From: Zobellia uliginosa
Lineage (GTDB): Bacteria; Bacteroidota; Bacteroidia; Flavobacteriales; Flavobacteriaceae
Direction of reading: 5' to 3'
Assembly (NCBI RefSeq): GCF_900156625.1
Contig: NZ_FTOB01000001.1
Span: 682,001 to 746,000 of the forward strand
DNA length: 64,000 nucleotides
Shown: positions 1-64,000 of the stretch, piece after piece
How positions within the stretch are numbered: position 1 is the first letter of the stretch
How the letters are laid out: every line of letters begins with the position of its first letter
Notes under the pieces: generated by a model
Told to the model about the DNA's origin: nothing
The model's database searches: none
What the model saw: the letters and a program-made list of their open reading frames with translations, nothing else
Made by a program: the position numbers and the translations under genes

Positions 1-1537
1 TATCGACTGATTCGTCTATGTCCAAGATATTCTTTAAACTCGGGTCGTAGGTGGTGACTACCGTACCTTCGGCCAATTTCTTGTCGGTATTGATAAGCAC
101 ATTGGTAAACTCTACGCCCACTCGAATGCTGTTCAAATAAGGGATGGTCACATAGCCCGTGCCCGTAAATCGGCCATCGCTACCGCTTACCGTTAAAATG
201 TTTATGGGGAAGTCGCCCGCCATAAACTTTTCACCGGAGGAGATGCTGGGCAGGGGCTCTTTGTTCGAAACATCAAAATCGGGCGTTATGCCACAGTCGT
301 AGACACTGGCTTCGTCATCGGCGATAAAGGTGGTAAACTCCTTGGCCATGCTCCAATCGCTTCCGGTCACCGAGCATTGTTTTTGCAGCTGGTATTCGTA
401 GGTAGTGCCCGCCTTAAGGTCCCACAAGGTGGTTTGGTTCGAAGTGGTCTTGTTCATAAACCACTCCGCTCCCTCTAGGTTCTTTTGGCGGTACCGCACC
501 GTATATTCGGGCACATCGGTAGCGAAATCGTCCCAAAAGATATTGGCATTGGTACTGCCCTTTACCTCGTGGTTGATACCGATGGGCAGGTCGCAGGTGC
601 CGGCATAGCTGAAGGAATAGATTTCGCTATAGCCCTGGTTTTTGAAGAGTCCGATTTCCTCGACCCCTTGCTTGGCCTTGGCCTGTACGCGCCAGGCGTA
701 GTTTTTTCCCGAAAGAAAAAGCGGGTCGGCCGGACCGTATACGTAGGTGGTGGCAGTAGTCCTGACCTGAAAAACGGGCGGAGAGCTTAAAAAGGCCTGT
801 TGCGGGTCTACCTGGGTATCCCAGATCTCCACGATGCTCAGTTCGTATTCCACATTGCTCACGTTGATGTGGCGTGGCGTCCATTGGAAGACGATGTTCT
901 GCGGATTGGTTTCGGCTAGGTTGGACTTGTTTCTCGGTGCGACCAGAAAGGGCGGTTCGTTTTGAAAGACAACGCTGGTGGCACAGCTTTTTTGCGACAG
1001 GCGGTTGCCCGTCAGTACATCGTACACCTCAAAACAAAAGGAATAGGCGCCTTCGGGAATGGCCTTTCCGTATACGTTGGGCGATATTCCGCTAATGTTT
1101 TCGAAGCGAAAGTACGGGGCCAGTTGTACGTTGGTGAGTACCAGGGGCACGCCTCCCTCTAAATAGAGCTTTTCGGCACCTAGCACAACATCTTTACTAT
1201 GAAAGCTGATACCCCCGCCCTCAAAATAGGTACGCAGGCGTATCTCGCGGTTGGCGATCTCAAAATCGTTCAAGATGATCTGCACGCGGAGGGGACTGCT
1301 CAAGGTACTCGCATCGGCATAATCGGAAAAATAGATGGGAGCCGGCGGGGTTACCTGAGGAATCACCTGAACGGGAAAGGACTGGGCGGTTGCCGGGAGG
1401 CAGATCAGGGTCAATAGAAAGAAAAAGAGGGCATGAAAAAGAACAGTTTGCAGTCTGCAATTTATGTCTCGCAAGAGGCCACGGTAATCTGTCAGCGCTT
1501 TATTGAAATGCTGCAATTGTAACCTGCTGTTTTTCAT
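1..1537 (-). CDS. TANFOR-like large secreted protein, N-terminal part (partial)
   Basis: A reading frame of 512 codons stays open from an ATG at 1537 to the window edge, so the C-terminus is missing. Residues about 30-52 form a hydrophobic export signal ending in an ATAQS-type cleavage site. Next comes a beta-rich segment with the themes QVTPPAPIYFSDY and GGISFHSKD that I associate with the TANFOR family of Bacteroidota surface proteins, then fibronectin-III-like repeats (FQWTPRHIN, YAWRVQAKAK, YEYQLQKQC). It lies 69 bases behind the barrel gene on the same strand, so the two probably form an operon. Such proteins are large and extracellular; the function is unknown. The frame is certain, the family name less so. 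Confidence 0.75.
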   Translation of the reverse strand, partial: MKNSRLQLQHFNKALTDYRGLLRDINCRLQTVLFHALFFFLLTLICLPATAQSFPVQVIPQVTPPAPIYFSDYADASTLSSPLRVQIILNDFEIANREIRLRTYFEGGGISFHSKDVVLGAEKLYLEGGVPLVLTNVQLAPYFRFENISGISPNVYGKAIPEGAYSFCFEVYDVLTGNRLSQKSCATSVVFQNEPPFLVAPRNKSNLAETNPQNIVFQWTPRHINVSNVEYELSIVEIWDTQVDPQQAFLSSPPVFQVRTTATTYVYGPADPLFLSGKNYAWRVQAKAKQGVEEIGLFKNQGYSEIYSFSYAGTCDLPIGINHEVKGSTNANIFWDDFATDVPEYTVRYRQKNLEGAEWFMNKTTSNQTTLWDLKAGTTYEYQLQKQCSVTGSDWSMAKEFTTFIADDEASVYDCGITPDFDVSNKEPLPSISSGEKFMAGDFPINILTVSGSDGRFTGTGYVTIPYLNSIRVGVEFTNVLINTDKKLAEGTVVTTYDPSLKNILDIDESVD

Positions 1538-1606
1538 GTTTTTTATAACTCTGTAAACCATTAACTACTTAATGTTTTTAATTTTCTTAGTGCTAATTAC
1601 CACTAC

Positions 1607-4066
1607 CTACTGCTTATTAATATATCTCAGTTCAAACAGTTCGGGGTTGACTGTTTTTAGCGATTTTTTGTAATAGAAATCGATAATCTCGTTTTCTAGA
1701 TAGTATTCCAGTTTTTCTTGATTTTCGGTGGTTTCATAAAGCTCAAAGGCTTTTAGGGCCTTATTTTGCTTGAACTCTTGCAAAAAGCCTGTGCCTTTCA
1801 TTATTACTTCCTTAGAGGTGAACTCAGCGAACTGGGTTTCCATCCACCTATGCCCTACCAGTTTTTGTAAACGGGTCTCCCGTTCTTCTAAGAGCGCTTC
1901 GTACCGTGGCACCAGTGCTTTGTCCTTGTTCGTATAGTCTTCTGGGGCCTTCCCGTTCAAGGGGTGTTTATCGGCTTCCAGTTTTTTGACTACGAAGAGC
2001 TTTTCCAAGGCCATGTCTATTTTCTTCATATCGTCTTTTATCGACATTACTACGTTGTAAAGGGCATCGTCATAAATGGTTTGAAAATCGTTGAAGGCGT
2101 AGAGTTCCTCAAGAAAAATAAGGGCTTGTTCCTTATACTTCTCCTCTCGTTTTTGCTCTTTGACAGTGGCCAAAAGGATTTTTAGCTCGTCTTTTTTAAA
2201 CTGGGGAATATTGGCAAATTGTGAACTTTCGTATACGTTGGTCAGCTGCTCGTTCAGTTCGGGTATTGTACCGCTGTAGGACACATTGCGGTAACGGAAA
2301 CTCAGTATGCTCTCCCTGTTGCGAGGATTACCTTCGTTAAGGCTGCGCCTATTTCGGTCGAGGTCGAGTTTGAAGTTGTCAAAGGCATAACTATAGCCGA
2401 AGGTAATGGTCAGGTCACGCCCTGTATTCAGTTCCGAATTCCTGAAAAGCATTAGAAAATTAAGGCTGAGGTTGTGTTTTTTGTACAGGGTATAGTTGCT
2501 GCCCAGCCTAAAATTAAAGACGTTGTTCTGTTGCTCCCCGTTGGCGAAACTCGTATTGTACGAACTTGAAAAGTTGGTACGCAGTTGCTTGTCGAAAAAC
2601 TGCTTGCCGATGGATAGGGTGGGGCCAAGGGTCATGTTGTCGTCCTCGGCCACGGTATTGTACGAAACATTGGCCGCCAAGGAGATGTTGAGGGCCTGCT
2701 TGGGGTAGCCCAGGGTATAGCCCGCCATTCCGTTGTAGAAGGAGTTTTCCCCGCCTTCAATGGTTTCGCCTTCCTGTTGGTTGGTGCTGTTTTGATAGAC
2801 CAGGTTAAGGTTGGTGCTGTGCTGTTTGGTCTCTGTTTTTTTTAGGATGTAGTTGATGCCCAAGTTGGCATTTTGTGAAATCTGGCGATAGTTCAGCGTG
2901 TCTATATTGTCGTAGGCCCCTACTTGGTTGATGTAGTCGAACTGGTCGCGAATATTGGTGTAGGATTGAAAGTTGCTGTAGGATGCATTGAAGCCCAAAC
3001 GGTCGGAGGCCGTGTAATTGGCGTTGACGGCACTTACGATGCGCTGTTGGTCCGATGATTTGGCCTTGTTCAGGTTATCGCGCTGCAGGCCGGCGTTTAC
3101 GCTGAGGTTGAGTTTGTTGTCGAAAATGGACTGGCTCGCGTTTACCGTAATGTTTTCGAGGTCGTTGTTGAAATAATAGGCGCCCAGGGTCTTGTACTCG
3201 GGGTCGATGCGTTCATACCCTAGTCCCAAGGTTCCGTTGCCCGCGGGGTAATCGAAAGAAGCGTTCAGGGCCTTGTAGTATTGGGTGCTTATGTTTTCTT
3301 TTAGGAGGAAGGACAGCAGCCCAGTAGATGAAGGGACTTCGGTCAGCCGAGTGTCTTCGGTAACGCCAGAGATGGCGTATTCTATGTGCATACTGGCCTT
3401 TTCGAAAAGCCGGAATTCCGATTCGAAGGAGAGCACGGCATTGTCTTTGGGTGAGAGTCCGAGCTCCAAAGGAAAGGGAGTTTTTATGGAGTTCTCCTCG
3501 TCGTTGGCCTTAAAGAGAATGAGCCCTAGTTTCATAAAGTCGAAATCATAGGCGGTCTTTACGCCATAGCCCATACGTTTGTAGGCGGTTAGGGCCTCGG
3601 GGTGTTCCTCGTTGTATTCGGTGGCCTTTAAAAAGCGGCCGTACATGGCGCTTATTTGAAATTTCCCTTCGGGGTTCAGATCAAAACCCGCACCGCTAAA
3701 TTGATGCCCTGCCAAGGTATAAGGCGAAAAGGTCATGCTTACGTCGCCGATATGTGCGGTAGCCCATTTGTAGGAAGGGTGTAGGCTCAAGCGATTAAAG
3801 TTAAAGGGGTTGGGGAAATTGAACTCCTGGTTCGAATAGGTAAACGATAGCGGAATATTGTACACCCCGGCAATGTTGAAGTTTAAGCTTCCGGTGAGAT
3901 AATAGGTCAGTGCCTGTCGGTTGGCGGTACCGTCATAGTATACAGCATTGGCGGATACACCACCATTATATCGGAGCCATTTCTCCTTGCCCAATTGATC
4001 AAAGTTGATACTTTGGGAAAAACCAAGTGTACAACACATAAGAAGGGGGACTAATAATCGGTACAA
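1607..4066 (-). CDS. Outer-membrane beta-barrel protein with helical C-terminal domain
   Basis: An 819-residue protein with an export signal (YRLLVPLLMCCTLGFSQS). Residues about 20-590 alternate hydrophobic and polar residues in strands typical of an outer-membrane barrel (repeated LNLS, LGYERID, FRLGSNYTLY). Residues about 600-819 are charged and helical, with likely coiled coils, which is unusual for a plain barrel. The start is a TTG: an in-frame stop lies four codons upstream, and the first ATG would destroy the signal peptide. It is the first gene of a pair with the TANFOR-like protein downstream and may anchor or secrete it (inference). The upstream region is repeated at the far end of the accessory island. 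I do not recognise a named family. Confidence 0.75.
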   Translation of the reverse strand: MYRLLVPLLMCCTLGFSQSINFDQLGKEKWLRYNGGVSANAVYYDGTANRQALTYYLTGSLNFNIAGVYNIPLSFTYSNQEFNFPNPFNFNRLSLHPSYKWATAHIGDVSMTFSPYTLAGHQFSGAGFDLNPEGKFQISAMYGRFLKATEYNEEHPEALTAYKRMGYGVKTAYDFDFMKLGLILFKANDEENSIKTPFPLELGLSPKDNAVLSFESEFRLFEKASMHIEYAISGVTEDTRLTEVPSSTGLLSFLLKENISTQYYKALNASFDYPAGNGTLGLGYERIDPEYKTLGAYYFNNDLENITVNASQSIFDNKLNLSVNAGLQRDNLNKAKSSDQQRIVSAVNANYTASDRLGFNASYSNFQSYTNIRDQFDYINQVGAYDNIDTLNYRQISQNANLGINYILKKTETKQHSTNLNLVYQNSTNQQEGETIEGGENSFYNGMAGYTLGYPKQALNISLAANVSYNTVAEDDNMTLGPTLSIGKQFFDKQLRTNFSSSYNTSFANGEQQNNVFNFRLGSNYTLYKKHNLSLNFLMLFRNSELNTGRDLTITFGYSYAFDNFKLDLDRNRRSLNEGNPRNRESILSFRYRNVSYSGTIPELNEQLTNVYESSQFANIPQFKKDELKILLATVKEQKREEKYKEQALIFLEELYAFNDFQTIYDDALYNVVMSIKDDMKKIDMALEKLFVVKKLEADKHPLNGKAPEDYTNKDKALVPRYEALLEERETRLQKLVGHRWMETQFAEFTSKEVIMKGTGFLQEFKQNKALKAFELYETTENQEKLEYYLENEIIDFYYKKSLKTVNPELFELRYINKQ

Positions 4067-4085
4067 TGATTCGTATTCTTAACGC

Positions 4086-4265
4086 GTTAAATTTAAGTTA
4101 AAAAGCGAAAAATACTACAAAAATTTCGATGAAATGTAATGAATCTTAGATTTTTTTAAATAAAGGTACTGTATTTGTAATGAGGGAATTATGTCTGATA
4201 TATTGTAAATATTGGCGTTGTAAGGACTACATGATATTTCATATTTGTGTAGGATGTTTTATTTT
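4086..4265. repeat. Left copy of imperfect direct repeat bounding the accessory island
   Basis: This stretch aligns with 8991-9176 in the same orientation. Both start with gttaaat, share aaaaatactacaaa followed by tttcga(t/c)gaaat, then tgt(a/g)tttgtaat(g/c)agg, then attgg(c)..gtaaggac and gtagga(a)tgtt. The match is imperfect with small gaps. In each copy the repeat lies directly upstream of a minus-strand start codon, so it probably derives from one duplicated promoter region. Confidence 0.6.
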
Positions 4266-4403
4266 AATGTAAGTATTTATTACATGTAGTTGTCCACTCC
4301 CGGTCTGACTTGGGGGCGTGTGGCCAGTACCGAAGACAATTCCAAATGCATACCTGCGAACTGGCCCTAAGGCTGGGAACATTCCCCGCCCTTCGAAGCC
4401 TTG

Positions 4404-4420
4404 CACTGAGTCTGCCGAAG
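4404..4420. repeat. Short dispersed-repeat-like motif (cactgag..gccgaag)
   Basis: cactgagtctgccgaag resembles the short interspersed repeat of the form ctgag(n)gtcgaag scattered in many Bacteroidota genomes. Similar sequence occurs at 46918-46935 and, related, inside bioF at 12126-12145. The family assignment is from memory and not tested here. Confidence 0.35.
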
Positions 4421-4430
4421 TAGGGGGGGG

Positions 4431-4456
4431 CAAGCGCGACGCTTGCGCTGGTGGAG
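4431..4456. repeat. REP-like palindrome 1
   Basis: gcaagcg-cga-cgcttgc is a compact hairpin followed by gctggtggag. The layout (palindrome, then a G-rich tail of the form GCTGGtGGaG) matches copies at 5942-5968 and 7298-7325. It lies in the GC-rich patch between the island and the barrel gene. Confidence 0.5.
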
Positions 4457-4536
4457 TAAATTATTATTTCTCTTACATGCTATATATTCATATTTCTTAA
4501 TTATATACTCCCTAACCTTAATTTGAATGACGTTTT

Positions 4537-4833
4537 TTATTGCAAAAAACTCTGCAAAACGGACAGTTGAAAAAGAATGTTCTTGTTCGATGTCTTCTGA
4601 TAGTTGGTTACGCTACGGTCATATTTCCATAAATTATACAAATCTCCATCAATGATGATTTCGATATAAAACCCTATATCTCCCTTGATGTTAATGGTTA
4701 TATTGTTTTTCATATACCTTACTCCCCAAAAAGGGCCATGGGCAGTTTCTTCCAATAGTATAAAATCAGGAAAATTGTCTTGAAAATACCCCTTTACAAT
4801 TTCATTGTTTTCTGAAGCCCAATTTCCTGCCAT
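4537..4833 (-). CDS. Small hypothetical protein, immunity-like
   Basis: A 98-residue cytoplasmic protein with no signal peptide or membrane helix, starting MAGNWASENNEIVKGYF. It is rich in aromatic residues and has an alternating strand pattern in the middle (NNITINIKGDIGFYIEIII). Size, lack of export signal and position among other small orphan genes resemble immunity proteins of polymorphic toxin loci, but no family motif is recognised. It sits just downstream of an orphan signal-peptide fragment, so its original upstream partner may have been lost. Local base composition is AT-rich compared with the flanks. Confidence 0.5.
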   Translation of the reverse strand: MAGNWASENNEIVKGYFQDNFPDFILLEETAHGPFWGVRYMKNNITINIKGDIGFYIEIIIDGDLYNLWKYDRSVTNYQKTSNKNILFQLSVLQSFLQ

Positions 4834-4877
4834 AATATTTTCCGTAAATCATTCTTTTATAAAACTATTAGGGTCGT

Positions 4878-4976
4878 TTAATTCCTTGCGGGGTTGCCAT
4901 GGGCGTATGCCGACTGGCCGAACACGACGGCAGCAAGGCATAGGAGTGAAACTATGTACAGGTAGTTGTTTTTCAT
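4878..4976 (-). pseudogene. Orphan signal peptide, remnant of a lost secreted protein
   Basis: A complete 32-codon reading frame encodes a textbook signal peptide (MKNNYLYIVSLLCLAAVVFG followed by QSAYAHG) and stops after seven more residues. It reads as the 5' end of a deleted exported-protein gene. Its strand and place match the surrounding decayed genes. A real 32-residue peptide is possible but unlikely. Confidence 0.45.
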
Positions 4977-5031
4977 GCTACGTGAAATTTTTCGTGTTTA
5001 TGTACTCCCCAGGGAACTAAGGGAGGCTCAA

Positions 5032-5556
5032 TCATTTTTTATTTTTCTTTGCTTTAAGTTCATTAATATGATAATGTAAACAGCTAAAACCTATTAGGCA
5101 CAGTACAATAAAGAGGATGCCTTGTAGCCAGAATGCTTTTGTGTTAAACATTTTTTCATGAGGCAAAGCATAAAAATCTTTAACTTCTTGGTTATGCCAA
5201 ACCCAAATTGAGTCATTTTTATCAACAGGTTTAAAGCCTCCGAAAATGCTATCTTCTTTGCCGGCATTCATAAAATGAACAAATTTGTCATTGGATTCTC
5301 TCAGGTCTACTTTTGATTCTAAAATTTCACCATTTTCCACAACATCATATATCAACCGGTATTTTGTATATTTTAAACCTCTTGTGCCTGATGATAAATC
5401 AACCACCTCCTTTACTTGAACCTTTTTTAAGCGATAATTACTTTTTTGACTAATGATATAAAAATTTTGGTATACCATATACAGGGATATTGGTAAAGCA
5501 AATACGTTGCCTACCAATAGAAAAATAATTATCTTTTTGATGATTTGCATGCGCAC
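5032..5556 (-). CDS. Two-helix membrane protein of the island (unit C)
   Basis: A 174-residue protein with a membrane helix at residues about 8-30, an extracytoplasmic domain of about 110 residues, a second helix near residues 140-162 and a basic tail (KAKKNKK). The same topology appears in the proteins at 7379-7873 and 8392-8881. Start is either a GTG that overlaps the stop of the preceding fragment by one base (TAGTG) or the ATG two codons later. That coupling to an upstream secreted-type gene is repeated in all three units. It could be an immunity or envelope protein; topology resembles DUF3592-type proteins, but that is not established. Confidence 0.6.
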   Translation of the reverse strand: MRMQIIKKIIIFLLVGNVFALPISLYMVYQNFYIISQKSNYRLKKVQVKEVVDLSSGTRGLKYTKYRLIYDVVENGEILESKVDLRESNDKFVHFMNAGKEDSIFGGFKPVDKNDSIWVWHNQEVKDFYALPHEKMFNTKAFWLQGILFIVLCLIGFSCLHYHINELKAKKNKK

Positions 5557-5939
5557 TAATCTCTTGGGTATATTTTAATTTCATTAGTTACAGTTATGCT
5601 TTTTTGCCAGTCTACCAGTGTGAAATTTAACATGCTTGAATCTTTGGTTTTAATTGCTGCTCTGCCAGATAGTACAACGGGAGGGATAGACACGTTTCCT
5701 TCAAATTCTTCCGTGTCAAATTTATATCTTAATGACCCTTGTAGACACCCAATTGCGCTACCCGAAATTTCAATGTCCACTAATTCCTCTGCAACTAAAA
5801 GTTTTGCACCAAGTTCCACTTCGAGACATCCTTTTGCCGTTAGTTGAATAAAGGGATTATCATTTTCAAAAATTGAACTCTCTACTTTTTTAAAACGTTC
5901 TACGCCACCTGTGGCATTAAAATGTAAAGAAGCCCCCCG
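5556..5939 (-). pseudogene. C-terminal remnant of a beta-rich secreted protein (unit C)
   Basis: The frame is open from 5939 to the stop at 5556 (127 codons) but has no credible start: no ATG, only an internal GTG at 5819. It begins exactly at the REP-like hairpin at 5942. The translated segment is beta-rich and glycine-rich (GASLHFNATGG, KGCLEVELGAK, GSAIGCLQGSLRYKF) and ends KIYPRD. It looks like the C-terminal domain of a surface protein whose 5' part was replaced by the repeat. The stop codon overlaps the possible start of the membrane protein downstream. Confidence 0.5.
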
Positions 5940-5941
5940 TT

Positions 5942-5968
5942 AGCGCGAGTATCCTGCTCGTGCCCACT
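5942..5968. repeat. REP-like palindrome 2 at a gene truncation point
   Basis: agcgcgag-tatc-ctgctcgtgccc forms an imperfect hairpin (gcgcgag / ctcgtgc). It directly abuts the 5' end of the truncated frame that ends at 5939. It shares the (g)cgcga...(c)tcgtgc layout with 7298-7325. Confidence 0.5.
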
Positions 5969-6046
5969 CGGTTTTTATTATGCTTAGTGGCATAGCTTTT
6001 AAATTGTTCTGAAACCGATTTGAAACACAAAAACATGCAGGTGACA

Positions 6047-6502
6047 TTACAAAAACTCCCCTTCTTTTTTTATAAACTTTATTTTTTCTGCTTTGAACGG
6101 GAACTGAGATAGGGGTTTGCGCTCTTCCCAGATTTCTTCCAATTCTTCCTCATTGACTTCAATACTGGCATCATCATTTCGGTAAGGAAACCCAAAATGG
6201 TCATATGCCTCAAAATCTAGGTTTTCTAGATATAGGCGAACTTTATTTTCTTCTTTCAGATTTTCATTTTGAAACAGTGTAAAATGGAACCCGTTATATT
6301 TTGCTTTTGTACGAACCGTAAAAGCGGTTATAAGGTCTTTATCCTCTATTTCAATAATTTTGCTGTATTTAGTGCCGCTCTTGGTAAAACCGTATTCTCT
6401 GGCTTTGTCGTTCGAGGTTATCAATTTCCATCCTTTTAATGTATCCAATAGAATACACTCCATGTCTCGATATACACCATAATACGCATCTCTATAGTTC
6501 AT
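6047..6502 (-). CDS. Small acidic hypothetical protein, immunity-like
   Basis: A 151-residue soluble protein with an acidic stretch near the end (NEEELEEIWEERKPL) and mixed strands and helices; no signal peptide. It starts 2 bases after the stop of the preceding 72-residue gene and is the last of three tightly packed genes on the minus strand. Not recognised. Size, acidity and context are those of an immunity protein, but this is inference. Confidence 0.5.
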   Translation of the reverse strand: MNYRDAYYGVYRDMECILLDTLKGWKLITSNDKAREYGFTKSGTKYSKIIEIEDKDLITAFTVRTKAKYNGFHFTLFQNENLKEENKVRLYLENLDFEAYDHFGFPYRNDDASIEVNEEELEEIWEERKPLSQFPFKAEKIKFIKKEGEFL

Positions 6503-6504
6503 GT

Positions 6505-6723
6505 CTAATTAACTCTAATAAATTTCAATTCATTATCAATATCAACTATTCTAGCCCTAAGTATTTCAGTACCATCATTGAAAATTTCAAAAATTTCAGC
6601 ACCTTCTGTAAATTCTACTTGATTGGTTAAATGCCATTCGGGAGCACCCAATACGCCATTTTTTCCCGCACTAAACCCCTGCAGGGAATAGTATTTTCTT
6701 TTATTAAGCCATATCTTTATCAT
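6505..6723 (-). CDS. Small hypothetical protein of the island
   Basis: A 72-residue soluble protein (MIKIWLNKRKYYSLQGFSAG...) with a likely small beta fold in its second half (AEIFEIFNDGTEILRARIVDI). It overlaps the 3' end of the upstream gene by 20 bases and is followed after 2 bases by the next gene, so it is probably translated within the same operon. No family is recognised. Confidence 0.45.
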   Translation of the reverse strand: MIKIWLNKRKYYSLQGFSAGKNGVLGAPEWHLTNQVEFTEGAEIFEIFNDGTEILRARIVDIDNELKFIRVN

Positions 6724-7192
6724 CCTCCGGGATCAAAGGGTCGGGCAAGGGCTTGTCGATGTTATAATACACCCTGCTGGGTTCACTGACTTCCCCGTTC
6801 TTATAGAAGGTTCCTTTTAGGGCATCACCGTTTAACAGTATATCTCCTTTAAAAATTAATTCAATATCTTCTCCGTAATAGAAATTCCATCTCATTTCTA
6901 TTTGGTTGTTATCCAATAAGGAATACTTTCCAATCGAAACCGGGTCGTTGCCTTTTTCAATAGATTTAATAAGATTTTTTTTTCTTATTTCTGATAAATC
7001 GTTTTGAATCGTTCCATAAATATTACCATTGTTATCTTTCCTATCTATTGAGGACCACCTAACAACTATATTGTCATTATATATGTACAGAAATCCCCAT
7101 GTGAATTCGGTATAAATAGATCCTTGAACATCATTTTCTTGTACTGTTGGGGTTGACGTCATTTGACGATATTCTTTACCTATTATCTTCAT
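6704..7192 (-). CDS. Hypothetical beta-rich protein of the island
   Basis: A 162-residue soluble protein starting MKIIGKEYRQMTS, with alternating strands through residues about 25-140 (YTEFTWGFLYIYNDNIVVRW, NQIEMRWNFYYG, IELIFKGDILLNG) and a proline/acid-rich tail (PLPDPLIPEDDKD). It opens a three-gene cluster. Lipocalin-like or toxin/immunity folds are possible, but I see no diagnostic residue. AT-rich relative to the chromosome flanks. Confidence 0.5.
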   Translation of the reverse strand: MKIIGKEYRQMTSTPTVQENDVQGSIYTEFTWGFLYIYNDNIVVRWSSIDRKDNNGNIYGTIQNDLSEIRKKNLIKSIEKGNDPVSIGKYSLLDNNQIEMRWNFYYGEDIELIFKGDILLNGDALKGTFYKNGEVSEPSRVYYNIDKPLPDPLIPEDDKDMA

Positions 7193-7284
7193 ATTGGTAT
7201 TTCCATTTAGACCAATCCATATTACTTAAGTCCACTTCATTTCTATTTTACATTTAATCCTTTATTCTTTAGTTCGGAACCTTC

Positions 7285-7365
7285 CTAAGCCGATTGACAC
7301 GGGCGTGAAGCTCGTGCTGGCGGGGCATATAGTAGAATTAACAAGTAAATAAGCTTAATTTTCAT
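7285..7365 (-). pseudogene. Truncated start of the secreted-protein gene (duplicate)
   Basis: The first 14 codons (MKIKLIYLLILLYA) and the bases before them match the start of the gene at 7866-8370. The frame then runs into the REP-like element and ends after 26 codons. It is the broken downstream end of the tandem duplication. Confidence 0.7.
7298..7325. repeat. REP-like palindrome 3 at a gene truncation point
   Basis: acgggcgtga-ag-ctcgtgct-ggcgggg: an imperfect hairpin (gggcgtga... against ...ctcgtgct) followed by a G-rich tail like that of the copy at 4431-4456. It begins where the duplicated secreted-protein gene loses homology to its full copy. Confidence 0.5.
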
Positions 7366-7378
7366 TAGTTTAACTTTT

Positions 7379-7873
7379 CTAAGAATTTTTTTTACGTTTT
7401 TGAATTTGATAACGAATAATATACCATACACAAGGCGGTAAGAGTATCCACGTTATAATATTAACATAAGCGTCAATTTGTCTTATTGAATATAGTTTGG
7501 GAAATTTTTCGGAAGTTCTTATTGAAATTGCACCGTCCATAGTATTATACCATACGGGTATTTTGAGCTCATCTTCAGGATAACCGTCCGTTGTCCATAT
7601 TTTTTTCATTGACTTTTCATTAGCAAAAACTCTCTTTTTTGTTTTAAATTTTTTCAATGTTCCATTGAAATAGTACAAATCTCTACCTCCGCTGCCGGAT
7701 CCACTAGTCTGGCTCTCATATATTAAAACATCTTTGCTAAAGTACTCTGTAGGATAAATTGTTGCGTATAACCATTTTAATTCCGGAAAATCGTGTAGCA
7801 ACCCAAAGAATAGCCCAGAAAGTGCAAAATATACTACAATCCAACTAAAAACGTATTTTACTCCTTTACTCAT
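7379..7873 (-). CDS. Two-helix membrane protein of the island (unit B, intact copy)
   Basis: A 164-residue protein with a membrane helix at residues about 8-28, an extracytoplasmic domain with a glycine/serine stretch (SGSGSGGRD) and the motif KIWTTDGYP, a second helix near 138-155, and a basic tail (QIQKRKKNS). It is the intact member of a tandem duplication; the other copy (8392-8881) is frameshifted. Its ATG overlaps the stop of the preceding secreted-protein pseudogene (ATGAGTAA), implying translational coupling. No family recognised with confidence; role as the partner of the secreted protein is an inference. Confidence 0.65.
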   Translation of the reverse strand: MSKGVKYVFSWIVVYFALSGLFFGLLHDFPELKWLYATIYPTEYFSKDVLIYESQTSGSGSGGRDLYYFNGTLKKFKTKKRVFANEKSMKKIWTTDGYPEDELKIPVWYNTMDGAISIRTSEKFPKLYSIRQIDAYVNIITWILLPPCVWYIIRYQIQKRKKNS

Positions 7874-8370
7874 ATTTAGGTTCTATTAATTGCACTTTTT
7901 CATAAAATGGTTCGGTTTCAAGTTTTAAACCGGCAAAAACCACATAAGCACTGGCATTAAAATCCATCCAAACACCCTCCCTTAAAAATTCAGTACATAT
8001 GCCATCTTCCTGCCTTGGTAATTGAACCCATAAACCATTTCCAACTGGATATAATTTTTATTCGCATCGATTTTTTAATAGTCTCAAAATGGGATTCGTC
8101 ACGGGATGTTGTTGCATTTTTAGCTAGATAATCGCTAAGTGCCCACTCCATATCGGATGCGGAGAAAAACGACTGCAATAAACCTTCGATTTCTTTGTAA
8201 TTGATCCCTTCTTTTTGGGTGGTTTTTTTTATTTTAAGTGGTGGATCATAGGTTTGGAAGGTTAAATCTATCGGAGCGGTGTATTCTACAACTATGCCTA
8301 AATTTTCTTTTTGCCCCTGAACAGTAAAGGCATATAGTAGAATTAACAAGTAAATAAGCTTAATTTTCAT
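7866..8370 (-). pseudogene. Secreted protein gene with two 1-base deletions (unit B)
   Basis: The frame starts with a signal peptide (MKIKLIYLLILLYAFTVQGQ) and is good through ...SRDESHFETIKK. It then needs one base added in a run of six A (minus strand, near 8067) and one in a run of five A (near 8054). With both repaired it continues KLYPVGNGLWVQLP and GVWMDFNASAYVVFAG to EPKYE, and the total becomes exactly 168 codons plus stop. The stop overlaps the start of the membrane gene by 8 bases. Unrepaired it would end after 126 codons with an unrelated tail. Either a recent pseudogene or homopolymer sequencing errors; the product is an unrecognised periplasmic or exported protein. Confidence 0.65.
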
Positions 8371-8391
8371 TAGTTTAACTTTTCTAAGATT

Positions 8392-8881
8392 TTATTTTTT
8401 GCGTTTTTGTATTTGGTAACGAACAATATAAGCTAGGCTAGGTAGTAACAGTATCCAAGTTATAATGTTAACATAAGCTTTAATTTGCCCTATTGAATAT
8501 GGTTTGGGAAATTTTTCGGAAGTTCTTATTGAAATTGCACCGTCCATAGTATTGTACCATACGGGGATTTTAAGCTCATTTTCAGGATAACCGTCCGTTG
8601 TCCATATTTTTTTCATTCCTTTTCCTGTATAAAAAACTCTCTTTTTTGTTTTAAATTTTTTTAATGTTCCATTGAAATAGTAAAAATCTCTACCCCCGCT
8701 GCCAGCTCCCTTGCTCTGGTTTTCATATATTAAGACATCCTTGCTAAAGTACTCTGTAGGGTATAAGGTTGCGAATAGCCATTTTAATTCCGAAAAATCG
8801 TGTAATACACTATCTAATAGCCCGGAAAGTGCAAAAAAAAACGACTATCCAACTAAAAACGTATTTTGTTCCTTTACTCAT
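8392..8881 (-). pseudogene. Two-helix membrane protein, frameshifted copy (unit A)
   Basis: A near-duplicate of the gene at 7379-7873. Its ATG at 8881 and first codons (MSKGTKYVFSWIVV) are intact. A run of nine A (8833-8841, T on the coding strand) holds one base too many and shifts the frame. Removing it restores a 162-residue protein of the same topology ending QIQKRKK. Without repair only a 74-residue C-terminal piece could be made. The spacer to the next gene is conserved with the other copy. Confidence 0.75.
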
Positions 8882-8990
8882 AGTTAGGTCCGATTGAGGA
8901 AACCCCTACAGTACCATTATCAGATGCCTTTAATTCCATTTTTGGGTCTAATCCCATTTTTGCGTTAAGTGATTTCTGAAGGGATGGCAT
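8874..8990 (-). pseudogene. C-terminal remnant joined to a promoter region (unit A)
   Basis: A 38-codon frame (MPSLQKSLNAK ... SIGPNYE) whose stop overlaps the start of the membrane protein by 8 bases, exactly as the ...EPKYE end does in unit B. It has no signal peptide and begins directly at the repeated promoter region (8991-9176). It reads as the last part of an upstream gene fused by deletion to a promoter. Confidence 0.4.
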
Positions 8991-9176
8991 GTTAAATATA
9001 CTTTTAACAAAGAAAAATACTACAAATTTTTCGACGAAATACTGTGTTTTCAACGATTTTTGGCTAGGGCTTATTGTGTTTGTAATCAGGTGGGTATGGT
9101 TGGTGAATCAAAAATATGGAATTGGTAAGGACGACGGGTCAAATAAGCTGCATGTAGGAATGTTCGGGTTTTTTAT
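8991..9176. repeat. Right copy of imperfect direct repeat bounding the island
   Basis: Aligned with 4086-4265 (see that entry). Here it separates the acetyltransferase gene from the first decayed gene of the island. No gene lies in it. Confidence 0.6.
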
Positions 9177-9709
9177 AGGTATCGAAAACGCACGATTTTC
9201 CACTCCCGGGCTCCCGATGTATAGGTGTGCAGTTCTTTAAAACCGATAGCATAATGGGCTTGCAAAGAGCGGGTGTTGCCCGCATCGATCTCGGTGATAA
9301 TACTGCTGAAATCCCTTTTGGTCTTGGCCTGCATGGTTTCGTACAATTTTCTGAAAACGCCCTGTTTGCGAAAGGCCTTGTCGATGCAGACCTGACCCAT
9401 AACGATATAGTTTTCCACAGGGGGAAGAATGCCTTCGATCTCGTCGAACATAGGTTTTAAGACCTCGATGGCATCCGAAAACCTAGGGTGCATACAGAGG
9501 GCATAGCCGATGACCGCATGCTCCGATTTGGCAATGATATGGGGGCAGGTATCGTTCATCGCCTTTAAGGTGTCGAAGGTATGCGCTACGGTTACAAAGC
9601 CTTCTTTTTCCTTTTCGGGGGATGACACCCTAGAGGCCAGGTTTCTTTCCTGAAGGGCGAGGATCTGCTTCAGTTCGTCATCGGTCGATGCCGTGGTATA
9701 ACGTATCAC
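9173..9709 (-). CDS. GNAT-family N-acetyltransferase
   Basis: A 178-residue soluble enzyme with the GNAT fold. The acetyl-CoA-binding region is the segment IVMGQVCIDKAFRKQGVFRKL, with the (Q/R)xxGx(G/A)-like loop as RKQGVFRKL. The C-terminal part carries AHYAIGFKELHTY, typical of the family's last helix and strand. Start: GTG at 9709, giving a 4-base GTGA overlap with the stop of the M61 peptidase gene; a longer frame exists but would lie inside that gene. The two are therefore probably co-expressed. Substrate unknown. Confidence 0.8.
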   Translation of the reverse strand: MIRYTTASTDDELKQILALQERNLASRVSSPEKEKEGFVTVAHTFDTLKAMNDTCPHIIAKSEHAVIGYALCMHPRFSDAIEVLKPMFDEIEGILPPVENYIVMGQVCIDKAFRKQGVFRKLYETMQAKTKRDFSSIITEIDAGNTRSLQAHYAIGFKELHTYTSGAREWKIVRFRYL

Positions 9710-11517
9710 CGCCCTTGGGTTTTGAGCCAGTCGTTTCTTTGGCGCAATTGTTTTTTTGACGGCTTGCCGCCTTCCTTCTCCATTAACAAAAGCCGGTAAT
9801 CGGGATTTGCCCCTAGAACCACCGTACAACGCTTTTCTGTCCCAAAACGCTCGAAGGTGACCTTTAGGGTGTCGCCGACCTTGAGCTTTTCGATGTAGGC
9901 GCCGAACTGTTGTCCATCGGGAAAGCCGCTCCCGTTGATGTCGGTAATGATATCGCCTTTGTCGAGTCCGGCTTCATAGGCCGGTGTACCGATTTTGGGG
10001 TTCGACCGGATTTCTCCGTGGCCATCGCCATTTAAGGATACTGCGGCCCCAAAATAGGGCGCTTGCGGATTTTGCTTCAACTCTACCCCCACAAGGCTTA
10101 ATAGCGTTGGGTAATCGGGCATTTCGCTCTTGTAGATGTACTTGCCGAAGAATACCTCGGCAAAATCGCTTCCGGCATATTCGGCCAGTGTCTGCCGAAG
10201 GTCCTCTATAGTGTACGGTTTTTCGGTTTTTCCGTATTTCTTCCAAACGAGTTTCATAAAATCGTCGAGGTTGAGTTTTTCCCCGCGAAGCGATAAATCC
10301 AAGGCAAGACCAAGGACACTTCCGTACGAATAATAGGAAATAAAGGTGTTTTCGCGGTTAACGGGGTCTACCGAAGTGGCCGCATCCACAAAGGGGGCTT
10401 GGTAGCTCATCTCGATAGGGTTAAAAAATCGGCGTGCCGGGGAGTTCCATACATAGTTGAAGGTACCTGAAATGCCTTCCACATATTTTTCCGGGGAGAT
10501 AATGCCCGCCCTACAAAGGATCAGGTTGGTGTAATAACTGGTAAAACCTTCGGCAAACCATAGGGCCCCGCTCATATTGGCCTCTTCAAAATTAAAGGGT
10601 TCCAACGATTTCGGGCGGATGCGCTCCACGTTCCACGCATGGAAGAATTCGTGGGAAACGGTACCGATATTAGCTTGCATTCCTCCTTCCGAAAGGCTAC
10701 GGGTACTGGTCAAAACCGTCGAGTTGCGGTGTTCCATACCGTCACCGGAAGCATTTGGGATATAGCAGGCCAGAAAGGTATAGGTACCGTAGTCGAAATC
10801 GGGCAGTTCGCCATAGACCTCTTTTTCCGCAAGCACCACCTTTTTAACCTGTTCAAAATAGGCGTCGAGTTCCTCGTCCGTGCCGTTGTGGTGCAGTACA
10901 AATCGTATGCTCTGCTGCTTTCCGTTATGGTACACTTTAAATTCACGAACGGAATGGTCGCTGATCTCCGTTGGACTATCCATAAAATAATAGAGGTCTG
11001 GGGCGGAATAGGTAGTGCCCGAAACCAAGGGCAATTGTGTGGCTACCTTCCAGTTTAAATCTTCCCGAACCTTAAAATCCACTTCAATTTTTCGATCGCT
11101 CAGTTCGGGGGCATACATGAACGTGGCGGGTATGTTCAAATGGGCATGGGTTTCGTCTACTTGCGAATAGGTTCCTCCTCCGCGGTTGGCAAATAGGGTA
11201 TAGCTAATGGTGATGGAGCCGTCGTGGCCCACCACTTGCCATTGATAGGGATCGGGGCGAAAAACCTCAAGGGCCTGCCCCTTGCTGTCCCATGCCTTAA
11301 AAAGGTATACGTTTTTTGCAAATTCGTGCAAGGCGTAGCGTCCGGGTGAAGTGCGGCTCATACGAAAAGCGACCGTGTCCGTTTTCAATTCCGGAAAAAT
11401 GCCTTTTACGACCGCTTCGTGGTGTACGGCATTCCCAAAGGAAATTTCGTAATGGTTGGTTTGGGCATAGAGAATGCCGGCGCTAATACACAGAAGGAAG
11501 GATAAAGAGAATTTCAT
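9706..11517 (-). CDS. M61-family metallopeptidase (glycyl aminopeptidase-like) with PDZ domain
   Basis: A 603-residue exported peptidase. Signal peptide MKFSLSFLLCISAGILYAQ; the ATG at 11517 is preferred over one 8 codons upstream because it starts the signal. The zinc site is HEFFHAWN (HExxH), with the downstream glutamate in WFAEGFTSYY. A PDZ-like segment follows near residues 500-575 (GTPAYEAGLDKGDIITDING). M61 enzymes cleave N-terminal small residues such as glycine; here likely in the periplasm. It is followed by an overlapping acetyltransferase gene. Confidence 0.9.
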   Translation of the reverse strand: MKFSLSFLLCISAGILYAQTNHYEISFGNAVHHEAVVKGIFPELKTDTVAFRMSRTSPGRYALHEFAKNVYLFKAWDSKGQALEVFRPDPYQWQVVGHDGSITISYTLFANRGGGTYSQVDETHAHLNIPATFMYAPELSDRKIEVDFKVREDLNWKVATQLPLVSGTTYSAPDLYYFMDSPTEISDHSVREFKVYHNGKQQSIRFVLHHNGTDEELDAYFEQVKKVVLAEKEVYGELPDFDYGTYTFLACYIPNASGDGMEHRNSTVLTSTRSLSEGGMQANIGTVSHEFFHAWNVERIRPKSLEPFNFEEANMSGALWFAEGFTSYYTNLILCRAGIISPEKYVEGISGTFNYVWNSPARRFFNPIEMSYQAPFVDAATSVDPVNRENTFISYYSYGSVLGLALDLSLRGEKLNLDDFMKLVWKKYGKTEKPYTIEDLRQTLAEYAGSDFAEVFFGKYIYKSEMPDYPTLLSLVGVELKQNPQAPYFGAAVSLNGDGHGEIRSNPKIGTPAYEAGLDKGDIITDINGSGFPDGQQFGAYIEKLKVGDTLKVTFERFGTEKRCTVVLGANPDYRLLLMEKEGGKPSKKQLRQRNDWLKTQGR

Positions 11518-11647
11518 TAAATCAGGATTGTGGATGTTCAATAGGTTAAAGGTATAATATTCGTCAAAAAAACGGTAGAATAGGGCGAGGAATAGAAAGG
11601 ACCTTGATCCGGATGCGCGCCGTGGTTTTTCTATTCGTTCAAAGATG

Positions 11648-11655
11648 CTACATTT
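11648..11655 (+). promoter_or_regulatory. TAnnTTTG -7 element before bioF
   Basis: TACATTTG matches the Bacteroidota -7 consensus exactly and ends 5 bases before the bioF ATG. Transcription from it would start about at the ATG, giving a leaderless or nearly leaderless mRNA. No TTG was found at the usual -33 spacing. Confidence 0.45.
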
Positions 11656-11660
11656 GGGTT

Positions 11661-12812
11661 ATGGTAGACCTGCCCGAAAAATTAGCGAAAAAGCTAAGCG
11701 ATAGAAATGCTGTTAATGCCTTAAGGAGCTTGCCCGCATCCCATGGTTTGGTCGATTTTTCGTCCAATGATTATTTGGGACTTTCACGGAGCCAATCGGT
11801 TTCTACCGAAGCCTTGCGTCTTATGGAAGGGCATAAGGTCTTGCAAAACGGGGCAACAGGTTCGCGTTTGCTTTCGGGGAACCACCCTCTTTATCAGGCT
11901 TTGGAAACCGAGCTGTGTCAATTTCACCGAGCCGAAGCGGCCTTGGTCTTTAACTCGGGTTACGATTCCAATATCGGCTTTTTTAGTTCGGTGCCCCAAC
12001 GCGGCGATGTTGTTTTTTATGACGAGTACATTCATGCGAGCATTCGCGACGGTATTCGTATGGGCCATGCCAAGAGTTATAAATTTAAACATAACGACCT
12101 CGACGACCTGAACAACAGATGCCGGGTGGAGCGGAGTCGAAATCTCGCCGGCACCGAAATATACGTGGTGACGGAATCGGTTTTTTCCATGGATGGGGAT
12201 GCCCCCGATTTAAATGGTTTAGCGGCCATATGCAAAGCCCAAAATTGCTGTTTGGTGGTCGACGAGGCCCACGCTCTTGGCGTCTTTGGAAGCCATGGGG
12301 AGGGCTTGGTGCAGGCCTCGGACCTGCAAGACAGCGTATTTGCCCGCCTAGTTACCTTCGGGAAAGGTGTGGGCTGCCATGGTGCGGCGATTTTGGGCAG
12401 CGAGGGCCTAAAGTCGTACTTGGTGAATTTTGCCCGTAGTTTTATCTATACGACAGGGCTTCCGCCCCATTCGATAGCTTCCGTACTATCGGCCTATGGC
12501 CATTTGAAGGTGCCCGTCGATGGGTTGGAAAAACTAAAGCATAACATTTCCTATTTCAACCGTAAACAAAGTGATTTGGACCTGAAGGAGCAATTCATCA
12601 TCAGCGATTCCGCCATTCACTGTTGCTTAGTTCCCGGGAACCACAAGGCCCGGAACATGGCCAAGGCCATTCAAGATAAAGGCTTCGATGTTCGTGCGAT
12701 CCTTTCGCCTACCGTTCCGGAGGGGCAAGAGCGATTGCGGATCTGCCTACATAGTTTTAACACCGAAAAAGAGATCGATAATCTACTGGAAGAAGTGGCC
12801 AGCTTATTATAA
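11661..12812 (+). CDS. bioF: 8-amino-7-oxononanoate synthase (BioF)
   Basis: A 383-residue PLP enzyme that condenses pimeloyl thioester with L-alanine in biotin synthesis. Family landmarks: SNDYLGLS near the N-terminus, the GSRLLSGN loop, DEAHALGVFGSHG, and the PLP lysine in TFGKGVG. The ATG at 11661 is chosen over an upstream in-frame ATG because SNDYLGLS then falls at the usual distance. An unusual insertion (CRVERSRNLAG) between the large-domain strands is encoded by a repeat-like sequence at 12126-12145. First gene of the biotin cluster, divergent from the M61 peptidase gene. Confidence 0.92.
   Translation: MVDLPEKLAKKLSDRNAVNALRSLPASHGLVDFSSNDYLGLSRSQSVSTEALRLMEGHKVLQNGATGSRLLSGNHPLYQALETELCQFHRAEAALVFNSGYDSNIGFFSSVPQRGDVVFYDEYIHASIRDGIRMGHAKSYKFKHNDLDDLNNRCRVERSRNLAGTEIYVVTESVFSMDGDAPDLNGLAAICKAQNCCLVVDEAHALGVFGSHGEGLVQASDLQDSVFARLVTFGKGVGCHGAAILGSEGLKSYLVNFARSFIYTTGLPPHSIASVLSAYGHLKVPVDGLEKLKHNISYFNRKQSDLDLKEQFIISDSAIHCCLVPGNHKARNMAKAIQDKGFDVRAILSPTVPEGQERLRICLHSFNTEKEIDNLLEEVASLL
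12126..12145 (+). repeat. Dispersed-repeat-like sequence inside bioF
   Basis: gtggagcggagtcgaaatct is very like the short repeat gtggagcg.agtcgaaa often seen between genes in Bacteroidota. Here it is in frame and encodes VERSRNL within an insertion relative to the usual BioF pattern. Confidence 0.45.
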
Positions 12813-12813
12813 T

Positions 12814-13197
12814 ATGAAAGAGAAGTTTTATACCATTGCCTCCTTTGAATATCCCTCCGACGTTCAAATACTGAAAGGAAAATTAGAGTCCGAGGGCATT
12901 TCTGTTTTTCTCAAGGATGAGCATACCTTAAATTCCGACCCGCTCATCAGCAATGCCATTGGCGGGGTCAAATTGCAGGTGTACACCGAAGATAAAGAGA
13001 AGGCCATTGAAATATATAACGAGGTTAGGGCATATGCCCTAGATGATAATGGGAATTTAGTGGTTTGTCCGAATTGTAAAATGCAAAAATCAGAGGTGTA
13101 TTATAACAGAAAAGGAATTTTATATAAACTTTTCCCTTTTTTTGAAGAAAAAAAATACAAATGCCTACATTGTAACATGATAACAAAACCTCAATAG
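12814..13197 (+). CDS. DUF2007-type protein with C-terminal zinc ribbon
   Basis: A 127-residue protein. Residues 1-75 resemble the DUF2007 (putative signal-transducing) fold: FYTIASFEYPSDVQILKGKLESEGI, then a GGVKLQVYTEDKEKAIEI strand-helix. The C-terminus has two CxxC pairs (CPNCK and CLHCN), a zinc ribbon. It starts 1 base after the bioF stop and ends 1 base before bioD, so it is translated in the biotin operon. Genes of this type often sit beside unrelated operons; a direct biotin role is not evident. Confidence 0.75.
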   Translation: MKEKFYTIASFEYPSDVQILKGKLESEGISVFLKDEHTLNSDPLISNAIGGVKLQVYTEDKEKAIEIYNEVRAYALDDNGNLVVCPNCKMQKSEVYYNRKGILYKLFPFFEEKKYKCLHCNMITKPQ

Positions 13198-13198
13198 C

Positions 13199-13816
13199 AT
13201 GCAGCAAATTTTTGTGACAGGAATATCTACCGAAGTAGGAAAGACCATAGCTTCCGCGATTATTGCCGAAGCCCTTGAAGCGGATTATTGGAAGCCCGTT
13301 CAGGCGGGAGAGCTGGATCATACCGATAGTGACAAGGTGAAGTCTTTGGTTTCAAATGATAAAACGGTCATTCACAAAAGCAGCTATGAATTGAAAACGC
13401 CTATGAGCCCACATGCGGCGGCGGAAAGGGACGGGGTATCCATAGACCGACTTGATATTGTTTTGCCCGAGACGGATAATGCCTTGGTGATCGAAGGAGC
13501 AGGGGGAATTTTGGTTCCTTTGAACGAAAACGACACCGTGCTAGATATCATTATGCCTACCTACCATGTTGTAGTAGTGTCTAGACACTATTTGGGCAGT
13601 ATCAACCACACCTTGTTGACCGTGGGTTGGTTGCAACAAAAGGGATATGATGTCTCCATACTCTTTAGTGGGGATGCCAATCCGGAAACCGAAAATATCA
13701 TCCTGCACAAAACAGGGGCATCCTTGATCGGTCGCATAGATGAGGAGCCTGTTTTTGACAAGGCCGTCGTTAAAAGATACGCCGATAAGTTCGCTTCTAT
13801 TTTAAAAACGCTCTAG
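13199..13816 (+). CDS. bioD: Dethiobiotin synthetase (BioD)
   Basis: A 205-residue ATP-dependent carboxylase closing the ureido ring of 7,8-diaminopelargonate to dethiobiotin. The P-loop is GISTEVGKT right at the N-terminus, followed by the family motifs YWKPVQAG, SPHAAAE and VIEGAGGILVPLNE. Length is normal. Its end lies 6 bases from the convergent glycosyltransferase gene, which marks the 3' end of this bio segment. Confidence 0.93.
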   Translation: MQQIFVTGISTEVGKTIASAIIAEALEADYWKPVQAGELDHTDSDKVKSLVSNDKTVIHKSSYELKTPMSPHAAAERDGVSIDRLDIVLPETDNALVIEGAGGILVPLNENDTVLDIIMPTYHVVVVSRHYLGSINHTLLTVGWLQQKGYDVSILFSGDANPETENIILHKTGASLIGRIDEEPVFDKAVVKRYADKFASILKTL

Positions 13817-13822
13817 GTAGGC

Positions 13823-15448
13823 TCAGTCTATTTTTACCAGGGCCAAATCTACCTTGCTTATGGTGAATTCATACAAGGGTTTGCGCCCTTCTAAATTCTG
13901 CTTGTTGAAAATATAGTAGCCGGGCAACTCACACTGATCTGTATTCATTACGATTGACTTGCGAGACATTTCTAGGTATGATGCCGTTTCGTACAATTTG
14001 AACGGTGTTTGTATGTGGGTCCGTAAATTTTCTTGTGTAAACACGTAAAGGGGAGTTTGGTCCTCGCCAATGATTTTGTAAATATCTTCGGCATAGCTCT
14101 TGTGTGCCGCGCCGGATGAGGTCAAGGCCTTCATGGGCAGGGCCACATGGTCAAAGACCAATCTACAGAGTACGATAAAGGTAATAACAAAAAGGTGTTT
14201 GGTATATCCGATGGTCTTATGGTGAAAAATAAGGGTGAGGATAAGAAGCAGTCCGAAAAGCGGCATGGTGTATTTTAGATGGGGTAAAATGGAAAAATAG
14301 CCCACAAACGGAATGACCAGACAGGCAAGGGCGGCAATGGCCATGATTGCCTTAAAAAGAGTGTGATAGGCCTTGTGTTTCCAGTTGGTTTCTTTCAGCT
14401 GAAGAAACAAAGGGTAGCTCAATACGGTTACTACCATGGGGAAGAACATATAGGTGTACCTGATTCTAGCTCCGGGAGAAACCCAATACACCAAAAAGTT
14501 GGCGATAAAGGCGATGACCAGAAAAACAAGGTAGGGTCGTGCCTTGATGTTTTGTATCTGTTCTTTTTTCCAAATAAACAATAGGAATAGGGTAGAGGGA
14601 AAGATTACGCCCAAGAAATTCAAGGGAAACATGAAAAGATGTTTTATGATTCCCTCAAACCGGTCGCTGAGTAAGGTGCGTTGTTGTGTTAGTCCCCACA
14701 TTTCCGAAATATATCTGCCTAGGTTCTCGTAACTTCCATAGATGTAAAAGTAGAAATAGACCGCCGCCATAGATAAGAGGGCGCAAAAAATATGCGGCCA
14801 AGAGAAAAGTCGCTTGAGGTCTTTTTTATACAACAGGTATGAGCCCAAGGTGATTATTATAAAGGCGAAAGAGGCAAAACCCTTGGTTAAGAAAGCAAGG
14901 GTAATAAAAAAATAGGCAGCACCAAAAAGACGGTAAAACCGCTTCTGTTCGTAAAAATGAAAGATGCTGAATATGCTAAGGGTGACCAGTAAGGAGTAAA
15001 AGATATCGATTTCGGCGGTTACCGAAAAATAGAAATAAAGGTCGGCACAGACCAAGTAATAGAAGGCGCTTAAGATGCCGAATCTGGTGCTAATGTATTT
15101 TCTGCCCATGTAAAAGGATAGAATGCCCGTGAGCAGAAGTGACAATGCCGAGGGAAAACGAAGGGCAAAGGTGTTATAGCCAAAGAGCTTTATGCTTCCG
15201 GCGAGTACAATGTTCCATAATGGTGGGTGGTCGTAAAAGGTTTGGTTTAGAATGGTAGTGACTACAAAGTTGTTGTTCAGCAGCATTTCCAGAGCTACCA
15301 GTGCACGCCGTGGTTCTTCAGAATACAAGGGTGCGAGGTGCAGATTGTAAAAAAGGGATATCGTATAGAGGACAATGATTAAAAACGATAGCCGATATAG
15401 GTTTTTTGTATTGGTCGGGTGTAAAAAACCGACGTCAAAAAATTTCAT
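13823..15448 (-). CDS. GT39/ArnT-like membrane glycosyltransferase
   Basis: A 541-residue integral membrane protein with about 11 helices. The first periplasmic loop carries the acid and Arg/Pro cluster typical of ArnT/PMT enzymes (SEEPRRALVALEML) and, after it, FYDHPPLWNIV, another family hallmark. Such enzymes move a sugar or aminosugar from a polyprenyl-phosphate donor to lipid A or protein on the periplasmic face. It points against the biotin genes and splits bioD from bioA, with no visible functional link to biotin. Acceptor and sugar unknown. Confidence 0.85.
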   Translation of the reverse strand: MKFFDVGFLHPTNTKNLYRLSFLIIVLYTISLFYNLHLAPLYSEEPRRALVALEMLLNNNFVVTTILNQTFYDHPPLWNIVLAGSIKLFGYNTFALRFPSALSLLLTGILSFYMGRKYISTRFGILSAFYYLVCADLYFYFSVTAEIDIFYSLLVTLSIFSIFHFYEQKRFYRLFGAAYFFITLAFLTKGFASFAFIIITLGSYLLYKKDLKRLFSWPHIFCALLSMAAVYFYFYIYGSYENLGRYISEMWGLTQQRTLLSDRFEGIIKHLFMFPLNFLGVIFPSTLFLLFIWKKEQIQNIKARPYLVFLVIAFIANFLVYWVSPGARIRYTYMFFPMVVTVLSYPLFLQLKETNWKHKAYHTLFKAIMAIAALACLVIPFVGYFSILPHLKYTMPLFGLLLILTLIFHHKTIGYTKHLFVITFIVLCRLVFDHVALPMKALTSSGAAHKSYAEDIYKIIGEDQTPLYVFTQENLRTHIQTPFKLYETASYLEMSRKSIVMNTDQCELPGYYIFNKQNLEGRKPLYEFTISKVDLALVKID

Positions 15449-15511
15449 TTTCCTTTGATTTTTCTAGGCTAAAGATCAACAAAATACTTCAAAAAAAATG
15501 TTTTAATTTCC

Positions 15512-15519
15512 CATCTTTG
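15512..15519 (+). promoter_or_regulatory. Possible -7 element before bioA
   Basis: CATCTTTG differs at one base from TAnnTTTG and ends 4 bases before the bioA ATG, the same tight spacing as at bioF. No -33 TTG is seen. Weak on its own; the parallel with bioF is the reason for listing it. Confidence 0.3.
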
Positions 15520-15523
15520 CATT

Positions 15524-16825
15524 ATGAAGAAGGCAAACGGGTCAGAAACCCTAGTAAGGGAAAGTTTATCGCTTAGGGATAAAAAGCATTTATGGCATCC
15601 TTTAACACAGCATAAGTTGCATCCTGACATGTTAGGGATCGTCAAGGCGAAAGGTGCGGTTTTGTACGATGAGGATGGAAGGGAGTATATAGACGGTATC
15701 GCTTCTTGGTATACCAGTGCCTATGGTCATTGTAATACCTATATCACTGACAGGGTCTATGCCCAGATGCAAAAATTAGATCAAGTGGTCTTCAGTGGCT
15801 TTACCCATGAGCCTGCCGTAAAACTGTCGGAAGAGCTGATAAAGTTACTGCCCGAAAACCAAGAAAAGCTTTTCTTTTCCGATAATGGCTCCACAGCTAC
15901 GGAAATCGGTATTAAAATGGCCTTGCAATTCCATTTTAACCAAGGTAGAAAACGCAAGACCCTACTGGCCTTTGAAGAGGGTTTTCATGGGGATACCTTC
16001 GGGGCGATGTCCGTTTCGGGATTATCGGTTTACAACGGTCCCTTCGAGGAGTTTTTTATTGATGTGGAACGAATAGCCGTGCCCACAGATGAAAATATTG
16101 AAGGCATTCTGGCACAATTGGAAGCCAGGTTGCAGCAAAACGACATTGCAGGGTTCATTTACGAGCCTTTGGTGCAAGGTGCCGCGGCCATGAAAATGCA
16201 CAAAGCCGAAAACCTGGACCGGATTTTGGTGCTTTTGAAAAAGCACGGGGTGCTTACGATCGCCGATGAAGTAATGACGGGCTTCGGTAAGACTGGAAAG
16301 GCTTTTGCTTCCGACCATATAACTTCCAAGCCCGATATCATATGTATGTCGAAAGCCTTAACGGCGGGACTGGTGCCTATGGCAATTACAAGTTGTACCC
16401 TAGAGGTGTACAATGCGTTTTATAGTGATGACCTGGCAAAAGGCTTGTTCCACGGGCATACCTATACGGCCAATCCCTTGGCCTGTAAGGCGGCTTTGGC
16501 AGGTTTAGACCTGCTACGGTCACAAGAGATCCAAGACAGTATCAAAAGAATAATCGCCTCACACCAGGACTTCGATCTTAAAATAAAGAATCACCCCAAG
16601 GTGGCCCGTACACGACAGTGCGGAACCATATATGCGTTAGACCTGAACGTGAAAATGGAGCGCTATGGCAATTTACGTGACCAAATTTTCAGGCATTTTA
16701 TGAATAATGGGGTATTTTTGCGGCCTTTGGGTAGTACTGTTTATATTTCTGCTCCATATGTCATTACCGATGCACAGCTACAGAAAATATATGCTACCAT
16801 AGAGGATCTGCTGAACAGTATTTAA
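15524..16825 (+). CDS. bioA: Adenosylmethionine-8-amino-7-oxononanoate aminotransferase (BioA)
   Basis: A 433-residue class-III PLP aminotransferase that converts KAPA to DAPA using S-adenosylmethionine as amino donor. Diagnostic features: LWHPLTQHK at the N-terminus, DGIASWYTSAYGHC, the GSTATEIGIKMALQ cofactor loop, DEVMTGFGKTG with the Asp contacting PLP, and the lysine in SKALTAGLVPMA. The HGHTYTANPLACKAALA stretch near the C-terminus fits BioA. The next gene starts 9 bases after its stop, so they share an mRNA. Confidence 0.94.
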   Translation: MKKANGSETLVRESLSLRDKKHLWHPLTQHKLHPDMLGIVKAKGAVLYDEDGREYIDGIASWYTSAYGHCNTYITDRVYAQMQKLDQVVFSGFTHEPAVKLSEELIKLLPENQEKLFFSDNGSTATEIGIKMALQFHFNQGRKRKTLLAFEEGFHGDTFGAMSVSGLSVYNGPFEEFFIDVERIAVPTDENIEGILAQLEARLQQNDIAGFIYEPLVQGAAAMKMHKAENLDRILVLLKKHGVLTIADEVMTGFGKTGKAFASDHITSKPDIICMSKALTAGLVPMAITSCTLEVYNAFYSDDLAKGLFHGHTYTANPLACKAALAGLDLLRSQEIQDSIKRIIASHQDFDLKIKNHPKVARTRQCGTIYALDLNVKMERYGNLRDQIFRHFMNNGVFLRPLGSTVYISAPYVITDAQLQKIYATIEDLLNSI

Positions 16826-16834
16826 ATCCAAGGC

Positions 16835-18022
16835 TTGAAAGAACGACCGATATCCATTACCGCAATAGGCTCAATTTCCCCATTGGGAAAAACTTCAGGG
16901 GAAACCTGGGCGAGCTACCTTAAAGGCAGCCATCTTTTTGAACAAAAGGATTTTGGTGAAACCAAGGAATGGGCCGCTCCCTTGTCAAAGGACTCAAAAG
17001 AGGAAATAGAACAGCTTAGGAATTCCGACAACAAATACAAAAGCCTTGACGATTCGGTCTTGTTCGCACTTTATGCCTCAAGGGATGCAATTGCCAAAGC
17101 AGGATGGAAGGCGGGCGATGGTTTCGGCGTCAATATCGGTTCATCGCGGGGGGCAACGGCACTCTTTGAAAAATACCATAAAGAATTCCTCGAAAACAAT
17201 AGAACGGCAACACTCTCGTCGCCTACCACCACCTTGGGGAATATTTCGTCTTGGGTGGCACACGACCTAAAGACCAAGGGCCCCGATATTTCCCATTCCA
17301 TTACTTGTTCTACGGCCCTTCATGCCGTTTTAAACGGAGTGGCATGGCTAAGAAGCGGTATGGCCAATAAGTTTTTGGTAGGAGGAAGCGAGGCGCCATT
17401 GACCCCTTTTACCATTGCGCAAATGAAGGCCCTTAAAATTTATTCGCAGTATCGGGAGGAGAAGGCTTCCGAAGGAAATGGGGGCTTCCCTAGTCGAGCC
17501 TTGGATTTTGAAAAGGAAAAAAGTACCATGATCCTCGGTGAGGGGGCTTCTGTAATTTGCATGGAAAAGGGACTGACGGAAAAGACCCTGGCCCTTATCG
17601 AAGGTGTGGGCTACGCTACGGAACCCTTGCGCCATAATATCTCTATTTCTACAGATGCCGAGTGTTTTCAGGCTTCCATGAAAATGGCCTTAGGAAAAAT
17701 TCACCCCGATGAGGTAGATGCCATCGTAATGCATGCCCCGGGTACTGTTAAGGGCGATATATCTGAGTATAAGGCTATTGAAAAAGTATTCTGTAACAAC
17801 TTGCCGTTTTTGACTACAAATAAATGGAAAGTAGGGCATACTTTTGGAGCGTCGGGAGCGTTAAGCATAGAACTGGCGGTCTTGATGTTGCAAGAACAAC
17901 AGCTGATAAAAGTACCATTTGTTACGAATACTTCAGCACCGGGAAAGCTAAGGAAAATACTGGTAAATGCAGTAGGTTTCGGTGGTAATGCGGTTTCCAT
18001 TCTGTTGTCCCGTAAGGTCTAG
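16835..18022 (+). CDS. FabF-like beta-ketoacyl synthase in the biotin operon
   Basis: A 395-residue thiolase-fold condensing enzyme. The nucleophile is Cys158 in ITCSTALHA, the two histidines lie in MHAPGTVKGD and KVGHTFGASGA, matching the Cys-His-His triad of FabF/KAS-II enzymes, although the sequence is otherwise divergent. The start is TTG, the only start that preserves the first strand (ISITAIGSISPLG). It directly follows bioA. No bioC, bioH, bioG or bioZ is visible in the window, so this enzyme may build or extend the pimeloyl chain on ACP. That role is inference; the synthase family assignment is firm. Confidence 0.85.
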   Translation: MKERPISITAIGSISPLGKTSGETWASYLKGSHLFEQKDFGETKEWAAPLSKDSKEEIEQLRNSDNKYKSLDDSVLFALYASRDAIAKAGWKAGDGFGVNIGSSRGATALFEKYHKEFLENNRTATLSSPTTTLGNISSWVAHDLKTKGPDISHSITCSTALHAVLNGVAWLRSGMANKFLVGGSEAPLTPFTIAQMKALKIYSQYREEKASEGNGGFPSRALDFEKEKSTMILGEGASVICMEKGLTEKTLALIEGVGYATEPLRHNISISTDAECFQASMKMALGKIHPDEVDAIVMHAPGTVKGDISEYKAIEKVFCNNLPFLTTNKWKVGHTFGASGALSIELAVLMLQEQQLIKVPFVTNTSAPGKLRKILVNAVGFGGNAVSILLSRKV

Positions 18023-18094
18023 CCTGCTTTTTGAATTCGGTTGAAGTGAGATTATTCTTATCTTTAATCGCCAACCTAAACTTTTTTTTAGCTT

Positions 18095-18673
18095 ATGGAA
18101 CTAGGGTTCGAAATGATGACGTTGTTCGAAAAAATCTACTGGGTCACAGCCATAACGGCATCCATTATTCTCATTGTTTTATTGATAATGACCTTTATCG
18201 GAGGGGAGATAGACGACATCGAGGGCGATGTCGATGTCGAAATTGAGGGCGATACCGGTATAGAATTTCAATTTTTATCCTTTAAAAACCTTGTCGGCTT
18301 TTTTACCATATTCGGATGGTCGGGCATTGCGTGTTTGGATGCCGGAGTAGCAAAAGGCCTTACGGTGGTTATATCTGTCATATGCGGTTTGCTTATGATG
18401 TTGGCCATGGCCTCGCTCTTCTATTATTTAGGCAAATTACAGAGCAGTGGAACCCTAAGACTAAAGAATGCACTGAACCAGATCGGCGAGGTGTATTTGA
18501 CCATTGGGGCCAATCGCAAGAGCATCGGTAAAGTAAGTATCAATGTGCAGGGCACGCTACGTGAATTGGAAGCATTGACCAATGCCGATAAAGACCTGGT
18601 GCAAGGCGATGTGGTCGTCGTAAAGGAAGTGACCGCGAACGGAATTTTAATTGTTGAACCCATAAATAATTAA
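18095..18673 (+). CDS. NfeD-like membrane protein
   Basis: A 192-residue protein with a membrane helix at about 15-37, a short acidic loop (GGEIDDIEGDVDVEIEGD), two more helices at about 68-110, and a C-terminal OB-fold-like domain (IGEVYLTIG ... KVSINVQGTLRELEA ... GDVVVVKEV) of the NfeD type. It is 4 bases upstream of the flotillin gene; NfeD-flotillin pairs are a common membrane-microdomain operon. An ATG six codons in is an alternative start. Confidence 0.8.
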   Translation: MELGFEMMTLFEKIYWVTAITASIILIVLLIMTFIGGEIDDIEGDVDVEIEGDTGIEFQFLSFKNLVGFFTIFGWSGIACLDAGVAKGLTVVISVICGLLMMLAMASLFYYLGKLQSSGTLRLKNALNQIGEVYLTIGANRKSIGKVSINVQGTLRELEALTNADKDLVQGDVVVVKEVTANGILIVEPINN

Positions 18674-18677
18674 CTAA

Positions 18678-20114
18678 ATGCTATCAGTACCCCTACAACT
18701 TGCGGGAAGCGCTTCGTTGCTTGCCATTGGCTTTGCCATTCTTTTCTTTTTTATCATTATCATATCGTTTATCAGACGGTACAAACGCTGTCCTTCCGAC
18801 CGTATCCTTGTGGTTTACGGAAAGGTGGGAGAAGGTAGTTCTGCCAAGTGTATACACGGTGGTGCAGCCTTTATCTGGCCGGTCATCCAAGATTACGAAT
18901 ACTTGGACCTGACCCCTATTTCAATCGAGGTGAACCTAGTAAATGCCTTGAGTAAACAGAATATTAGGGTAAACGTACCTTCCCGTTTTACCATCGGTAT
19001 CTCTACCGAGCCCGGAATCATGCAAAATGCCGCCGAACGTCTTTTAGGTCAGGGTATGCAAGAAGTGCAAGACTTGGCCAAGGAAATCATTTTCGGTCAG
19101 TTGCGTTTGGTAGTGGCTTCAATGGATATTGAGGAAATTAACTCGGATAGGGATAAATTTTTGACCAATATCTCACAGAGTGTAGAATCGGAATTAAAGA
19201 AAGTGGGTCTAAAACTCATTAACGTAAACATTACGGATATTGTTGATGAGTCGGGCTATATAGAAGCATTGGGTAAAGAAGCCGCGGCACACGCCATTAA
19301 CGCGGCAAGAAAATCCGTTGCTGAGAAAAATAGGGACGGTTCCATTGGTGAGGCCAATGCCGTTCAAGATGAGCGTACCCAAGTGGCCGCTGCCAATGCG
19401 CAGGCCGTTGAAGGGGAGAACATTGCGAAAATTAATGTGGCGAATTCAGATTCCTTACGTCGTCAGCGTGAGGCCGAGGCCGAAAGAACTGCGATCGCAG
19501 CGGAAAAAGTACAGGCGGCAAAAGCTTTGGAAGAATCGTATGCTGCTGAAAAAGATGCGGAAATTGCAAGGGCCGAAAGGGTTCGTAGTTCACAAATGGC
19601 CGATATTGTAGTTCCTGCGGAAATCGATAAAAAGAAAGTGGAAATCGCCGCCGAAGCCGAAGCGGAAATGATCCGTAGAAAGGCGAGAGGTGAGGCCGAT
19701 GCGATCCTTTTCAAGGCACAGGCCGAAGCGAAGGGGCTTTTTGAAATATTGACCAAACAGGCACAAGGTTTCGATGAAATCGTAAAAGCGGCAGGTGACA
19801 GTCCTAAAGACGCCGTACTGTTGTTAGTGGCCGACAAGCTTCCTGAATTGGTGAAAACCCAGGCCGAAGCCATCAAGAATATTAAAATAGATAAGGTGAC
19901 CGTATGGGATTCTGGCGCCAAGACGGGTGATGGAAAAGGCTCTACCGCCAACTTCATCTCCGGAATGTACAAGTCCGTTCCGCCTTTACAGGAAATGTTC
20001 AACATGGCCGGAATGCAATTGCCCGACTACTTGAAGGGTAGGGAAGTGGCCGAAGCTGCCAGGGCACAGGAAAACGATGCGACCGAGGTCGATACGGAAT
20101 CCGATAAGGAGTAA
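18678..20114 (+). CDS. floT: Flotillin-like protein (SPFH domain)
   Basis: A 478-residue protein with an N-terminal membrane helix (residues about 10-30), an SPFH/band-7 domain to about residue 200 (RILVVYGKVG, VPSRFTIGISTEPG), then a long alanine/glutamate-rich coiled coil (about 200-360) and a conserved C-terminal region with KLPELVKTQAEAI. Flotillins scaffold detergent-resistant membrane areas. Operon partner is the NfeD protein just upstream. A strong terminator follows. Confidence 0.9.
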   Translation: MLSVPLQLAGSASLLAIGFAILFFFIIIISFIRRYKRCPSDRILVVYGKVGEGSSAKCIHGGAAFIWPVIQDYEYLDLTPISIEVNLVNALSKQNIRVNVPSRFTIGISTEPGIMQNAAERLLGQGMQEVQDLAKEIIFGQLRLVVASMDIEEINSDRDKFLTNISQSVESELKKVGLKLINVNITDIVDESGYIEALGKEAAAHAINAARKSVAEKNRDGSIGEANAVQDERTQVAAANAQAVEGENIAKINVANSDSLRRQREAEAERTAIAAEKVQAAKALEESYAAEKDAEIARAERVRSSQMADIVVPAEIDKKKVEIAAEAEAEMIRRKARGEADAILFKAQAEAKGLFEILTKQAQGFDEIVKAAGDSPKDAVLLLVADKLPELVKTQAEAIKNIKIDKVTVWDSGAKTGDGKGSTANFISGMYKSVPPLQEMFNMAGMQLPDYLKGREVAEAARAQENDATEVDTESDKE

Positions 20115-20137
20115 CGCGATTCTAAATCATAAAGAAC

Positions 20138-20170
20138 AAAGCCCGTGGATTCATTTTCACGGGCTTTTTT
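20138..20170 (+). terminator. Intrinsic terminator after the flotillin gene
   Basis: aaagcccgtg and cacgggcttt form a perfect 10-base stem with a 10-base loop, followed by a run of T. Confidence 0.9.
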
Positions 20171-20200
20171 TGTGGGCTTGGGTATGATTGTTAGGGCGAA

Positions 20201-20233
20201 TTTGGAATATCAATTTTAGAAAGGTTATTTTTG
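20201..20233 (+). promoter_or_regulatory. bioB promoter (TTTG ... TATTTTTG)
   Basis: TTTG at 20201-20204 and TATTTTTG at 20226-20233 are 21 bases apart, matching the Bacteroidota housekeeping promoter (TTTG-N17-23-TAnnTTTG). The predicted start is about 15 bases before the bioB ATG, so bioB is transcribed apart from the upstream operon. Confidence 0.65.
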
Positions 20234-20254
20234 AACCGAGATTTCAATAAGACT

Positions 20255-21349
20255 ATGAGCGAAACAAGACATAACTGGACGAAAGAAGAAATTCTTGAGA
20301 TATACAATAAACCTTTGATGGAGCTGCTTTACGATGCGGCCACCATTCATAGAAAACATCACGATCCGAATACGGTTCAGGTTTCTACCCTACTTTCGAT
20401 AAAGACCGGGGGCTGTCCTGAAGATTGTGGCTATTGTCCGCAAGCGGCCCGCTATCACACCGATATCGAGGGCAACGACCTGATGTCGGTTTCGCATGTA
20501 AAGGCCCAGGCGCTAAGGGCGAAGGCCTCTGGAAGTTCGCGTGTTTGTATGGGGGCGGCTTGGCGTAATGTAAAAGACGGGCCCGAGTTCGATCAGGTCT
20601 TAGAGATGGTTCGCACTATCAACAAGCTTGATATGGAGGTTTGCTGTACCCTAGGTATGCTGACCGAAAACCAGGCACAACGTTTGGCCGAAGCAGGTTT
20701 GTACGCCTATAATCACAACCTGGATACTTCTGAAGATTACTATAAGGATGTAATCTCTACCCGTGCTTTTGAAGATCGGTTAGAGACCATAGATAACGTT
20801 CGCAAGAGCAATGTAACGGTTTGTAGCGGTGGTATCATCGGTATGGGCGAGGCCGTTGAAGACCGTGCCGGAATGTTGGTGGCCTTGGCCAGTTTAAATC
20901 CCCAGCCCGAATCCGTTCCGATCAATGCCTTGGTTGCCGTAGAAGGTACTCCGATGGAGGATATGGAACCCGTTTCTATTTGGGACATGATCCGCATGGT
21001 GGCCACTACCCGTATCGTTATGCCCGAAACACAGGTGCGTTTGTCGGCTGGCCGTACCGAAATGAGCAGGGAAGGACAGGCTATGTGCTTCTTTGCAGGG
21101 GCCAATTCGATTTTTGCGGGGGACAAGTTGTTGACCACTCCGAATCCTGACGTAAACGAAGATATGGAGATGTTCAAAATGCTAGGCCTGAACCCTCAGA
21201 AGCCCTTTACCAAAGTTTCCCAACCCAAGACGGTGGAAGCTGGGGAATCAAAATTGAAGCCCTTGGGCGAGAAGCCCAAATGGAGCCGACCAGGGCATAC
21301 CATAGAGCGTAACGAAGAAGCCAAGGCAAAGAGCAAAGTGGTAGATTAG
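20255..21349 (+). CDS. bioB: Biotin synthase (BioB)
   Basis: A 364-residue radical-SAM enzyme that inserts sulfur into dethiobiotin. The radical-SAM cluster is CPEDCGYC; further BioB motifs are SIKTGGCPE, YNHNLDTSEDYY, CSGGIIGMGE and the conserved arginine region in VRLSAGRTEMS. The ATG at 20255 gives the usual N-terminus (MSETRHNWTKEEIL); an upstream in-frame TTG overlaps the promoter. The last 35 residues (rich in Lys/Glu) extend beyond the conserved core. Separate transcription unit at the end of the biotin region. Confidence 0.95.
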   Translation: MSETRHNWTKEEILEIYNKPLMELLYDAATIHRKHHDPNTVQVSTLLSIKTGGCPEDCGYCPQAARYHTDIEGNDLMSVSHVKAQALRAKASGSSRVCMGAAWRNVKDGPEFDQVLEMVRTINKLDMEVCCTLGMLTENQAQRLAEAGLYAYNHNLDTSEDYYKDVISTRAFEDRLETIDNVRKSNVTVCSGGIIGMGEAVEDRAGMLVALASLNPQPESVPINALVAVEGTPMEDMEPVSIWDMIRMVATTRIVMPETQVRLSAGRTEMSREGQAMCFFAGANSIFAGDKLLTTPNPDVNEDMEMFKMLGLNPQKPFTKVSQPKTVEAGESKLKPLGEKPKWSRPGHTIERNEEAKAKSKVVD

Positions 21350-21425
21350 TCATTTAAATTAATTTTAATAAAATCTTTCCACAACGTTATTTAAATTTGC
21401 CGCTTAAACTGCAATAAAGATTCCA

Positions 21426-22286
21426 TTGAAGTTAACTGCTGTTCCTAGGGTATCTACTATAACCAAGGAAGATTTTTTAGAGCATTATTTTAAGCCGCAG
21501 AAACCTGTGGTGATAGAACGTGCGATAGAAAATTGGCCCGCTTTTGAAAAGTGGAACCTCGATTATATCCGAGAGATCGCGGGAGACAAGGTCGTTCCCT
21601 TGTACGATGATCGGCCCGTAAGCCATAAAGATGGTTTTAACGAGCCCCACGCCCAAATGAAAATGTCGGAATATATAGACTTGCTAAAGGCCGAGCCTAC
21701 CAAGTACCGTATTTTCCTTTGGAATGTACTCAAGGAAGTGCCCCAGTTGCAACAAGACTACCAATTTCCCGATTTCGGATTGAAATTAAAGAAAAAGTTG
21801 CCGATGCTTTTCTTTGGAGGACGGGAATCGTACACCTTCATGCATTACGATATTGATATGTCGAATATCTTTCATTTTCACTTTGAAGGAAAAAAGGAGT
21901 GTATCTTATTTGCGCCATCAGAAACGAAATACCTGTATAAGGTTCCTAATTCGCTTATAGCGCACGAAAGCATAGACTTCTCCGATCCCGATTTAGAAAA
22001 ATGGCCGGCCCTGCGTCATGCCAGTGGTTTTAAGGCGGAACTCAATCACGGGGAGGTACTTTATATGCCCGAAGGGTATTGGCATTATATGAAATATAAA
22101 ACCCCAGGTTTTTCCATGAGCCTAAGATCTTGGCCAAAGAATCCTATAAATTTTGCCGAGGGGCTTTATAATGTTTTCGTAATGCGTAATTTTGACGTTT
22201 TAATGCGAAAGATACGAGGTCAGAAATGGATAGACGGTAAAAATAAAAGGGCGATTGAGCGAACCACCAAGTTAGCAGCTAAATAA
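21426..22286 (+). CDS. Cupin-like (JmjC-type) oxygenase
   Basis: A 286-residue protein of the cupin_8 family. The likely Fe(II) ligands are the HxD of FMHYDIDM and the histidine of GYWHYMKY, spaced as in JmjC/FIH-type 2-oxoglutarate oxygenases. EKWPALRHAS and RIFLWNVL are also family-like. Start is a TTG; no in-frame ATG occurs before residue 77. A TAAATTTG element (21392-21399) lies 26 bases upstream, a possible -7 box. Substrate unknown; relatives hydroxylate amino-acid side chains. Confidence 0.8.
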   Translation: MKLTAVPRVSTITKEDFLEHYFKPQKPVVIERAIENWPAFEKWNLDYIREIAGDKVVPLYDDRPVSHKDGFNEPHAQMKMSEYIDLLKAEPTKYRIFLWNVLKEVPQLQQDYQFPDFGLKLKKKLPMLFFGGRESYTFMHYDIDMSNIFHFHFEGKKECILFAPSETKYLYKVPNSLIAHESIDFSDPDLEKWPALRHASGFKAELNHGEVLYMPEGYWHYMKYKTPGFSMSLRSWPKNPINFAEGLYNVFVMRNFDVLMRKIRGQKWIDGKNKRAIERTTKLAAK

Positions 22287-22324
22287 TTTTTTTTGAATAT
22301 CCTTTTCCTTAAAAAACACTTTAA

Positions 22325-22822
22325 ATGAAATTCTACGTTTTATCCGTTTGTTTACTTCTTACGACTACTTTTATTTCTGCACAGGCTTATGAAGGTAGAG
22401 ATGATCAAAAGTTTCAGGTAGGGGCCAATTTGCAGAATAATGGTACCGGAATAATGGCGTCGTATGACTTTGGTCTGGGCGAAAATATATCCATCGGTGC
22501 AACTTCGACCTATTTGTTGGGTATAGATGAAAGCGTGTCGGCCAGTACTTGGGACCGTTTTGATCTAAAGGCCCGCTTTAGTGCCCACTTGGGGAACATC
22601 ATCGGCCTTAGTGATGAAGTCGATATTTATCCGGGTTTGGATTTGGGACTTAAGAATTTCGGGTTTCACACAGGGGCGCGTTTCTTTTTCTCCGACGGAT
22701 TGGGTATTTATACCGAAATCGGTTTCCCTATAGCAAAGTATAAAATAGAAGATTTGGAACCTGCCGATAAATTCCACAACCAGTTTATGGTGAATATCGG
22801 GGCTGTCTTTAATTTTTTATAG
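22325..22822 (+). CDS. Small outer-membrane beta-barrel protein (DUF6646-like)
   Basis: A 165-residue exported protein. Signal peptide MKFYVLSVCLLLTTTFISAQ, then about eight amphipathic strands (FQVGANLQNNGTGIMASYDFG, NISIGATSTYLLG, FHTGARFFFS) and a C-terminal strand ending in a hydrophobic residue (VNIGAVFNFL), the hallmark of barrel insertion. It resembles the flavobacterial DUF6646 group as I recall it. It follows the oxygenase gene after 38 bases and converges on recX. Confidence 0.7.
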   Translation: MKFYVLSVCLLLTTTFISAQAYEGRDDQKFQVGANLQNNGTGIMASYDFGLGENISIGATSTYLLGIDESVSASTWDRFDLKARFSAHLGNIIGLSDEVDIYPGLDLGLKNFGFHTGARFFFSDGLGIYTEIGFPIAKYKIEDLEPADKFHNQFMVNIGAVFNFL

Positions 22823-22835
22823 GAAGCAGTTGTTG

Positions 22836-23309
22836 CTAGGGTACGAGCTCTTTTAGTTTTTCGTAGACCAAGTGGCTTTCCCATCCCCTGTACAAGAGGT
22901 AGTCTGCCAATTTTTTCTTTCGCTTTTGTGGATTGCGTTCTGAGATCTGTGCCAATCTTTTCTCTGCTAGGGCGTCTAAGGTCTTTTGGTAGTCTTCTGG
23001 GTCTATTTCCTTAAGGGCCGTGGCAATGTTGTATTTTGAGATATTGCGTTGCTTCAGCTCGCTTACAATGCGGTTTCTGCCCCATTTTTTTATGGAAAAC
23101 TTCCCTCGGGCAAAACTTTGGGCAAAGCGTTCTTCGTTCAAAAAATTTTCTTGGATCAAATGCACCACGATTTGGTCGATTGCTTCGGGGATCATGCGCA
23201 TTTCGCGAAGCTTTGCGACCACTTCCTTATGGCAACGGTCTTGATAGGCGCAGTAGCCTTCCAGTTTTCTTTTGGCTTCTTCTATGGAATAAGCGCGTTC
23301 CGTATTCAT
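22836..23309 (-). CDS. recX: RecX-family regulator of RecA
   Basis: A 157-residue basic helical protein with three repeated three-helix modules: CAYQDRCHKEVVAKLREM, LNEERFAQSFARGKFSIKKWGRNRI and KKKLADYLLYRGWESHLVYEKLKEL. The motif (L/F)NEERFAxxFxRxK is diagnostic of RecX, which restrains RecA filaments. Convergent with the small barrel gene; followed on its own strand upstream by RNase G and a terminator. Confidence 0.88.
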   Translation of the reverse strand: MNTERAYSIEEAKRKLEGYCAYQDRCHKEVVAKLREMRMIPEAIDQIVVHLIQENFLNEERFAQSFARGKFSIKKWGRNRIVSELKQRNISKYNIATALKEIDPEDYQKTLDALAEKRLAQISERNPQKRKKKLADYLLYRGWESHLVYEKLKELVP

Positions 23310-23402
23310 GGGGGTATTGGGTTGGATTGACGTATTACTTTACGCGAAAATACACTTTACGCACCAAATGTTGGGGTGGTGATCGTAAAATAGCGGGCAT
23401 AA

Positions 23403-23434
23403 AAAAAGCGACCATCGTTGTCGAAGGTCGCTTT
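23403..23434 (-). terminator. Intrinsic terminator downstream of the RNase G gene
   Basis: On the minus strand aaagcgacc and ggtcgcttt pair around a 12-base loop and are followed by a T run, 8 bases after the RNase G stop. Confidence 0.85.
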
Positions 23435-23441
23435 TAAATTC

Positions 23442-24989
23442 TTAATATATGGTTTTACCGTCTTTATCCTTAAAGCGGTATTCGAGATACGTATACGCAT
23501 CCCTAGGTTGAATTTTAATCCATTTTTTATGCTCTAAGAACCACTTAGAACGTATGGAAGGAAAACCTTTAGTAATATAGGCCGCGATAAACGGATGAAT
23601 GTTAAGTGTAATTCCGTTATCTTTCTTGGGCCCTTTCAACAACTTTTCAAGGTCGGCGTTAATTTTGTCTATCAAGACAATTGGGGCTTCTATTTCTTTG
23701 CCCCCACCATTCGGATTTTCCTCGGTGGTCTTGATGTTCATTTCGGGCCGTACCCGTTGTCTGGTAATCTGTATAAGTCCGAATTTACTCGGAGGCAATA
23801 TTTTGTGCTTGGCCCGATCATCTTTCATCTCATCGCGAAGATGGTCAAAAAGTTTTCTACGGTGTGGCGCTTTTACCATGTCTATAAAGTCGACTACGAT
23901 AATTCCGCCCATATCGCGCAAGCGCAACTGTCTGGCTATTTCTGAAGCTGCCAAAAGGTTGACTTCCAAGGCTGTATCTTCTTGATTCTTGGCCTTGTTC
24001 GAACGGTTACCGCTGTTTACATCTATAACGTGCAATGCTTCGGTATGTTCTATAATGAGGTACGCGCCTTTGCTCATGCTGGCGGTACGGCCAAAAGAAG
24101 TTTTTATCTGCCGCTCGATCCCGTATTTTTCAAAAATAGGAACTGTCGAGTTATACAGTTTTACTATAGATTCCTTTCCAGGTGCAATCTCTAGCACGTA
24201 ATCTTTGATCTGCTCGTAAAGGGTTTCGTCATCTACGTGGATTCCTGTAAAGGAATCATTAAAAACATCCCTAAGGATGGAAGATGCCCTATTGAGCTCG
24301 ACCAACACCTTTGAAGGTGCTTGTGCCTTGTACAATTTTTTACACATTGTCGACCATTTGGCCAACAAGTTTTCTAGGTCTTTGTCTAATTCCGCTACTT
24401 TTTTGCCTTCGGCCACTGTTCTGATAATGACACCGAAACCTTTAGGTTTTATACTTCTTACGAGTCTTTTTAACCTGTCTTTTTCTTCGTTGCTTCCAAT
24501 TTTTTGGGATACGGAAACGCGATCAGAAAAGGGTACCATCACCAAATAACGCCCCGCAATGGAAAGTTCGGAGCTAATTCTGGGTCCTTTGGTAGAAATG
24601 GGTTCTTTAACGATTTGAACCAGTAATGATTGATTTGCTTTAATGACGTCTGTAATAACGCCATTTTTGTCAATGTCTTTTTCGAATGGAAAGTTGGCAA
24701 GTGAGTAATCCTTGATTTTATTGGTACTCACGCCCTTGATGAATTTAAGCATAGTGGCCAATTGTGGCCCGAGGTCATGATAGTGCAAAAAGGCATCTTT
24801 TTCATAACCTACGTTTACAAAGGCAGCGTTCAAACCGGTAACAGGCTTGCGTACCTTTGCCAAGAATATGTCACCAACAGAAAAATTGTTGTTGTCTTCT
24901 TCTTTATGCAATTCAGTGAGCTTTCCATCTTTTAACAGGGCAAAATCGACGGCATCGGAACTAGATCTTACGATTAATTCTCTATTCAC
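23442..24989 (-). CDS. rng: Ribonuclease G/E family endoribonuclease
   Basis: A 515-residue enzyme with an S1-type RNA-binding region at residues about 38-110 (VGDIFLAKVRKPVTGLNAAFVNVG), then an RNase H-like and DNase I-like catalytic part with the metal-binding aspartates in HVIDVNSG and GGIIVVDFIDM. Length without an extended scaffold domain points to RNase G rather than RNase E. Acts in rRNA maturation and mRNA decay. It follows the HU gene and the 29-residue ribosomal-type gene on the same strand, with a terminator between. Confidence 0.92.
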   Translation of the reverse strand: MNRELIVRSSSDAVDFALLKDGKLTELHKEEDNNNFSVGDIFLAKVRKPVTGLNAAFVNVGYEKDAFLHYHDLGPQLATMLKFIKGVSTNKIKDYSLANFPFEKDIDKNGVITDVIKANQSLLVQIVKEPISTKGPRISSELSIAGRYLVMVPFSDRVSVSQKIGSNEEKDRLKRLVRSIKPKGFGVIIRTVAEGKKVAELDKDLENLLAKWSTMCKKLYKAQAPSKVLVELNRASSILRDVFNDSFTGIHVDDETLYEQIKDYVLEIAPGKESIVKLYNSTVPIFEKYGIERQIKTSFGRTASMSKGAYLIIEHTEALHVIDVNSGNRSNKAKNQEDTALEVNLLAASEIARQLRLRDMGGIIVVDFIDMVKAPHRRKLFDHLRDEMKDDRAKHKILPPSKFGLIQITRQRVRPEMNIKTTEENPNGGGKEIEAPIVLIDKINADLEKLLKGPKKDNGITLNIHPFIAAYITKGFPSIRSKWFLEHKKWIKIQPRDAYTYLEYRFKDKDGKTIY

Positions 24990-25143
24990 CTGAATGTATT
25001 TGTATTCGTTCGGCCCCTATATAAAAATAGATATATAGTGTGAACGAATAGATTAAACAATGCTTGAAACGGATTATAAAATCCGCCGAAATTTTCTTAA
25101 ATCTCTATGTCAATGAACGTATGTGATGAAAAAACAAGCAAAG

Positions 25144-25168
25144 GGGCTGAAAATTTTTTCAACCCCTG
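25144..25168 (-). terminator. Intrinsic terminator after the HU / small basic protein genes
   Basis: aggggctgaaaa and ttttcaacccct pair (one mismatch) just after the small gene's stop; the minus strand then reads toward T-rich sequence. Confidence 0.6.
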
Positions 25169-25172
25169 GCAA

Positions 25173-25262
25173 TTATTTTTTCTTGTGTCGGTTAGCTCTC
25201 CTACGCTTCTTGCGTTTATGGGTAGCCACCTTATGTCTTTTTCTTTTTTTACCGCTCGGCAT
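25173..25262 (-). CDS. 29-residue basic ribosome-associated protein (AURKAIP1/COX24-type)
   Basis: A complete 29-codon gene: MPSGKKRKRHKVATHKRKKR followed by RRANRHKKK. It is almost entirely Lys/Arg/His, like the AURKAIP1/COX24 (mS38) motif proteins annotated in Bacteroidota, a family related to mitochondrial small-subunit protein mS38. It lies 25 bases after the HU gene on the same strand and ahead of a terminator. The composition rules out a chance frame. A structural ribosomal role is inferred from the family. Confidence 0.75.
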   Translation of the reverse strand: MPSGKKRKRHKVATHKRKKRRRANRHKKK

Positions 25263-25287
25263 AAAATTCTACTTTTAGTTAGTATAT

Positions 25288-25578
25288 TTATTTAACTTGT
25301 ACGTTGCTTTTGACACCTTCTACAAAAACCTTAGCGGGCTTAAATGCAGGAATATTGTGTGCCGGTATTTTAATGGTGGTGTTCTTGCTGATGTTTCTTC
25401 CGGTCTTCTCAGCTCTTGTTTTAATGATAAAACTGCCAAAACCACGAAGGTAAACATTATCTCCACCTTCCAAAGAAGATTTCACCTCTTCCATAAAACT
25501 CTCAACTGTGGCCTGTACATCTCCTTTTTCAATTCCCAGCTTGTCTGAGATTTTCGATACAATTTCTGCTTTCGTCAT
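25288..25578 (-). CDS. hup: HU-family DNA-binding protein
   Basis: A 96-residue nucleoid protein. The N-terminal helices (MTKAEIVSKISDKLG) and the GFGSFIIKTRAEKTGRN motif leading to the DNA-binding arm with its tip proline (IPAHNIPAFKPAK) are those of HU. It bends and compacts DNA as a dimer. A TATATTTG -7 element lies 39 bases upstream. Probably co-transcribed with the small basic ribosomal-type gene. Confidence 0.92.
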   Translation of the reverse strand: MTKAEIVSKISDKLGIEKGDVQATVESFMEEVKSSLEGGDNVYLRGFGSFIIKTRAEKTGRNISKNTTIKIPAHNIPAFKPAKVFVEGVKSNVQVK

Positions 25579-25616
25579 CTTTCGTGTTAAATTTTCAGTA
25601 TAATTTTTTTGGGATG

Positions 25617-25624
25617 CAAATATA
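25617..25624 (-). promoter_or_regulatory. TATATTTG -7 element of the HU gene
   Basis: Reads TATATTTG on the minus strand, an exact TAnnTTTG match 39 bases before the HU start codon. No clear TTG at -33. Confidence 0.5.
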
Positions 25625-25757
25625 TAAATTAAAATTAATCTTTCCTGCTAAAGACTTAATTTTAAGTAGTTCACCGTTACTTTTTATTTCTATCGCCTTC
25701 CTGGCAATACATATCGATCGTGAAACCATTAGTTTTGTGGTTTAACCTTAGGGCATA

Positions 25758-26804
25758 ATGAACTTTTCAGAGGAAATTCTCAAGTGGTATCAAGTCAATA
25801 AACGGAGCCTGCCTTGGCGTGGTTCTACCGATCCCTACAAGATTTGGTTGTCAGAGGTTATATTACAGCAAACTCGAGTGGTGCAGGGTATTCCCTACTA
25901 CCTTAAATTTGTTGAGACTTACCCTGAAGTAGGTGATTTGGCCCGTGCTTCCGAGGCTGAAGTCTTGAAGCTTTGGCAGGGTTTGGGCTACTATTCAAGA
26001 GCTAGAAACCTGCATGCCGCGGCCAAGATGGTGAGCGAACAATATGGGGGTGTTTTTCCTGAAACCTATGGCGGTTTACTTGGGTTAAAAGGGGTGGGCG
26101 ACTATACGGCAAGTGCTATTGCGAGCATATGTTTCAATGTGCCCGAACCCGTTGTAGATGGTAACGTTTATCGGGTTTTGGCGCGTTACTTCGGAGTCGA
26201 TTTGGCCATCAATAGTACCGAAGGTGTTAAATATTTCAAAAAATTGGCGAGAGAGGTGATGGATGTGGGCCGAATTAGGGATTATAATCAGGGTATCATG
26301 GAATTTGGGGCCATTCAGTGTGTGCCTAAAAGTCCTGATTGTGAGGCGTGTCCGTTGAGTGAAAGTTGTGTGGCGCTTCAAATGAAGCGCGTGGGTGATC
26401 TTCCCTTAAAATTAAAAAAGACCAAGGTCAGGTCGAGGTACTTTAATTATATTGTTTTTGTTTCCAAAGATGGCCGAACGGTGCTGGAACAGCGCAAAGG
26501 GAAGGGAATTTGGGAAAATTTATGGCAATTCCCGCTTATAGAATCGACCCAAAAACTTTCGCAATCCGGTTTTGAACGGCGTTTTGGGGAGTTGAACCAA
26601 ACGGTAGACCTGGTTTCCATAGATCTTTTCAACCCAGAGGCCATTGTTCACAAATTGTCGCACCAGCATTTGTATACCAGCTTTTGGGTCGTACGTACAA
26701 AGGAATTTCCCATGGATGGAATTTCGTTCGAAGAAGCCGATACATACCCCGTTCCCGTGTTGATTGCCGACTTTTTGAGAAGCTTTAAAAAATCGTATTT
26801 TTGA
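25758..26804 (+). CDS. mutY: A/G-specific adenine glycosylase (MutY)
   Basis: A 348-residue repair enzyme removing adenine from A:8-oxoG pairs. Landmarks: WRGSTDPYKIWLSEVILQQT at the N-terminus, the helix-hairpin-helix LKGVGDYTASAIAS with the catalytic aspartate region in PVVDGNVYRVLAR, the 4Fe-4S cysteines C-x6-C-x2-C-x5-C (CVPKSPDCEACPLSESC), and a C-terminal NUDIX-like domain for 8-oxoG recognition. First of mutY-ssb-gldE-gldD, an order I recall from other flavobacteria. Confidence 0.95.
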   Translation: MNFSEEILKWYQVNKRSLPWRGSTDPYKIWLSEVILQQTRVVQGIPYYLKFVETYPEVGDLARASEAEVLKLWQGLGYYSRARNLHAAAKMVSEQYGGVFPETYGGLLGLKGVGDYTASAIASICFNVPEPVVDGNVYRVLARYFGVDLAINSTEGVKYFKKLAREVMDVGRIRDYNQGIMEFGAIQCVPKSPDCEACPLSESCVALQMKRVGDLPLKLKKTKVRSRYFNYIVFVSKDGRTVLEQRKGKGIWENLWQFPLIESTQKLSQSGFERRFGELNQTVDLVSIDLFNPEAIVHKLSHQHLYTSFWVVRTKEFPMDGISFEEADTYPVPVLIADFLRSFKKSYF

Positions 26805-26874
26805 AAGGGTCCTTTACTGTGAATTTCTTTCGGGACAGGGTTTCCCGTAAATTTTAGGCCCGCATAGGAAACAC

Positions 26875-26907
26875 TTGGTAGTGGAGGCCAAAAAACGAGT
26901 ATATTTG
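26875..26907 (+). promoter_or_regulatory. ssb promoter (TTG ... TATATTTG)
   Basis: TTG at 26875-26877 and TATATTTG at 26900-26907 are 22 bases apart, a strong Bacteroidota consensus, about 31 bases before the ssb ATG. Likely drives ssb and possibly gldE-gldD. Confidence 0.7.
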
Positions 26908-26938
26908 TAGATTCATATTGCAAAAAAAAAGGAAGATT

Positions 26939-27403
26939 ATGAGTGGTACGTTGAATAAAGTTATGTTGATCGGGCATTTGGGCGATGAGGTTAAAATGCA
27001 CTATTTTGAAGGAGGAGGATGTATTGGCCGCTTTCCTATTGCCACCAATGAAACCTATACCAATAAGCAAACCGGAGAACGCGTAACCAATACAGATTGG
27101 CACAATGTCGTGGTCAGGAACAAAGCTGCTGAAATTTGCGAAAAGTACCTGAGCAAAGGTGATAAGGTGTATGTTGAAGGTCGCCTTAAAAATAGGCAGT
27201 GGCAAGGTGAAGATGGCAATATGCGCTATAGTACCGAGGTTCATGTACAAGATTTTACATTTCTTTCTACCAAAAAAGAAAGTATGGCAAATCAGCAATC
27301 GGGAGGGCAACAAGCTCGTCAAAATACCGTTTCAAATACATCGAGTGCCCCTAAAGAGGCTCCGTTAGTTAGACCAGAAGAAGACGATGATCTTCCATTC
27401 TAA
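26939..27403 (+). CDS. ssb: Single-stranded DNA-binding protein
   Basis: A 154-residue OB-fold protein: LNKVMLIGHLGDEVKMHY, TNTDWHNVVVRNKAAEIC and KGDKVYVEGRLKNRQW. The glutamine-rich linker leads to the acidic tip EEDDDLPF, which recruits repair partners. The ATG at 26939 (MSGTLNKVML) is chosen over one 7 codons upstream because the protein then starts as usual and sits close to the promoter. Confidence 0.95.
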   Translation: MSGTLNKVMLIGHLGDEVKMHYFEGGGCIGRFPIATNETYTNKQTGERVTNTDWHNVVVRNKAAEICEKYLSKGDKVYVEGRLKNRQWQGEDGNMRYSTEVHVQDFTFLSTKKESMANQQSGGQQARQNTVSNTSSAPKEAPLVRPEEDDDLPF

Positions 27404-27573
27404 ATAAAAATGAGTAATTTTAGTAAACAAGAGGTATAGCCAAACATTATGATACGACTGTTTTCAGACCGATTTAGTGTTAAGAAGTATCGCAACTTTA
27501 CTTGCTCTTTTGATGAGGGGTGTGGATCAAAGTGTTGTTCACGAACCTCCGTTTATTATTAAATTACTGACCG

Positions 27574-28893
27574 TTGGACCCTGACCCCCTTAGTTTACAG
27601 CCTTACTTTATTAATTTCGGAAGTGCTTTTGCACTTGAAATTACTATTCTGATACTCCTGCTCATATGCTCGGCCCTTATTTCGGGTGCCGAAGTGGCCT
27701 TTTTTGGCCTTTCGCCGACCGATGTAAACGAGATAGCGGAAAAGAAAAGCGTACGTGGTAATATTATTGCCAAGCTCTTGGAAAGGCCCAAAAAACTTTT
27801 GGCTACCATTCTTATCGCCAACAATGCGATCAATATTGGGGTGGTACTGTTGTTCAGTACCATTGGAAACAGCCTTTTTGCCAATATCGAACTTGAATGG
27901 CTCAGGTTTTTATTGGAAGTTGTAGTCGCTACATTTCTTATATTGATGTTCGGCGAAATCTTGCCTAAGGTGTACGCCAACCGAAACCGGGTGCTCTTTG
28001 CACATTTGATGGCCTACCCATTGAAAATGCTCGATTTTCTGTTTTCACCGTTGAGCATGCCTATGAGGGCCGGTACCCTATTTCTCTACGATAAGTTGGG
28101 AAAACAAAAATCCAATCTTAGCGTAGACCACCTTTCACAGGCACTGGAGCTTACCGTAGATGGCGATACTACTAAGGAGGAACAGAAGATCCTACAGGGA
28201 ATCGTTACTTTTGGTAATACCGACACCAAACAGGTGATGCGCCCGCGCATAGATATTTTTGCGGTTAGTGAGGACATGAAGTTTATGGAGGTCTTGGCCG
28301 AGATCAAAAAGCACGGATATTCGCGTATACCCGTCTTTTCCGAAAACATGGACAATGTATTGGGGGTGCTCTACGTTAAAGACCTGTTGCCTTATATCGA
28401 TAGGAAGACGTTCAATTGGATGTCGCTTATTCGGGAACCTTATTTTGTGCCCGAGAACAAAAAGCTTGACGATCTTTTACTTGAATTTCAGGAGAAGAAA
28501 AACCACCTGGCCGTTGTGGTCGACGAATATGGCGGTACTTCGGGAATCGTTACCTTAGAGGATATTATTGAGGAAATAGTAGGTGACATCAGTGATGAGT
28601 TCGATGATGAGGACTTGGTGTTTTCAAAATTGGATGATTTTAACTTTGTTTTTGATGGAAAGACGGCATTGAAAGATTTTTACCGTGTGACCAAAATTGA
28701 AAACGAGAACGAATTTGAAGAGCAAAAAGGAGAGTCGGAAACCATTGCCGGTTTTGTGCTTGAAATAGCGGGAAGCTTCCCTAAGCGGGGAGAAACCGTG
28801 GTGTTTAAAGACTATCGATTTGTTGTAGAGAGTTTAGATAAGAAAAGACTGAAACAGATAAAAATTACCTTGCCCCAAAATGTTGAAATGTAG
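27574..28893 (+). CDS. gldE: Gliding motility-associated protein GldE
   Basis: A 439-residue CNNM/hemolysin-like membrane protein: helices in the first ~170 residues (DUF21 region, SALISGAEVAFFGLSPTDVNE), two CBS domains (VMRPRIDIFAVS ... YSRIPVFSE and HLAVVVDEYGGTSGIVTLEDIIEEIVGDI) and a CorC-type C-terminal domain. The start is TTG, giving MDPDP, which I recall as a typical GldE N-terminus. Its 3' end overlaps gldD by 14 bases. Known in Flavobacterium to be needed with GldD for gliding, through type IX secretion. Confidence 0.9.
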   Translation: MDPDPLSLQPYFINFGSAFALEITILILLLICSALISGAEVAFFGLSPTDVNEIAEKKSVRGNIIAKLLERPKKLLATILIANNAINIGVVLLFSTIGNSLFANIELEWLRFLLEVVVATFLILMFGEILPKVYANRNRVLFAHLMAYPLKMLDFLFSPLSMPMRAGTLFLYDKLGKQKSNLSVDHLSQALELTVDGDTTKEEQKILQGIVTFGNTDTKQVMRPRIDIFAVSEDMKFMEVLAEIKKHGYSRIPVFSENMDNVLGVLYVKDLLPYIDRKTFNWMSLIREPYFVPENKKLDDLLLEFQEKKNHLAVVVDEYGGTSGIVTLEDIIEEIVGDISDEFDDEDLVFSKLDDFNFVFDGKTALKDFYRVTKIENENEFEEQKGESETIAGFVLEIAGSFPKRGETVVFKDYRFVVESLDKKRLKQIKITLPQNVEM

Positions 28894-29434
28894 CCCGTTG
28901 CTTTTTGTTGTTTTTTTAATGGCCATCGGCTGTAAGGAAGATGTGTTGCCCAAACCCAAGGCGCAATTGCGTTTGGAGTACGAGGCACCCAAACTAGGCG
29001 AGCTGCAAACCGACCATTTCGAGTTTACGTACAACACCAAGGCCAAGATCAAGACGCGTACCGAAACGGCGTTGACCCTTGAATACCCTGAAATGAAGGG
29101 CGAAATCTATATCAATTATAAAAAGGTGGATGGCAATATCGATAAATTGCTTTCAGATGCCCAAAAGTTGAGCTATGAACACTCGGTAAAAGCCGACGGC
29201 ATCACGGAGCAGCCTTTTATAAACGATGAAAAAAAGGTATACGGAATGTATTATCAAGTCAGTGGGAATGCCGCTTCGCAGGCCCAGTTTTACGCCACCG
29301 ATAGCACCGATAACTTTGTAATGGGGTCTTTGTATTTCTATACAAAACCCAACTACGATTCCATCTATCCGGCAGCGGCCTATCTTCAGAACGACATTCG
29401 CGGCATTATGGAAACCCTTAAGTGGAAGGAGTAA
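28880..29434 (+). CDS. gldD: Gliding motility lipoprotein GldD
   Basis: A 184-residue lipoprotein: signal MLKCSPLLFVVFLMAIG then the lipidated cysteine of GCKED. The body (LRLEYEAPKLGEL, MKGEIYINYKKVDGN, FVMGSLYFYTKPN) matches GldD, which is essential for gliding and chitin use in Flavobacterium. It starts inside the end of gldE, so the two are translationally linked. Confidence 0.92.
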   Translation: MLKCSPLLFVVFLMAIGCKEDVLPKPKAQLRLEYEAPKLGELQTDHFEFTYNTKAKIKTRTETALTLEYPEMKGEIYINYKKVDGNIDKLLSDAQKLSYEHSVKADGITEQPFINDEKKVYGMYYQVSGNAASQAQFYATDSTDNFVMGSLYFYTKPNYDSIYPAAAYLQNDIRGIMETLKWKE

Positions 29435-29448
29435 GGGGGTAAAATTAA

Positions 29449-29469
29449 AATAAGAAGCTGTTTCTTATT
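29449..29469. terminator. Possible bidirectional terminator between gldD and a convergent gene
   Basis: aataagaa-gctg-tttcttatt is a short AT-rich hairpin that covers the stop codon of the convergent gene. Weak stem. Confidence 0.35.
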
Positions 29470-29887
29470 CTATGCCTAAGGTAGTTTTTGCTTGGGCGAT
29501 ACTCAAATCTATCTCTTCGTCAAGCAAGGCAACTTTCTTTTCCTCTTCCAATAGCCATTTTTTCTTTTGCGCGCTTAGCTTTTTGCCTTTGAACATTTCG
29601 TCGGCCGTAAAACGCTTACCGAAATTCTCCATCCAGATCATCATGGATTTATTGGCATTTTTAAGGTCGGCTATCGCGTTCTCGTATTTGGTCTTTTCGT
29701 AAGAGGCATTGGCCTTGGTCTGTAATTTGCTTATGAGTTTAGAGACAATGGGCATTTTATCCATGACCCTGTCGTGCGATTCCATAACCTCTTCCATTTT
29801 AGTGGGTTCGGCAGCATCATTTTGTGCGTTAACGCTAGGTGTGCCCAAAACCAAAACAGTGGTAAGTAGTAAGAATAAGTTTTTCAT
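29465..29887 (-). CDS. Exported coiled-coil protein, paralogue 1
   Basis: A 140-residue exported protein: signal MKNLFLLLTTVLVLGTPSVNAQ, then helices with the pattern KMEEVMESHDRVMDKMPIVSKL, and the motif NKSMMIWMENFGKRFTADEM. The neighbouring gene has the same core (HKSMMDWMQNFGSRFTSDEI). The first in-frame ATG is 9 codons upstream, but the chosen one starts the signal peptide. Such proteins are sometimes labelled viral A-type inclusion proteins in flavobacteria, which says nothing about function. Confidence 0.65.
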   Translation of the reverse strand: MKNLFLLLTTVLVLGTPSVNAQNDAAEPTKMEEVMESHDRVMDKMPIVSKLISKLQTKANASYEKTKYENAIADLKNANKSMMIWMENFGKRFTADEMFKGKKLSAQKKKWLLEEEKKVALLDEEIDLSIAQAKTTLGIE

Positions 29888-29995
29888 AGCCGTATAACCC
29901 TTGTAATTAAGCAAGGTAAAAATACGGCTTCGGTAGAGCTAAGGCCCTGTTTGTCCGTTAACGCTATGTTTTTTCGTTGTACGGTAGCTTTTAAC

Positions 29996-30406
29996 CTATT
30001 TTTTCAATAATTCTTCGGCATTTTTGATGCTTCCGTTTATCTGGTCGCGCACTTTTTCAATGTTCGTTTCTTCCTCGTTCAGCCAAGCTTGCTTTTCTTT
30101 TGATAGCGCTGCTCCGTTCAAGATTTCATCCGAAGTAAATCTAGAGCCAAAATTCTGCATCCAGTCCATCATAGATTTGTGGGCCGCTTGAAGGTCTTTA
30201 CGGGCTTTTTTATATTCGAGGCCTATTTCGGTGCTGTCTTCCTTGCTGCTTAACTCACCTACTAATTTGCCTATTTTTCCCATTTCAGGCATTACATCAT
30301 CGTGAATGGCCATCACGGTTTTCATTTGGTTGCTTTCTTCTTTTGACTTACACGAAACCGCAATTACGGTACACGCTATGACCAATGCCATTATTATTTT
30401 TTTCAT
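29996..30406 (-). CDS. Coiled-coil lipoprotein, paralogue 2
   Basis: A 136-residue lipoprotein: MKKIIMALVIACTVIAVSC then KSKEES. It shares with paralogue 1 the core (M-x-W-M-x-N-F-G-x-R-F-T-x-D-E) and the helical layout with IHDDVMPEMGKIGKLVGEL. A separate start about 110 bases upstream of paralogue 1 suggests a two-gene unit. Function unknown. Confidence 0.65.
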   Translation of the reverse strand: MKKIIMALVIACTVIAVSCKSKEESNQMKTVMAIHDDVMPEMGKIGKLVGELSSKEDSTEIGLEYKKARKDLQAAHKSMMDWMQNFGSRFTSDEILNGAALSKEKQAWLNEEETNIEKVRDQINGSIKNAEELLKK

Positions 30407-30607
30407 TGCTAGTTCTTTTTTGCAAATATAATACTCCTGCGATGGTTAAGAGGTATCTGTGGCCCGAATTGATGTTTTCCTTCGGGGATGTATCTTGTTT
30501 TACGAATAAAAAGGCTTGTAGATGCGGGGCTAAATTCAAAAGCATATCAATAAAAAATCGCACTTTTGTGGCTCATTTCCAATGACGGGATATAATATGG
30601 CAAGACC

Positions 30608-31480
30608 TTGAGCGATTACAACAAAAAGTGGCTTTACCTGGTTCTTTTATCCTTGGTCTGGGGCTCTTCCTTTATTTTGATAAAGAAGGCCTTGGTAGGG
30701 CTTACGCCTATGCAATTGGGGGGTCTGCGAATTGTATTTGCCTCCTTGGTGCTTTTTTTGGTGGGTTTTAAATCGGTACGTTCCTTAAAGCTAAAAGATT
30801 GGAAATGGATAACCTGGGCCGGTTTGTTAAGTTCTTTTTTCCCTCCTTTTTTATTCGCCTTGGCACAAACCCAGATCGATAGTGGGGTTACTTCTATTTT
30901 TAATTCGGTCGTACCCTTGTTGACTACTATCGTTGGGGTGCTTCTTTTTGGTGCAATTATTACCAAGCGACAGGTGCTTGGCGTATTCATTGGTCTGGGC
31001 GGAACGATAGCCCTGATCGTTGCCGGTATGGACTTTAATCCCGACCAAAATTATTGGTACGCCATATTTATATTATTGTCGGCCTTGGGCTATGCTTTGA
31101 ACATTAATATAGTTAAGAAACATTTGTCTCATTTGAGTCCTTTGGCGGTTACCACATCTAGTTTTGCCATTGCTTTTCTACCGGCTTTGGCCTTGGTCGT
31201 TCATTCCGGCTTTTTTAATGAGGTTCTAGGAAACCCGAGTATGCAGACTTCCTTATGGTATTTGTTGGCCTTGGCCGTTATAGGGACGTCGATGGCCAAT
31301 ATCTTTTTTAATAAGTTGATATACTTGTCCAGTCCGGTTTTTGCGGCTTCCGTAACCTATACCATTCCTTTGGTGGCCATTTCTTGGGCCGTGCTGGATG
31401 GAGAATCCTTAAACGCTTACCAGCTTATTGGCGGGGTAATTATATTGTTGGGGGTGTGGATGGTCAATCGGAAAAAATAA
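30608..31480 (+). CDS. EamA/DMT-family transporter
   Basis: A 290-residue inner-membrane protein with ten helices as two EamA repeats (LVWGSSFILIKKAL early, LSALGYALNINIVKKHL midway). It belongs to the drug/metabolite transporters; the substrate cannot be told. Start is TTG; the first ATG lies after the first helix and would delete it. A monocistronic plus-strand gene. Confidence 0.85.
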   Translation: MSDYNKKWLYLVLLSLVWGSSFILIKKALVGLTPMQLGGLRIVFASLVLFLVGFKSVRSLKLKDWKWITWAGLLSSFFPPFLFALAQTQIDSGVTSIFNSVVPLLTTIVGVLLFGAIITKRQVLGVFIGLGGTIALIVAGMDFNPDQNYWYAIFILLSALGYALNINIVKKHLSHLSPLAVTTSSFAIAFLPALALVVHSGFFNEVLGNPSMQTSLWYLLALAVIGTSMANIFFNKLIYLSSPVFAASVTYTIPLVAISWAVLDGESLNAYQLIGGVIILLGVWMVNRKK

Positions 31481-31559
31481 GATTTTTCTATTCTTCTATA
31501 CATTTGAATCTTACCTGTGTTCTTGAGTAAAACCCTGATACGTTTCGTTGAATTATTTC

Positions 31560-31574
31560 TATTTAATCTAAATA
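31560..31574 (+). promoter_or_regulatory. Palindromic operator candidate before the imelysin operon
   Basis: tattta-atc-taaata is a perfect 6-3-6 palindrome located just upstream of the -33 TTG. A related half (gtctaaataag) occurs at 31628-31638, after the -7 element. Position and A/T palindrome would suit a Fur-like iron repressor; this is not proven. Confidence 0.35.
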
Positions 31575-31578
31575 AAGG

Positions 31579-31609
31579 TTGTTAGTTCGAAATCGAAAAA
31601 ATATATTTG
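31579..31609 (+). promoter_or_regulatory. Promoter of the imelysin operon (TTG ... TATATTTG)
   Basis: TTG 31579-31581 and TATATTTG 31602-31609 are 20 bases apart, a full match to the Bacteroidota consensus, 34 bases upstream of the ATG. Confidence 0.7.
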
Positions 31610-31643
31610 CGCTTTATTTTAAAACAGTCTAAATAAGAATCAT

Positions 31644-32819
31644 ATGAAAAGACCAATTTCAAGATTATACGCAATCAGTGCTTTGGCTTTAGTGTTATCC
31701 GCTTGTTCAAGTGATGATAATAGTACTCCGGATATTGATAAGGAAAAACTTTTACTACGTGCTGAGGCAATTGAAAACTATGCTGACATTGTACAAGCTA
31801 ATTATGTTGATGCCCTGACAGACGCCCAAGCATTGCAAACGGCAATAGATACATTTGTCGCCGATCCTACTGAAGCTAATTTTGAAGCTGCTAAAACCGC
31901 ATGGTTAGCGTCCAGAGAGTCTTACGGGACTACGGAAGCTTTCCGTTTTGCAAATGGTCCTATAGATTCTGGAGATACGGAAGATTTAGAGGGTTTGTTG
32001 AACTCGTGGCCTATGGACGAGGCGTATGTAGATTATGTTGAAGGAGATGCTGATGCGGGTCTTATTAATCATGATAATGCCACTTTTGAGATTACCAAAG
32101 AAAATTTAGTGGTGAAAAATGGTGAAGGCGATACTGAAGAAAATGTATCCGTAGGGTATCATGCCATTGAGTTTTTGCTTTGGGGCCAAGATAATACGGA
32201 TCCATCTGAAAAATTAAGTGGGCAAAGACCGTATACTGATTATGTTGATGGGGGTACGGCAGCCAATCAAGATAGGAGAAGAACTTATTTGCAACTTACG
32301 GCAGAGCTTTTGGTAGATGACCTTCAGGAGGTTGTAGATGCTTGGTCAACAAGTTATAGGGCTACATTTTTGGCTTTATCCGAAGAAGAGGCGTTGAACA
32401 ACATTCTGGGCAGTATTGCTGAGTTGTCCAGTAGCGAACTGGCTGTTGAGCGTATGGCTGTTGCTCTAAAAAATCAAGACCAAGAAGATGAACATTCTTG
32501 CTTTAGCGATAATACACACCGTGATATTAGATTGAATTTTGAAGGGATTAAAAATGTATACACTGGGTCTTACGGCACTGTAAGTGGAGTTTCATTAGCT
32601 GATTTGATTAAAGAGGCCGATGCCGACTTAGCTTCGGAATTAGATATATTACTTGCTGCCGCTGAAACTGCTGTGAATGGAACGGCCATTCCTTTTGATT
32701 TTGCCATTGCTCAAGGTAAAACAAGTGTTGAAGGCGCAAAAGTACAAGCTGCGGTGGTAGCACTTACTGATTTTGGAAACAAACTCTTAGAGGCAAAACA
32801 AGCACTGGAAATCGACTAG
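31644..32819 (+). CDS. Imelysin-family lipoprotein 1
   Basis: A 391-residue lipoprotein: signal ISALALVLSAC then SSDDNS, a Ser/Asp tract after the cysteine that resembles flavobacterial surface-export signals. Imelysin hallmark GYHAIEFLLWGQD (the GxHxxE motif) at about residue 172. Imelysins bind or help import iron. First gene of a three-gene lipoprotein set with a di-haem oxidoreductase and a second imelysin. A hairpin follows before the next gene. Confidence 0.88.
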   Translation: MKRPISRLYAISALALVLSACSSDDNSTPDIDKEKLLLRAEAIENYADIVQANYVDALTDAQALQTAIDTFVADPTEANFEAAKTAWLASRESYGTTEAFRFANGPIDSGDTEDLEGLLNSWPMDEAYVDYVEGDADAGLINHDNATFEITKENLVVKNGEGDTEENVSVGYHAIEFLLWGQDNTDPSEKLSGQRPYTDYVDGGTAANQDRRRTYLQLTAELLVDDLQEVVDAWSTSYRATFLALSEEEALNNILGSIAELSSSELAVERMAVALKNQDQEDEHSCFSDNTHRDIRLNFEGIKNVYTGSYGTVSGVSLADLIKEADADLASELDILLAAAETAVNGTAIPFDFAIAQGKTSVEGAKVQAAVVALTDFGNKLLEAKQALEID

Positions 32820-32842
32820 AAATCGCTTTGTATAATATTGAA

Positions 32843-32875
32843 AAACAGGGTTGCTTTACTGCGGCCCTGTTTCAT
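32843..32875 (+). terminator. Hairpin between imelysin 1 and the oxidoreductase
   Basis: aaacaggg and cccttgttt-like arms (aaacaggg / ccctgttt) pair around 14 bases and are followed by only a short T run. It may be a partial terminator that lowers expression of the two downstream genes. Confidence 0.4.
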
Positions 32876-32889
32876 GTTTTAAGTTAATT

Positions 32890-34314
32890 ATGAAACCATC
32901 AAACTATAAAATTAACATTGATCGGTTCAAGTTTGGGGCAATGTTGGGTCTGTTACTCTTATTGGCGACTTCCTGTAATACAGCAGATGATTATGTTTCC
33001 TTGGTTCCAGAAGAGGGCGAAGAACGCTCCGGCGGCAACGCAACTTCTTTTATATTTTCTCCTGATGCTTTTGGTTTTTCGGTAGATGGTTTGTCCTTGG
33101 ATGAACAGATTACATTTGGGGTGGGTAATTCTCTATTCAATCAGAATTGGGTTACAGCTCCGGCATCTACAACGGCCCGCGATGGTCTTGGCCCTTTTTT
33201 CAATGCACGTTCTTGTTCCGGGTGTCATTTTAAAGATGGAAGGGGGCGTCCTCCCGCTTTTGAAGGTGAATTGGCCCATGGCCTGTTGTTGCGTTTAACT
33301 TTACCGGGAACTGGCGCCAATGGAGGAACCATTCCCGACCCTATCTACGGAGGGCAATTTCAGGATAATAGTATTCTGGGCGTAGATAAGGAAGGTTTGC
33401 TCAAAGTAACATATGAAACGGTAGGGATAACCTATCCTGACGGAAGCTCCGTAGATTTGCAGAAGCCCATTTATGAAATGGTTAATTTAAACTACGGCGA
33501 CATGAATTCCGCGGTTCAGGTGTCACCCAGAGTAGCCAGTCAAATGATAGGTCTTGGGTTGTTAGGTGCTATTCCTGAATCGGTTCTGCTAAGTTATGAA
33601 GATGAAAACGATGCTGATGGAGATGGTATTTCCGGACGTGCCAACTACGTTTATGATGTGGAGTCTGCCAGCTTAAAACTGGGGCGGTTTGGGTGGAAAG
33701 CCAATCAGCCTACTGTAAAACAACAAGTGGCCGCCGCATTTTCAGGGGATTTGGGTATTACCTCTTCGCTTTTTCCGGACGAAAACTGCAATGAGATTCT
33801 AAATTGTGATGAAATTGCCAACGGGGGCAGTCCTGAAATTCCAGATGATAATTTAGACAATGTGGCTTTTTACTCTGCTACACTATCCGTGCCGGCAAGA
33901 CGTGATTTTGATAATGAAGAAGTACTCCAGGGCAAAGAACTGTTTAATTCCATTAATTGTTCGGGCTGCCATATCGCTATTTTTCAGACAGGCACTTCCA
34001 ATATTAATGCGCTGTCCAATCAAACCATTAGACCGTATACGGATTTGCTTTTGCATGATATGGGAGACGGCCTTTCAGATAATGCACCTGAATTTAAGGC
34101 GACTGGTAAAGAGTGGAGAACACCACCACTTTGGGGTATTGGGCTGATCAAAACCGTTAATGACCATACAAATTTACTGCATGATGGGCGCGCTAGAAAT
34201 ATTGAAGAAGCCATATTGTGGCACGGTGGGGAAGCGGAAGCCATAAAGAATAATTTTATGGACCTAGACAAAGATGACCGTGCGAAAATTATAAAATTTA
34301 TTGAAACCTTATAA
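32890..34314 (+). CDS. Di-haem thiol oxidoreductase-like lipoprotein (DUF1111 type)
   Basis: A 474-residue lipoprotein (LLLLLATSC then NTADD). It has two c-type haem motifs, CSGCHFKDGR near residue 108 and CSGCHIAIF near 359, and the family's RTPPLWGIG and LLHDGRARNIEEAILWHGGEA near the end. The family is called thiol oxidoreductase or di-haem oxidoreductase (MauG/CCP-related). The ATG at 32890 is preferred to one 13 codons upstream. Lying between two imelysins it probably handles iron redox at the cell surface (inference). Confidence 0.85.
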   Translation: MKPSNYKINIDRFKFGAMLGLLLLLATSCNTADDYVSLVPEEGEERSGGNATSFIFSPDAFGFSVDGLSLDEQITFGVGNSLFNQNWVTAPASTTARDGLGPFFNARSCSGCHFKDGRGRPPAFEGELAHGLLLRLTLPGTGANGGTIPDPIYGGQFQDNSILGVDKEGLLKVTYETVGITYPDGSSVDLQKPIYEMVNLNYGDMNSAVQVSPRVASQMIGLGLLGAIPESVLLSYEDENDADGDGISGRANYVYDVESASLKLGRFGWKANQPTVKQQVAAAFSGDLGITSSLFPDENCNEILNCDEIANGGSPEIPDDNLDNVAFYSATLSVPARRDFDNEEVLQGKELFNSINCSGCHIAIFQTGTSNINALSNQTIRPYTDLLLHDMGDGLSDNAPEFKATGKEWRTPPLWGIGLIKTVNDHTNLLHDGRARNIEEAILWHGGEAEAIKNNFMDLDKDDRAKIIKFIETL

Positions 34315-34327
34315 TCTAGTTGATAAG

Positions 34328-35434
34328 ATGAAATATCCGAAGGTAATAGTGTATATAATTCTATTTTGTGGCGCCTTTGCCCTGAACATATCCTGTGGGT
34401 CCGATGATAATCAGGCTGAAGAGAAAATAACCAGTGTTGAAGAAGGGCGTAGGTTGCAGATCGAGAATTTATACGATGCGCAAATAGAGCCGTTTCAGGT
34501 GTCACATATAGCCCTAACGGAAACGCTCATGGAGGCAGCCAGGGCTTTTAGGGAGCTGCCTACGGAAACATCGTTGGTAAACTTAAAAAACAGTTGGTCT
34601 CAAGCGTTTCTGTTTTGGGAACAAGGGGAGATTTATAACATTGGTATAGTCAGGAATTCTTTTGTGCATTCGCAAATTCATGAGTGGCCTGTGAACGTTG
34701 AGGTCATTGAGGCAAATATTGCTGGTGAAACCAGTATTGATGAAGCCTATATTGCCAGTTTGGGGGCTTCTTCAAAGGGGTATGGTGCCATGGAATATTT
34801 ACTTTTTCATGCTTCTGAAACGGAAATTCTAAGTGAAATGAGTTCCGAAGAAAATGCCGAGAGCCGTTTAGATTATTTGGTCTCTTTGTCCGAAAGCTTG
34901 AACAGTAACGCCATGAGCTTGCGGGAATTATGGACGGCAACGGAAACTTCTTTTAAAACTAGGCTTGAAAGCGGTGTAAACGGAAGTCAGAATTTGTCGG
35001 TAAACGCAGTTATAGCAGAACTAGAGACCATCAAACTAAGAAAACTTGAACAGATAATCAACAATCCTAATAGTCCGGAAATGGGGTTGGAGGCTTTTTA
35101 TAGTGAAACTTCAAGAGAGGCTATTCTTGTTAACTTGGAAACTCTGAAAGAGATCTATACCGGTAATTTTGAAGCAGAAGGTTTTGGGATGGAAGACTAT
35201 TTGGTAGAAGTATTGGGCCGGCCGGATTTAAACGACTTAATACTTGCTAAGTTTGATGAGGCTCTTACTCTGTTCAAAGAGACTCAATCAAGTCTAAGGA
35301 TTCTTGCGAAAGATAACCCTGATGCAATTGTAGAATTAAGGGATGCGGTTACAGAAATTATCGCTCTGTTGAAAAATGATTATTCCAGCGCTGCCAGTAT
35401 TGTGGTTACCTTTAATGATAACGACGGGGACTAA
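34328..35434 (+). CDS. Imelysin-family lipoprotein 2
   Basis: A 368-residue lipoprotein: YIILFCGAFALNISC then GSDDNQ. It is diverged from imelysin 1 but keeps the helical-bundle pattern and KGYGAMEYLLFHASE, where the GxHxxE of classical imelysins reads GYGAMEYLLF (His replaced by Ala). This may alter metal binding. It starts 13 bases after the oxidoreductase stop; an upstream ATG at 34301 would overlap that gene. Confidence 0.8.
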   Translation: MKYPKVIVYIILFCGAFALNISCGSDDNQAEEKITSVEEGRRLQIENLYDAQIEPFQVSHIALTETLMEAARAFRELPTETSLVNLKNSWSQAFLFWEQGEIYNIGIVRNSFVHSQIHEWPVNVEVIEANIAGETSIDEAYIASLGASSKGYGAMEYLLFHASETEILSEMSSEENAESRLDYLVSLSESLNSNAMSLRELWTATETSFKTRLESGVNGSQNLSVNAVIAELETIKLRKLEQIINNPNSPEMGLEAFYSETSREAILVNLETLKEIYTGNFEAEGFGMEDYLVEVLGRPDLNDLILAKFDEALTLFKETQSSLRILAKDNPDAIVELRDAVTEIIALLKNDYSSAASIVVTFNDNDGD

Positions 35435-35591
35435 GACTTGGGGTTTTACTTCGCTAGCCCATTTTATTTATAAAACTTGGATGCAGTTGGGTAGTTTCAA
35501 AGCAAGCAGCTCTTGAATGAAATACAGCCAAAGAATAGGGTGAATTCCCCATTGCTTTGGCCGTATAAAGAGTTATGTTTAACTATCGTGC

Positions 35592-37661
35592 TTACTCAAA
35601 ATCGGTTTCAGAGACCTCTTCGTTGATTTTAATTTCAGAAACTATAAATTCAAAACGTTGTGGTCCCACGGCCTGGGCCATGATAAACGGAAATTGTATG
35701 CCGGAAACCTCTTTGTAATCCATGTAGTTTATGGTGCTGGTGATAGTCTGCCCGCCCATTTCTGCGGTAGTCACCTCTTGTAGTTTGAGTCCGCTTTCCA
35801 CATCGTAGAAGGCCATTTTTTCTTCCGACAATTTAATTTTATAGGCCTTTTTATCTTCTACGATCTCAATGCCTTCTAAAGTAACATCGGTGTTGAGGTA
35901 GTTCAATTCGGGAAAGGGTGCCGATTCGACTTTTACCTTTTCGATTTCATCGTCGCCCATATCTTTTCTTTGTCCTTGCATGACCATATAGCCCTTGTCT
36001 CCGTTAAGTACCTGTTTGCTCATGGAATTTCCGGCTACCTTTATATCTTGCATAAACTGGGCATTGGTCGTTTTTTTGACCTCTAGGTTCAGTTTTGTGC
36101 CCTGCATTTCGGCTTCTGCCAAAAGGAAGTATGATTTTACGCCTTCTAGTTTTTCCTTGCCGCCTATGGCCTCAATGTACTTGTTGAGTACCGTAGTGGC
36201 CGAAACATCGGAGGGTACATTGGCACTATAGTCTGGTTTTTCTACGGCATTGGCGTATTTGTCAAAGTACCAAACCGGAATTTTTTTGCCTTTAAAGCTT
36301 ATCTTTTCAAGGTTTTCGAGTACTTCGCTTCCCTTTCCTGCCACAACAATACGAATGTTGCCCGGTTTCATATATTTCTGTGCGGCCCTTTGTACGTCTT
36401 CAATGGTAATGGCGTTGATTTTTTCAAGATAGGTTTTGTAAAAATTCTTGGGGAGGTTTTCGGTTTCTATGTTTAGGGCATAATTGGCAATGGTAGAAGG
36501 GTCTTCCAAAGCCATTACGAAGCGACCGGTATATTTGGCCTTGGTGTTCTCTAGCTCTTCTTTCGAGACCGGTTCGGTGCGGATGCGATCGATTTCCTTA
36601 AGGATCTCTACTACGGAACTATCGGTAACGGCGTTACGGACACTGGCGGTAGCCCTAAAACGTGCCGGGGCATATTTGTCGTTGCCCAATCGGGAGTAAG
36701 AACCATAGGTGTAGGCCTTGTCTTCGCGCAGGTTTAGGAATAGGCGGCCTTCCCCACCACCTCCTAAGATTTCGTTCGCCATAAGGGCCGGAAGGTAGTC
36801 GGGGTCTTTCATTTCTAGGTTGACCAAGTTTCCGACGGTGATTTCGGATTGAACGGCATTAGGTACGTCTATAAAATTGATTTGTGCATATTGGGCATTA
36901 CTGGGTTTTGAAAAACCAAAAGAAGGTGGTACGGCCTTGGTCCATGGGGTAAATTGTTCTTCTACCAAAGTTTTTACATCGTCGAACTTGATGTCACCCA
37001 CAACCACCAAATATGCGTTAGCGGGAACAAAATAATCCTCATAGAATTGAATGACATCGGTAAGGGAAACCTTGTTCAGGGTCTCTTCGGTCATAAATTC
37101 CCCATAAGGGTGTTTTTTGCTATAGGCCAGGGCCAAGCCGACCCTTTGGGAGATGGCGGCCACACTTTTTTCTTCCGACTTGAGTCCGGTGATGATCTTC
37201 TGTTTTTCCTTGTCGAACTCATCTTGGGTAAAGTTCGGGTTTAAAGCGGCGTCAGCCATCAGCTCTAAGATTCTAGGAAAGTATTTTGAAAGTGAAGAAG
37301 CATAGGCCCCTTGGGAATTGAAATTGATGCGGGCCCCTAGAAAATCGACTTCTTCGTTAAAATCGTCTTTTTTAATGTTTTTGGAACCCTTGCCCAACAG
37401 GCTTCCCGTCAAGGAGGAAACCCCGGCCTTGTCAGCCTCCAATACGGGTGGGTTGTCAATGCTCAGTTGAATGGAGACCCGAGGGAGTTTGTGGTTTTCC
37501 ACGACTAAGACCTTGAGTCCGTTGCGCAGTTCAAAACGTTGTGCATCTTCGAGCTTGATTTCAGGTGCCGGACCGGCTTCGGGCATTTGACTGCGGTCTA
37601 TCTGTGCTTTCGCAACGAAGGCAAAAGCGAGAAAGAATAAGCTTGTGAATATATGTTTCAT
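35592..37661 (-). CDS. M16 peptidase-like protein lacking the zinc motif
   Basis: A 689-residue exported protein (signal MKHIFTSLFFLAFAFVAKAQ) with two M16-type lobes: FELRNGLKVLVVENHKLPRV, and HPYGEFMTEETLNKVSLTDV. The HxxEH zinc motif is absent at the expected place (SLTGSLLGKGSKN). It is thus the non-catalytic partner of the M16 enzyme encoded just upstream, as in other M16B pairs. A C-terminal 170-residue domain resembles a periplasmic lipoprotein-carrier-like beta fold (LEVKKTTNAQFMQDIKVAG). Confidence 0.88.
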   Translation of the reverse strand: MKHIFTSLFFLAFAFVAKAQIDRSQMPEAGPAPEIKLEDAQRFELRNGLKVLVVENHKLPRVSIQLSIDNPPVLEADKAGVSSLTGSLLGKGSKNIKKDDFNEEVDFLGARINFNSQGAYASSLSKYFPRILELMADAALNPNFTQDEFDKEKQKIITGLKSEEKSVAAISQRVGLALAYSKKHPYGEFMTEETLNKVSLTDVIQFYEDYFVPANAYLVVVGDIKFDDVKTLVEEQFTPWTKAVPPSFGFSKPSNAQYAQINFIDVPNAVQSEITVGNLVNLEMKDPDYLPALMANEILGGGGEGRLFLNLREDKAYTYGSYSRLGNDKYAPARFRATASVRNAVTDSSVVEILKEIDRIRTEPVSKEELENTKAKYTGRFVMALEDPSTIANYALNIETENLPKNFYKTYLEKINAITIEDVQRAAQKYMKPGNIRIVVAGKGSEVLENLEKISFKGKKIPVWYFDKYANAVEKPDYSANVPSDVSATTVLNKYIEAIGGKEKLEGVKSYFLLAEAEMQGTKLNLEVKKTTNAQFMQDIKVAGNSMSKQVLNGDKGYMVMQGQRKDMGDDEIEKVKVESAPFPELNYLNTDVTLEGIEIVEDKKAYKIKLSEEKMAFYDVESGLKLQEVTTAEMGGQTITSTINYMDYKEVSGIQFPFIMAQAVGPQRFEFIVSEIKINEEVSETDFE

Positions 37662-37725
37662 GAATAGTGTTTTTGCTTTTTTAAAAGAATAAAAATTGGG
37701 GTGGTGAGTGTGAAACTCGCCCTGA

Positions 37726-39048
37726 TTAGTTGGATTGTGGTTCTTTCGGAAGGTAATCTATGATTACGCGCTGATCGGGTCTTAGGTATTTGTTCGCGAC
37801 TTCCATGATTTCCTCGCGGGTAATGGACCTGAAGATGTCAATTTCCTTATTGATCAGCTCCGTATCCCCATAGAGTAGATAATATCGGGCCAATGAATGG
37901 GCTATTCCTTCTACACCGGAATTGGAATTGACAAATTGGTTTTCAAACTTGTTCAGCAGTTTTTGGTGGTCTTTTTCAGATATCAAGCTGTCCCTTACCT
38001 TGGCAACTTCTTCTTCCATTTCGGCGATCAAGGTTTCAAGATCGGTTTCCCCAACGGGAAGCGCATAGACCAAATACATGCCATAATCTTCTTGGCCTAC
38101 GTTAAAGGCACCTACCTGTATCGCCTGTTTCTGCTCGTCTACCATTTTTTTGTAGAGTTTTGAGCTGCGTCCGTCACTTAGATAGGTGGAAATCATATCA
38201 AGAACATAGGCGTCCCTTTCCTTAAAGCCTGGGGTCCGATAGGAAATAACCGAGGCGGGAAGCTGAATATTTGGGTCGTAGGCCTTGGTCCTGACCTCCT
38301 TTAAGATAGGATCTTCTTTTGGGTAATTGCGTACTACGTCCTTTCCCTTGGGTATCGGTCCGAAATAATCTTGGATCATCTTTTTGGTTTCGGCCGGGTC
38401 AATGTCGCCCGCAACTACCAAAACGGCATTGTTGGGTACGTAATATTTATGGTTGTAGGCGATTACATCGTCTAGGGTGGCCGCGTCCAAATCTTTCATA
38501 TACCCAATGTTAGGGTCTTTATAAGGATGCTTTTTGAATAAATTTTTGCCAACTTCCGTAATCAGTTGGCCGTAAGGCCTATTATCGTATCGCAGTCGCT
38601 TTTCTTCTTTTACCACTTCTTGTTGGGTGTCTATTCCCTTTTGGTCGATCACGGGGTGCAGCATACGCTCCGATTCGAGCCAAAGTCCTAGTTTTAGATT
38701 GTTCGAAGGAAAAACTTCGTAGTAGTAGGTGCGGTCTTGGGAGGTGTTGGCATTGTTTATACCACCGTGGGAAGAAACGATTTCAAACCATTTTCCACGT
38801 TCTATGTTTTTCGTGCCCTCAAAGAGTAGGTGCTCAAAGAAATGGGCGAAGCCTGTACGGCCTTCGGTGCGGTCTTTGCCCCCAACATGGTACATGACCG
38901 AGGTGGTGACCAAGGGGGCCGAGTTGTCTTGATGGAGAATGACATGAAGGCCATTGTCTAGGTCGTATTCTTCATATCTTACTTCTTGCGCTTGCAGGCA
39001 AAGCCCGATTAGAAGGAGAAAACCTCCTACAAGTAATTTTTTTTTCAT
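37726..39048 (-). CDS. M16-family zinc peptidase (active subunit)
   Basis: A 440-residue exported metallopeptidase. Signal MKKKLLVGGFLLLIGLCLQAQ; this ATG is chosen over one 36 codons upstream. The zinc site is HFFEH in GFAHFFEHLLFEGTKN with the downstream glutamate in EVVKEEKRLRYDNRPYG. Likely works as a heterodimer with the zinc-less subunit 64 bases downstream, degrading peptides in the periplasm. Confidence 0.92.
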   Translation of the reverse strand: MKKKLLVGGFLLLIGLCLQAQEVRYEEYDLDNGLHVILHQDNSAPLVTTSVMYHVGGKDRTEGRTGFAHFFEHLLFEGTKNIERGKWFEIVSSHGGINNANTSQDRTYYYEVFPSNNLKLGLWLESERMLHPVIDQKGIDTQQEVVKEEKRLRYDNRPYGQLITEVGKNLFKKHPYKDPNIGYMKDLDAATLDDVIAYNHKYYVPNNAVLVVAGDIDPAETKKMIQDYFGPIPKGKDVVRNYPKEDPILKEVRTKAYDPNIQLPASVISYRTPGFKERDAYVLDMISTYLSDGRSSKLYKKMVDEQKQAIQVGAFNVGQEDYGMYLVYALPVGETDLETLIAEMEEEVAKVRDSLISEKDHQKLLNKFENQFVNSNSGVEGIAHSLARYYLLYGDTELINKEIDIFRSITREEIMEVANKYLRPDQRVIIDYLPKEPQSN

Positions 39049-39220
39049 GATATAGTGTGTTAGTTGCTTTGTTAGTGGATGATTGCCAAAGATTGTTACA
39101 CGAAGATATTCATTTTTTTTGTAAGAAAAATAGCCCGAAATAAGATCCTTTAACACGCTTTTGTGGTGTTGCTTTATTTTTTTTATTAACTTAAAGAATT
39201 GAACTTCAAAAACTTAGAAA

Positions 39221-39685
39221 ATGAAACAATTTGCACAACCCATTCGATTCGGAATCGCTACGAGCGGTTGCCTAATTGCTTATTTTTTAATACTCTCTTT
39301 GTTTGATTTGCACACCAATATATTCTTTAGTTTATTTAACGGTGTTATAACCGGTTTCGGAATTTATGAGGCCATTAAGTATTTTAAATTGAAGAATCCC
39401 GATAGCTTTAACTACGGGAAAGGCTTTACGGCCGGACTTGTGACCGGTTTTGTGGCTACATTGGTGTTTACCATTTTCTTTGCATTTTACAGTACGGAAA
39501 TCAACTTGCTGTTTTTAGAACAACTTTCTACGGTGTGGTTTAAAGACTATAAAAGTTTTGAGGGAATCGTATTTTTTACCGTTGCGATAATGGGCTTTGC
39601 CTCTACTTTGGTGTTGACGCTTTCGTTTATGCAGTTGTTCAAAACAAGCCGTAACCTTAAAAGAAAATTGGTCAAACATAGTTGA
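39221..39685 (+). CDS. DUF4199-type membrane protein
   Basis: A 154-residue protein with four membrane helices (residues about 10-32, 38-56, 72-94, 112-138) and a short basic tail. The GxxxGxxxGF spacing (GKGFTAGLVTGFVATLVF) and length fit the Bacteroidota DUF4199 family. Monocistronic, divergent from the M16 pair. Function unknown. Confidence 0.75.
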   Translation: MKQFAQPIRFGIATSGCLIAYFLILSLFDLHTNIFFSLFNGVITGFGIYEAIKYFKLKNPDSFNYGKGFTAGLVTGFVATLVFTIFFAFYSTEINLLFLEQLSTVWFKDYKSFEGIVFFTVAIMGFASTLVLTLSFMQLFKTSRNLKRKLVKHS

Positions 39686-39787
39686 GGATTACCTCGAATA
39701 AAGTAAAGTTGGAGCCGCAAATCATCTTTGCGGCTTTATTTTTGGACTTTTAGCGTGAAAATTGAGGGTAAAATATATAAAAAACGC

Positions 39788-39817
39788 TTGTAGGTTAACG
39801 ATTTAGGCGTATATTTG
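39788..39817 (+). promoter_or_regulatory. rplU-rpmA promoter (TTG ... TATATTTG)
   Basis: TTG 39788-39790 and TATATTTG 39810-39817, 19 bases apart, 53 bases before the rplU ATG. Confidence 0.75.
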
Positions 39818-39870
39818 CATCCGCTTATTGAAAAAATGGGCGGAAACAATAAACTAATATATACACAATT

Positions 39871-40515
39871 ATGTACGCAATCGTAGAGATGGCAGGGCAG
39901 CAATTTAAAGTTGCGAAAGACCAAAAAGTGTATGTTCACCGTTTACAGACTGAAGAAGGCAAAAAGGTAACTTTTGACAATGTACTTCTTTTAGCTGACG
40001 GAACGAACATTACTGTAGGCGCCCCGGCTATAGACGGAGCCACTGTTGAGGCAAAAGTCGTGAAACACCTAAGAGGTGACAAAGTAATCGTTTTTAAGAA
40101 GAAAAGACGTAAAGGGTACCGTGTTAAGAACGGTCACCGTCAAGCTTTGACCGAAATCGTAATCGAGAGTATCGTTGCGAAAGGTGGAAAGAAAGCTGCT
40201 GCTCCTAAGAAAGAGGAGAAGCCTGCTAAAAAGGAAGCTGCACCAAAAGCCGCTCCTAAGAAAGCAGCAAAAGCAGATGATCTGAAAAAAATTGAAGGTA
40301 TCGGGCCAAAAATCGCCGAGACCCTGATTGCAGCCGGTGTTTCTACCTTTGCCGAATTGGCAAAGACTGATGCCGCCAAAATTTCCGAGATCATCGCCGA
40401 TGTACGTGGTAACCACGTAACCGATACTTGGCCTGCACAAGCTAAATTAGCTGCCGAAGGTAAGTGGGACGAGTTGAAGAAATGGCAAGACGAATTAGAC
40501 GGTGGTAAGGCTTAA
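39871..40515 (+). CDS. rplU: Ribosomal protein bL21 with helix-hairpin-helix extension
   Basis: A 214-residue protein; residues 1-103 are canonical bL21 (MYAIVEMAGQQFKV, RRKGYRVKNGHRQALTEI). A Lys/Ala/Pro linker (about 105-130) leads to a helix-hairpin-helix domain of about 75 residues (DDLKKIEGIGPKIAETLIAAGVSTFAEL). The extension roughly doubles the normal bL21 length. It has the pattern of DNA/RNA-binding HhH modules. First gene of the rplU-rpmA operon. Confidence 0.95.
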   Translation: MYAIVEMAGQQFKVAKDQKVYVHRLQTEEGKKVTFDNVLLLADGTNITVGAPAIDGATVEAKVVKHLRGDKVIVFKKKRRKGYRVKNGHRQALTEIVIESIVAKGGKKAAAPKKEEKPAKKEAAPKAAPKKAAKADDLKKIEGIGPKIAETLIAAGVSTFAELAKTDAAKISEIIADVRGNHVTDTWPAQAKLAAEGKWDELKKWQDELDGGKA

Positions 40516-40596
40516 TCGCCAAACCCCACAAAGTATAATCAATATAGTGTATCCTTAAGTGATTACTGAGGGAAACACTTTTTAAAACCTAATATC

Positions 40597-40857
40597 ATGG
40601 CACACAAAAAAGGTGTAGGTAGTTCTAAAAACGGTAGGGAATCGGAATCGAAACGCTTGGGCGTTAAGATTTTTGGTGGCCAAGCCGCTATTGCCGGAAA
40701 TATCATCGTTAGACAACGTGGTACAAGACACAATCCAGGTGAGAATGTGTATGCCGGTAAAGACCATACATTGCATGCCCGTGTAGACGGACTAGTAAAG
40801 TTTGAAAAGAAAGCTGGTGGAAAATCTTATGTTTCCATAGAGCCGTTCGAGGCTTAA
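40597..40857 (+). CDS. rpmA: Ribosomal protein bL27
   Basis: An 86-residue protein starting [20 protein letters not shown], without the cleaved N-terminal extension seen in Firmicutes. RRGTRHNPG-type core ([15 protein letters not shown]) and GLVKFEKK are canonical. Sits near the peptidyl-transferase centre. A terminator follows directly. Confidence 0.97.
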
Positions 40858-40878
40858 GAAGTTTTTCTTTTATCGTAT

Positions 40879-40917
40879 AAAAACCCTTTCCAAGACTCTT
40901 GGAGAGGGTTTTTTTGT
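40879..40917 (+). terminator. Intrinsic terminator of rplU-rpmA
   Basis: aaccct-ttccaag and cttgga-gagggtt form a long stem followed by seven T. Confidence 0.9.
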
Positions 40918-41000
40918 TTGAATGTTTATACATTAAGATAATGTTGGGGTAATATAAAGGCAATGTAAGCAGCGTAACTTGCTCGATTCTTACGGTCCTT

Positions 41001-42578
41001 ATGTACCATAAAATTAGAACTACGTTTTTTCTTTTTAGTTTCTTGGCAATTCCGTTTTTGATGGTGGGGCAATATTCTGACGATAAGGGTATTGATGCTG
41101 TTTTTGTCGAATTAAATGAAAACCTAAAAACGGAGCAGGCCAAGGGGGGCGTTAAAAACATTGTCCTCGCCCATGCGGAACTAGGTTATTTCTGTCAAGA
41201 AAACGGTGTTTATATAGAGGCTTTAGATCAATTTAATAAAGCTCTTGTCTTGTTGGAAAACGAAGTCCACGATACGTTATACGTAGACCTTATCAATCGT
41301 TTGGGCTCTATTCATCTGGGGCTGAAAAATTATGAGGCCGCCATTACCCATTTCGAAAAATGTATTCTAGAAGCGCAGATTATAGATGCGGGATATATTG
41401 TCGCTACCGCAAAGAGTAATCTAGGTACCTGCTATGAAAAGAAGGGTGATTATGCCAGGGCTTTAGTCTGTCAAAATGAAAGTCTTAAAATGTATTTAGA
41501 GTTAGACGATTCCAATGGTATTTCCTTGGTAAATGAGAGTATTGGCAGTTCTTATGAAGATTTAGAAGATTTTGAAACGGCCCAGGGTTATTTTGAAACG
41601 GCATTAAAATACCATTCCACTCTCGATAAAGGACGGGCCAATATTTTGAACAATTTAGGTGATGTCCATAGAAAAACGGGCGCCCTTGATCAAGGACTGC
41701 AATTTACCCTAGAATCTTTAGACGTAGCTACACGTATTGGTCATACTGCAGAACAGGCAAGTGCGCACAAAGATTTGTCTAAAACCTACTATCTGATGGG
41801 GGAAGGGGAAAGGGCATACGAAGAACTTACCATCTTTTTGGAATTGGACGAGCGAAACCAGTCCTTGTACAGAAGTAATCAAGCCAGTGCCTTACAAGTC
41901 ATCTACGATACCAAGGAAAGGGAAGCCAAAATACAACAGCTTTTACACGAAGGGGAAATAGATCGCGCCCAAAAATATCTGTTGGTCTGTGCTATGGCGA
42001 CCTTAGGTATACTCGGTATACTCTGGTTGTTATATGTTAAACGAAAAAAAAGGGAAGGTCAAAAAATAGCGGATTTTGAAAAGCGTATTCTTGAGGCCGA
42101 ACTTGAAAATAAGCGTATGGAAGAAATAGGCTTGCAGAAAGAGGTGTACCTTAAAAATGCCGCACTATCACGGTACAGTTTGCATCTCGCACAAAAGAAT
42201 AAGATGTTATCGGGACTTTCCCATACCTTGAAAAATAGTCTTGGGCGTTCCAATATAGATTTAAAACGAAAGTTGCGGGAAGTAGTCAATGAAATTGATT
42301 TTAGTTTATCTCAAGAACATGAGTGGGACGAGTTCTTGCTTCTTTTCAATGAAATCCATCCAGATTTTATAAAGCAATTGCATGCTAAAGTTTTAGGGCC
42401 CCTATCCCCTGCAGAATTACGCTTGTCTATTTTGTTGCGCCTTAATTTATCTTCCAAGGAAATCGCGGCAATCTTACGGCTTACTCCAGACAGTGTACGT
42501 GTATCTAGATACCGGCTTCGTAAAAAACTGCCTATTGGTCCAAAAGAAGAATTAAGCCGTTTTTTGTTGACTTTTTAG
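41001..42578 (+). CDS. Membrane TPR regulator with LuxR-type HTH
   Basis: A 525-residue protein. Signal-like helix (residues about 7-24), TPR repeats from about 40 to 290 (YIEALDQFNKAL, YEAAITHFEKCI, YARALVCQNESL), one membrane helix near 328-346 (LLVCAMATLGILGILWLLY), a coiled coil, and a C-terminal LuxR-type helix-turn-helix (LSPAELRLSILLRLNLSSKEIAAILRLTP then DSVRVSRYRLRKKL). This layout is common for Bacteroidota regulators next to TonB-receptor genes. It precedes the receptor and phytase on the same strand, so probably controls them. Confidence 0.85.
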   Translation: MYHKIRTTFFLFSFLAIPFLMVGQYSDDKGIDAVFVELNENLKTEQAKGGVKNIVLAHAELGYFCQENGVYIEALDQFNKALVLLENEVHDTLYVDLINRLGSIHLGLKNYEAAITHFEKCILEAQIIDAGYIVATAKSNLGTCYEKKGDYARALVCQNESLKMYLELDDSNGISLVNESIGSSYEDLEDFETAQGYFETALKYHSTLDKGRANILNNLGDVHRKTGALDQGLQFTLESLDVATRIGHTAEQASAHKDLSKTYYLMGEGERAYEELTIFLELDERNQSLYRSNQASALQVIYDTKEREAKIQQLLHEGEIDRAQKYLLVCAMATLGILGILWLLYVKRKKREGQKIADFEKRILEAELENKRMEEIGLQKEVYLKNAALSRYSLHLAQKNKMLSGLSHTLKNSLGRSNIDLKRKLREVVNEIDFSLSQEHEWDEFLLLFNEIHPDFIKQLHAKVLGPLSPAELRLSILLRLNLSSKEIAAILRLTPDSVRVSRYRLRKKLPIGPKEELSRFLLTF

Positions 42579-42684
42579 CCTTGTGTTTCCGGAAGGTTAC
42601 TTCTGTGTAAACCCAGTATTATTGTTGCCTTGTTGTTTCCTTCTTTTTTTCGATTGTTGCTTATTTGTTTCCTTTTAGAAAACA

Positions 42685-42712
42685 TTGTATGTGATTGATA
42701 TCCATATTTTTG
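42685..42712 (+). promoter_or_regulatory. Promoter of the TonB receptor-phytase genes
   Basis: TTG 42685-42687 and TATTTTTG 42705-42712, 17 bases apart, 22 bases before the ATG. Fits the consensus, at the short end of the spacing range. Confidence 0.55.
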
Positions 42713-42733
42713 GGAGCATAAAACCAATCAAAA

Positions 42734-45598
42734 ATGAATTCGAGAAAAGCATTTAAAAATCTAGTGCTATTACTATTTGTTGCCTGTTCAAATATGGTCG
42801 TTTCGGCTCAGTCAGGGAATGTAGAGGGAACAATTTCAGATGAAAACGGTATTAATGTACCTGGGGCCAATATTATTATTTCAGAACTAAAAAAAGGGGC
42901 TATTTCAGATTTTGACGGTCGTTTTTCACTTGTTGGTATTCCTGCTGGCAACTACACCTTGAACATTACTTATTTAGGGTATGCTGATATTGCCCAAGAG
43001 GTAGAGGTCAAAGAAAGGGAAACGGCATCGGTATCTATTTTTATTACACCTAAGACCTTGGAATTGGATGGGGTAGAAGTTACTGGTTTCGGGTTGGGTA
43101 GTCAAGCTAGGGCATTGAATACACAGAGAACCAATATGAATATTACCAACGTGGTAGCAACCGATCAAATCGGGAAGTTTCCCGATGCCAATATTGGTGA
43201 TGCCGTAAAACGCATCCCTGGTATTACCATGCAGGTAGATCAAGGGGAGGCTAGAAATATTATTGTTCGCGGACTTTCTCCGCAGTTAAATTCCGTTTCG
43301 CTTAACGGGAGTCGTGTGCCCTCGGCCGAAGGCGATAATAGAAATGTGCAGATGGACTTGATTCCTGCCGATATGATACAAAGTATTGAAGTGAGTAAAG
43401 CGGTCACTCCCGATATGGATGCAGATGCCTTGGGAGGCTCCGTAAACTTGGTTACTAGAACGTCGCCGCAAGGTTTTCGGCTTTCTTCGACCTTAGGGTC
43501 AGGCGTGAACTTTATAACCGATAAGCCAATCATTAATGGGTCTTTCCTTTTGGGCAATAGAAGTGATAATGGCAAATTTGGGTGGATGGTCAGTGCTTCG
43601 TATAATGATAATGATTTTGGTTCCGATAACGTTGAGGCGGAATGGTCGGATGAATTTGAATACTATACGGGTGAAGATGATGTTGATGGTGACCCTGTTT
43701 TAGAAGCGGTCGATGTCAATCCGTATACAAGTGCCTTTGAGCAGCGTGAATATTTGGTGCAGCGGGTGAGGCGTAGTCTTTCGGCCAATTTTGATTATAG
43801 GTTCGATGCCAACAACTCCATCTTTCTTAAATCGATATACAATTGGCGTGACGATCGCGAGAACCGATTTGTACTACAGAGTGAAATACTAGATGGCGAA
43901 GATATAGAAATAGGTGATTTTACGGTACATCAAGGCAATTTGACACGGTTCCCCGCTGAAATTACTAGAGAAACAAAAGGGGGGATTGACAATAACCGGA
44001 ACAAGAATCGACGTTTGGAAGACCAACGAATGCAAAATTACAGTCTTGGGGGTAACCATTTATGGGGAAGTTTAAAAATGGATTGGATGACCTCTTTCGC
44101 AAAAGCTTCCGAAGAGCGGCTAAATGAACGGTATATCGTATTTGAAAATGAATATGCCGTACGAAACGACAATAGTAGTTCTAGATACCCTTTAATGACT
44201 GCGGAAAACAGTGCCGATGCCGATTTGTCGAATTTTAAATATGACGAGGTGACCGAAGAAAATCAATTCACTAAAGAAGAAGATTTTAATGTTTTTGTAA
44301 ACTTTGAAGTGCCTTCCGATTTCTTTGGAAACGGGGATGGGAGTATAAAATTCGGCGGAAGGGCAAGAGTGAAAAACAAGCTTAGGGATAATGATTTTTT
44401 TGAATATGACCTAGAAGATGATTTTCCCACATTGGCAGATGTTACCCAAAGAGATCTTTCCGATACCAAATTTCTGGCCGGAAGCCAATATATAGCTGGG
44501 TCTTTTGCTGATGAAAAATGGCTAGGAGCATTGGATTTGGTTGATGGGGAGTCTGTTCCGGACGAATTTTTGAGGGCTAATTTCAATGTAGATGAAAATG
44601 TTTTCGCGGCCTATGCCATGACCAATCAAAATATTACTGAAAAACTAAGTGGGCTGTTTGGGCTTAGATTAGAGGCAACTAAAGTCACCGCGGTCGGCAA
44701 TAGTATCATTGATGAAGAGGATTTAGTAGGGAAAATAACAGAGGAGAGCTCGTATACCAACGTCTTGCCGGGTTTGCATCTTAAGTACGACCTTAGTGAT
44801 GCAACTATTCTGCGCTTTGCATGGACAAATACCTTGGCTAGGCCAAACTATGAAGATTTGGTACCTTCTTTGGATGTTGTTTCAGGTGATGGGGAAATTT
44901 ATTTAGGTAATCCGGAATTAGCGGCGACCACATCGATGAATTTTGATGTTATGGCCGAACATTATTTTAGGAGTGTGGGTATTCTTTCCGGGGGACTTTT
45001 TTATAAGAACATCGATAACTTTATATACCTGTCTAGAGGAGAGGTTACTGATGATCTTTATGGGGACGATACTACGGGTTTTGAAATTTTTCAACCCTTA
45101 AATGGAGATGGTGCCCGAATTTTTGGAGCGGAGTTTGCTTTTCAAAGGCAGCTTGATTTTCTGCCAGGATTCGCACGTAACTTCAGCTTATACCTAAATT
45201 ACACGTTCATATCCTCTACTGCAGAGGGTATTAAGAACGAAGATGGCGAGGATCGGGAAGATGTAGATCTGCCCAATACCACGCCCAATACCTTTAATGC
45301 TTCTTTGGGGTATAACGATAAAAAATTCTCGGCTCGTATGTCCGTTAATTTTTCAGATGCATATATAGATGAACTTGGGGGCAACGAGTTTGAAGACAGA
45401 TATTACGACACACAGCTTTTCTTAGATTTTAATGCTAGTTATAAAATTACCAATAGCCTAAGTGTGTATGCAGACCTGAATAATATAAGCAACCAACCCT
45501 TGCGTTATTTTCAAGGTGTTAAAGACCGCACGCAACAGATTGAGTTCTATGGAAGACGATTGACATTTGGTCTTAAATATGATCTCTTTAAAAAATAA
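42734..45598 (+). CDS. TonB-dependent receptor, probably for phytate or its products
   Basis: A 954-residue outer-membrane receptor: signal peptide to about residue 26 (NMVVSAQS), a CarboxypepD-regulatory-like domain (VEGTISDENGINVPGANIIISELKKGAISDFDGRFSL), the plug (GDAVKRIPGITMQVDQGEARNIIVRGL), then a barrel ending in RRLTFGLKYDLFKK. A cytoplasmic-membrane regulator lies upstream and a phytase lipoprotein 57 bases downstream. Substrate is inferred from the phytase; the sequence itself does not reveal it. Confidence 0.9.
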   Translation: MNSRKAFKNLVLLLFVACSNMVVSAQSGNVEGTISDENGINVPGANIIISELKKGAISDFDGRFSLVGIPAGNYTLNITYLGYADIAQEVEVKERETASVSIFITPKTLELDGVEVTGFGLGSQARALNTQRTNMNITNVVATDQIGKFPDANIGDAVKRIPGITMQVDQGEARNIIVRGLSPQLNSVSLNGSRVPSAEGDNRNVQMDLIPADMIQSIEVSKAVTPDMDADALGGSVNLVTRTSPQGFRLSSTLGSGVNFITDKPIINGSFLLGNRSDNGKFGWMVSASYNDNDFGSDNVEAEWSDEFEYYTGEDDVDGDPVLEAVDVNPYTSAFEQREYLVQRVRRSLSANFDYRFDANNSIFLKSIYNWRDDRENRFVLQSEILDGEDIEIGDFTVHQGNLTRFPAEITRETKGGIDNNRNKNRRLEDQRMQNYSLGGNHLWGSLKMDWMTSFAKASEERLNERYIVFENEYAVRNDNSSSRYPLMTAENSADADLSNFKYDEVTEENQFTKEEDFNVFVNFEVPSDFFGNGDGSIKFGGRARVKNKLRDNDFFEYDLEDDFPTLADVTQRDLSDTKFLAGSQYIAGSFADEKWLGALDLVDGESVPDEFLRANFNVDENVFAAYAMTNQNITEKLSGLFGLRLEATKVTAVGNSIIDEEDLVGKITEESSYTNVLPGLHLKYDLSDATILRFAWTNTLARPNYEDLVPSLDVVSGDGEIYLGNPELAATTSMNFDVMAEHYFRSVGILSGGLFYKNIDNFIYLSRGEVTDDLYGDDTTGFEIFQPLNGDGARIFGAEFAFQRQLDFLPGFARNFSLYLNYTFISSTAEGIKNEDGEDREDVDLPNTTPNTFNASLGYNDKKFSARMSVNFSDAYIDELGGNEFEDRYYDTQLFLDFNASYKITNSLSVYADLNNISNQPLRYFQGVKDRTQQIEFYGRRLTFGLKYDLFKK

Positions 45599-45654
45599 CT
45601 CTTGGCTCGAAAGGCCAATTCTAAAATCTTGTATAAAATTTCAATCCCTATACG

Positions 45655-46671
45655 ATGAAAAATATATTCTTATTTCTTTTGGTTCTTTTGGCCACGCCGT
45701 CTTGCAACACCTCAAAACTACCTGCTATAGCCCCAAATGTGATTACCGAAAAAACGGTTAACGATACAGATGATCCCGCTATTTGGGTCAATCCTATGGA
45801 TGCATCGAAAAGTATTGTTTTTGGAACTGATAAGGAAACCAATGGGGCTATCTATGCATTTGACCTTAATGGTAAGATAATTGAGGAAAAAACCATTAGG
45901 GATATTCGTCGGCCTAATAATGTCGATATCGCTTATGGATTTGCAATAAACGATACAACAAAGGTCGATATTTTAGTGTTTACAGAGCGAGAGAAAAGTC
46001 AGGTTCGCTTGTTTTCGGTGCCGGATATGAAACCTTTGGATAATGGAGGTTTTCCTGTCTTTGCAGACGAGAAGAATCCTGAAATGAGGCTGCCTATGGG
46101 GGTCAGTTTATACAAATCTTCAAAAGATCAGAGTATATATGCCATAGTGGGACGAAAGACGGGACCTACGCAAGGCTACCTGTACCAATATAAAATAGTT
46201 GCTAATGATAAGGGCCGGGTAAATGCCGAGTTGGTGCGTGAGTTTGGAAAATTTAGTGGAAAAAAAGAGATTGAGGCTATAGCGGTAGATCATGAGCTAG
46301 GCTTTGTCTATTATTCAGATGAGCAACATTGCATACGGAAATATTATGCAGAGCCGTCCATGGGGGATGTGGAGCTAAGTTGTTTTGGCAGCGAAAATTT
46401 TAAAAGTGATATAGAGGGCATTGCTATTGCGCAATATCCGAATGGTGAGGGGTATATTATTGTTTCGGACCAACAACGAGGGCAGTTCAATATTTTTTCA
46501 AGAAAAACGAATGCTTTTGTAAGGGCGGTCAATCTTTCAACTTTGGAAACCGATGGGTGCGAGGTTGTAACCGTCCCGTTAAATGATACGTTTAAAAGCG
46601 GCCTATTTGTCGCTATGAACGATGAAAAGAATTTTTATTTCTACGATTTGGAAAAATTGGGAATAGACTAG
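45655..46671 (+). CDS. Beta-propeller phytase, lipoprotein
   Basis: A 338-residue lipoprotein (MKNIFLFLLVLLATPSC then NTSK). Phytase-type propeller motifs: DDPAIWVNP, TDKETNGAIYAFDLNG, RRPNNVDIAYGF, EIEAIAVDHELGFVYYSDE and DIEGIAIAQY. The acidic residues of these blades bind calcium and phytate. It releases phosphate from inositol hexakisphosphate outside the cell or in the periplasm. It lies 57 bases after the TonB receptor, so both are probably one operon. Confidence 0.9.
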   Translation: MKNIFLFLLVLLATPSCNTSKLPAIAPNVITEKTVNDTDDPAIWVNPMDASKSIVFGTDKETNGAIYAFDLNGKIIEEKTIRDIRRPNNVDIAYGFAINDTTKVDILVFTEREKSQVRLFSVPDMKPLDNGGFPVFADEKNPEMRLPMGVSLYKSSKDQSIYAIVGRKTGPTQGYLYQYKIVANDKGRVNAELVREFGKFSGKKEIEAIAVDHELGFVYYSDEQHCIRKYYAEPSMGDVELSCFGSENFKSDIEGIAIAQYPNGEGYIIVSDQQRGQFNIFSRKTNAFVRAVNLSTLETDGCEVVTVPLNDTFKSGLFVAMNDEKNFYFYDLEKLGID

Positions 46672-46850
46672 GCTGTTTCTTTAACCCGGTTAGGGGGTAG
46701 CGTGTTAAGATTTGGCCCTTAGGGTATACGATAGCTCTTAGGTGGTGTAGGCTATGGTAATGCAGGTCAGGTGGAACCGAGGTCTATATTTTACCTCCGC
46801 TAAGGGAAGGTACGGGGGCTTTATGCTAAAAGTAAGGTTCGGAAAAACAA

Positions 46851-46878
46851 AAAACCCTCACATTGCTGTAAGGGTTTT
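46851..46878. terminator. Bidirectional terminator between phytase and ahcY
   Basis: aaaaccct and agggtttt pair around a 12-base loop, with A-rich sequence on one side and T-rich on the other, so it can serve both convergent genes. Confidence 0.75.
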
Positions 46879-46917
46879 GGGTTTTATATTAGGATTGGGC
46901 CCTTGGCCCTGTATTAA

Positions 46918-46935
46918 GACTGAGTACAGTCGAGG
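46918..46935. repeat. Short dispersed-repeat-like motif (gactgag.acagtcgagg)
   Basis: gactgagtacagtcgagg is an inverted-repeat-bearing motif (gactg / cagtc) like the short interspersed repeats at 4404 and inside bioF; it abuts the 3' end of ahcY. Confidence 0.35.
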
Positions 46936-46936
46936 C

Positions 46937-48253
46937 CTAATATCTGTAATAGTCCGGCTTGTAAGGGCCTTCTACGGTTACACCGATATATTCGGCCTGT
47001 TCTGGTTTAAGCTCCGTTAATTCGGCTCCTAAACGCGACAAGTGCAAGGCGGCTACCTTTTCATCTAGGTGCTTGGGTAGCATATATACTTCGTTCTTGT
47101 ACTTCTCGCTGTTATTCCAAAGTTCGATTTGGGCCAAGGTTTGGTTTGTGAACGAGTTGCTCATTACAAAGCTTGGGTGTCCTGTGGCGCAACCTAGGTT
47201 CACCAAGCGGCCTTCGGCCAAGACAATAATGTCTTTTCCGTCTATGGTGTACTTGTCTACCTGTGGTTTGATTTCGTCTTTGGTGTTGCCATAGTTCTTG
47301 TTTAACCAGCTCATGTCAATTTCATTGTCAAAATGGCCAATGTTGCAAACAATGGCTTTGTCTTTCATTGCCTTAAAGTGTTCGGGGCGAATGATGTCTT
47401 TGTTCCCTGTAGTGGTAATGACAATATCGGCCTTGCCGACAACGGTTTCCAATTTTTTTACTTCAAAACCATCCATACATGCCTGTAGGGCACAAATAGG
47501 GTCGATTTCGGTAACGGTAACGATAGAACCGGCACCTCTGAAAGAAGCGGCGGTACCTTTACCTACGTCACCGTAACCGGCAACTACTACTTTTTTACCG
47601 GCGAGCATGGTGTCGGTTGCACGGCGAATGGCATCAACGGCACTTTCGCGACATCCGTACTTGTTGTCAAATTTCGACTTGGTAACCGAGTCGTTTACGT
47701 TGATGGCCGGCATAGGCAAAGTACCGTTCTTTACGCGTTCGTACAAACGGTGAACACCGGTAGTGGTTTCTTCGGAGAGACCTTTAATGGCCTTGGCCAA
47801 TTCAGGATAATCGTCCAATACCATATTGGTAAGGTCGCCACCATCGTCCAAGATCATATTTAAGGGCTCGCGCTCTTCGCCAAAAAAGAGGGTTTGTTCG
47901 ATACACCAGTTAAATTCTTCCTCGCTCATTCCTTTCCAAGCATATACAGGTATGCCCGCAGCGGCAATGGCGGCGGCGGCGTGGTCTTGTGTAGAGAATA
48001 TATTGCAAGAGCTCCAAGTAACATCGGCGCCCAATGCCACCAAAGTTTCTATAAGAACAGCGGTTTGAATGGTCATGTGAAGACATCCGGCTATTCGTGC
48101 ACCTTTTAAAGGTTGCTCTTTTCCGTATTCTTCGCGCAAAGCCATAAGGCCAGGCATCTCGGCTTCTGCAAGTTCGATTTCTTTTCTTCCCCAGTCCGCC
48201 AAAGAAATATCTTTTACCTTATAAGGCACATAAGAAACAGTTTTGGTATCCAT
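46937..48253 (-). CDS. ahcY: Adenosylhomocysteinase
   Basis: A 438-residue NAD-dependent hydrolase of S-adenosylhomocysteine. Motifs: [30 protein letters not shown], the substrate lysine region [10 protein letters not shown], the Rossmann loop [14 protein letters not shown], and the C-terminal KPDYYRY ending in aromatic/basic residues that close the active site. Recycles the methylation by-product. A TAACTTTG element lies 55 bases upstream. Confidence 0.97.
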
Positions 48254-48307
48254 ATTCTTTTTTATTTTTTACTTTCGTTATATTAGCTATACAGCTATTT
48301 GTGGTTG

Positions 48308-48315
48308 CAAAGTTA
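48308..48315 (-). promoter_or_regulatory. -7 element of ahcY
   Basis: Minus strand reads TAACTTTG, an exact TAnnTTTG match 55 bases before the ahcY ATG. No clear TTG at -33. Confidence 0.45.
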
Positions 48316-48335
48316 AGAAAAACGTATAGAACCCT

Positions 48336-48968
48336 ATGCCTCTTTATAAGATAGTCAAGGTAAATAAAGACACCAAGGTGTATATCTGGAAGGTTACCGA
48401 GTCGGAACAGGAACTTTCTAAGGGTATAGACCTGACCCCGCATTGCCAAAAAAGAATGCAGGGCATGAAATCTGAGATGCATCGCAGGGGGTTCTTGAGC
48501 ATCAGGCACTTGATGGCCGAAGCCGGATATATAGATGCCGATTTGTATTATGATGAATTTGGAAAGCCCCATTTAAATGATGGCAACAAGATAAGTATTA
48601 CCCATTCAAACCATTTTACGGGAATCATCGTAAGCAGTAAAGACGATGTGGGGATCGATATTGAAATGCAAAGGGAAAAAATCTTGCGTATAGCACATAA
48701 GTTTACCCCTATAGAAGAATACCGGACCATAGCCAATACCGACGCCCTTATACGAAAATTGACCATTGTATGGGGAAGCAAGGAGGCCCTCTATAAAATA
48801 TATGCCCAGCAAGGTCTAAGCTTTATACATCATATAGATGTAAAGGATTTTGTTTTCGACAGTGCGGCGACCACGGCGGAAATATTGTATCACGGTGACC
48901 TCTCTATGTACCATATAAGGTTTATGGAGTTTGAAGGGTTTACCTGTGTCTACGCCTTAAAAGGCTAG
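48336..48968 (+). CDS. 4'-phosphopantetheinyl transferase
   Basis: A 210-residue Sfp/HetI-type enzyme. Magnesium-binding motif GIDIE followed by the helix motif WGSKEALYKIY (W-x-x-KEA-xx-K). It transfers phosphopantetheine from CoA to carrier proteins. Divergent from ahcY. Target carrier unknown; the FabF-like synthase here also needs an ACP, but no link is visible. Confidence 0.88.
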   Translation: MPLYKIVKVNKDTKVYIWKVTESEQELSKGIDLTPHCQKRMQGMKSEMHRRGFLSIRHLMAEAGYIDADLYYDEFGKPHLNDGNKISITHSNHFTGIIVSSKDDVGIDIEMQREKILRIAHKFTPIEEYRTIANTDALIRKLTIVWGSKEALYKIYAQQGLSFIHHIDVKDFVFDSAATTAEILYHGDLSMYHIRFMEFEGFTCVYALKG

Positions 48969-49069
48969 CCGGAAAAATGGGGCGGTCAATAAATACTGGG
49001 AATTGAAGTTGTACGTGATTGTTGTAGCGTTGGCGGCCATAATCGACGAACAACCAAATATAAAATAGA

Positions 49070-49330
49070 ATGAACATATCGGTAGAGCTTACCTTTTCTC
49101 CCTTACAGGATGATTTTGAAGAACACATTATCAACTTTATTAAAAAAATACGGGCTTCGGGACTTACTGTTTTGGAAAACCCTTTAAGTACTCAGGTCTA
49201 TGGTGAGTATGATGAAGTAATGGACCTTCTTAAAGAAGATATTAAGGAAGCTTTTGAGTTGATGGACAAGGGGCTGTTGTATATGAAAGTGGTAAAGTCT
49301 GACCGAAGCGATTATGAGCCACATTTTTGA
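49070..49330 (+). CDS. Thiamine-binding protein-like (YkoF/MTH1187 type)
   Basis: An 86-residue single-domain protein with the ferredoxin-like fold (ISVELTFSPLQ, LTVLENPLSTQVYGEYDEVMDLL). The family binds thiamine in the cytoplasm. It overlaps the next gene, pnuC, by 17 bases and starts a four-gene operon (with pnuC, an NadR-like ATPase and DUF4301). Its presence next to PnuC suggests that this transporter may carry thiamine (PnuT-like). Confidence 0.7.
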   Translation: MNISVELTFSPLQDDFEEHIINFIKKIRASGLTVLENPLSTQVYGEYDEVMDLLKEDIKEAFELMDKGLLYMKVVKSDRSDYEPHF

Positions 49331-49952
49331 TTGGATTTTTGCACAGTACGAAGGTGTTCCCGTCCATTTGGTGATCTTGGAAATCATAGGTGTAATCTTC
49401 GGGTTCTTAAGTGTATGGTTTTCAAAAAAGGAAAATATCCTGGTTTTTCCTACCGGTATAATTAGCACCGCTATATTTGTTTATATCCTCTTGGTTTTCG
49501 GCCTGTTGGGCGATATGCTCATCAATGCTTACTATTTTTCAATGAGTATATATGGATGGTATTTCTGGACGCGAAAAGTAGACCAGACCCATTTTATACC
49601 GATTACACGAACGACAAACAAAGAGAAGCAATGGTCGGCCCTGTTGTTCGTGGGTACTGTAATTTTCGTGTGTGGGGTCTATTATCTTTTTGATAAGTTC
49701 AACAATTGGACAGCCTACGTAGACACCTTTACCACGGCTATTTTCTTTGTGGGAATGTGGCTGATGGCAAAGAAAAAGCTTGAAAACTGGGTCTATTGGA
49801 TTATCGGGGATATCATCAGTGTTCCCCTTTATTGGTACAAAGGCCTTATATTTACCTCCCTGCAATATTTCTTGTTTACGATTATTGCGGTTTACGGTTA
49901 TCTCGCATGGAAAAAAAGTTTGAACAAGAGCCCTCAGATGTTGTTAAAATAG
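49314..49952 (+). CDS. pnuC: PnuC-family vitamin transporter
   Basis: A 212-residue membrane protein with about seven helices: VFPTGIISTAIFVYILLVFGLLGDMLIN, YYFSMSIYGWYFW, DTFTTAIFFVGMWLMAKKKLENW and DIISVPLYWYKGLIFTSLQYF. These match PnuC/PnuT. PnuC takes up nicotinamide riboside, PnuT thiamine. Operon context points both ways: a thiamine-binding protein upstream, an NadR-like kinase downstream. It overlaps each neighbour. Confidence 0.85.
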   Translation: MSHIFDWIFAQYEGVPVHLVILEIIGVIFGFLSVWFSKKENILVFPTGIISTAIFVYILLVFGLLGDMLINAYYFSMSIYGWYFWTRKVDQTHFIPITRTTNKEKQWSALLFVGTVIFVCGVYYLFDKFNNWTAYVDTFTTAIFFVGMWLMAKKKLENWVYWIIGDIISVPLYWYKGLIFTSLQYFLFTIIAVYGYLAWKKSLNKSPQMLLK

Positions 49953-50473
49953 TACTGTTCGGTCCTGAATCTACAGGCAAGACCACGCTTTCCGATCAAT
50001 TGGCACGTGAGTACAATACGGTTTGGGTACCCGAATACGCTAGGGAGTATTTACAAAACAAATGGAACAACGAGCGAAAAACTTGTGAGCCCAAAGATTT
50101 ATTGCCGATAGCCGAAGGTCAGATGCGGCTTGAAAACGAACTTGCCAAAAAAGCCACGGATGTGCTTATCTGCGATACCGATCTGCTTGAGACCAAGGTA
50201 TATTCAGAGGCTTATTATCTGGGTTATTGCGATCCGGTCTTGGAAAAGTACGCGTTAAATAATCATTATGATTTATATTTTCTTACGTATATAGATGTGC
50301 CCTGGGTGGGCGATGATCTAAGGGATAAGCCCAATGAACGTGAGCGTATGTTCAATTACTTTAAAGAAACCCTTGAAAAATATAATCGTAATTTTATTAT
50401 ATTGACCGGAGGAAGGGAAGAACGCTTGGCGACCGCCGTAAAACATATAGATAACTTATTGAAGAATAAATGA
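49907..50473 (+). CDS. NadR-like P-loop ATPase / nicotinamide riboside kinase
   Basis: A 188-residue protein with a Walker A loop GPESTGKTTLS near the N-terminus and the segment CDTDLLETKVYSEAYYLGYC, typical of the NadR kinase domain. The start (MEKKFEQEP) is chosen because the longer frame runs through pnuC. It overlaps pnuC by 46 bases and the next gene by 4 (ATGA). Downstream of PnuC it would phosphorylate and trap incoming nicotinamide riboside; thiamine-linked roles are conceivable. Confidence 0.85.
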   Translation: MEKKFEQEPSDVVKIVLFGPESTGKTTLSDQLAREYNTVWVPEYAREYLQNKWNNERKTCEPKDLLPIAEGQMRLENELAKKATDVLICDTDLLETKVYSEAYYLGYCDPVLEKYALNNHYDLYFLTYIDVPWVGDDLRDKPNERERMFNYFKETLEKYNRNFIILTGGREERLATAVKHIDNLLKNK

Positions 50474-52008
50474 CACTAACAGAAAATGATTTGGCCCTGC
50501 TGGCCAAAAAGGGAATTTCGGAGAAAAAGGTAAACGAACAAATAGAGACCTTTAAAGAGGGTATTCCGTTTGTACAACTAGAAAAGGCCGTTACGGTAGG
50601 TGAAGGGCTTTCAAAATTTACCCCATCCGAAGAAAAGGAATTGATTCAAAAGTTCGAAGCCTCACGCACCGGGTTGTCTTTGTTGAAATTTGTACCTGCT
50701 TCAGGGGCCGCATCGCGTATGTTCAAGGCTTTGTTCAATTTTTTGGATGCCTACGACCCTAAGGAAGAATCGTTGGAAGCGTATTTTGAGCGTACAGACG
50801 ATAAAGCCATGAAAACCTTTTCGGAGGGTGTAGCCGACTTCGCCTTCTACGATTTGGTCAAACAGCGCATTGCGGGAAAGACTTCTTCCAAAGATGAAGA
50901 ACTCTATCTTTTTGTAAAGGAAATGATGTCTGAAGATGGTCTTAATTACGGATTTTATCCTAAAGGATTATTGCCTTTCCATAACTATGGAGACCATACG
51001 GCTACGCCTTTTGAAGAACATTTAAAGGAAGCATCGGTGTATGCCAAGACAGGTAATACCGCAGAATTGCACTTTACCATTAGCGAACAACATGGCGATA
51101 TGTTCAACGCGGAGTTCAACGCCGTAAGTGAACGGGTGTCGAAGGCGACCGAGACCTCTTTTAAGGTGAGTTATTCCTATCAAAAACCATCGACCGATAC
51201 TATTGCGGTAGATATGCAGAACGAACCCTTTCGAAACAGTGATGGTTCCGTCTTGTTTAGACCTGGAGGCCATGGTGCCCTGATCGAGAATTTGAACGAG
51301 CAAGATGCCGATATCATATTTATCAAGAATATCGACAATGTTACCGTCCCAAGATTTGCAGGTGAGGTAGCGGATAGTAAAAAGATATTGGCGGGGGTAC
51401 TCTTAAGTGCCCAAGAAAAGGCCTTTGCCTATGCCAAAAGTCTCGATAACGATGAATTGACCTCAAGTCAACTAGACGAGATCAAGAGCTTCTTGGAGAA
51501 TGAGCTTAACGTTCGTTTTTCCGATAATTTCGCGGGATTCAGTATCGGCGAACAAATTGAAGTGTTAAAAGATAAAATCGACAGGCCTATACGTATCTGT
51601 GGTATGGTCAAGAATGAGGGAGAGCCCGGAGGTGGCCCATTCTGGATCAATGATCGAAAAGGGAATATTTCCTTACAGATTATAGAGTCTGCCCAAATTG
51701 ATATGGATAACGCGCATCAGGCCGCGATTCTTAAAAATTCGACGCATTTCAATCCGGTCGATTTGGTCTGTGCCGTGAAGAACTATAAAGGGGAAAAATA
51801 CAACCTGATGAACTACATCGATACCAAGCAAGGGTTTATTACAGGCAAGACCAAAGAAGGTAGGGAGTTAAAGGCCTTGGAACTTCCAGGATTGTGGAAT
51901 GGCGCCATGGCGTTTTGGAACACTATATTTGTCGAGGTGCCATCTTCAACTTTCAATCCGGTAAAAACCGTAAACGATCTATTGCGGCCCGCGCATCAGG
52001 TGAAATAG
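50470..52008 (+). CDS. DUF4301 family protein
   Basis: A 512-residue soluble protein (SLLKFVPASGAASRMFKALFNFL, GGPFWINDRKGNISLQIIESAQIDM, VFFRPGGHGALIENLN-like motif at LFRPGGHGALIENL). These segments resemble nucleotidyltransferase loops and match my memory of DUF4301. It starts inside the end of the NadR-like gene and closes the operon, followed by a terminator. The activity is unknown. Confidence 0.8.
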   Translation: MTLTENDLALLAKKGISEKKVNEQIETFKEGIPFVQLEKAVTVGEGLSKFTPSEEKELIQKFEASRTGLSLLKFVPASGAASRMFKALFNFLDAYDPKEESLEAYFERTDDKAMKTFSEGVADFAFYDLVKQRIAGKTSSKDEELYLFVKEMMSEDGLNYGFYPKGLLPFHNYGDHTATPFEEHLKEASVYAKTGNTAELHFTISEQHGDMFNAEFNAVSERVSKATETSFKVSYSYQKPSTDTIAVDMQNEPFRNSDGSVLFRPGGHGALIENLNEQDADIIFIKNIDNVTVPRFAGEVADSKKILAGVLLSAQEKAFAYAKSLDNDELTSSQLDEIKSFLENELNVRFSDNFAGFSIGEQIEVLKDKIDRPIRICGMVKNEGEPGGGPFWINDRKGNISLQIIESAQIDMDNAHQAAILKNSTHFNPVDLVCAVKNYKGEKYNLMNYIDTKQGFITGKTKEGRELKALELPGLWNGAMAFWNTIFVEVPSSTFNPVKTVNDLLRPAHQVK

Positions 52009-52044
52009 CTCTTCATTTGATGGAGTTCAGTATAAGGTTTACCC

Positions 52045-52077
52045 AAAAAAGTGTGTATTTTTTACACACTTTTTTAT
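52045..52077 (+). terminator. Terminator of the PnuC operon
   Basis: aaaaaagtgtgta and tacacactttttt form a perfect 13-base stem with a 5-base loop. The stem also carries the TACACAC word that recurs upstream of the PepSY-like genes. Confidence 0.8.
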
Positions 52078-52082
52078 GTTTT

Positions 52083-52107
52083 TACACACCTGTATACAAG
52101 TGGTGTA
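52083..52107 (+). promoter_or_regulatory. Possible activator site upstream of PepSY-like gene 1
   Basis: TACACAC at 52083-52089 and the inverted form GTGGTGTA at 52100-52107, the latter 69 bases before the -24/-12-like box. Similar sites occur at the same distance for genes 2 and 3. Confidence 0.4.
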
Positions 52108-52175
52108 TGGGGTGGATTGGAATTAATTTAATGATAATCAGGTGTTTAGTGTGTTTTGGGCGAAAATGTTTTGAG

Positions 52176-52192
52176 TTGGCATCATTTTCTCT
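52176..52192 (+). promoter_or_regulatory. Sigma-54-like promoter of PepSY-like gene 1
   Basis: TTGGCATCATTTTCTCT. GG and TC are separated by 10 bases as in -24/-12 promoters (TGGCAY ... TTGCW), with the -12 G replaced. The same box stands at 52825 and 53622. Confidence 0.5.
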
Positions 52193-52242
52193 TGGTACTA
52201 AGAGATTATCAAAACAAATCAATAATTTAAAACACACACAAA

Positions 52243-52548
52243 ATGAAAAACTTAATGTTTGCTGCAGTATTGTCTTTAGGTACAATGACTGCTTTTGCAC
52301 AAGAAGAAACAGTAGTAGAAGAAACAGTAGCAACCGAGGTTGTTGAAGCTCAAGATGCTTTTGCTGAAGTAGCAGTTGAAGAAGTTCCTGCCGCTATCTC
52401 TGAAGCTTTAGAGGCTGCCCATCCAGGTGCAACTATCTCTAAAGCCTTCATGAACAAAGATGCCCAGTACAAATTGGAAGTTGCCAAAGAAGATGGTGAA
52501 ACTGCTGAATTGTATGCTGACGCTGAAGGTAACTGGATCGAAAAATAA
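52243..52548 (+). CDS. PepSY-like secreted protein 1
   Basis: A 101-residue exported protein: signal MKNLMFAAVLSLGTMTAFAQ, an acidic Glu/Val/Thr linker (EETVVEETVATEVVEA), then a single PepSY-like domain (EVPAAISEALEAAHPGATISKAFMNKDAQYKLEVAKEDGETAEL) ending NWIEK. First of four paralogues. The family is found in the envelope and probably binds or inhibits other proteins; no partner is known. Own terminator and own promoter box. Confidence 0.8.
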   Translation: MKNLMFAAVLSLGTMTAFAQEETVVEETVATEVVEAQDAFAEVAVEEVPAAISEALEAAHPGATISKAFMNKDAQYKLEVAKEDGETAELYADAEGNWIEK

Positions 52549-52585
52549 GCTAACACTTTATTAGCAGCATAGTTAGATAGTTAGT

Positions 52586-52622
52586 AAAAGGCCCCATCTT
52601 CATTTGAAGGTGGGGCTTTTTT
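52586..52622 (+). terminator. Terminator of PepSY-like gene 1
   Basis: gccccatcttca and tgaaggtggggc pair (one G-T) around two bases, followed by six T. Confidence 0.88.
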
Positions 52623-52733
52623 AATATATACCTCAATAGGGTTACGGTTCAAAAGATACTGTATACGAAGGAGGGTGTTGCAGATACCTCGTTCGGGTAC
52701 CGTATGGTTATTCGTATACATTTTACACACCAA

Positions 52734-52761
52734 AACGCTAAAAATACACACAATTACACAC
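52734..52761 (+). promoter_or_regulatory. Three phased TACACAC sites upstream of PepSY-like gene 2
   Basis: TACACAC occurs at 52734, 52745 and 52755, spaced 11 and 10 bases apart, i.e. on one face of the helix. The last one starts 70 bases before the promoter box. Such phasing suits an activator bound as an oligomer. Confidence 0.5.
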
Positions 52762-52824
52762 TTGATATATTTTAAGAAATAGTTATATATCTGTAAATCA
52801 AATAATTATGCTTGTTTTGTGATT

Positions 52825-52841
52825 TTGGTATCATTATTTCT
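52825..52841 (+). promoter_or_regulatory. Sigma-54-like promoter of PepSY-like gene 2
   Basis: TTGGTATCATTATTTCT, same layout as the boxes of genes 1 and 3, 36 bases before the ATG. Confidence 0.5.
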
Positions 52842-52877
52842 TTAAGGTATACAGTTATTAATTCTAAAGAACACATC

Positions 52878-53183
52878 ATGAATAAGATATTTATCACAGC
52901 AGTATTGGCATTAGGAAGTCTTTCGGCTTTTGCCCAAGAGGAATCTACGGCAGTTGAAGCGGCAGCCACTGAGGCAGCAGCTACCCAAGATGATTTTTCC
53001 GAGGTATCTGCCGATGAGTTGCCCGAAGCGGTGACCGCAGCAGTTGCTAAAAACTACCCTACTGCATCTATTGATAAAGCATACGTAAACGAAGCAAAGC
53101 AGTTCAAGCTAGAGGTTTCTCTAGAAGATGGTACTGCCGGTACTTTGTACGCTGACGAAAATGGTAACTGGATTGAAATGTAA
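52878..53183 (+). CDS. PepSY-like secreted protein 2
   Basis: A 101-residue paralogue with signal MNKIFITAVLALGSLSAFAQ, an Ala/Glu-rich linker (AVEAAATEAAATQDDFSEV) and a PepSY-like domain (ELPEAVTAAVAKNYPTASIDKAYVNEAKQFKLEVSLEDG) ending NWIEM. The ATG at 52878 begins the signal; an earlier in-frame ATG lies in the promoter region. Its terminus resembles gene 1 (GNWIE), its core resembles genes 3 and 4. Confidence 0.8.
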   Translation: MNKIFITAVLALGSLSAFAQEESTAVEAAATEAAATQDDFSEVSADELPEAVTAAVAKNYPTASIDKAYVNEAKQFKLEVSLEDGTAGTLYADENGNWIEM

Positions 53184-53223
53184 ATAACTTGAGTTATTTG
53201 TTTTGTATCAAGTTGGTTTGGTC

Positions 53224-53258
53224 AGAAAGGGGTTGCATCTGCAGCCCCTTTCTATTTT
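53224..53258 (+). terminator. Terminator of PepSY-like gene 2
   Basis: agaaaggggttgc and gcagcccctttct form a near-perfect stem followed by a T-rich stretch. Confidence 0.85.
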
Positions 53259-53683
53259 ATATAAGGTCTTAACTTTTTAAGGAGCCGAAATTATAAGGTG
53301 GGGTGGCCATCATACCCAGTTAACAAAAAAAGGAAATTACAGTATTGCTATTAGCTTCCTATAGTACCGATACGGGCTTGTCTATTAAAGGGAAGAAGGT
53401 CTTAATCTAAAATGGTCTGGCATAAGTTGCCCGGATTTTTTGCTTTTAGACCTGATTCATCCCAAGAAATTAAAAAAGCCTAAGGCTTGGGTTTTACATT
53501 GCGATGGTTGGTTGTGAAATTATTACCCAAATGAAACAGAATTTTACAATAATACACAGTTTTGAAAACCAATAAAATATGTAAGGTGCTGTTCTTTAGT
53601 TATTTAGTGTTTTTATGGGATTTGGTATCATATTTTCTATACACTAACTGAAATTAATTAATAACACATAACACCTGAATATC
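53254..53683 (+). other. Long leader region of PepSY-like gene 3
   Basis: No gene seen. The 3' third holds the activator-like sites (TACACAG at 53553-53559, with TTTTACAAT just before) and the promoter box at 53622-53638. The first two thirds (53260-53520) hold nothing I can interpret. Confidence 0.5.
53622..53638 (+). promoter_or_regulatory. Sigma-54-like promoter of PepSY-like genes 3-4
   Basis: TTGGTATCATATTTTCT, 45 bases before the ATG of gene 3. No such box precedes gene 4, which is therefore likely read through from gene 3. Confidence 0.5.
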
Positions 53684-53989
53684 ATGAAAAAATTATTTAT
53701 CACCACCGTTTTTGCATTAGGAAGTTTAACTGCATTCGCTCAAGAAGAGCAAGCTACTGACGCTACAGAAACAGCTGCTGAGGCTGTGGCCCAAGATGCT
53801 TTTGCCGAGGTTGCTTTGGAGGAAGTTCCGGAAGCCGTTACTAAAATGGTTGAAACCAACTATCCTGGAGCTACGATCAACAAGGCTAGCAAGAATGAGG
53901 CTAACCAGTACAAATTGGAAGTTTCTTTGGAAGATGGTACTTCTGGAGCCCTTATCGTTGATGAAGAAGGCAACGCCGTTCAACAATAA
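53684..53989 (+). CDS. PepSY-like secreted protein 3
   Basis: A 101-residue exported protein: signal MKKLFITTVFALGSLTAFAQ, a linker (EEQATDATETAAEAVAQDAF), and a PepSY-like domain ending DEEGNAVQQ. Nearly identical to gene 4; the differences are a handful of residues in the linker and helix (KMVETNYPG against AMIETNYPG). No terminator between genes 3 and 4. Confidence 0.8.
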   Translation: MKKLFITTVFALGSLTAFAQEEQATDATETAAEAVAQDAFAEVALEEVPEAVTKMVETNYPGATINKASKNEANQYKLEVSLEDGTSGALIVDEEGNAVQQ

Positions 53990-54063
53990 AAAGCGCCTAG
54001 CGTTTAGTTCCCCCACATTAAATTTTACCATTAGTTAGTTACACATATAAAAATAAGAATATT

Positions 54064-54369
54064 ATGAAAAAATTATTTATCACTACCGTTTTCGCATTAG
54101 GAAGTTTAACTGCATTCGCTCAAGAAGAGCAAGCTGCTGACGCTACAGAGACAGCTACTGAAGCTGTAGCCCAAGATGCTTTTGCCGAGGTTGCCTTGGA
54201 AGAAGTTCCGGAAGCCGTAACCGCAATGATCGAAACCAACTACCCAGGCGCTACGATCAACAAGGCAAGCAAGAACGAAGCTAACCAATACAAATTGGAA
54301 GTTTCTTTGGAAGATGGTACTTCTGGTGCCCTTATCGTTGATGAAGAAGGTAACGCCGTTCAACAATAG
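54064..54369 (+). CDS. PepSY-like secreted protein 4
   Basis: A 101-residue near-copy of gene 3, 74 bases downstream. Signal, linker length and C-terminus are the same. DNA identity is high but third-position changes are scattered, so the duplication is not brand new or is maintained by selection. Ends at a strong terminator. Same unknown envelope function. Confidence 0.8.
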   Translation: MKKLFITTVFALGSLTAFAQEEQAADATETATEAVAQDAFAEVALEEVPEAVTAMIETNYPGATINKASKNEANQYKLEVSLEDGTSGALIVDEEGNAVQQ

Positions 54370-54411
54370 GAAGAACTAAATTGTCGGAAGAAATTCCGAA
54401 CCAATTTTGAG

Positions 54412-54442
54412 AAAGGAACCGTGATATAACGGTTCCTTTTTT
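54412..54442 (+). terminator. Terminator of PepSY-like genes 3-4
   Basis: aaaggaaccg and cggttccttt pair around an 8-base loop, followed by T. Confidence 0.88.
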
Positions 54443-54547
54443 GTGTTTTGCCCCTTTTTTAAAAATATCTTTTATGATAAATTTAGAGGAGAGACAGCTT
54501 TCTTGTGCTATTTTTACGTAGATAGATACAGAATACTAAACAGCTTT

Positions 54548-55930
54548 ATGCCAAACCTTTTAATCATTGAAGATGACGCCGCTTTTTGTCAGATGCTTCA
54601 AAAGTTTTTGACGCGACACGGCTACGAAGTAGAGACGAGCTTTACAGCCCCAGATGCCAAGGAAAAATTCGGGAAAACCGATTTTGATTTGATATTGACC
54701 GATTTGCGTTTGCCCGATTATGACGGTATACAGTTACTGACCGATATAAAAGAGGTGAGCCCAAAGACCCAGGTAATCGTTATGACCGGTTATGCTGAGG
54801 TTGGTACGGCCGTAAATGCCATGAAAAAGGGGGCTTTTGACTACATTTCGAAGCCTTTTACCCCCGACGAAATCGTAATGATCTTAGACAACGCCTTAAA
54901 GGTAGAGGTCAGTATGGCCCAAACCAAACCAATTGAGGGCGAAGGGTCGAAAAAGGATCCGAAACAAAATGGTTCCAAGCCGGCCAGCTCGGAGGGAAGA
55001 ACGAATACTATAGTTAAAGGGGTGAGCGAGGCTTCCAAAAAATTGGAAGATTATATAAAATTGGTGGCCCCTACCGATATGTCGGTTTTAATTACCGGTG
55101 AAAGCGGAACGGGTAAGGAGGTGACGGCCAAGGCCATTCACGATAATAGCAGGCGGAAGGACTTTAATTTTATTGCTGTCGACTGTGGTGCCATACCCAA
55201 AGAATTGGCGACAAGTGAGTTTTTTGGACATATAAAGGGAAGTTTTACCGGAGCGGTAGAAGATAAAATAGGAAATTTTGAAGCTGCCAATAAGGGGACT
55301 TTGTTCTTGGATGAGGTGGGTAACCTATCGTACGAGAACCAAATACAGTTGCTTCGCGCCCTGCAGGAAAGAAAAATAAAACGCGTAGGTAGTACAAAAG
55401 AGATTGATGTAGATGTGCGTATCATTACGGCTACGAACGAAGATCTGACCGAGGCAGTGGAGAAAGGTACTTTTAGGGAAGACCTTTTTCATAGATTGAA
55501 TGAATTCTCCATACAGATTCCTTCCCTAGAGGAACGATTCGAGGACTTGATGTTGTTTGCCGAGAATTTTTTGAACAAGGCGAATGCAAGCTTGGATAAA
55601 AACGTTGACGGATTTTCTTCGGAAGTTTGGGAAGCTTTTCAGCAATACCACTGGCCGGGTAACCTTCGTGAACTACAGAATGTAGTAAAAAGGGCCGTGT
55701 TGTTGACCACGGGCGATGAGGTTCAAATGGAAGCCTTGCCACGAGAGGTGCTTCAACCGCAAGAAAAAACGACTACCATAGAGAATTTTTCAAAATCGGA
55801 ATTTGAAAAGGACCGCATTATCAAGGCCTTGAAAAAAACCAATTTCAATAAGTCGAAGGCGGCAAAACTACTTCAGGTTACACGGAAAACGCTTTATAAT
55901 AAAATCAATCATTATAATCTGGACTTGTAG
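54548..55930 (+). CDS. NtrC-family sigma-54-dependent response regulator
   Basis: A 460-residue regulator: receiver domain (residues 1-120; IIEDDAAFC, phospho-Asp in LILTDLRLPDYDG, KPF), a central AAA+ domain with GESGTGKE (Walker A), GSFTGA (the sigma-54 contact loop, usually GAFTGA), LFLDEVG (Walker B) and RLNEFSIQIPSLEER, and a Fis-type HTH (NKSKAAKLLQVTRKTLYNKINHY). The start ATG at 54548 gives the usual N-terminus (MPNLLIIEDD). It ends convergent with the hybrid kinase, overlapping it by 26 bases. It lies next to the paralogues with sigma-54-like promoters. Confidence 0.93.
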   Translation: MPNLLIIEDDAAFCQMLQKFLTRHGYEVETSFTAPDAKEKFGKTDFDLILTDLRLPDYDGIQLLTDIKEVSPKTQVIVMTGYAEVGTAVNAMKKGAFDYISKPFTPDEIVMILDNALKVEVSMAQTKPIEGEGSKKDPKQNGSKPASSEGRTNTIVKGVSEASKKLEDYIKLVAPTDMSVLITGESGTGKEVTAKAIHDNSRRKDFNFIAVDCGAIPKELATSEFFGHIKGSFTGAVEDKIGNFEAANKGTLFLDEVGNLSYENQIQLLRALQERKIKRVGSTKEIDVDVRIITATNEDLTEAVEKGTFREDLFHRLNEFSIQIPSLEERFEDLMLFAENFLNKANASLDKNVDGFSSEVWEAFQQYHWPGNLRELQNVVKRAVLLTTGDEVQMEALPREVLQPQEKTTTIENFSKSEFEKDRIIKALKKTNFNKSKAAKLLQVTRKTLYNKINHYNLDL

Positions 55931-58403
55931 CCAGGCGCTCTTTGAGTTCGCTTGTTAAATCGGCCACATCTGATGTTAAATTCGCAAATGAACCTGAAAG
56001 GGTCTTATGGTCCATGGTTTTTGGGGTCGCAACTTCCATGTGTTCCAATGCAACTACACAGCTTTGGGCTTTCAGCTGCCTAAACATGGGCAACATACGA
56101 TGGGCTACTTGATTTACCTGAGGGTAGTCTTGTGCACCTACCGTTTCCTCAAGAAGTTTCATATTGGTTTCCGTGTCGCTTAAAAAGGTACCCAGTACGT
56201 CTTGGATCGCATCTTCGTTCCTTCCTAAAAAAGAATGGATGATATCAAGGTTATATAATTTGGGTTCACGGCCAAGGGCCGCTGTCTTCTTTCCTTCTTT
56301 GGGCGCTTCGTCTTGGGTAGTAATGCCCAGTAGCTTGAGTGTGGCAATAAGTTCCCCTTTTGGAAAGGGTTTTTGCAGCACTTGGGAAAATCCGACCCCA
56401 ATATAGGCTTCCGGTCCTAGGTCTCTTCTGCCGGTCATGGCAACGATAGGTTGGTCGGTATAGTGCTTGTAGGCCCCGGATTTGAGTTTTTTCAATACTT
56501 CAAACCCAGTTACCTGTGGCATTTGAATATCGGTAAGTACTATATCATAGGCCAAGTGGGAGTCTTTTTCTATGGAAAGAAAATTGGTAAAGGTATGCGT
56601 CGTAATGCCCATACTCTCTGCCAGTTCGCGTAACATATGTAATAAGGCCGTATCGTCGTCAATAATCAACATACGTAGTTTGGGGGCCAAGTAGGGCATT
56701 TCCTTATTTGGCTTTTTTACCGCATCGGTAATTTCAAGGGGTAGCTGTAGGGTAAACGTACTTCCTAAGCCCAATTGGCTTTCAAGGGTCAAGCTGCCCT
56801 TTAAGAGTTCGGCCAGTTTTTTTGAAATGGTGAGTCCTAGTCCGTGACCGCCAAACTTTTTATCCGTATCACTGTCGGCCTGGGTAAATTCCTTGAATAT
56901 TAAATGTTGTTTTTCCTTGGCAATGCCTATACCTGTGTCGACCACTTGAATACGTGCCGTTATGGCCTTGTCCTTGCCCTTGGTTGCGGTGGCTATGATC
57001 TTAATTTGGCCCTGCTCGGTAAACTTAAAGGCGTTGCCCATAAGGTTGGTCAGTATTTGTCGAATTCTGAACGGGTCGCCCAATACGGTTTGCTGAAGTT
57101 GTGGGGCGATTTCCAAGATTAATTTTAGGCCTTTTTGCACGTTTAGGGCCTGAAGGTTTTCTGCGGTTTCTTGAATCAAATGGGCCGGGATAAAAGGAAC
57201 CTTTTCGATTTTGAGCTTACCTGCTTCCAGTTTTGAAAAATCGAGTAGGTCGTTCACTAGATTGCCAACATATTCCGAGGCCGATTTTACATTCTTTATA
57301 TAACCGTTTTGCTTGCGGGTAAGTCCTGTGCTTTCGAGTAGTTCCGAATATCCGCTAATGGTATTTAACGGCGTGCGCAAATCGTGGCTTACGGTAGAGA
57401 TTAGCTGCTCGCGACTCTTTAAAAGCGACTCGGAGAATTTTTTTTCTTTTTCTAACCGCATTCGATAGGTCTGTACTTTCCAATAGTCCCTCGTAATCAA
57501 AAAAGAAAAGATGCCCACGATCATAAAACCAAGAAGTGCCGCCAAACCGGCGATCCGGGTAGTTCTTTTTAGGGTTTCCCGTTTTACGATACTGGTGTTG
57601 TAACTGCTGGCTATAATTTCTTTTTCAAAGGCGGCAATAATGTTTTGGAGCTGGCGCGAGAGTTCAAGGTCATTACGGTTTACCTCGATTTCCTTTTGCG
57701 CCAAGGAGCGTTGCGATCGGGTATCGGCCAATTTGGCCTTTTTCAGCATAGCTTTTGAAACGTTCAAAATAGAATCTACATAGGCGGCGTTCTTGGTGTT
57801 ATCGCCTGAATTGGGAACATTTTTGCTGATCAGGTCGGCATAGTCCCTTAGGGATTGCTGCACCTTTGGCGACAACTGGTCGAAGTCGGTAAAAAGGTTT
57901 TCTGCTGAAAATTTGCCGAAGGATTCCTCTATTTTTTCAAATTCCTTTAAGGCCTTGTCCAACGAATTGGCCGATTTGCTTTTGACTTTCAATTTTCGCA
58001 ACTCGTTGTTGTTGCTTACTTTTTGGCTCAATAGAATCTGCAGGCTATCTAACAGACTTTTTTGTTCTTCGCCCAACATCAGCTGCTTTAGGGTGTCGAT
58101 TTCTATCTGTATGGAGTCTATTTTAAGGGCGTAGGCATCAAAATTGATTTTCTCGTCGCTCTGTAGGGCGAGCTTAGAAAGACTTTCGGCCTCGTAAAGA
58201 TTGGTCATCAACGAACTTGTCCGCAGTAATTTTTCATCGTTTACATCGGCGGTTTCGGTTGAAATATAGGTTTGTATCTCGGTATATACGAAATAACCGA
58301 CGGCTGCCGCCAGCATCGCCAAAATAAGATAGCTGGCGATAATTTTTAAGGTGAATTTGTTTTTAGATTTTTTAGAGGCGTTTACCATGTTCGTATGTTC
58401 CAC
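55905..58403 (-). CDS. Hybrid sensor histidine kinase with receiver and Hpt domains
   Basis: An 832-residue membrane kinase. Helix 1 near residues 18-40, a helical extracytoplasmic sensor to about 280, helix 2 near 285-308, HisKA with VSHDLRTPLNTISGYSE, HATPase (NLMGNAFKFTEQG, DTGIGIAKEK, GGHGLGLTISKKLA), a receiver domain (LIIDDDTALL, phospho-Asp in IVLTDIQMPQVTG) and a C-terminal Hpt with histidine in VNQVAHRMLPMFRQL. The terminal Hpt could pass phosphate to the NtrC-type receiver encoded convergently. The sensor ligand is unknown. Confidence 0.92.
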   Translation of the reverse strand: MEHTNMVNASKKSKNKFTLKIIASYLILAMLAAAVGYFVYTEIQTYISTETADVNDEKLLRTSSLMTNLYEAESLSKLALQSDEKINFDAYALKIDSIQIEIDTLKQLMLGEEQKSLLDSLQILLSQKVSNNNELRKLKVKSKSANSLDKALKEFEKIEESFGKFSAENLFTDFDQLSPKVQQSLRDYADLISKNVPNSGDNTKNAAYVDSILNVSKAMLKKAKLADTRSQRSLAQKEIEVNRNDLELSRQLQNIIAAFEKEIIASSYNTSIVKRETLKRTTRIAGLAALLGFMIVGIFSFLITRDYWKVQTYRMRLEKEKKFSESLLKSREQLISTVSHDLRTPLNTISGYSELLESTGLTRKQNGYIKNVKSASEYVGNLVNDLLDFSKLEAGKLKIEKVPFIPAHLIQETAENLQALNVQKGLKLILEIAPQLQQTVLGDPFRIRQILTNLMGNAFKFTEQGQIKIIATATKGKDKAITARIQVVDTGIGIAKEKQHLIFKEFTQADSDTDKKFGGHGLGLTISKKLAELLKGSLTLESQLGLGSTFTLQLPLEITDAVKKPNKEMPYLAPKLRMLIIDDDTALLHMLRELAESMGITTHTFTNFLSIEKDSHLAYDIVLTDIQMPQVTGFEVLKKLKSGAYKHYTDQPIVAMTGRRDLGPEAYIGVGFSQVLQKPFPKGELIATLKLLGITTQDEAPKEGKKTAALGREPKLYNLDIIHSFLGRNEDAIQDVLGTFLSDTETNMKLLEETVGAQDYPQVNQVAHRMLPMFRQLKAQSCVVALEHMEVATPKTMDHKTLSGSFANLTSDVADLTSELKERLATSPDYND

Positions 58404-58541
58404 AAAAGTCTTTCTAAAAATACGGATATAATACTAATAGGGTTTACCGATAGGCGTTAATTGTTTGCAGGCTATGGCACGATCGATGATCGAAGCCCTG
58501 TCTTTTAATCAAATTCGTTATGAAATGTAAAAGGCCCGAGC

Positions 58542-58549
58542 TATATTTG
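58542..58549 (+). promoter_or_regulatory. -7 element upstream of the TPP riboswitch
   Basis: TATATTTG, an exact TAnnTTTG match. Transcription would start close to 58556, exactly at the 5' end of the riboswitch. The -33 TTG is unclear. Confidence 0.6.
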
Positions 58550-58554
58550 TGCCA

Positions 58555-58672
58555 TCTCAAAGGGGTGCGAACCCTTGAAACGGTCAAGGCCGCCATAAAG
58601 CCTTCGGTTGAATCAAGATAAGCTGAGATTATACCCAATGAACCTGGGCGGGTAATGCTGCCAAGGGACAGT
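58555..58672 (+). promoter_or_regulatory. TPP (thi-box) riboswitch
   Basis: The conserved thi-box elements are present in order: aaaggggtgcg at the 5' side, then gctgagattatacccaatgaacctg, then gggtaatgctgccaaggga. A variable P3-like extension (ggtcaaggccgccataaagccttcggttgaa) lies between. The following bases agtga-tttttt-tcact can pair and may be part of the expression platform. It would lower expression of the TonB receptor when TPP is plentiful. Confidence 0.93.
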
Positions 58673-58776
58673 GATTTTTTTCACTTCTTGGATTTTTTAT
58701 GCCGGTCCGTAATTGGACGAATTTTCAAAACAACATATGGAATAAGGCCCCTTTTATTCGTAGCTAATTTATACGA

Positions 58777-60909
58777 ATGAAACACAGTGTAATGCTTTTG
58801 GTCGGTCTGCTAATTACGGGCCAGGTTCTTGCCCAGGAAAAGGAAATCGATTCCCTTACCGGCAAAGAAATTAACTTAGATGAGGTTTTTGTTTCTGCCA
58901 TTAGGGTCAATAAGGCTAGCCCCGTAACTTTTTCCAATCTTAAAAAAGAAGAATACGCTTCGCGTAATTTGGGTCAAGATATTCCCATTCTTATGAATTT
59001 TCTGCCCGGGGTGGTAACTACCTCCGATGCGGGTGCGGGAGTTGGGTATACAGGTATTCGCGTACGTGGTAGTGACAATACGCGCGTTAATGTTACGATA
59101 AACGGTATACCTTATAACGATTCTGAGTCGCATGGTACCTTTTGGGTCAATATGCCCGATTTTGCCTCCTCTACCGAAAGTTTGCAACTGCAGCGTGGTG
59201 TGGGAACGTCTACCAACGGTTCAGGAGCCTTTGGGGCTAGTCTGAACCTATTGACGGATGCCGTTTCTGACGAAGCCTATGGACAGGTTTCATCGTCCGT
59301 AGGAAGCTTTAATACGCTTAGGAACAACATCAAGTTCAGTACGGGCCTACTCAATGATCGCATAGAGATTTCAGGTCGATTGTCGCGAATAACTTCAGAT
59401 GGCTATGTGGATAGGGCTTCCTCTGATTTGGATTCTTACTTCTTGCAAGCGGCCTACAACGACGGTAAAACACAATTGAAGGCCTTACTCTTTGGTGGGC
59501 ATGAGGTGACTTATCAGGCATGGAACGGCGTTGATGCGAAAACCTTATTAGAGGATAGAACCTATAATTCGGCGGGCGCCTACACCGATGAAAACGGAGA
59601 CGGGCAATATTATGACAATGAGGTGGATGACTACAAGCAAAACCATGCCCAATTTCTTTGGAATCAGAAGCTTTCAGGGAATTGGAGTTCCAATGTAGCC
59701 CTTCATTTTACCAAAGGGAGCGGATTTTTTGAACAGTACAAACAAGAAGATGACTTTGCAACATACGGCTTTGATCCCATAGTAGTGAATGGCGATGTGG
59801 TTGAAACGACCGATTTGATACGTCGTCGTTGGTTAGATAACAAGTTCTACGGCCTGGTTTTTTCGGCCAATTATACCAAAGACCGTTTAGATGTTATTTT
59901 AGGGGGAGGATGGAACTCGTATCAAGGGGATCACTTCGGTGAAGTTATTTGGGCGCGTTATGCCACCGATAGCCATATTCGCGATAGGTATTATGATGAC
60001 GATTCCAATAAATCGGATTTCAATGTGTATTCAAAGGTGAATTATGGTCTAAACGATAAATGGAGTCTCTTTGCTGACCTTCAATATAGAAGGGTTGGTT
60101 ATTCGGCCAACGGGGAAGATACCGGACTTGTTGATGATACCTTTGGTTTTTTCAACCCTAAGGCGGGGGTCGTATTTAACTTGGATGTTAATAACAATTT
60201 CTATTTCAGTTATGCCGTTGCTAATCGTGAGCCGAATAGGAACGATTACGAGGGAGGAAGTCCCAAATCGGAAAAATTGAACGATTTTGAGTTGGGGTGG
60301 CGTTATGTCTCCACTGCGTTCCAGCTGAATGCCAATGCCTATTATATGAAGTACAAAGACCAATTGGTGTTGACAGGGCAGCTCAACGATGTAGGGGCTC
60401 CGTTGCGTGCCAATGTTGGGGATAGTTACCGACTCGGGTTCGAGTTGGATGCAAATATTCAGATCGGGAAGAAGTTTTTCTGGCGACCGAATTTAGCTGT
60501 AAGCTCTAATAAGAACTTAGATTTTTTTACGGAGAACAATGGCGTCTTGGAAGAATTGGGCAATACCCCCATCGCATTTTCGCCTAATATTATTACGGGT
60601 AACGTTTTGGGCTACAATCCCCTTTACAATCTGCAGTTGTCGTTGTTGAACAAATACGTGGGAAAACAATACATGAACAATATTCATAACGAAGACTCGG
60701 TGTTGGATTGGTATTCCCAGACCGATTTCAATATTCAATATCAAATTGATGTAAATACTTTTATTAAGAGCATCACCCTATCCGGTTTGGTGAACAATAT
60801 CTTTGATTCAAAGTTTGTTTCGAACGGGGCGGATTATGGAGGTGGGGATATCTATTACTATCCACAGGCAGGAACGAATTTCTTATTGGGGGCTACGGTT
60901 AGGTTTTAA
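58777..60909 (+). CDS. TonB-dependent receptor for thiamine
   Basis: A 710-residue outer-membrane receptor: signal MKHSVMLLVGLLITGQVLAQ, plug (IPILMNFLPGVVTTSDAGAGVGYTGIRVRGSDNTRVNVTINGIP, with YNDSESHGTFWVNMP as the loop), and a barrel ending NFLLGATVRF, with a final aromatic residue. The TPP riboswitch about 105 bases upstream assigns it to thiamine or a thiamine precursor; the sequence alone would leave the substrate open. Single gene. Confidence 0.9.
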   Translation: MKHSVMLLVGLLITGQVLAQEKEIDSLTGKEINLDEVFVSAIRVNKASPVTFSNLKKEEYASRNLGQDIPILMNFLPGVVTTSDAGAGVGYTGIRVRGSDNTRVNVTINGIPYNDSESHGTFWVNMPDFASSTESLQLQRGVGTSTNGSGAFGASLNLLTDAVSDEAYGQVSSSVGSFNTLRNNIKFSTGLLNDRIEISGRLSRITSDGYVDRASSDLDSYFLQAAYNDGKTQLKALLFGGHEVTYQAWNGVDAKTLLEDRTYNSAGAYTDENGDGQYYDNEVDDYKQNHAQFLWNQKLSGNWSSNVALHFTKGSGFFEQYKQEDDFATYGFDPIVVNGDVVETTDLIRRRWLDNKFYGLVFSANYTKDRLDVILGGGWNSYQGDHFGEVIWARYATDSHIRDRYYDDDSNKSDFNVYSKVNYGLNDKWSLFADLQYRRVGYSANGEDTGLVDDTFGFFNPKAGVVFNLDVNNNFYFSYAVANREPNRNDYEGGSPKSEKLNDFELGWRYVSTAFQLNANAYYMKYKDQLVLTGQLNDVGAPLRANVGDSYRLGFELDANIQIGKKFFWRPNLAVSSNKNLDFFTENNGVLEELGNTPIAFSPNIITGNVLGYNPLYNLQLSLLNKYVGKQYMNNIHNEDSVLDWYSQTDFNIQYQIDVNTFIKSITLSGLVNNIFDSKFVSNGADYGGGDIYYYPQAGTNFLLGATVRF

Positions 60910-61027
60910 TGCCGCGGTTGTTTTTCTTCGTAATCGGATGGCGTTAAAAACTTATGGAATTAGTTCTATCGACGCTTAGAAGCTGTTCTTAAATCCGTTA
61001 TTTTTACTTGATAACCAAGATTAAATG

Positions 61028-61049
61028 CTTCGAGGCTTGCCCCGAGGTA
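61028..61049. repeat. Inverted-repeat motif (cttcgaggcttgccccgaggta)
   Basis: A small hairpin-forming sequence (cgagg-cttg-cccgagg-like arms) just before the oxidoreductase start. It looks like another short interspersed repeat type. Confidence 0.3.
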
Positions 61050-61078
61050 GTTTACTACTGATTCAAAGTGTCGACTGT

Positions 61079-62059
61079 ATGGAAGAGAGAAAGAAAATTC
61101 GCTGGGGTATTTTAGGTTGCGGAAATGTAACCGAAGTGAAAAGCGGACCGGCCTATCAAAAAACCAAGGGATTTGAAGTTGTGGCCGTTATGCGGCGCGA
61201 TGCCGGGAAAGCTGCTGATTACGCCAAAAGACATGGTGTTTCTAAGTATTATTCAGATGCCGATGCCCTTATAAATGATAAAGAGGTCGATGCCGTCTAT
61301 ATCGCCACGCCTCCCGATAGTCATAAGCGATATGCGCTAAAGGTTGCCGCCGCGGGAAAACCTTGTTGTATTGAAAAACCGATGGCTCCGAGCTATGCCG
61401 ATAGTCTTGAGATCGAGCAAGCATTTGCAAAGAAAAATACACCCCTTTTCGTAGCGTATTACCGTCGTTCCTTACCGCGTTTTTTAAAGGTGAAGGAATG
61501 GTTGGATACCCATCAAATAGGGGAAGTCCGCCACATTCGTTGGTTTTTGGGAAAACCGCCCAACGAAGTCGATTTGAGCGGGCAGTACAATTGGCGTACC
61601 GATGCCCAAGTGGCCCCGGGTGGGTATTTTGACGATTTGGCGAGTCACGGCCTGGATCTCTTTGCCTATTTGTTGGGTGATTTTGACGAGGCCTATGGAA
61701 CGGCACTGAACCAACAGGGCTTGTATACCGCCAAAGATGCCATAACGGGGCATTGGCTTCATAAAAAAGGCATAACGGGTTCGGGTACATGGAATTTTGG
61801 AACCCACCAAAGAGAAGACTTGGTCGAGATTTACGGAAGTGAAGGTAAGATCGTTTTTTCCGTTTTTGAGGAGGCCGATGTGGCCTTGATTAATGCCAAG
61901 GGCGAAGAGCGCTTGTTTGTAGCCCATCCCGAACATGTGCAGCAATTTCATGTTGAAAATTTAAGGGAGGATCTGTTCGGGGGTAAAAGCCATCCGTCAA
62001 CAGGAAAGACGGCCTTGCATACCAGTTGGGTAATGGACCGTATTTTAGGGAGTCTATAG
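61079..62059 (+). CDS. Gfo/Idh/MocA-family oxidoreductase
   Basis: A 326-residue dehydrogenase with an N-terminal Rossmann fold (IRWGILGCGNVTEVKSGPAY), the family's EKP motif (CIEKPMAPSYADS, the lysine being catalytic) and PGGYFDDLASHGLDLFAYLLGD, with its conserved D..H pair. The ATG at 61079 gives MEERKKIRWGILG; an earlier in-frame ATG would prepend residues from a repeat. Substrate unknown; sugar or inositol derivatives are common in this family. Confidence 0.88.
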   Translation: MEERKKIRWGILGCGNVTEVKSGPAYQKTKGFEVVAVMRRDAGKAADYAKRHGVSKYYSDADALINDKEVDAVYIATPPDSHKRYALKVAAAGKPCCIEKPMAPSYADSLEIEQAFAKKNTPLFVAYYRRSLPRFLKVKEWLDTHQIGEVRHIRWFLGKPPNEVDLSGQYNWRTDAQVAPGGYFDDLASHGLDLFAYLLGDFDEAYGTALNQQGLYTAKDAITGHWLHKKGITGSGTWNFGTHQREDLVEIYGSEGKIVFSVFEEADVALINAKGEERLFVAHPEHVQQFHVENLREDLFGGKSHPSTGKTALHTSWVMDRILGSL

Positions 62060-62063
62060 ACGA

Positions 62064-62207
62064 GTGCCCGGGTATTCGTGTTTTCGGGCAATTGTTAAAG
62101 TCCTTTTTTTGTTCAGTACCGATGTGGCCACCATACGCAATGCCATTTCTGACCCTAGTACGGGTGAACTTTTCAATGCCATTATGGAGCGCTGTAGAAA
62201 CGAGTAA
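62064..62207 (+). other. Possible gene remnant after the oxidoreductase
   Basis: A 47-codon frame opening with GTG includes FSTDVATIRNAISDPSTGEL then FNAIMERCRNE before a stop. The last 30 residues have normal protein composition, unlike the first 15. There is no ATG and no recognisable family. May be the 3' end of a lost gene. Confidence 0.2.
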
Positions 62208-62212
62208 AAGTG

Positions 62213-62650
62213 CTAGTTGGTGACCAGTATGATCCTACCGCTGCGTGTGGCGCGATATTCGAGCATATCGTAATACCGCTTGCCCTCTTCCGGTGGGTTG
62301 ATCAGCTGACCGGTGAATAGGTTGTAAACAAGGTCGTCGCACGAACAAGTAACCTCCAGGCCGTTCTGGGTCATAGTAGAGCAATCGTTGGGCACGTGGT
62401 TGGGGCACGTGGCCTCGAAGGCACGGTATTGGTCAATACCCGATTGAATGACATAAACACCTCTTATACCCACACCCGCATTGTCGACAAAAACGATACT
62501 TCCGATATTGGTCAGCTGACTGTACTTGGGAAGGTTAAGGTTCATATCGAATCGAAAACCCACCTCTTGCAAGTAGGGATTGCGGACAACCCCATCTTTA
62601 CTGCACGATAAGGTTGATAAGACAATAAGTATGCTGAACAAACGCTTCAT
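62213..62650 (-). CDS. Rieske-like lipoprotein
   Basis: A 145-residue lipoprotein (MKRLFSILIVLSTLSC then SKDG). A Rieske-fold pattern is visible (FEATCPNHVPNDC ... VTCSCDDLVYNLFTG), but the cluster ligands are altered: instead of CxH ... CxxH there are CPNH and CSCDD, so cluster binding is doubtful. Many flavobacteria have such a protein; its role is not known. Confidence 0.65.
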   Translation of the reverse strand: MKRLFSILIVLSTLSCSKDGVVRNPYLQEVGFRFDMNLNLPKYSQLTNIGSIVFVDNAGVGIRGVYVIQSGIDQYRAFEATCPNHVPNDCSTMTQNGLEVTCSCDDLVYNLFTGQLINPPEEGKRYYDMLEYRATRSGRIILVTN

Positions 62651-62702
62651 AGAAAAGGATGTAGGTTAAAAATCCGTACAGCAAAAGTGAACAAAATTTA
62701 TG

Positions 62703-62710
62703 TATATTTG
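62703..62710 (+). promoter_or_regulatory. -7 element of the greA-HIT operon
   Basis: TATATTTG, exact TAnnTTTG match, 86 bases before the greA ATG; no TTG at the -33 distance. Confidence 0.45.
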
Positions 62711-62796
62711 CGTTAAATCCTCTCTAAAATGGCTGCAGTGTTACGGTCTATGTAGAGGATTTTCCTATTTTACCTGATATATTAAATGAGTATCAT

Positions 62797-63273
62797 ATGA
62801 GTAACGTATCTTACTACACTAAAGAAGGACTACAAAAATTAAGGGACGAGTTGAATCAATTGAAAGATGTTGAACGACCCAAGGCTTCCCAAGCCATCGC
62901 CGAAGCACGTGATAAGGGTGACCTTTCCGAAAATGCGGAGTACGATGCGGCCAAAGAGGCCCAAGGGCTGTTGGAGCTCAAAATCTCTAAGATGGAGGAA
63001 ATCCTTTCCAATGCACGTCTTATTGATGAATCTCAATTAGACACGTCTAAGGTGCTGGTGCTTTCTACCGTTAAATTGAAGAACCAGACCAACGGTATGG
63101 AAATGAAATACACCTTGGTAGCCGAGAGCGAGGCCGACCTGAAAACGGGCAAGATTTCGGTAAGCTCACCTATTGGTAAAGGGCTATTGGGTAAAAAGGT
63201 AGGTGATACCGCTGAGATAACCGTACCGAGCGGAACTTTGAAATTCGATATTTTAGAGATTACACGAGCATAA
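62797..63273 (+). CDS. greA: Transcription elongation factor GreA
   Basis: A 158-residue factor that rescues backtracked RNA polymerase. Coiled-coil N-terminal domain with the tip acids in ARDKGDLSENAEYDAAKEAQG, and the FKBP-like C-terminal domain (ISVSSPIGKGLLGKKVGDTAEITVPSG). Same length as in other Bacteroidota. Followed after 14 bases by the HIT gene. Confidence 0.97.
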   Translation: MSNVSYYTKEGLQKLRDELNQLKDVERPKASQAIAEARDKGDLSENAEYDAAKEAQGLLELKISKMEEILSNARLIDESQLDTSKVLVLSTVKLKNQTNGMEMKYTLVAESEADLKTGKISVSSPIGKGLLGKKVGDTAEITVPSGTLKFDILEITRA

Positions 63274-63287
63274 AATTTTAGAGCGCT

Positions 63288-63680
63288 ATGGCATCGATCT
63301 TCACAAAAATCATCAACGGCGAAATTCCCTGTTATAAAATAGCGGAAGACGATGACTATTTCGCCTTTTTAGATATCAACCCCAACGCCAAGGGACATAC
63401 GCTTTGTATACCGAAGAAAGAGGTAGATAAGATCATGGATCTTGACGAGGCTACCTATATGGGACTCATGGCCTTTTCACGAAAAGTTGGGAAGGCCATT
63501 GAAGCTGCCGTCGATTGCAAACGGGTAGGGATGACGGTCATTGGCCTTGAGGTGCCGCACGTTCACGTTCATCTTATACCTTTGAACAGCATGCAAGAGG
63601 CTACTTTTCAGCATAAGGTCTCACTTGTCAAGGAAGAATTTGAAACGATTGCCGCAAAGATTCGCGCCGAACTAGGCTAG
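63288..63680 (+). CDS. HIT-family nucleotide hydrolase
   Basis: A 130-residue histidine-triad protein. Starts FTKIINGEIPCYKIAEDDDYFAFLDINP and carries the triad HVHVHLIPL (H-x-H-x-H-xx). Family members hydrolyse AMP-linked nucleotides. Downstream of greA in one operon. Its stop overlaps the stop of the convergent gene. Confidence 0.93.
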   Translation: MASIFTKIINGEIPCYKIAEDDDYFAFLDINPNAKGHTLCIPKKEVDKIMDLDEATYMGLMAFSRKVGKAIEAAVDCKRVGMTVIGLEVPHVHVHLIPLNSMQEATFQHKVSLVKEEFETIAAKIRAELG

Positions 63681-64000
63681 GTCTGCTGCATCAGGAAATA
63701 AATACCTGCGGCCACTATGGCCACGATAAGTAAGGTTAAAATCCAGAATAAGGAAGTGAATTTTAAGGTGTTGCGGTCAGGGGTCACCATTTTTTGGTAG
63801 TACTTGAAACTACGCTCAATATCGTCGGTCCAACTTACGGGATAGATTTTTGACTCACATTTATTGCATACGATTTCATGGGTAACCTCATTCGTGATAG
63901 AGTGAAAGAGTTTGCCGTACTTGTGTTTTTGGTAAAAAGAAACCTTTAAATCTTGATTGAAGCATTCCGGGCAATTGTTTGTCAGTTCCGCTTCCTTGAT
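63677..64000 (-). CDS. Zinc-ribbon membrane protein, C-terminal part (partial)
   Basis: A 107-codon frame enters from the right edge and ends at 63677, so the start lies outside. It holds two CxxC pairs (CPEC and CNKC), a zinc ribbon, then a single C-terminal membrane helix (SLFWILTLLIVAIVAAGIYFL). No family recognised. Convergent and slightly overlapping with the HIT gene. Confidence 0.65.
   Translation of the reverse strand: MKEAELTNNCPECFNQDLKVSFYQKHKYGKLFHSITNEVTHEIVCNKCESKIYPVSWTDDIERSFKYYQKMVTPDRNTLKFTSLFWILTLLIVAIVAAGIYFLMQQT

Follow-up and report, generated by a model that had tools for sequence, protein, structure and literature searches.

Only a few routes are known for the C7 diacid of biotin, and the DNA analysed here, a 64-kb stretch from Zobellia uliginosa (the window), raises the question of where the pimeloyl thioester for BioF comes from. 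The window has bioF, bioD, bioA and bioB, and directly 3' of bioA it has a ketosynthase (KS) gene, here called bio-KS (biotin-linked ketosynthase). In the region 8000-28000 eight products were family-scanned and the other ORFs were listed, and the rest of the window was covered by genome-wide searches. No known pimeloyl gene was found among the eight products, in agreement with an earlier sequence-only reading of this DNA. That reading regarded the KS as the best local candidate for the pimeloyl source, and this is now supported by its neighbourhood in relatives, its co-occurrence with BioA, its exchange of operon slot with the enzyme BioE and an invariant arginine at the acyl gate. A role of the KS in building the biotin chain of many marine flavobacteria, with no need for the customary helper genes, is a strong genome-based prediction. 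We consider it likely that this is a biotin-dedicated ketosynthase, which would provide the pimeloyl thioester for BioF by condensing a primer with a free omega-carboxylate and malonyl-ACP.

The features of the locus are collected in Table 1. The KS gene starts 9 bases past the bioA stop on the same strand, which confirms a FabF-superfamily synthase gene directly 3' of bioA. In the window, as well as in two other Zobellia loci (L113, L114), TTG is the sole start codon from the upstream in-frame stop to the conserved N-terminus, and this start may hold the KS level down. In 38 of 81 loci (the window and L113-L192) the vicinity of the KS start likewise had TTG codons only. The statement that the gene is translated with bioA did not stand as an observation: the bioA-KS gap ranges from 8 to 2542 bases among 78 named relatives, which thus share no fixed coupling. 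The closest named KS was that of Zobellia amurskyensis (87%).

Table 1. Features of the biotin locus and codons of the KS active site, as positions in the window
Feature	Position	Strand	Remark
bioF	11604..12812	+	TIGR00858 334.8 bits, under cut-off 426.45, yet top-scoring family
small DUF2007-like gene	12808..13197	+	bioF/bioD interval; start uncertain, ORF opens 12688
bioD	13199..13816	+	TIGR00347 116.4 bits, cut-off 83.3
bioA	15524..16825	+	TIGR00508 527.9 bits, cut-off 405
bio-KS	16835..18022	+	TTG start, 395 aa
Arg105 codon	17147..17149	+	place of FabF Ile108 (acyl-pocket gate), by alignment
Cys158 codon	17306..17308	+	nucleophile; C in 100/100
Met197 codon	17423..17425	+	place of FabF gate Phe202, by alignment
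His300 codon	17732..17734	+	catalytic; H in 100/100; HAPGT replaces HGTST
Lys330-His335 codons (KWKVGH)	17822..17839	+	active-site Lys and His, by alignment
two genes, KS-to-bioB interval	18095..20114	+	192-aa membrane-type protein, then second gene
terminator-like hairpin	20138..20167	+	12 pairs and T tail; between the presumed flotillin-like gene and bioB
bioB	20231..21349	+	TIGR00433 405.6 bits, cut-off 225
Cupin_8 gene (PF13621)	21426-22286		3' of bioB; in 52/80 named loci

The small gene between bioF and bioD gave sub-cut-off matches to NF040569 (E 1.9e-4) and PF09413 (E 3.9e-5), and a homologue was found in 57 of the 80 named loci described below. The two genes between the KS and bioB encode proteins which we take to be NfeD-like and flotillin-like, and the first of them, with 192 aa, had no Pfam or NCBIfam match. 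The membrane-type gene was found in 30 and the flotillin-like gene in 32 of the 80 named loci. Terminator-like sites in the region numbered 11 against 11.8 expected in shuffles, and the hairpin in Table 1 has the most pairs among them. Promoter and terminator counts in the region were at chance level, and a look for repeats around the start of bioF and that of bioA gave nothing clear.

The KS matched both ketoacyl-synthase domains above their cut-offs (N-terminal PF00109, 80.8 bits; C-terminal PF02801, 56.5 bits). Against the FabF family TIGR03150 it scored 145.1 bits with a cut-off of 493.75, which is below the membership score, so it is divergent from FabF, as had been noticed from the sequence alone. 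Against KAS III (PF08545) it reached 19.9 bits, under the cut-off of 24, which means that it is not FabH-like. The AlphaFold2 model, built with 45 sequences (pLDDT 88.9, pTM 0.92), matched FabF structures best in Foldseek (best E 3.0e-30), and superposed on 2rjt_A with a Z of 53.1 and an rmsd of 2.2 over 378 residues (VIA-align). The predicted fold and the alignment together show the KAS I/II fold with a Cys-His-His triad and the Lys. Residues 129-134 of the model had pLDDT <50, and therefore the pocket floor is uncertain.

In a maximum likelihood tree of 33 rows, the 27 bio-KS split from six other KSs with support 100/100. Given a long-branch warning and the few control KSs, a single origin of the bio-KS is likely rather than proven. 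In the plasmid collection 35 records matched the KS, and the 15 listed were all <30% identical. One of the records, CP125156.1, is listed as a Klebsiella plasmid; at 5.37 Mb it is chromosome-sized and probably mislabelled.

The active site was compared between 100 bio-KS (the window, 80 named ones and 19 from the survey alignment A2) and 15 control KS (five from the same genome, one by the bio operon in L112 and nine from plasmid-collection records; the match L023, with E 0.017, was excluded). The triad reported by the sequence-only reading is complete: Cys158, His300 and His335 are invariant in all 100 bio-KS, and they are joined by Lys330, which is kept in 100/100 by the careful alignment and 99/100 by the quicker one. 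Arg105 is also kept in all 100, and none of the 15 other KS has a basic residue there; the position is taken by I, V, S, T, G, L, F or M. By HMMER, Arg105 aligns to the Ile of the GSGIGG motif in Listeria and Bacillus FabF; this Ile was equated with Ile108 by counting the chain offset, and the position of Arg105 is that of a sequence alignment. Published work on FabF (PMC7138838) assigns the gating of the acyl pocket to Ile108 and Phe202. The position of Phe202 is taken by Met197, with M in 92, I in 5 and F in 3 of the 100 bio-KS, whereas 13 of the 15 others have F and two have W. The hydrophobic acyl gate of FabF is thus not present in bio-KS by alignment.

Further positions distinguish the group. 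Pro302 occurs in 100/100 bio-KS where all 15 other KS have Thr, and Ser129, Pro130, Thr132, Thr133, Phe192, Gln196 (99/100) and Trp331 are additional marks. The replacement of HGTST by HAPGT, together with Gln196 and Trp331, shows that the Arg is not the only change in the active site.

From ketosynthase chemistry the following reaction is proposed. A free-acid primer would be loaded on Cys158, and Arg105, in place of the gate residue Ile108, would hold the carboxylate of this primer, while malonyl-ACP would be decarboxylated at His300/His335. In the last turn, glutaryl-S-Cys158 and malonyl-ACP would give 3-oxopimeloyl-ACP and CO2. The 3-oxo-diacyl-ACP would then pass through FabG, FabZ and FabI, the housekeeping reductases and dehydratase, to become pimeloyl-ACP. 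The C5 primer may come from malonyl units through the same KS (C3 to C5 to C7), which would be the BioC route without the methyl ester, or lysine breakdown may supply it, as in the BioZ route, and the KS would make only the last turn. As a rule, elongating-type ketosynthases use ACP-bound primers, and since the KS is of this type, its primer is more probably bound to ACP than to CoA.

The distribution was surveyed in 345 Bacteroidia genomes, with the same set in each search. The KS was found in 23/345 with one query sequence at E 1e-40, a search in which distant members may be missed. BioE was found in 17, BioC above cut-off in 6, BioA in 186 (E 1e-90) and BioB in 191 (E 1e-60). All 23 KS genomes had BioA and BioB and none had BioC or BioE, and the KS, BioE and over-cut-off BioC genomes showed zero overlap (P 0.039 for KS against BioE/BioC, ignoring kinship). 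A sub-cut-off BioC match of 92.7 bits was present in one of the BioE genomes (G280). The KS was absent from all 159 BioA-less genomes, and the association of KS and BioA had a Fisher P of 3.5e-7, uncorrected for kinship.

The BioE profile was built from the biotin operons of KS-less genomes (L074, L075, L076, L091, L092). The five BioE share invariant E26, E53, H56, E125, E155 and H158 (L076 numbering), and the same six positions are the diiron ligands published for Elizabethkingia BioE (PMC12915131). Among the 17 genomes, nine have BioE directly 3' of bioA (G114, G135, G201, G213, G231, G262, G280, G288, G302), with one stop codon inside the match in G201 and also in that of G302; four have it at the operon head (G021, G294, G040, G076) and four have it unlinked to bioA (G048, G203, G235, G344). 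The order in L091 and L092 is bioB-bioF-bioD-bioA-bioE. The same slot is filled by the KS in tight bioB-bioF-bioD-bioA-KS rows (L053 of family f39, L055 of f58, L057 and L061 of f29), and two families contain both types, f6 (G328 with KS, G262 with BioE) and f58 (G109 with KS, G201 with BioE). Because the KS trades places in one operon with an enzyme reported to make the pimeloyl group, it most likely does the same job as BioE.

A MocR-type gene was seen by the bio genes in four BioE genomes (L074, L075, L076, L079), with GntR and aminotransferase domains in L074. It fits the published BioL, and in L077 it is beside bioB, although the genome (G256) gave no BioE match.

The exchange with BioE bears on the best of the other explanations, in which the KS would serve biotin by loading, editing or handing over a pimeloyl or glutaryl group, and the chain itself would come from an unlinked route. 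Such a route may exist, because 140 of the 186 BioA genomes have neither KS nor BioE nor over-cut-off BioC at these thresholds, and the changes beyond the Arg (HAPGT, Gln196, Trp331) would also suit a transfer function. But all the bio-KS retain the Cys, both His and the Lys expected of a condensing enzyme, and the enzyme in the same slot of sister genomes is the reported maker of the whole pimeloyl group. We therefore think that a transfer role is unlikely. The 140 genomes also mean that a missing known gene is weak evidence by itself, so the operon slot and Arg105 carry the weight for a condensing, biotin-dedicated KS. Some of these genomes may harbour distant, unlinked KSs below the detection at E 1e-40.

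In 20 such loci, hand-picked with bioA close to bioB, BLAST found no bio-KS, BioE or BioC; one of them, L112, has an ordinary KS about 3 kb from bioA. Nine of the 20 (L095, L100, L101, L102, L104, L107, L110, L111, L112; alignment A3) have between bioB and bioF a conserved protein of about 240 aa with a signal peptide and a beta-barrel-like appearance. We considered it as a further pimeloyl enzyme and rejected it because of the signal peptide and the barrel-like look by inspection; two members had no Pfam or NCBIfam match. Perhaps it is an outer-membrane channel for a biotin precursor. A genome of the window's family (G101, locus L073) has bioB but yielded neither a bioA match (E 1e-90) nor a KS.

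The neighbourhood of the KS, whose conservation had been named as a check by the sequence-only reading, was conserved. Of the 23 class-survey genomes with the KS, the window included, 19 have it adjoining a bio gene: it is 3' of bioA on the same strand in 16 (in one of them, G272 at L047, an opposite-strand ORF intervenes between bioA and the KS), beside bioF in two (G149, G284) and beside bioB in one (G165). The other four (G260, G138, G225, G179; L058, L063, L064, L065) have the KS without an adjoining bio gene. Among 80 named loci found by the KS, with titles mostly of Flavobacteriaceae or its genera, bioA is upstream on the same strand in 78, so the arrangement is not chance; the stretch of the other two contains no bioA. 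BioF and BioD are present in 78 and BioB in 70 of these loci, and BioE and BioC were not found in any of the 80 at E 1e-8.

These data bear on whether the KS could be an ordinary FabF/FabB paralogue, or a ketosynthase of another pathway, with no biotin role despite its operon. The FabF fold (Z 53.1) and the four genomes without an adjoining bio gene would agree with this. Against it, of the 10 family labels with a KS, 8 show the linkage to bio genes (it is unlinked in f66 and f70), the KS is present only together with BioA, and it forms its own clade. In the part of the class sample that belongs to the window's own family, f1, the KS was found in 8/8 BioA genomes and in 0/3 BioA-less ones (P 0.006). 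A bystander KS is accordingly very unlikely.

The whole genome (G000, 5.30 Mb, 27 contigs, completeness 100) was searched for BioC, BioW, BioE and KAS III. The sequence-only reading would have been refuted by a bioC-bioH pair elsewhere together with the lack of a biotin phenotype; the BioC part of this was searched and not found, with 12 weak matches of which the best had 53.9 bits against a cut-off of 184.95. This best candidate is MenG/UbiE (TIGR01934, 261 bits against a cut-off of 158), and the remaining 11 matches were all at or below 41.8 bits. BioW (PF03744) was not found in the genome at E 10 in a search that did detect the B. subtilis control, and BioE was not found at E 1e-5 with the profile that matched in the class sample. 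KAS III (PF08545) gave seven matches, and the two proteins checked (L193, L194) both pass the FabH family TIGR00747. No bio gene was seen by eye in the short stretches around these two, and one of the fabH genes sits in an apparent rpmF-fabH-accB row, also judged by eye. The two were for these reasons set aside as BioZ, although they could still have BioZ activity. A conventional route elsewhere, be it BioC plus an esterase, BioI or a FabH of the BioZ type, with the KS merely boosting the flux, is very unlikely and the least probable explanation. The seven PF08545 matches speak for it; against it speak the failure to find BioC, BioW and BioE and the lack of bio genes in the short stretches around the two checked FabH genes.

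In a profile search of the window's family, the KS was found in 76 of 134 genomes and 75 of 133 genera, and the named relatives suggest that this family, f1, is Flavobacteriaceae. The BioE profile found 0/134 in the same family, while BioE has been reported in Flavobacteriaceae (PMC12915131); family labels or sampling may differ between the two. Taking biotin-dedicated condensation by the KS as the preferred reading, we lean towards a further pimeloyl route in which one ketosynthase of KAS II type, its acyl pocket lined by Arg, would use free dicarboxylate primers and the ordinary fatty-acid machinery with no methyl ester. This route would be present in more than half of the family's sampled genera (75/133) and scattered in other Bacteroidia. 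If true, the invariant Arg at its acyl gate would let a KAS II accept the carboxylate charge directly, the pathway would be assigned for a large part of flavobacteria, and one-residue predictions would follow.

A 2024 review counts three pathways (PMC11089781), and PMC10102598 discusses the BioC route as a way to hide the charged carboxylate from hydrophobic fatty-acid enzymes. Among the open-licence PMC matches listed, we recognised no description of a flavobacterial KS in biotin synthesis, which is no proof of absence, and PMC9909488 and PMC9859067 had no bearing on it.

Compared with FabF (KAS II), the bio-KS has the same fold and Cys-His-His-Lys, and differs by its low family score (145 against 494), by Arg and Met for Ile108 and Phe202, and by HAPGT for HGTST. 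BioE, the diiron oxygenase of Elizabethkingia and Chlamydia (PMC12915131), is like the bio-KS in its slot 3' of bioA and the same presumed product. It is an unrelated protein, and it cleaves long acyl chains oxidatively, whereas the KS would build up from short units.

BioZ of Agrobacterium is a biotin ketosynthase which replaces BioC-BioH and relies on the fatty-acid enzymes of the cell (PMC7645780, PMC8024396). Like the bio-KS, it is encoded alongside bio genes where BioC is missing. In BioZ, Arg147 together with Ser84 and Ser287 has been put forward to neutralise the free carboxylate of the glutaryl primer (PMC8024396). The two differ in that BioZ is a KAS III (FabH-like) which takes glutaryl-CoA, while the bio-KS is a KAS II (FabF-like) that has its Arg at the position of FabF residue 108 and is expected to take an ACP-bound primer. 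With Arg105 in the KAS II branch and Arg147 of BioZ in the FabH branch, two ketosynthase branches would have reached the same answer to the charge, as far as the alignments tell.

The sequence-only reading had seen the KS as a different solution from the FabH-like BioZ. This stands for the KAS II type and not for its being without parallel, since a FabF-type precedent is on record in Desulfovibrio vulgaris, whose genome lacks bioC and bioH and whose bio cluster includes DVU2563, a KAS annotated as FabF (PMC10102598). The Desulfovibrio biotin-cluster genes are needed for growth without biotin, and this type of cluster is reported from anaerobes of a few phyla (PMC10102598). The two KSs are here likened by gene description and context. 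The DVU2563 cluster brings its own ACP, FabZ-like and reductase genes, while the bio-KS is alone with bioA, bioB, bioD and bioF: no such genes were found among the eight window products or in the four tight rows L053, L055, L057 and L061, where ORFs of at least 90 aa were listed and an ACP under 90 aa would be invisible. The Bacteroidia KS is thus a one-gene version, in another phylum, of the Desulfovibrio-type FabF precedent.

Follow-up and report, generated by a model that had tools for sequence, protein, structure and literature searches.

Do the three small paralogous genes that precede a response regulator gene in Zobellia uliginosa have sigma-54 promoters, when the -12 half of each promoter-like box lacks its G? 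An earlier note on this DNA had proposed such promoters, with activator sites upstream, and had counted the missing G against them. The reading we favour, with a probability of about 0.86, is that these promoters depend on sigma-54 and an enhancer, that the neighbouring response regulator switches them on, and that they have a lineage-specific -12 element and usually a likely bend site between activator sites and box. The genes of the cluster are given below; coordinates are those of the window, that is, the whole 64-kb stretch of DNA that was analysed.

52243..52548, + strand: gene 1, open reading frame for a small secreted PepSY-like protein of 101 aa; PF11396 below its curated cut-off, member by family profile
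52878..53183, + strand: gene 2, open reading frame for a PepSY-like paralogue of 101 aa; PF11396 weak, member by family profile
53224..53253, + strand: terminator-like hairpin 3' of gene 2
53684..53989, + strand: gene 3, open reading frame for a PepSY-like paralogue of 101 aa; PF11396 weak, AlphaFold domain
54064..54369, + strand: gene 4, open reading frame nearly identical to gene 3 (96% identity)
54408..54443, + strand: terminator-like hairpin 3' of gene 4, separating it from the activator gene
54548..55930, + strand: response regulator and sigma-54 activator, with receiver (PF00072), AAA+ (PF00158) and Fis-type HTH (PF02954) domains
55905..58403, - strand: convergent hybrid histidine kinase (HisKA, HATPase, receiver), the likely partner

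The products of genes 1–4 carry a signal peptide, as judged by eye. Their PF11396 (PepSY_like) scores are 17.4–23 bits, below the curated cut-off of 28.3, and 50 of 69 homologues match PF11396 at E <= 0.01. The AlphaFold model of the gene 3 product has one domain at about residues 41–100 (pLDDT mostly 86–90; strand-helix-three-strand), preceded by a low-confidence signal and acidic linker. Top matches in a fold search with this model include the Bacteroides periplasmic proteins 4dsd, 3elg and 4poi, at weak E-values of 0.05–0.26. The window proteins thus resemble PepSY_like proteins and these structures by a weak sequence match and by being among the best fold matches, but differ in scoring below the cut-off and in having, behind an acidic linker, only about one domain of 60 residues. 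They are probably small periplasmic PepSY-like proteins. Genes 3 and 4 (53684–54369) look like a recent tandem duplication, and another genome of the genus has three copies of the gene 3/4 type.

Each of genes 1–3 is preceded by a box of the -24/-12 type.

52176..52192, + strand: gene 1 box TTGGCATCATTTTCTCT, conserved in orthologues; predicted +1 at 52203
52825..52841, + strand: gene 2 box TTGGTATCATTATTTCT; predicted +1 at 52852
53622..53638, + strand: gene 3 box TTGGTATCATATTTTCT; predicted +1 at 53649

These positions, reported before, proved exact, and the three are the only instances of TTGGYATCAT in the window (0.30 expected; three were reached in 1 of 100 shuffles). All three have the -24 element TGGYAY with its GG. 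The final C of the -12 half falls at 52191, 52840 and 53637, which confirms the claimed GG-to-C spacing of sigma-54 promoters and leaves 52, 38 and 47 bases to the ATG of genes 1, 2 and 3. The -12 half of gene 1 reads TCTC. No box was found before gene 4 (54064), which is probably on the transcript of gene 3.

The same box was collected from 148 distinct promoters, where its consensus is TTGGYAYnATwTTTYCW, i.e. T-TGG-Y-A-Y-n-A-T-w-T-T-[T/C]-[T/C]-C-[A/T], with a constant GG-to-C spacing. The TGG[CT]A[CT] of this set was fixed by the search rule. The -12 C is present in 85%, a figure to be read with the search rule, which gave preference to C at this place and to TT directly ahead of -13. No base was favoured at -13, the position before the -12 C, and there T was found in 69%, C in 22% and G in 6%. 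The C of the classical -12 GC dinucleotide is therefore kept, while its G is mostly T or C. Because the GC is missing, we class the boxes as a flavobacterial variant rather than as classical sigma-54 promoters.

Candidate activator sites lie 70–125 bases 5' of the -24 element.

52045..52075, no strand: gene 1 palindromic activator site AAAAAAGTGTGTATTTTTTACACACTTTTTT, with core TGTGTA-5-TACACA
52083..52089, + strand: gene 1 second activator site, TACACAC
52102..52107, - strand: gene 1 third, inverted half site (GGTGTA on the + strand)
52724..52730, + strand: gene 2 activator site, TACACAC
52745..52751, + strand: gene 2 activator site, TACACAC
52755..52761, + strand: gene 2 activator site, TACACAC
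53553..53558, + strand: gene 3 activator site, TACACA

The TACACAC-type sites described previously are real, but one of them had been misplaced at 52734 and lies at 52724, so that the gene 2 sites are spaced 21 and 10 rather than 11 and 10. The strongest site of gene 1, the palindrome at 52045–52075, and the TACACAC at 52083 had been missed. The window holds 13 matches to TACACAM, six of them within 52051–52761. The palindrome is also terminator-shaped and may serve the upstream DUF4301 gene in that role.

Of 138 non-redundant upstream regions, 129 contain TACACA or its complement, where dinucleotide shuffles give 26; this is a measure of conservation rather than of independent trials, since orthologous promoters are not independent samples. 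In 31 orthologous promoter pairs a TGTGTA-type and a TACACA-type site stand 11 bases apart as a palindrome, TGTGTAnnnnnTACACA. Copies of the site are spaced by 10, 20 or 30–31 bases. Relative to the box, site positions have a 10.5-bp period (R = 0.70, against 0.05–0.33 for control periods of 7–9, 12 and 13), the helical phasing of upstream activator sites that goes with sigma-54.

Between the TACACA sites and the box there is often an IHF-type site, overlooked earlier. This is the textbook placement of an IHF site in sigma-54 promoters.

52132..52148, + strand: gene 1 likely bend site, TGATAATCA plus IHF-type AATCAGGTGTTTA, one mismatch to the consensus WATCAANNNNTTR
52796..52808, + strand: gene 2 likely bend site AATCAAATAATTA, an exact match to WATCAANNNNTTR
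25312..25578, - strand: HU/IHF-family protein (PF00216; G000:C16:707312-707578), a candidate bender not otherwise tied to the cluster

The consensus WATCAANNNNTTR was found at fixed positions, on one strand in 28 of 138 promoters and on the other in 33; shuffles gave about 2.4 for either strand. Exact matches are thus present in under half of the promoters, and promoter 3 gave no IHF-type match. Of the two HU/IHF-family proteins that the genome encodes, one is the window protein listed. A further motif, TGATWATCA (52132–52140 and orthologous promoters), recurs in 23 of 138 promoters (0.3 expected), close to the IHF-type site and at a constant position; it may be part of that site or a separate one.

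The regulator has the features of an NtrC-family activator: the PF00158 sigma-54 interaction domain, the Fis-type HTH (PF02954), and the GSFTGA loop noted before, a one-residue variant of GAFTGA found at codons 55238–55255. Orthologues of it were found in 80 Flavobacteriaceae loci, drawn from named genome records; the Z. amurskyensis activator is 93% identical. The hybrid kinase adjoins the activator in 80/80 loci, and PepSY-like genes, detected with a profile built from the four window proteins, are present at 76/80. A box was found at 70/80, several of the remaining loci being cut by contig ends, and at least one box with an upstream site in 67 of the 68 loci having a usable box. The genome (5.3 Mb) has one RpoN (single PF04552 match, E 5.9e-52). 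About 70 loci keep box, upstream sites, spacing and adjacent activator as a set, and the sigma-54 reading of the boxes gains support.

Could one of the other activators drive these promoters, with the neighbouring regulator controlling something else? The genome has five PF00158 activators with strong scores, the neighbouring one and four others. Activator, kinase and PepSY genes nevertheless stay together in nearly all 80 loci, and the TACACA sites go with the cluster: neither TACACA nor TGTGTA was found at any of seven ompH promoters with the TTTC box, which comes from several genera at this gene. Strict box patterns searched for around the four others gave no convincing promoter. We consider such an arrangement improbable. 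With four other sigma-54 activators in the genome, we assign the promoters to the neighbouring one from its position next to these genes and from the lack of TACACA at ompH. In a genome-wide search for sites plus box, as the earlier note had advised, with 60–90 bases allowed between sites and box, there were 8 matches against 2 in the control, and only the three from the cluster, two of which share the gene 2 box, join TACACA to a clear box outside genes. Promoter 1 falls outside this pattern by one base of its -12 half (TCTC).

A two-component circuit, as judged from comparison of these loci, appears to control the secreted PepSY-like proteins through a conserved TACACA-IHF-box module. In the circuit we propose, genes 1, 2 and 3(-4) would each be under their own enhancer-dependent sigma-54 promoter, dependent on rpoN and on the regulator and starting at the predicted +1. 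The convergent hybrid kinase would phosphorylate the neighbouring response regulator, which would bind the helically phased TACACA/TGTGTA sites 70–125 bp 5' of the -24 element. An HU/IHF-family protein would probably bend the DNA at the IHF-type site in between, and the GSFTGA loop would remodel RNA polymerase-sigma-54 held at TTGGYAY-n5-TTTC. The absence of G from the -12 half would reflect a sigma-54 that, in Flavobacteriaceae, has ceased to need this base.

The missing G was pursued through the genome, by pattern searches and stretches of limited length, and beyond. The pattern TTGGYAYn5TTTCW matches the genome 17 times (control, 9 times), and six of the 17 matches lie outside genes. All six are 38–154 bases 5' of an ORF start, and they precede genes 2 and 3, ompH/Skp, a BamD-like gene, a gene for a SPOR-type protein and one for a further protein (all names but genes 2 and 3 were assigned by reading the sequences). 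The last four are candidate sigma-54 promoters elsewhere in the genome (L165:4693, L166:4139, L167:4577 and L168:4577). The classical TTGCW form was not enriched in this genome (9 matches against 8, mostly within genes), and a box search allowing three mismatches gave too weak a contrast to be informative (286 against 231). Searched for in 119 Flavobacteriales genomes, TTGGCAYnnTWTTTTCW was matched 37 times and its control 7 times, and many of the 37 matches stand before ompH, SPOR, TonB, PorP/SprF-type and PepSY-like genes. The box TTGGCACGATATTTTCT, the same as in the cluster, precedes ompH in five genomes (G000, G032, G126, G241 and G248).

ompH is the gene that settles the matter of the G. 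In Flavobacterium psychrophilum sigma-54 starts have been mapped for ompH (at 753817), groES, dnaK, grpE and other genes, and mutagenesis backs one promoter, as described in the text of that study (PMC9723704). With the G-less box found at ompH in several Flavobacteriaceae genomes and the F. psychrophilum ompH start mapped to sigma-54 in that text, the missing G ceases to be a point against sigma-54. The G-less -12 half is the normal form in Flavobacteriaceae, and it is the most interesting part of the finding. No report of a missing -12 G in Bacteroidota was found in the literature; it could show in the logo of the F. psychrophilum motif SM4, which was not viewable.

The same evidence bears on whether the boxes are those of a different sigma factor, either the primary sigma-A or an ECF sigma, and only look like -24/-12 elements. 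The missing G would fit this, as would the AT-rich DNA, with 13 sigma-70-like matches in the region. It is opposed by the constant GG-to-C spacing, by activator and bend sites at fixed distances, by a consensus without the TAnnTTTG box of sigma-A, and by the presence of this box at ompH, a sigma-54 promoter by the mapping in a relative given in the text of PMC9723704. Another sigma factor is, we judge, highly improbable.

Under sigma-54, the base that replaces G at -13 is specific to the family, T in f1 and mostly A in f5, where TTGGCAYnnTTTTTACW boxes lie 44–57 bases ahead of two genes, one zinc-peptidase-like and one of outer-membrane type (L228-L241, L245). In f11 C stands at -13, before dnaK, and in f9 G (a TTGC box), before a TonB-like gene. 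In a thin phylum-wide scan, one genome outside the class (G431) had six matches against 0 in the control, five of the six with the classical G.

Changes in RpoN accompany these promoters. In E. coli-type sigma-54, H377, S379 and R383 read the -12 GC (PMC9770992), E378 is implicated genetically in -12 recognition (PMC4496707), and promoter DNA has been crosslinked to E378 and R383 (PMC5505868). Nearly every genome read has one RpoN. In 27 of 27 Flavobacteriales RpoN (L009, L257-L284) two residues of the helix-turn-helix differ, H377 being replaced by D or N and E378 by V or I, with S379 and R383 kept. At residue 394, where E. coli has R, f1 has Y, f5 has N and the others mostly have Y or F. The f9 RpoN has D377 and I378, yet a TTGC box, so the H377/E378 changes permit loss of the G and do not dictate it.

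That f9 case, like the AT-rich DNA, would also suit a simpler account of the missing G alone, in which it was lost by relaxation in AT-rich genomes and sigma-54 specificity is unchanged. Relaxation is compatible with the circuit we favour. It sits less easily with a replacing base that is family-specific (T in f1, A in f5) and with the change of two residues implicated in -12 recognition in every RpoN read; we give it somewhat less than even odds. We see an even chance that Flavobacteriales have drifted away from a sigma-54 promoter code regarded as near-universal: once H377 and E378 had been replaced, the base at -13 would have come to differ by lineage (T in Flavobacteriaceae, A in f5, C or G in others), and residue 394 (R to Y, N or F) may have tuned it.

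The promoters described here share with classical sigma-54 promoters (TGGCAC-N5-TTGC) and NtrC-type activators the GG-to-C spacing, upstream enhancer sites, an IHF-type site between and an AAA+ activator. They differ in having TTTC, TTCC or TCTC for TTGC, TACACA-type sites, and PepSY-like secreted targets. The SM4 motif of F. psychrophilum, mapped by 5'-end RNA-seq, likewise represents flavobacterial sigma-54 -24/-12 promoters, including that of ompH; compared by its text, without the logo, that paper (PMC9723704) does not describe the PepSY genes, their activator or the activator sites. By analogy with the envelope-stress theme of the flavobacterial sigma-54 regulon in the same text, the PepSY-like products are perhaps an envelope-stress output. 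RpoN paralogues of Rhodobacter and Bradyrhizobium whose promoters differ at -11 or -12 (as cited in PMC3162934) likewise show small natural shifts in -12 recognition that go with sigma-54 variants, but in that account they belong to species with several RpoN copies, whereas here the change is common to a bacterial family, mostly with one RpoN.

The paired change of sigma factor and promoter makes -12 specificity testable, as residues 377, 378 and 394 against the -13 base. Most of these promoters would escape a search seeded with TTGC, so that in a large environmental family the sigma-54 regulon may be under-counted.
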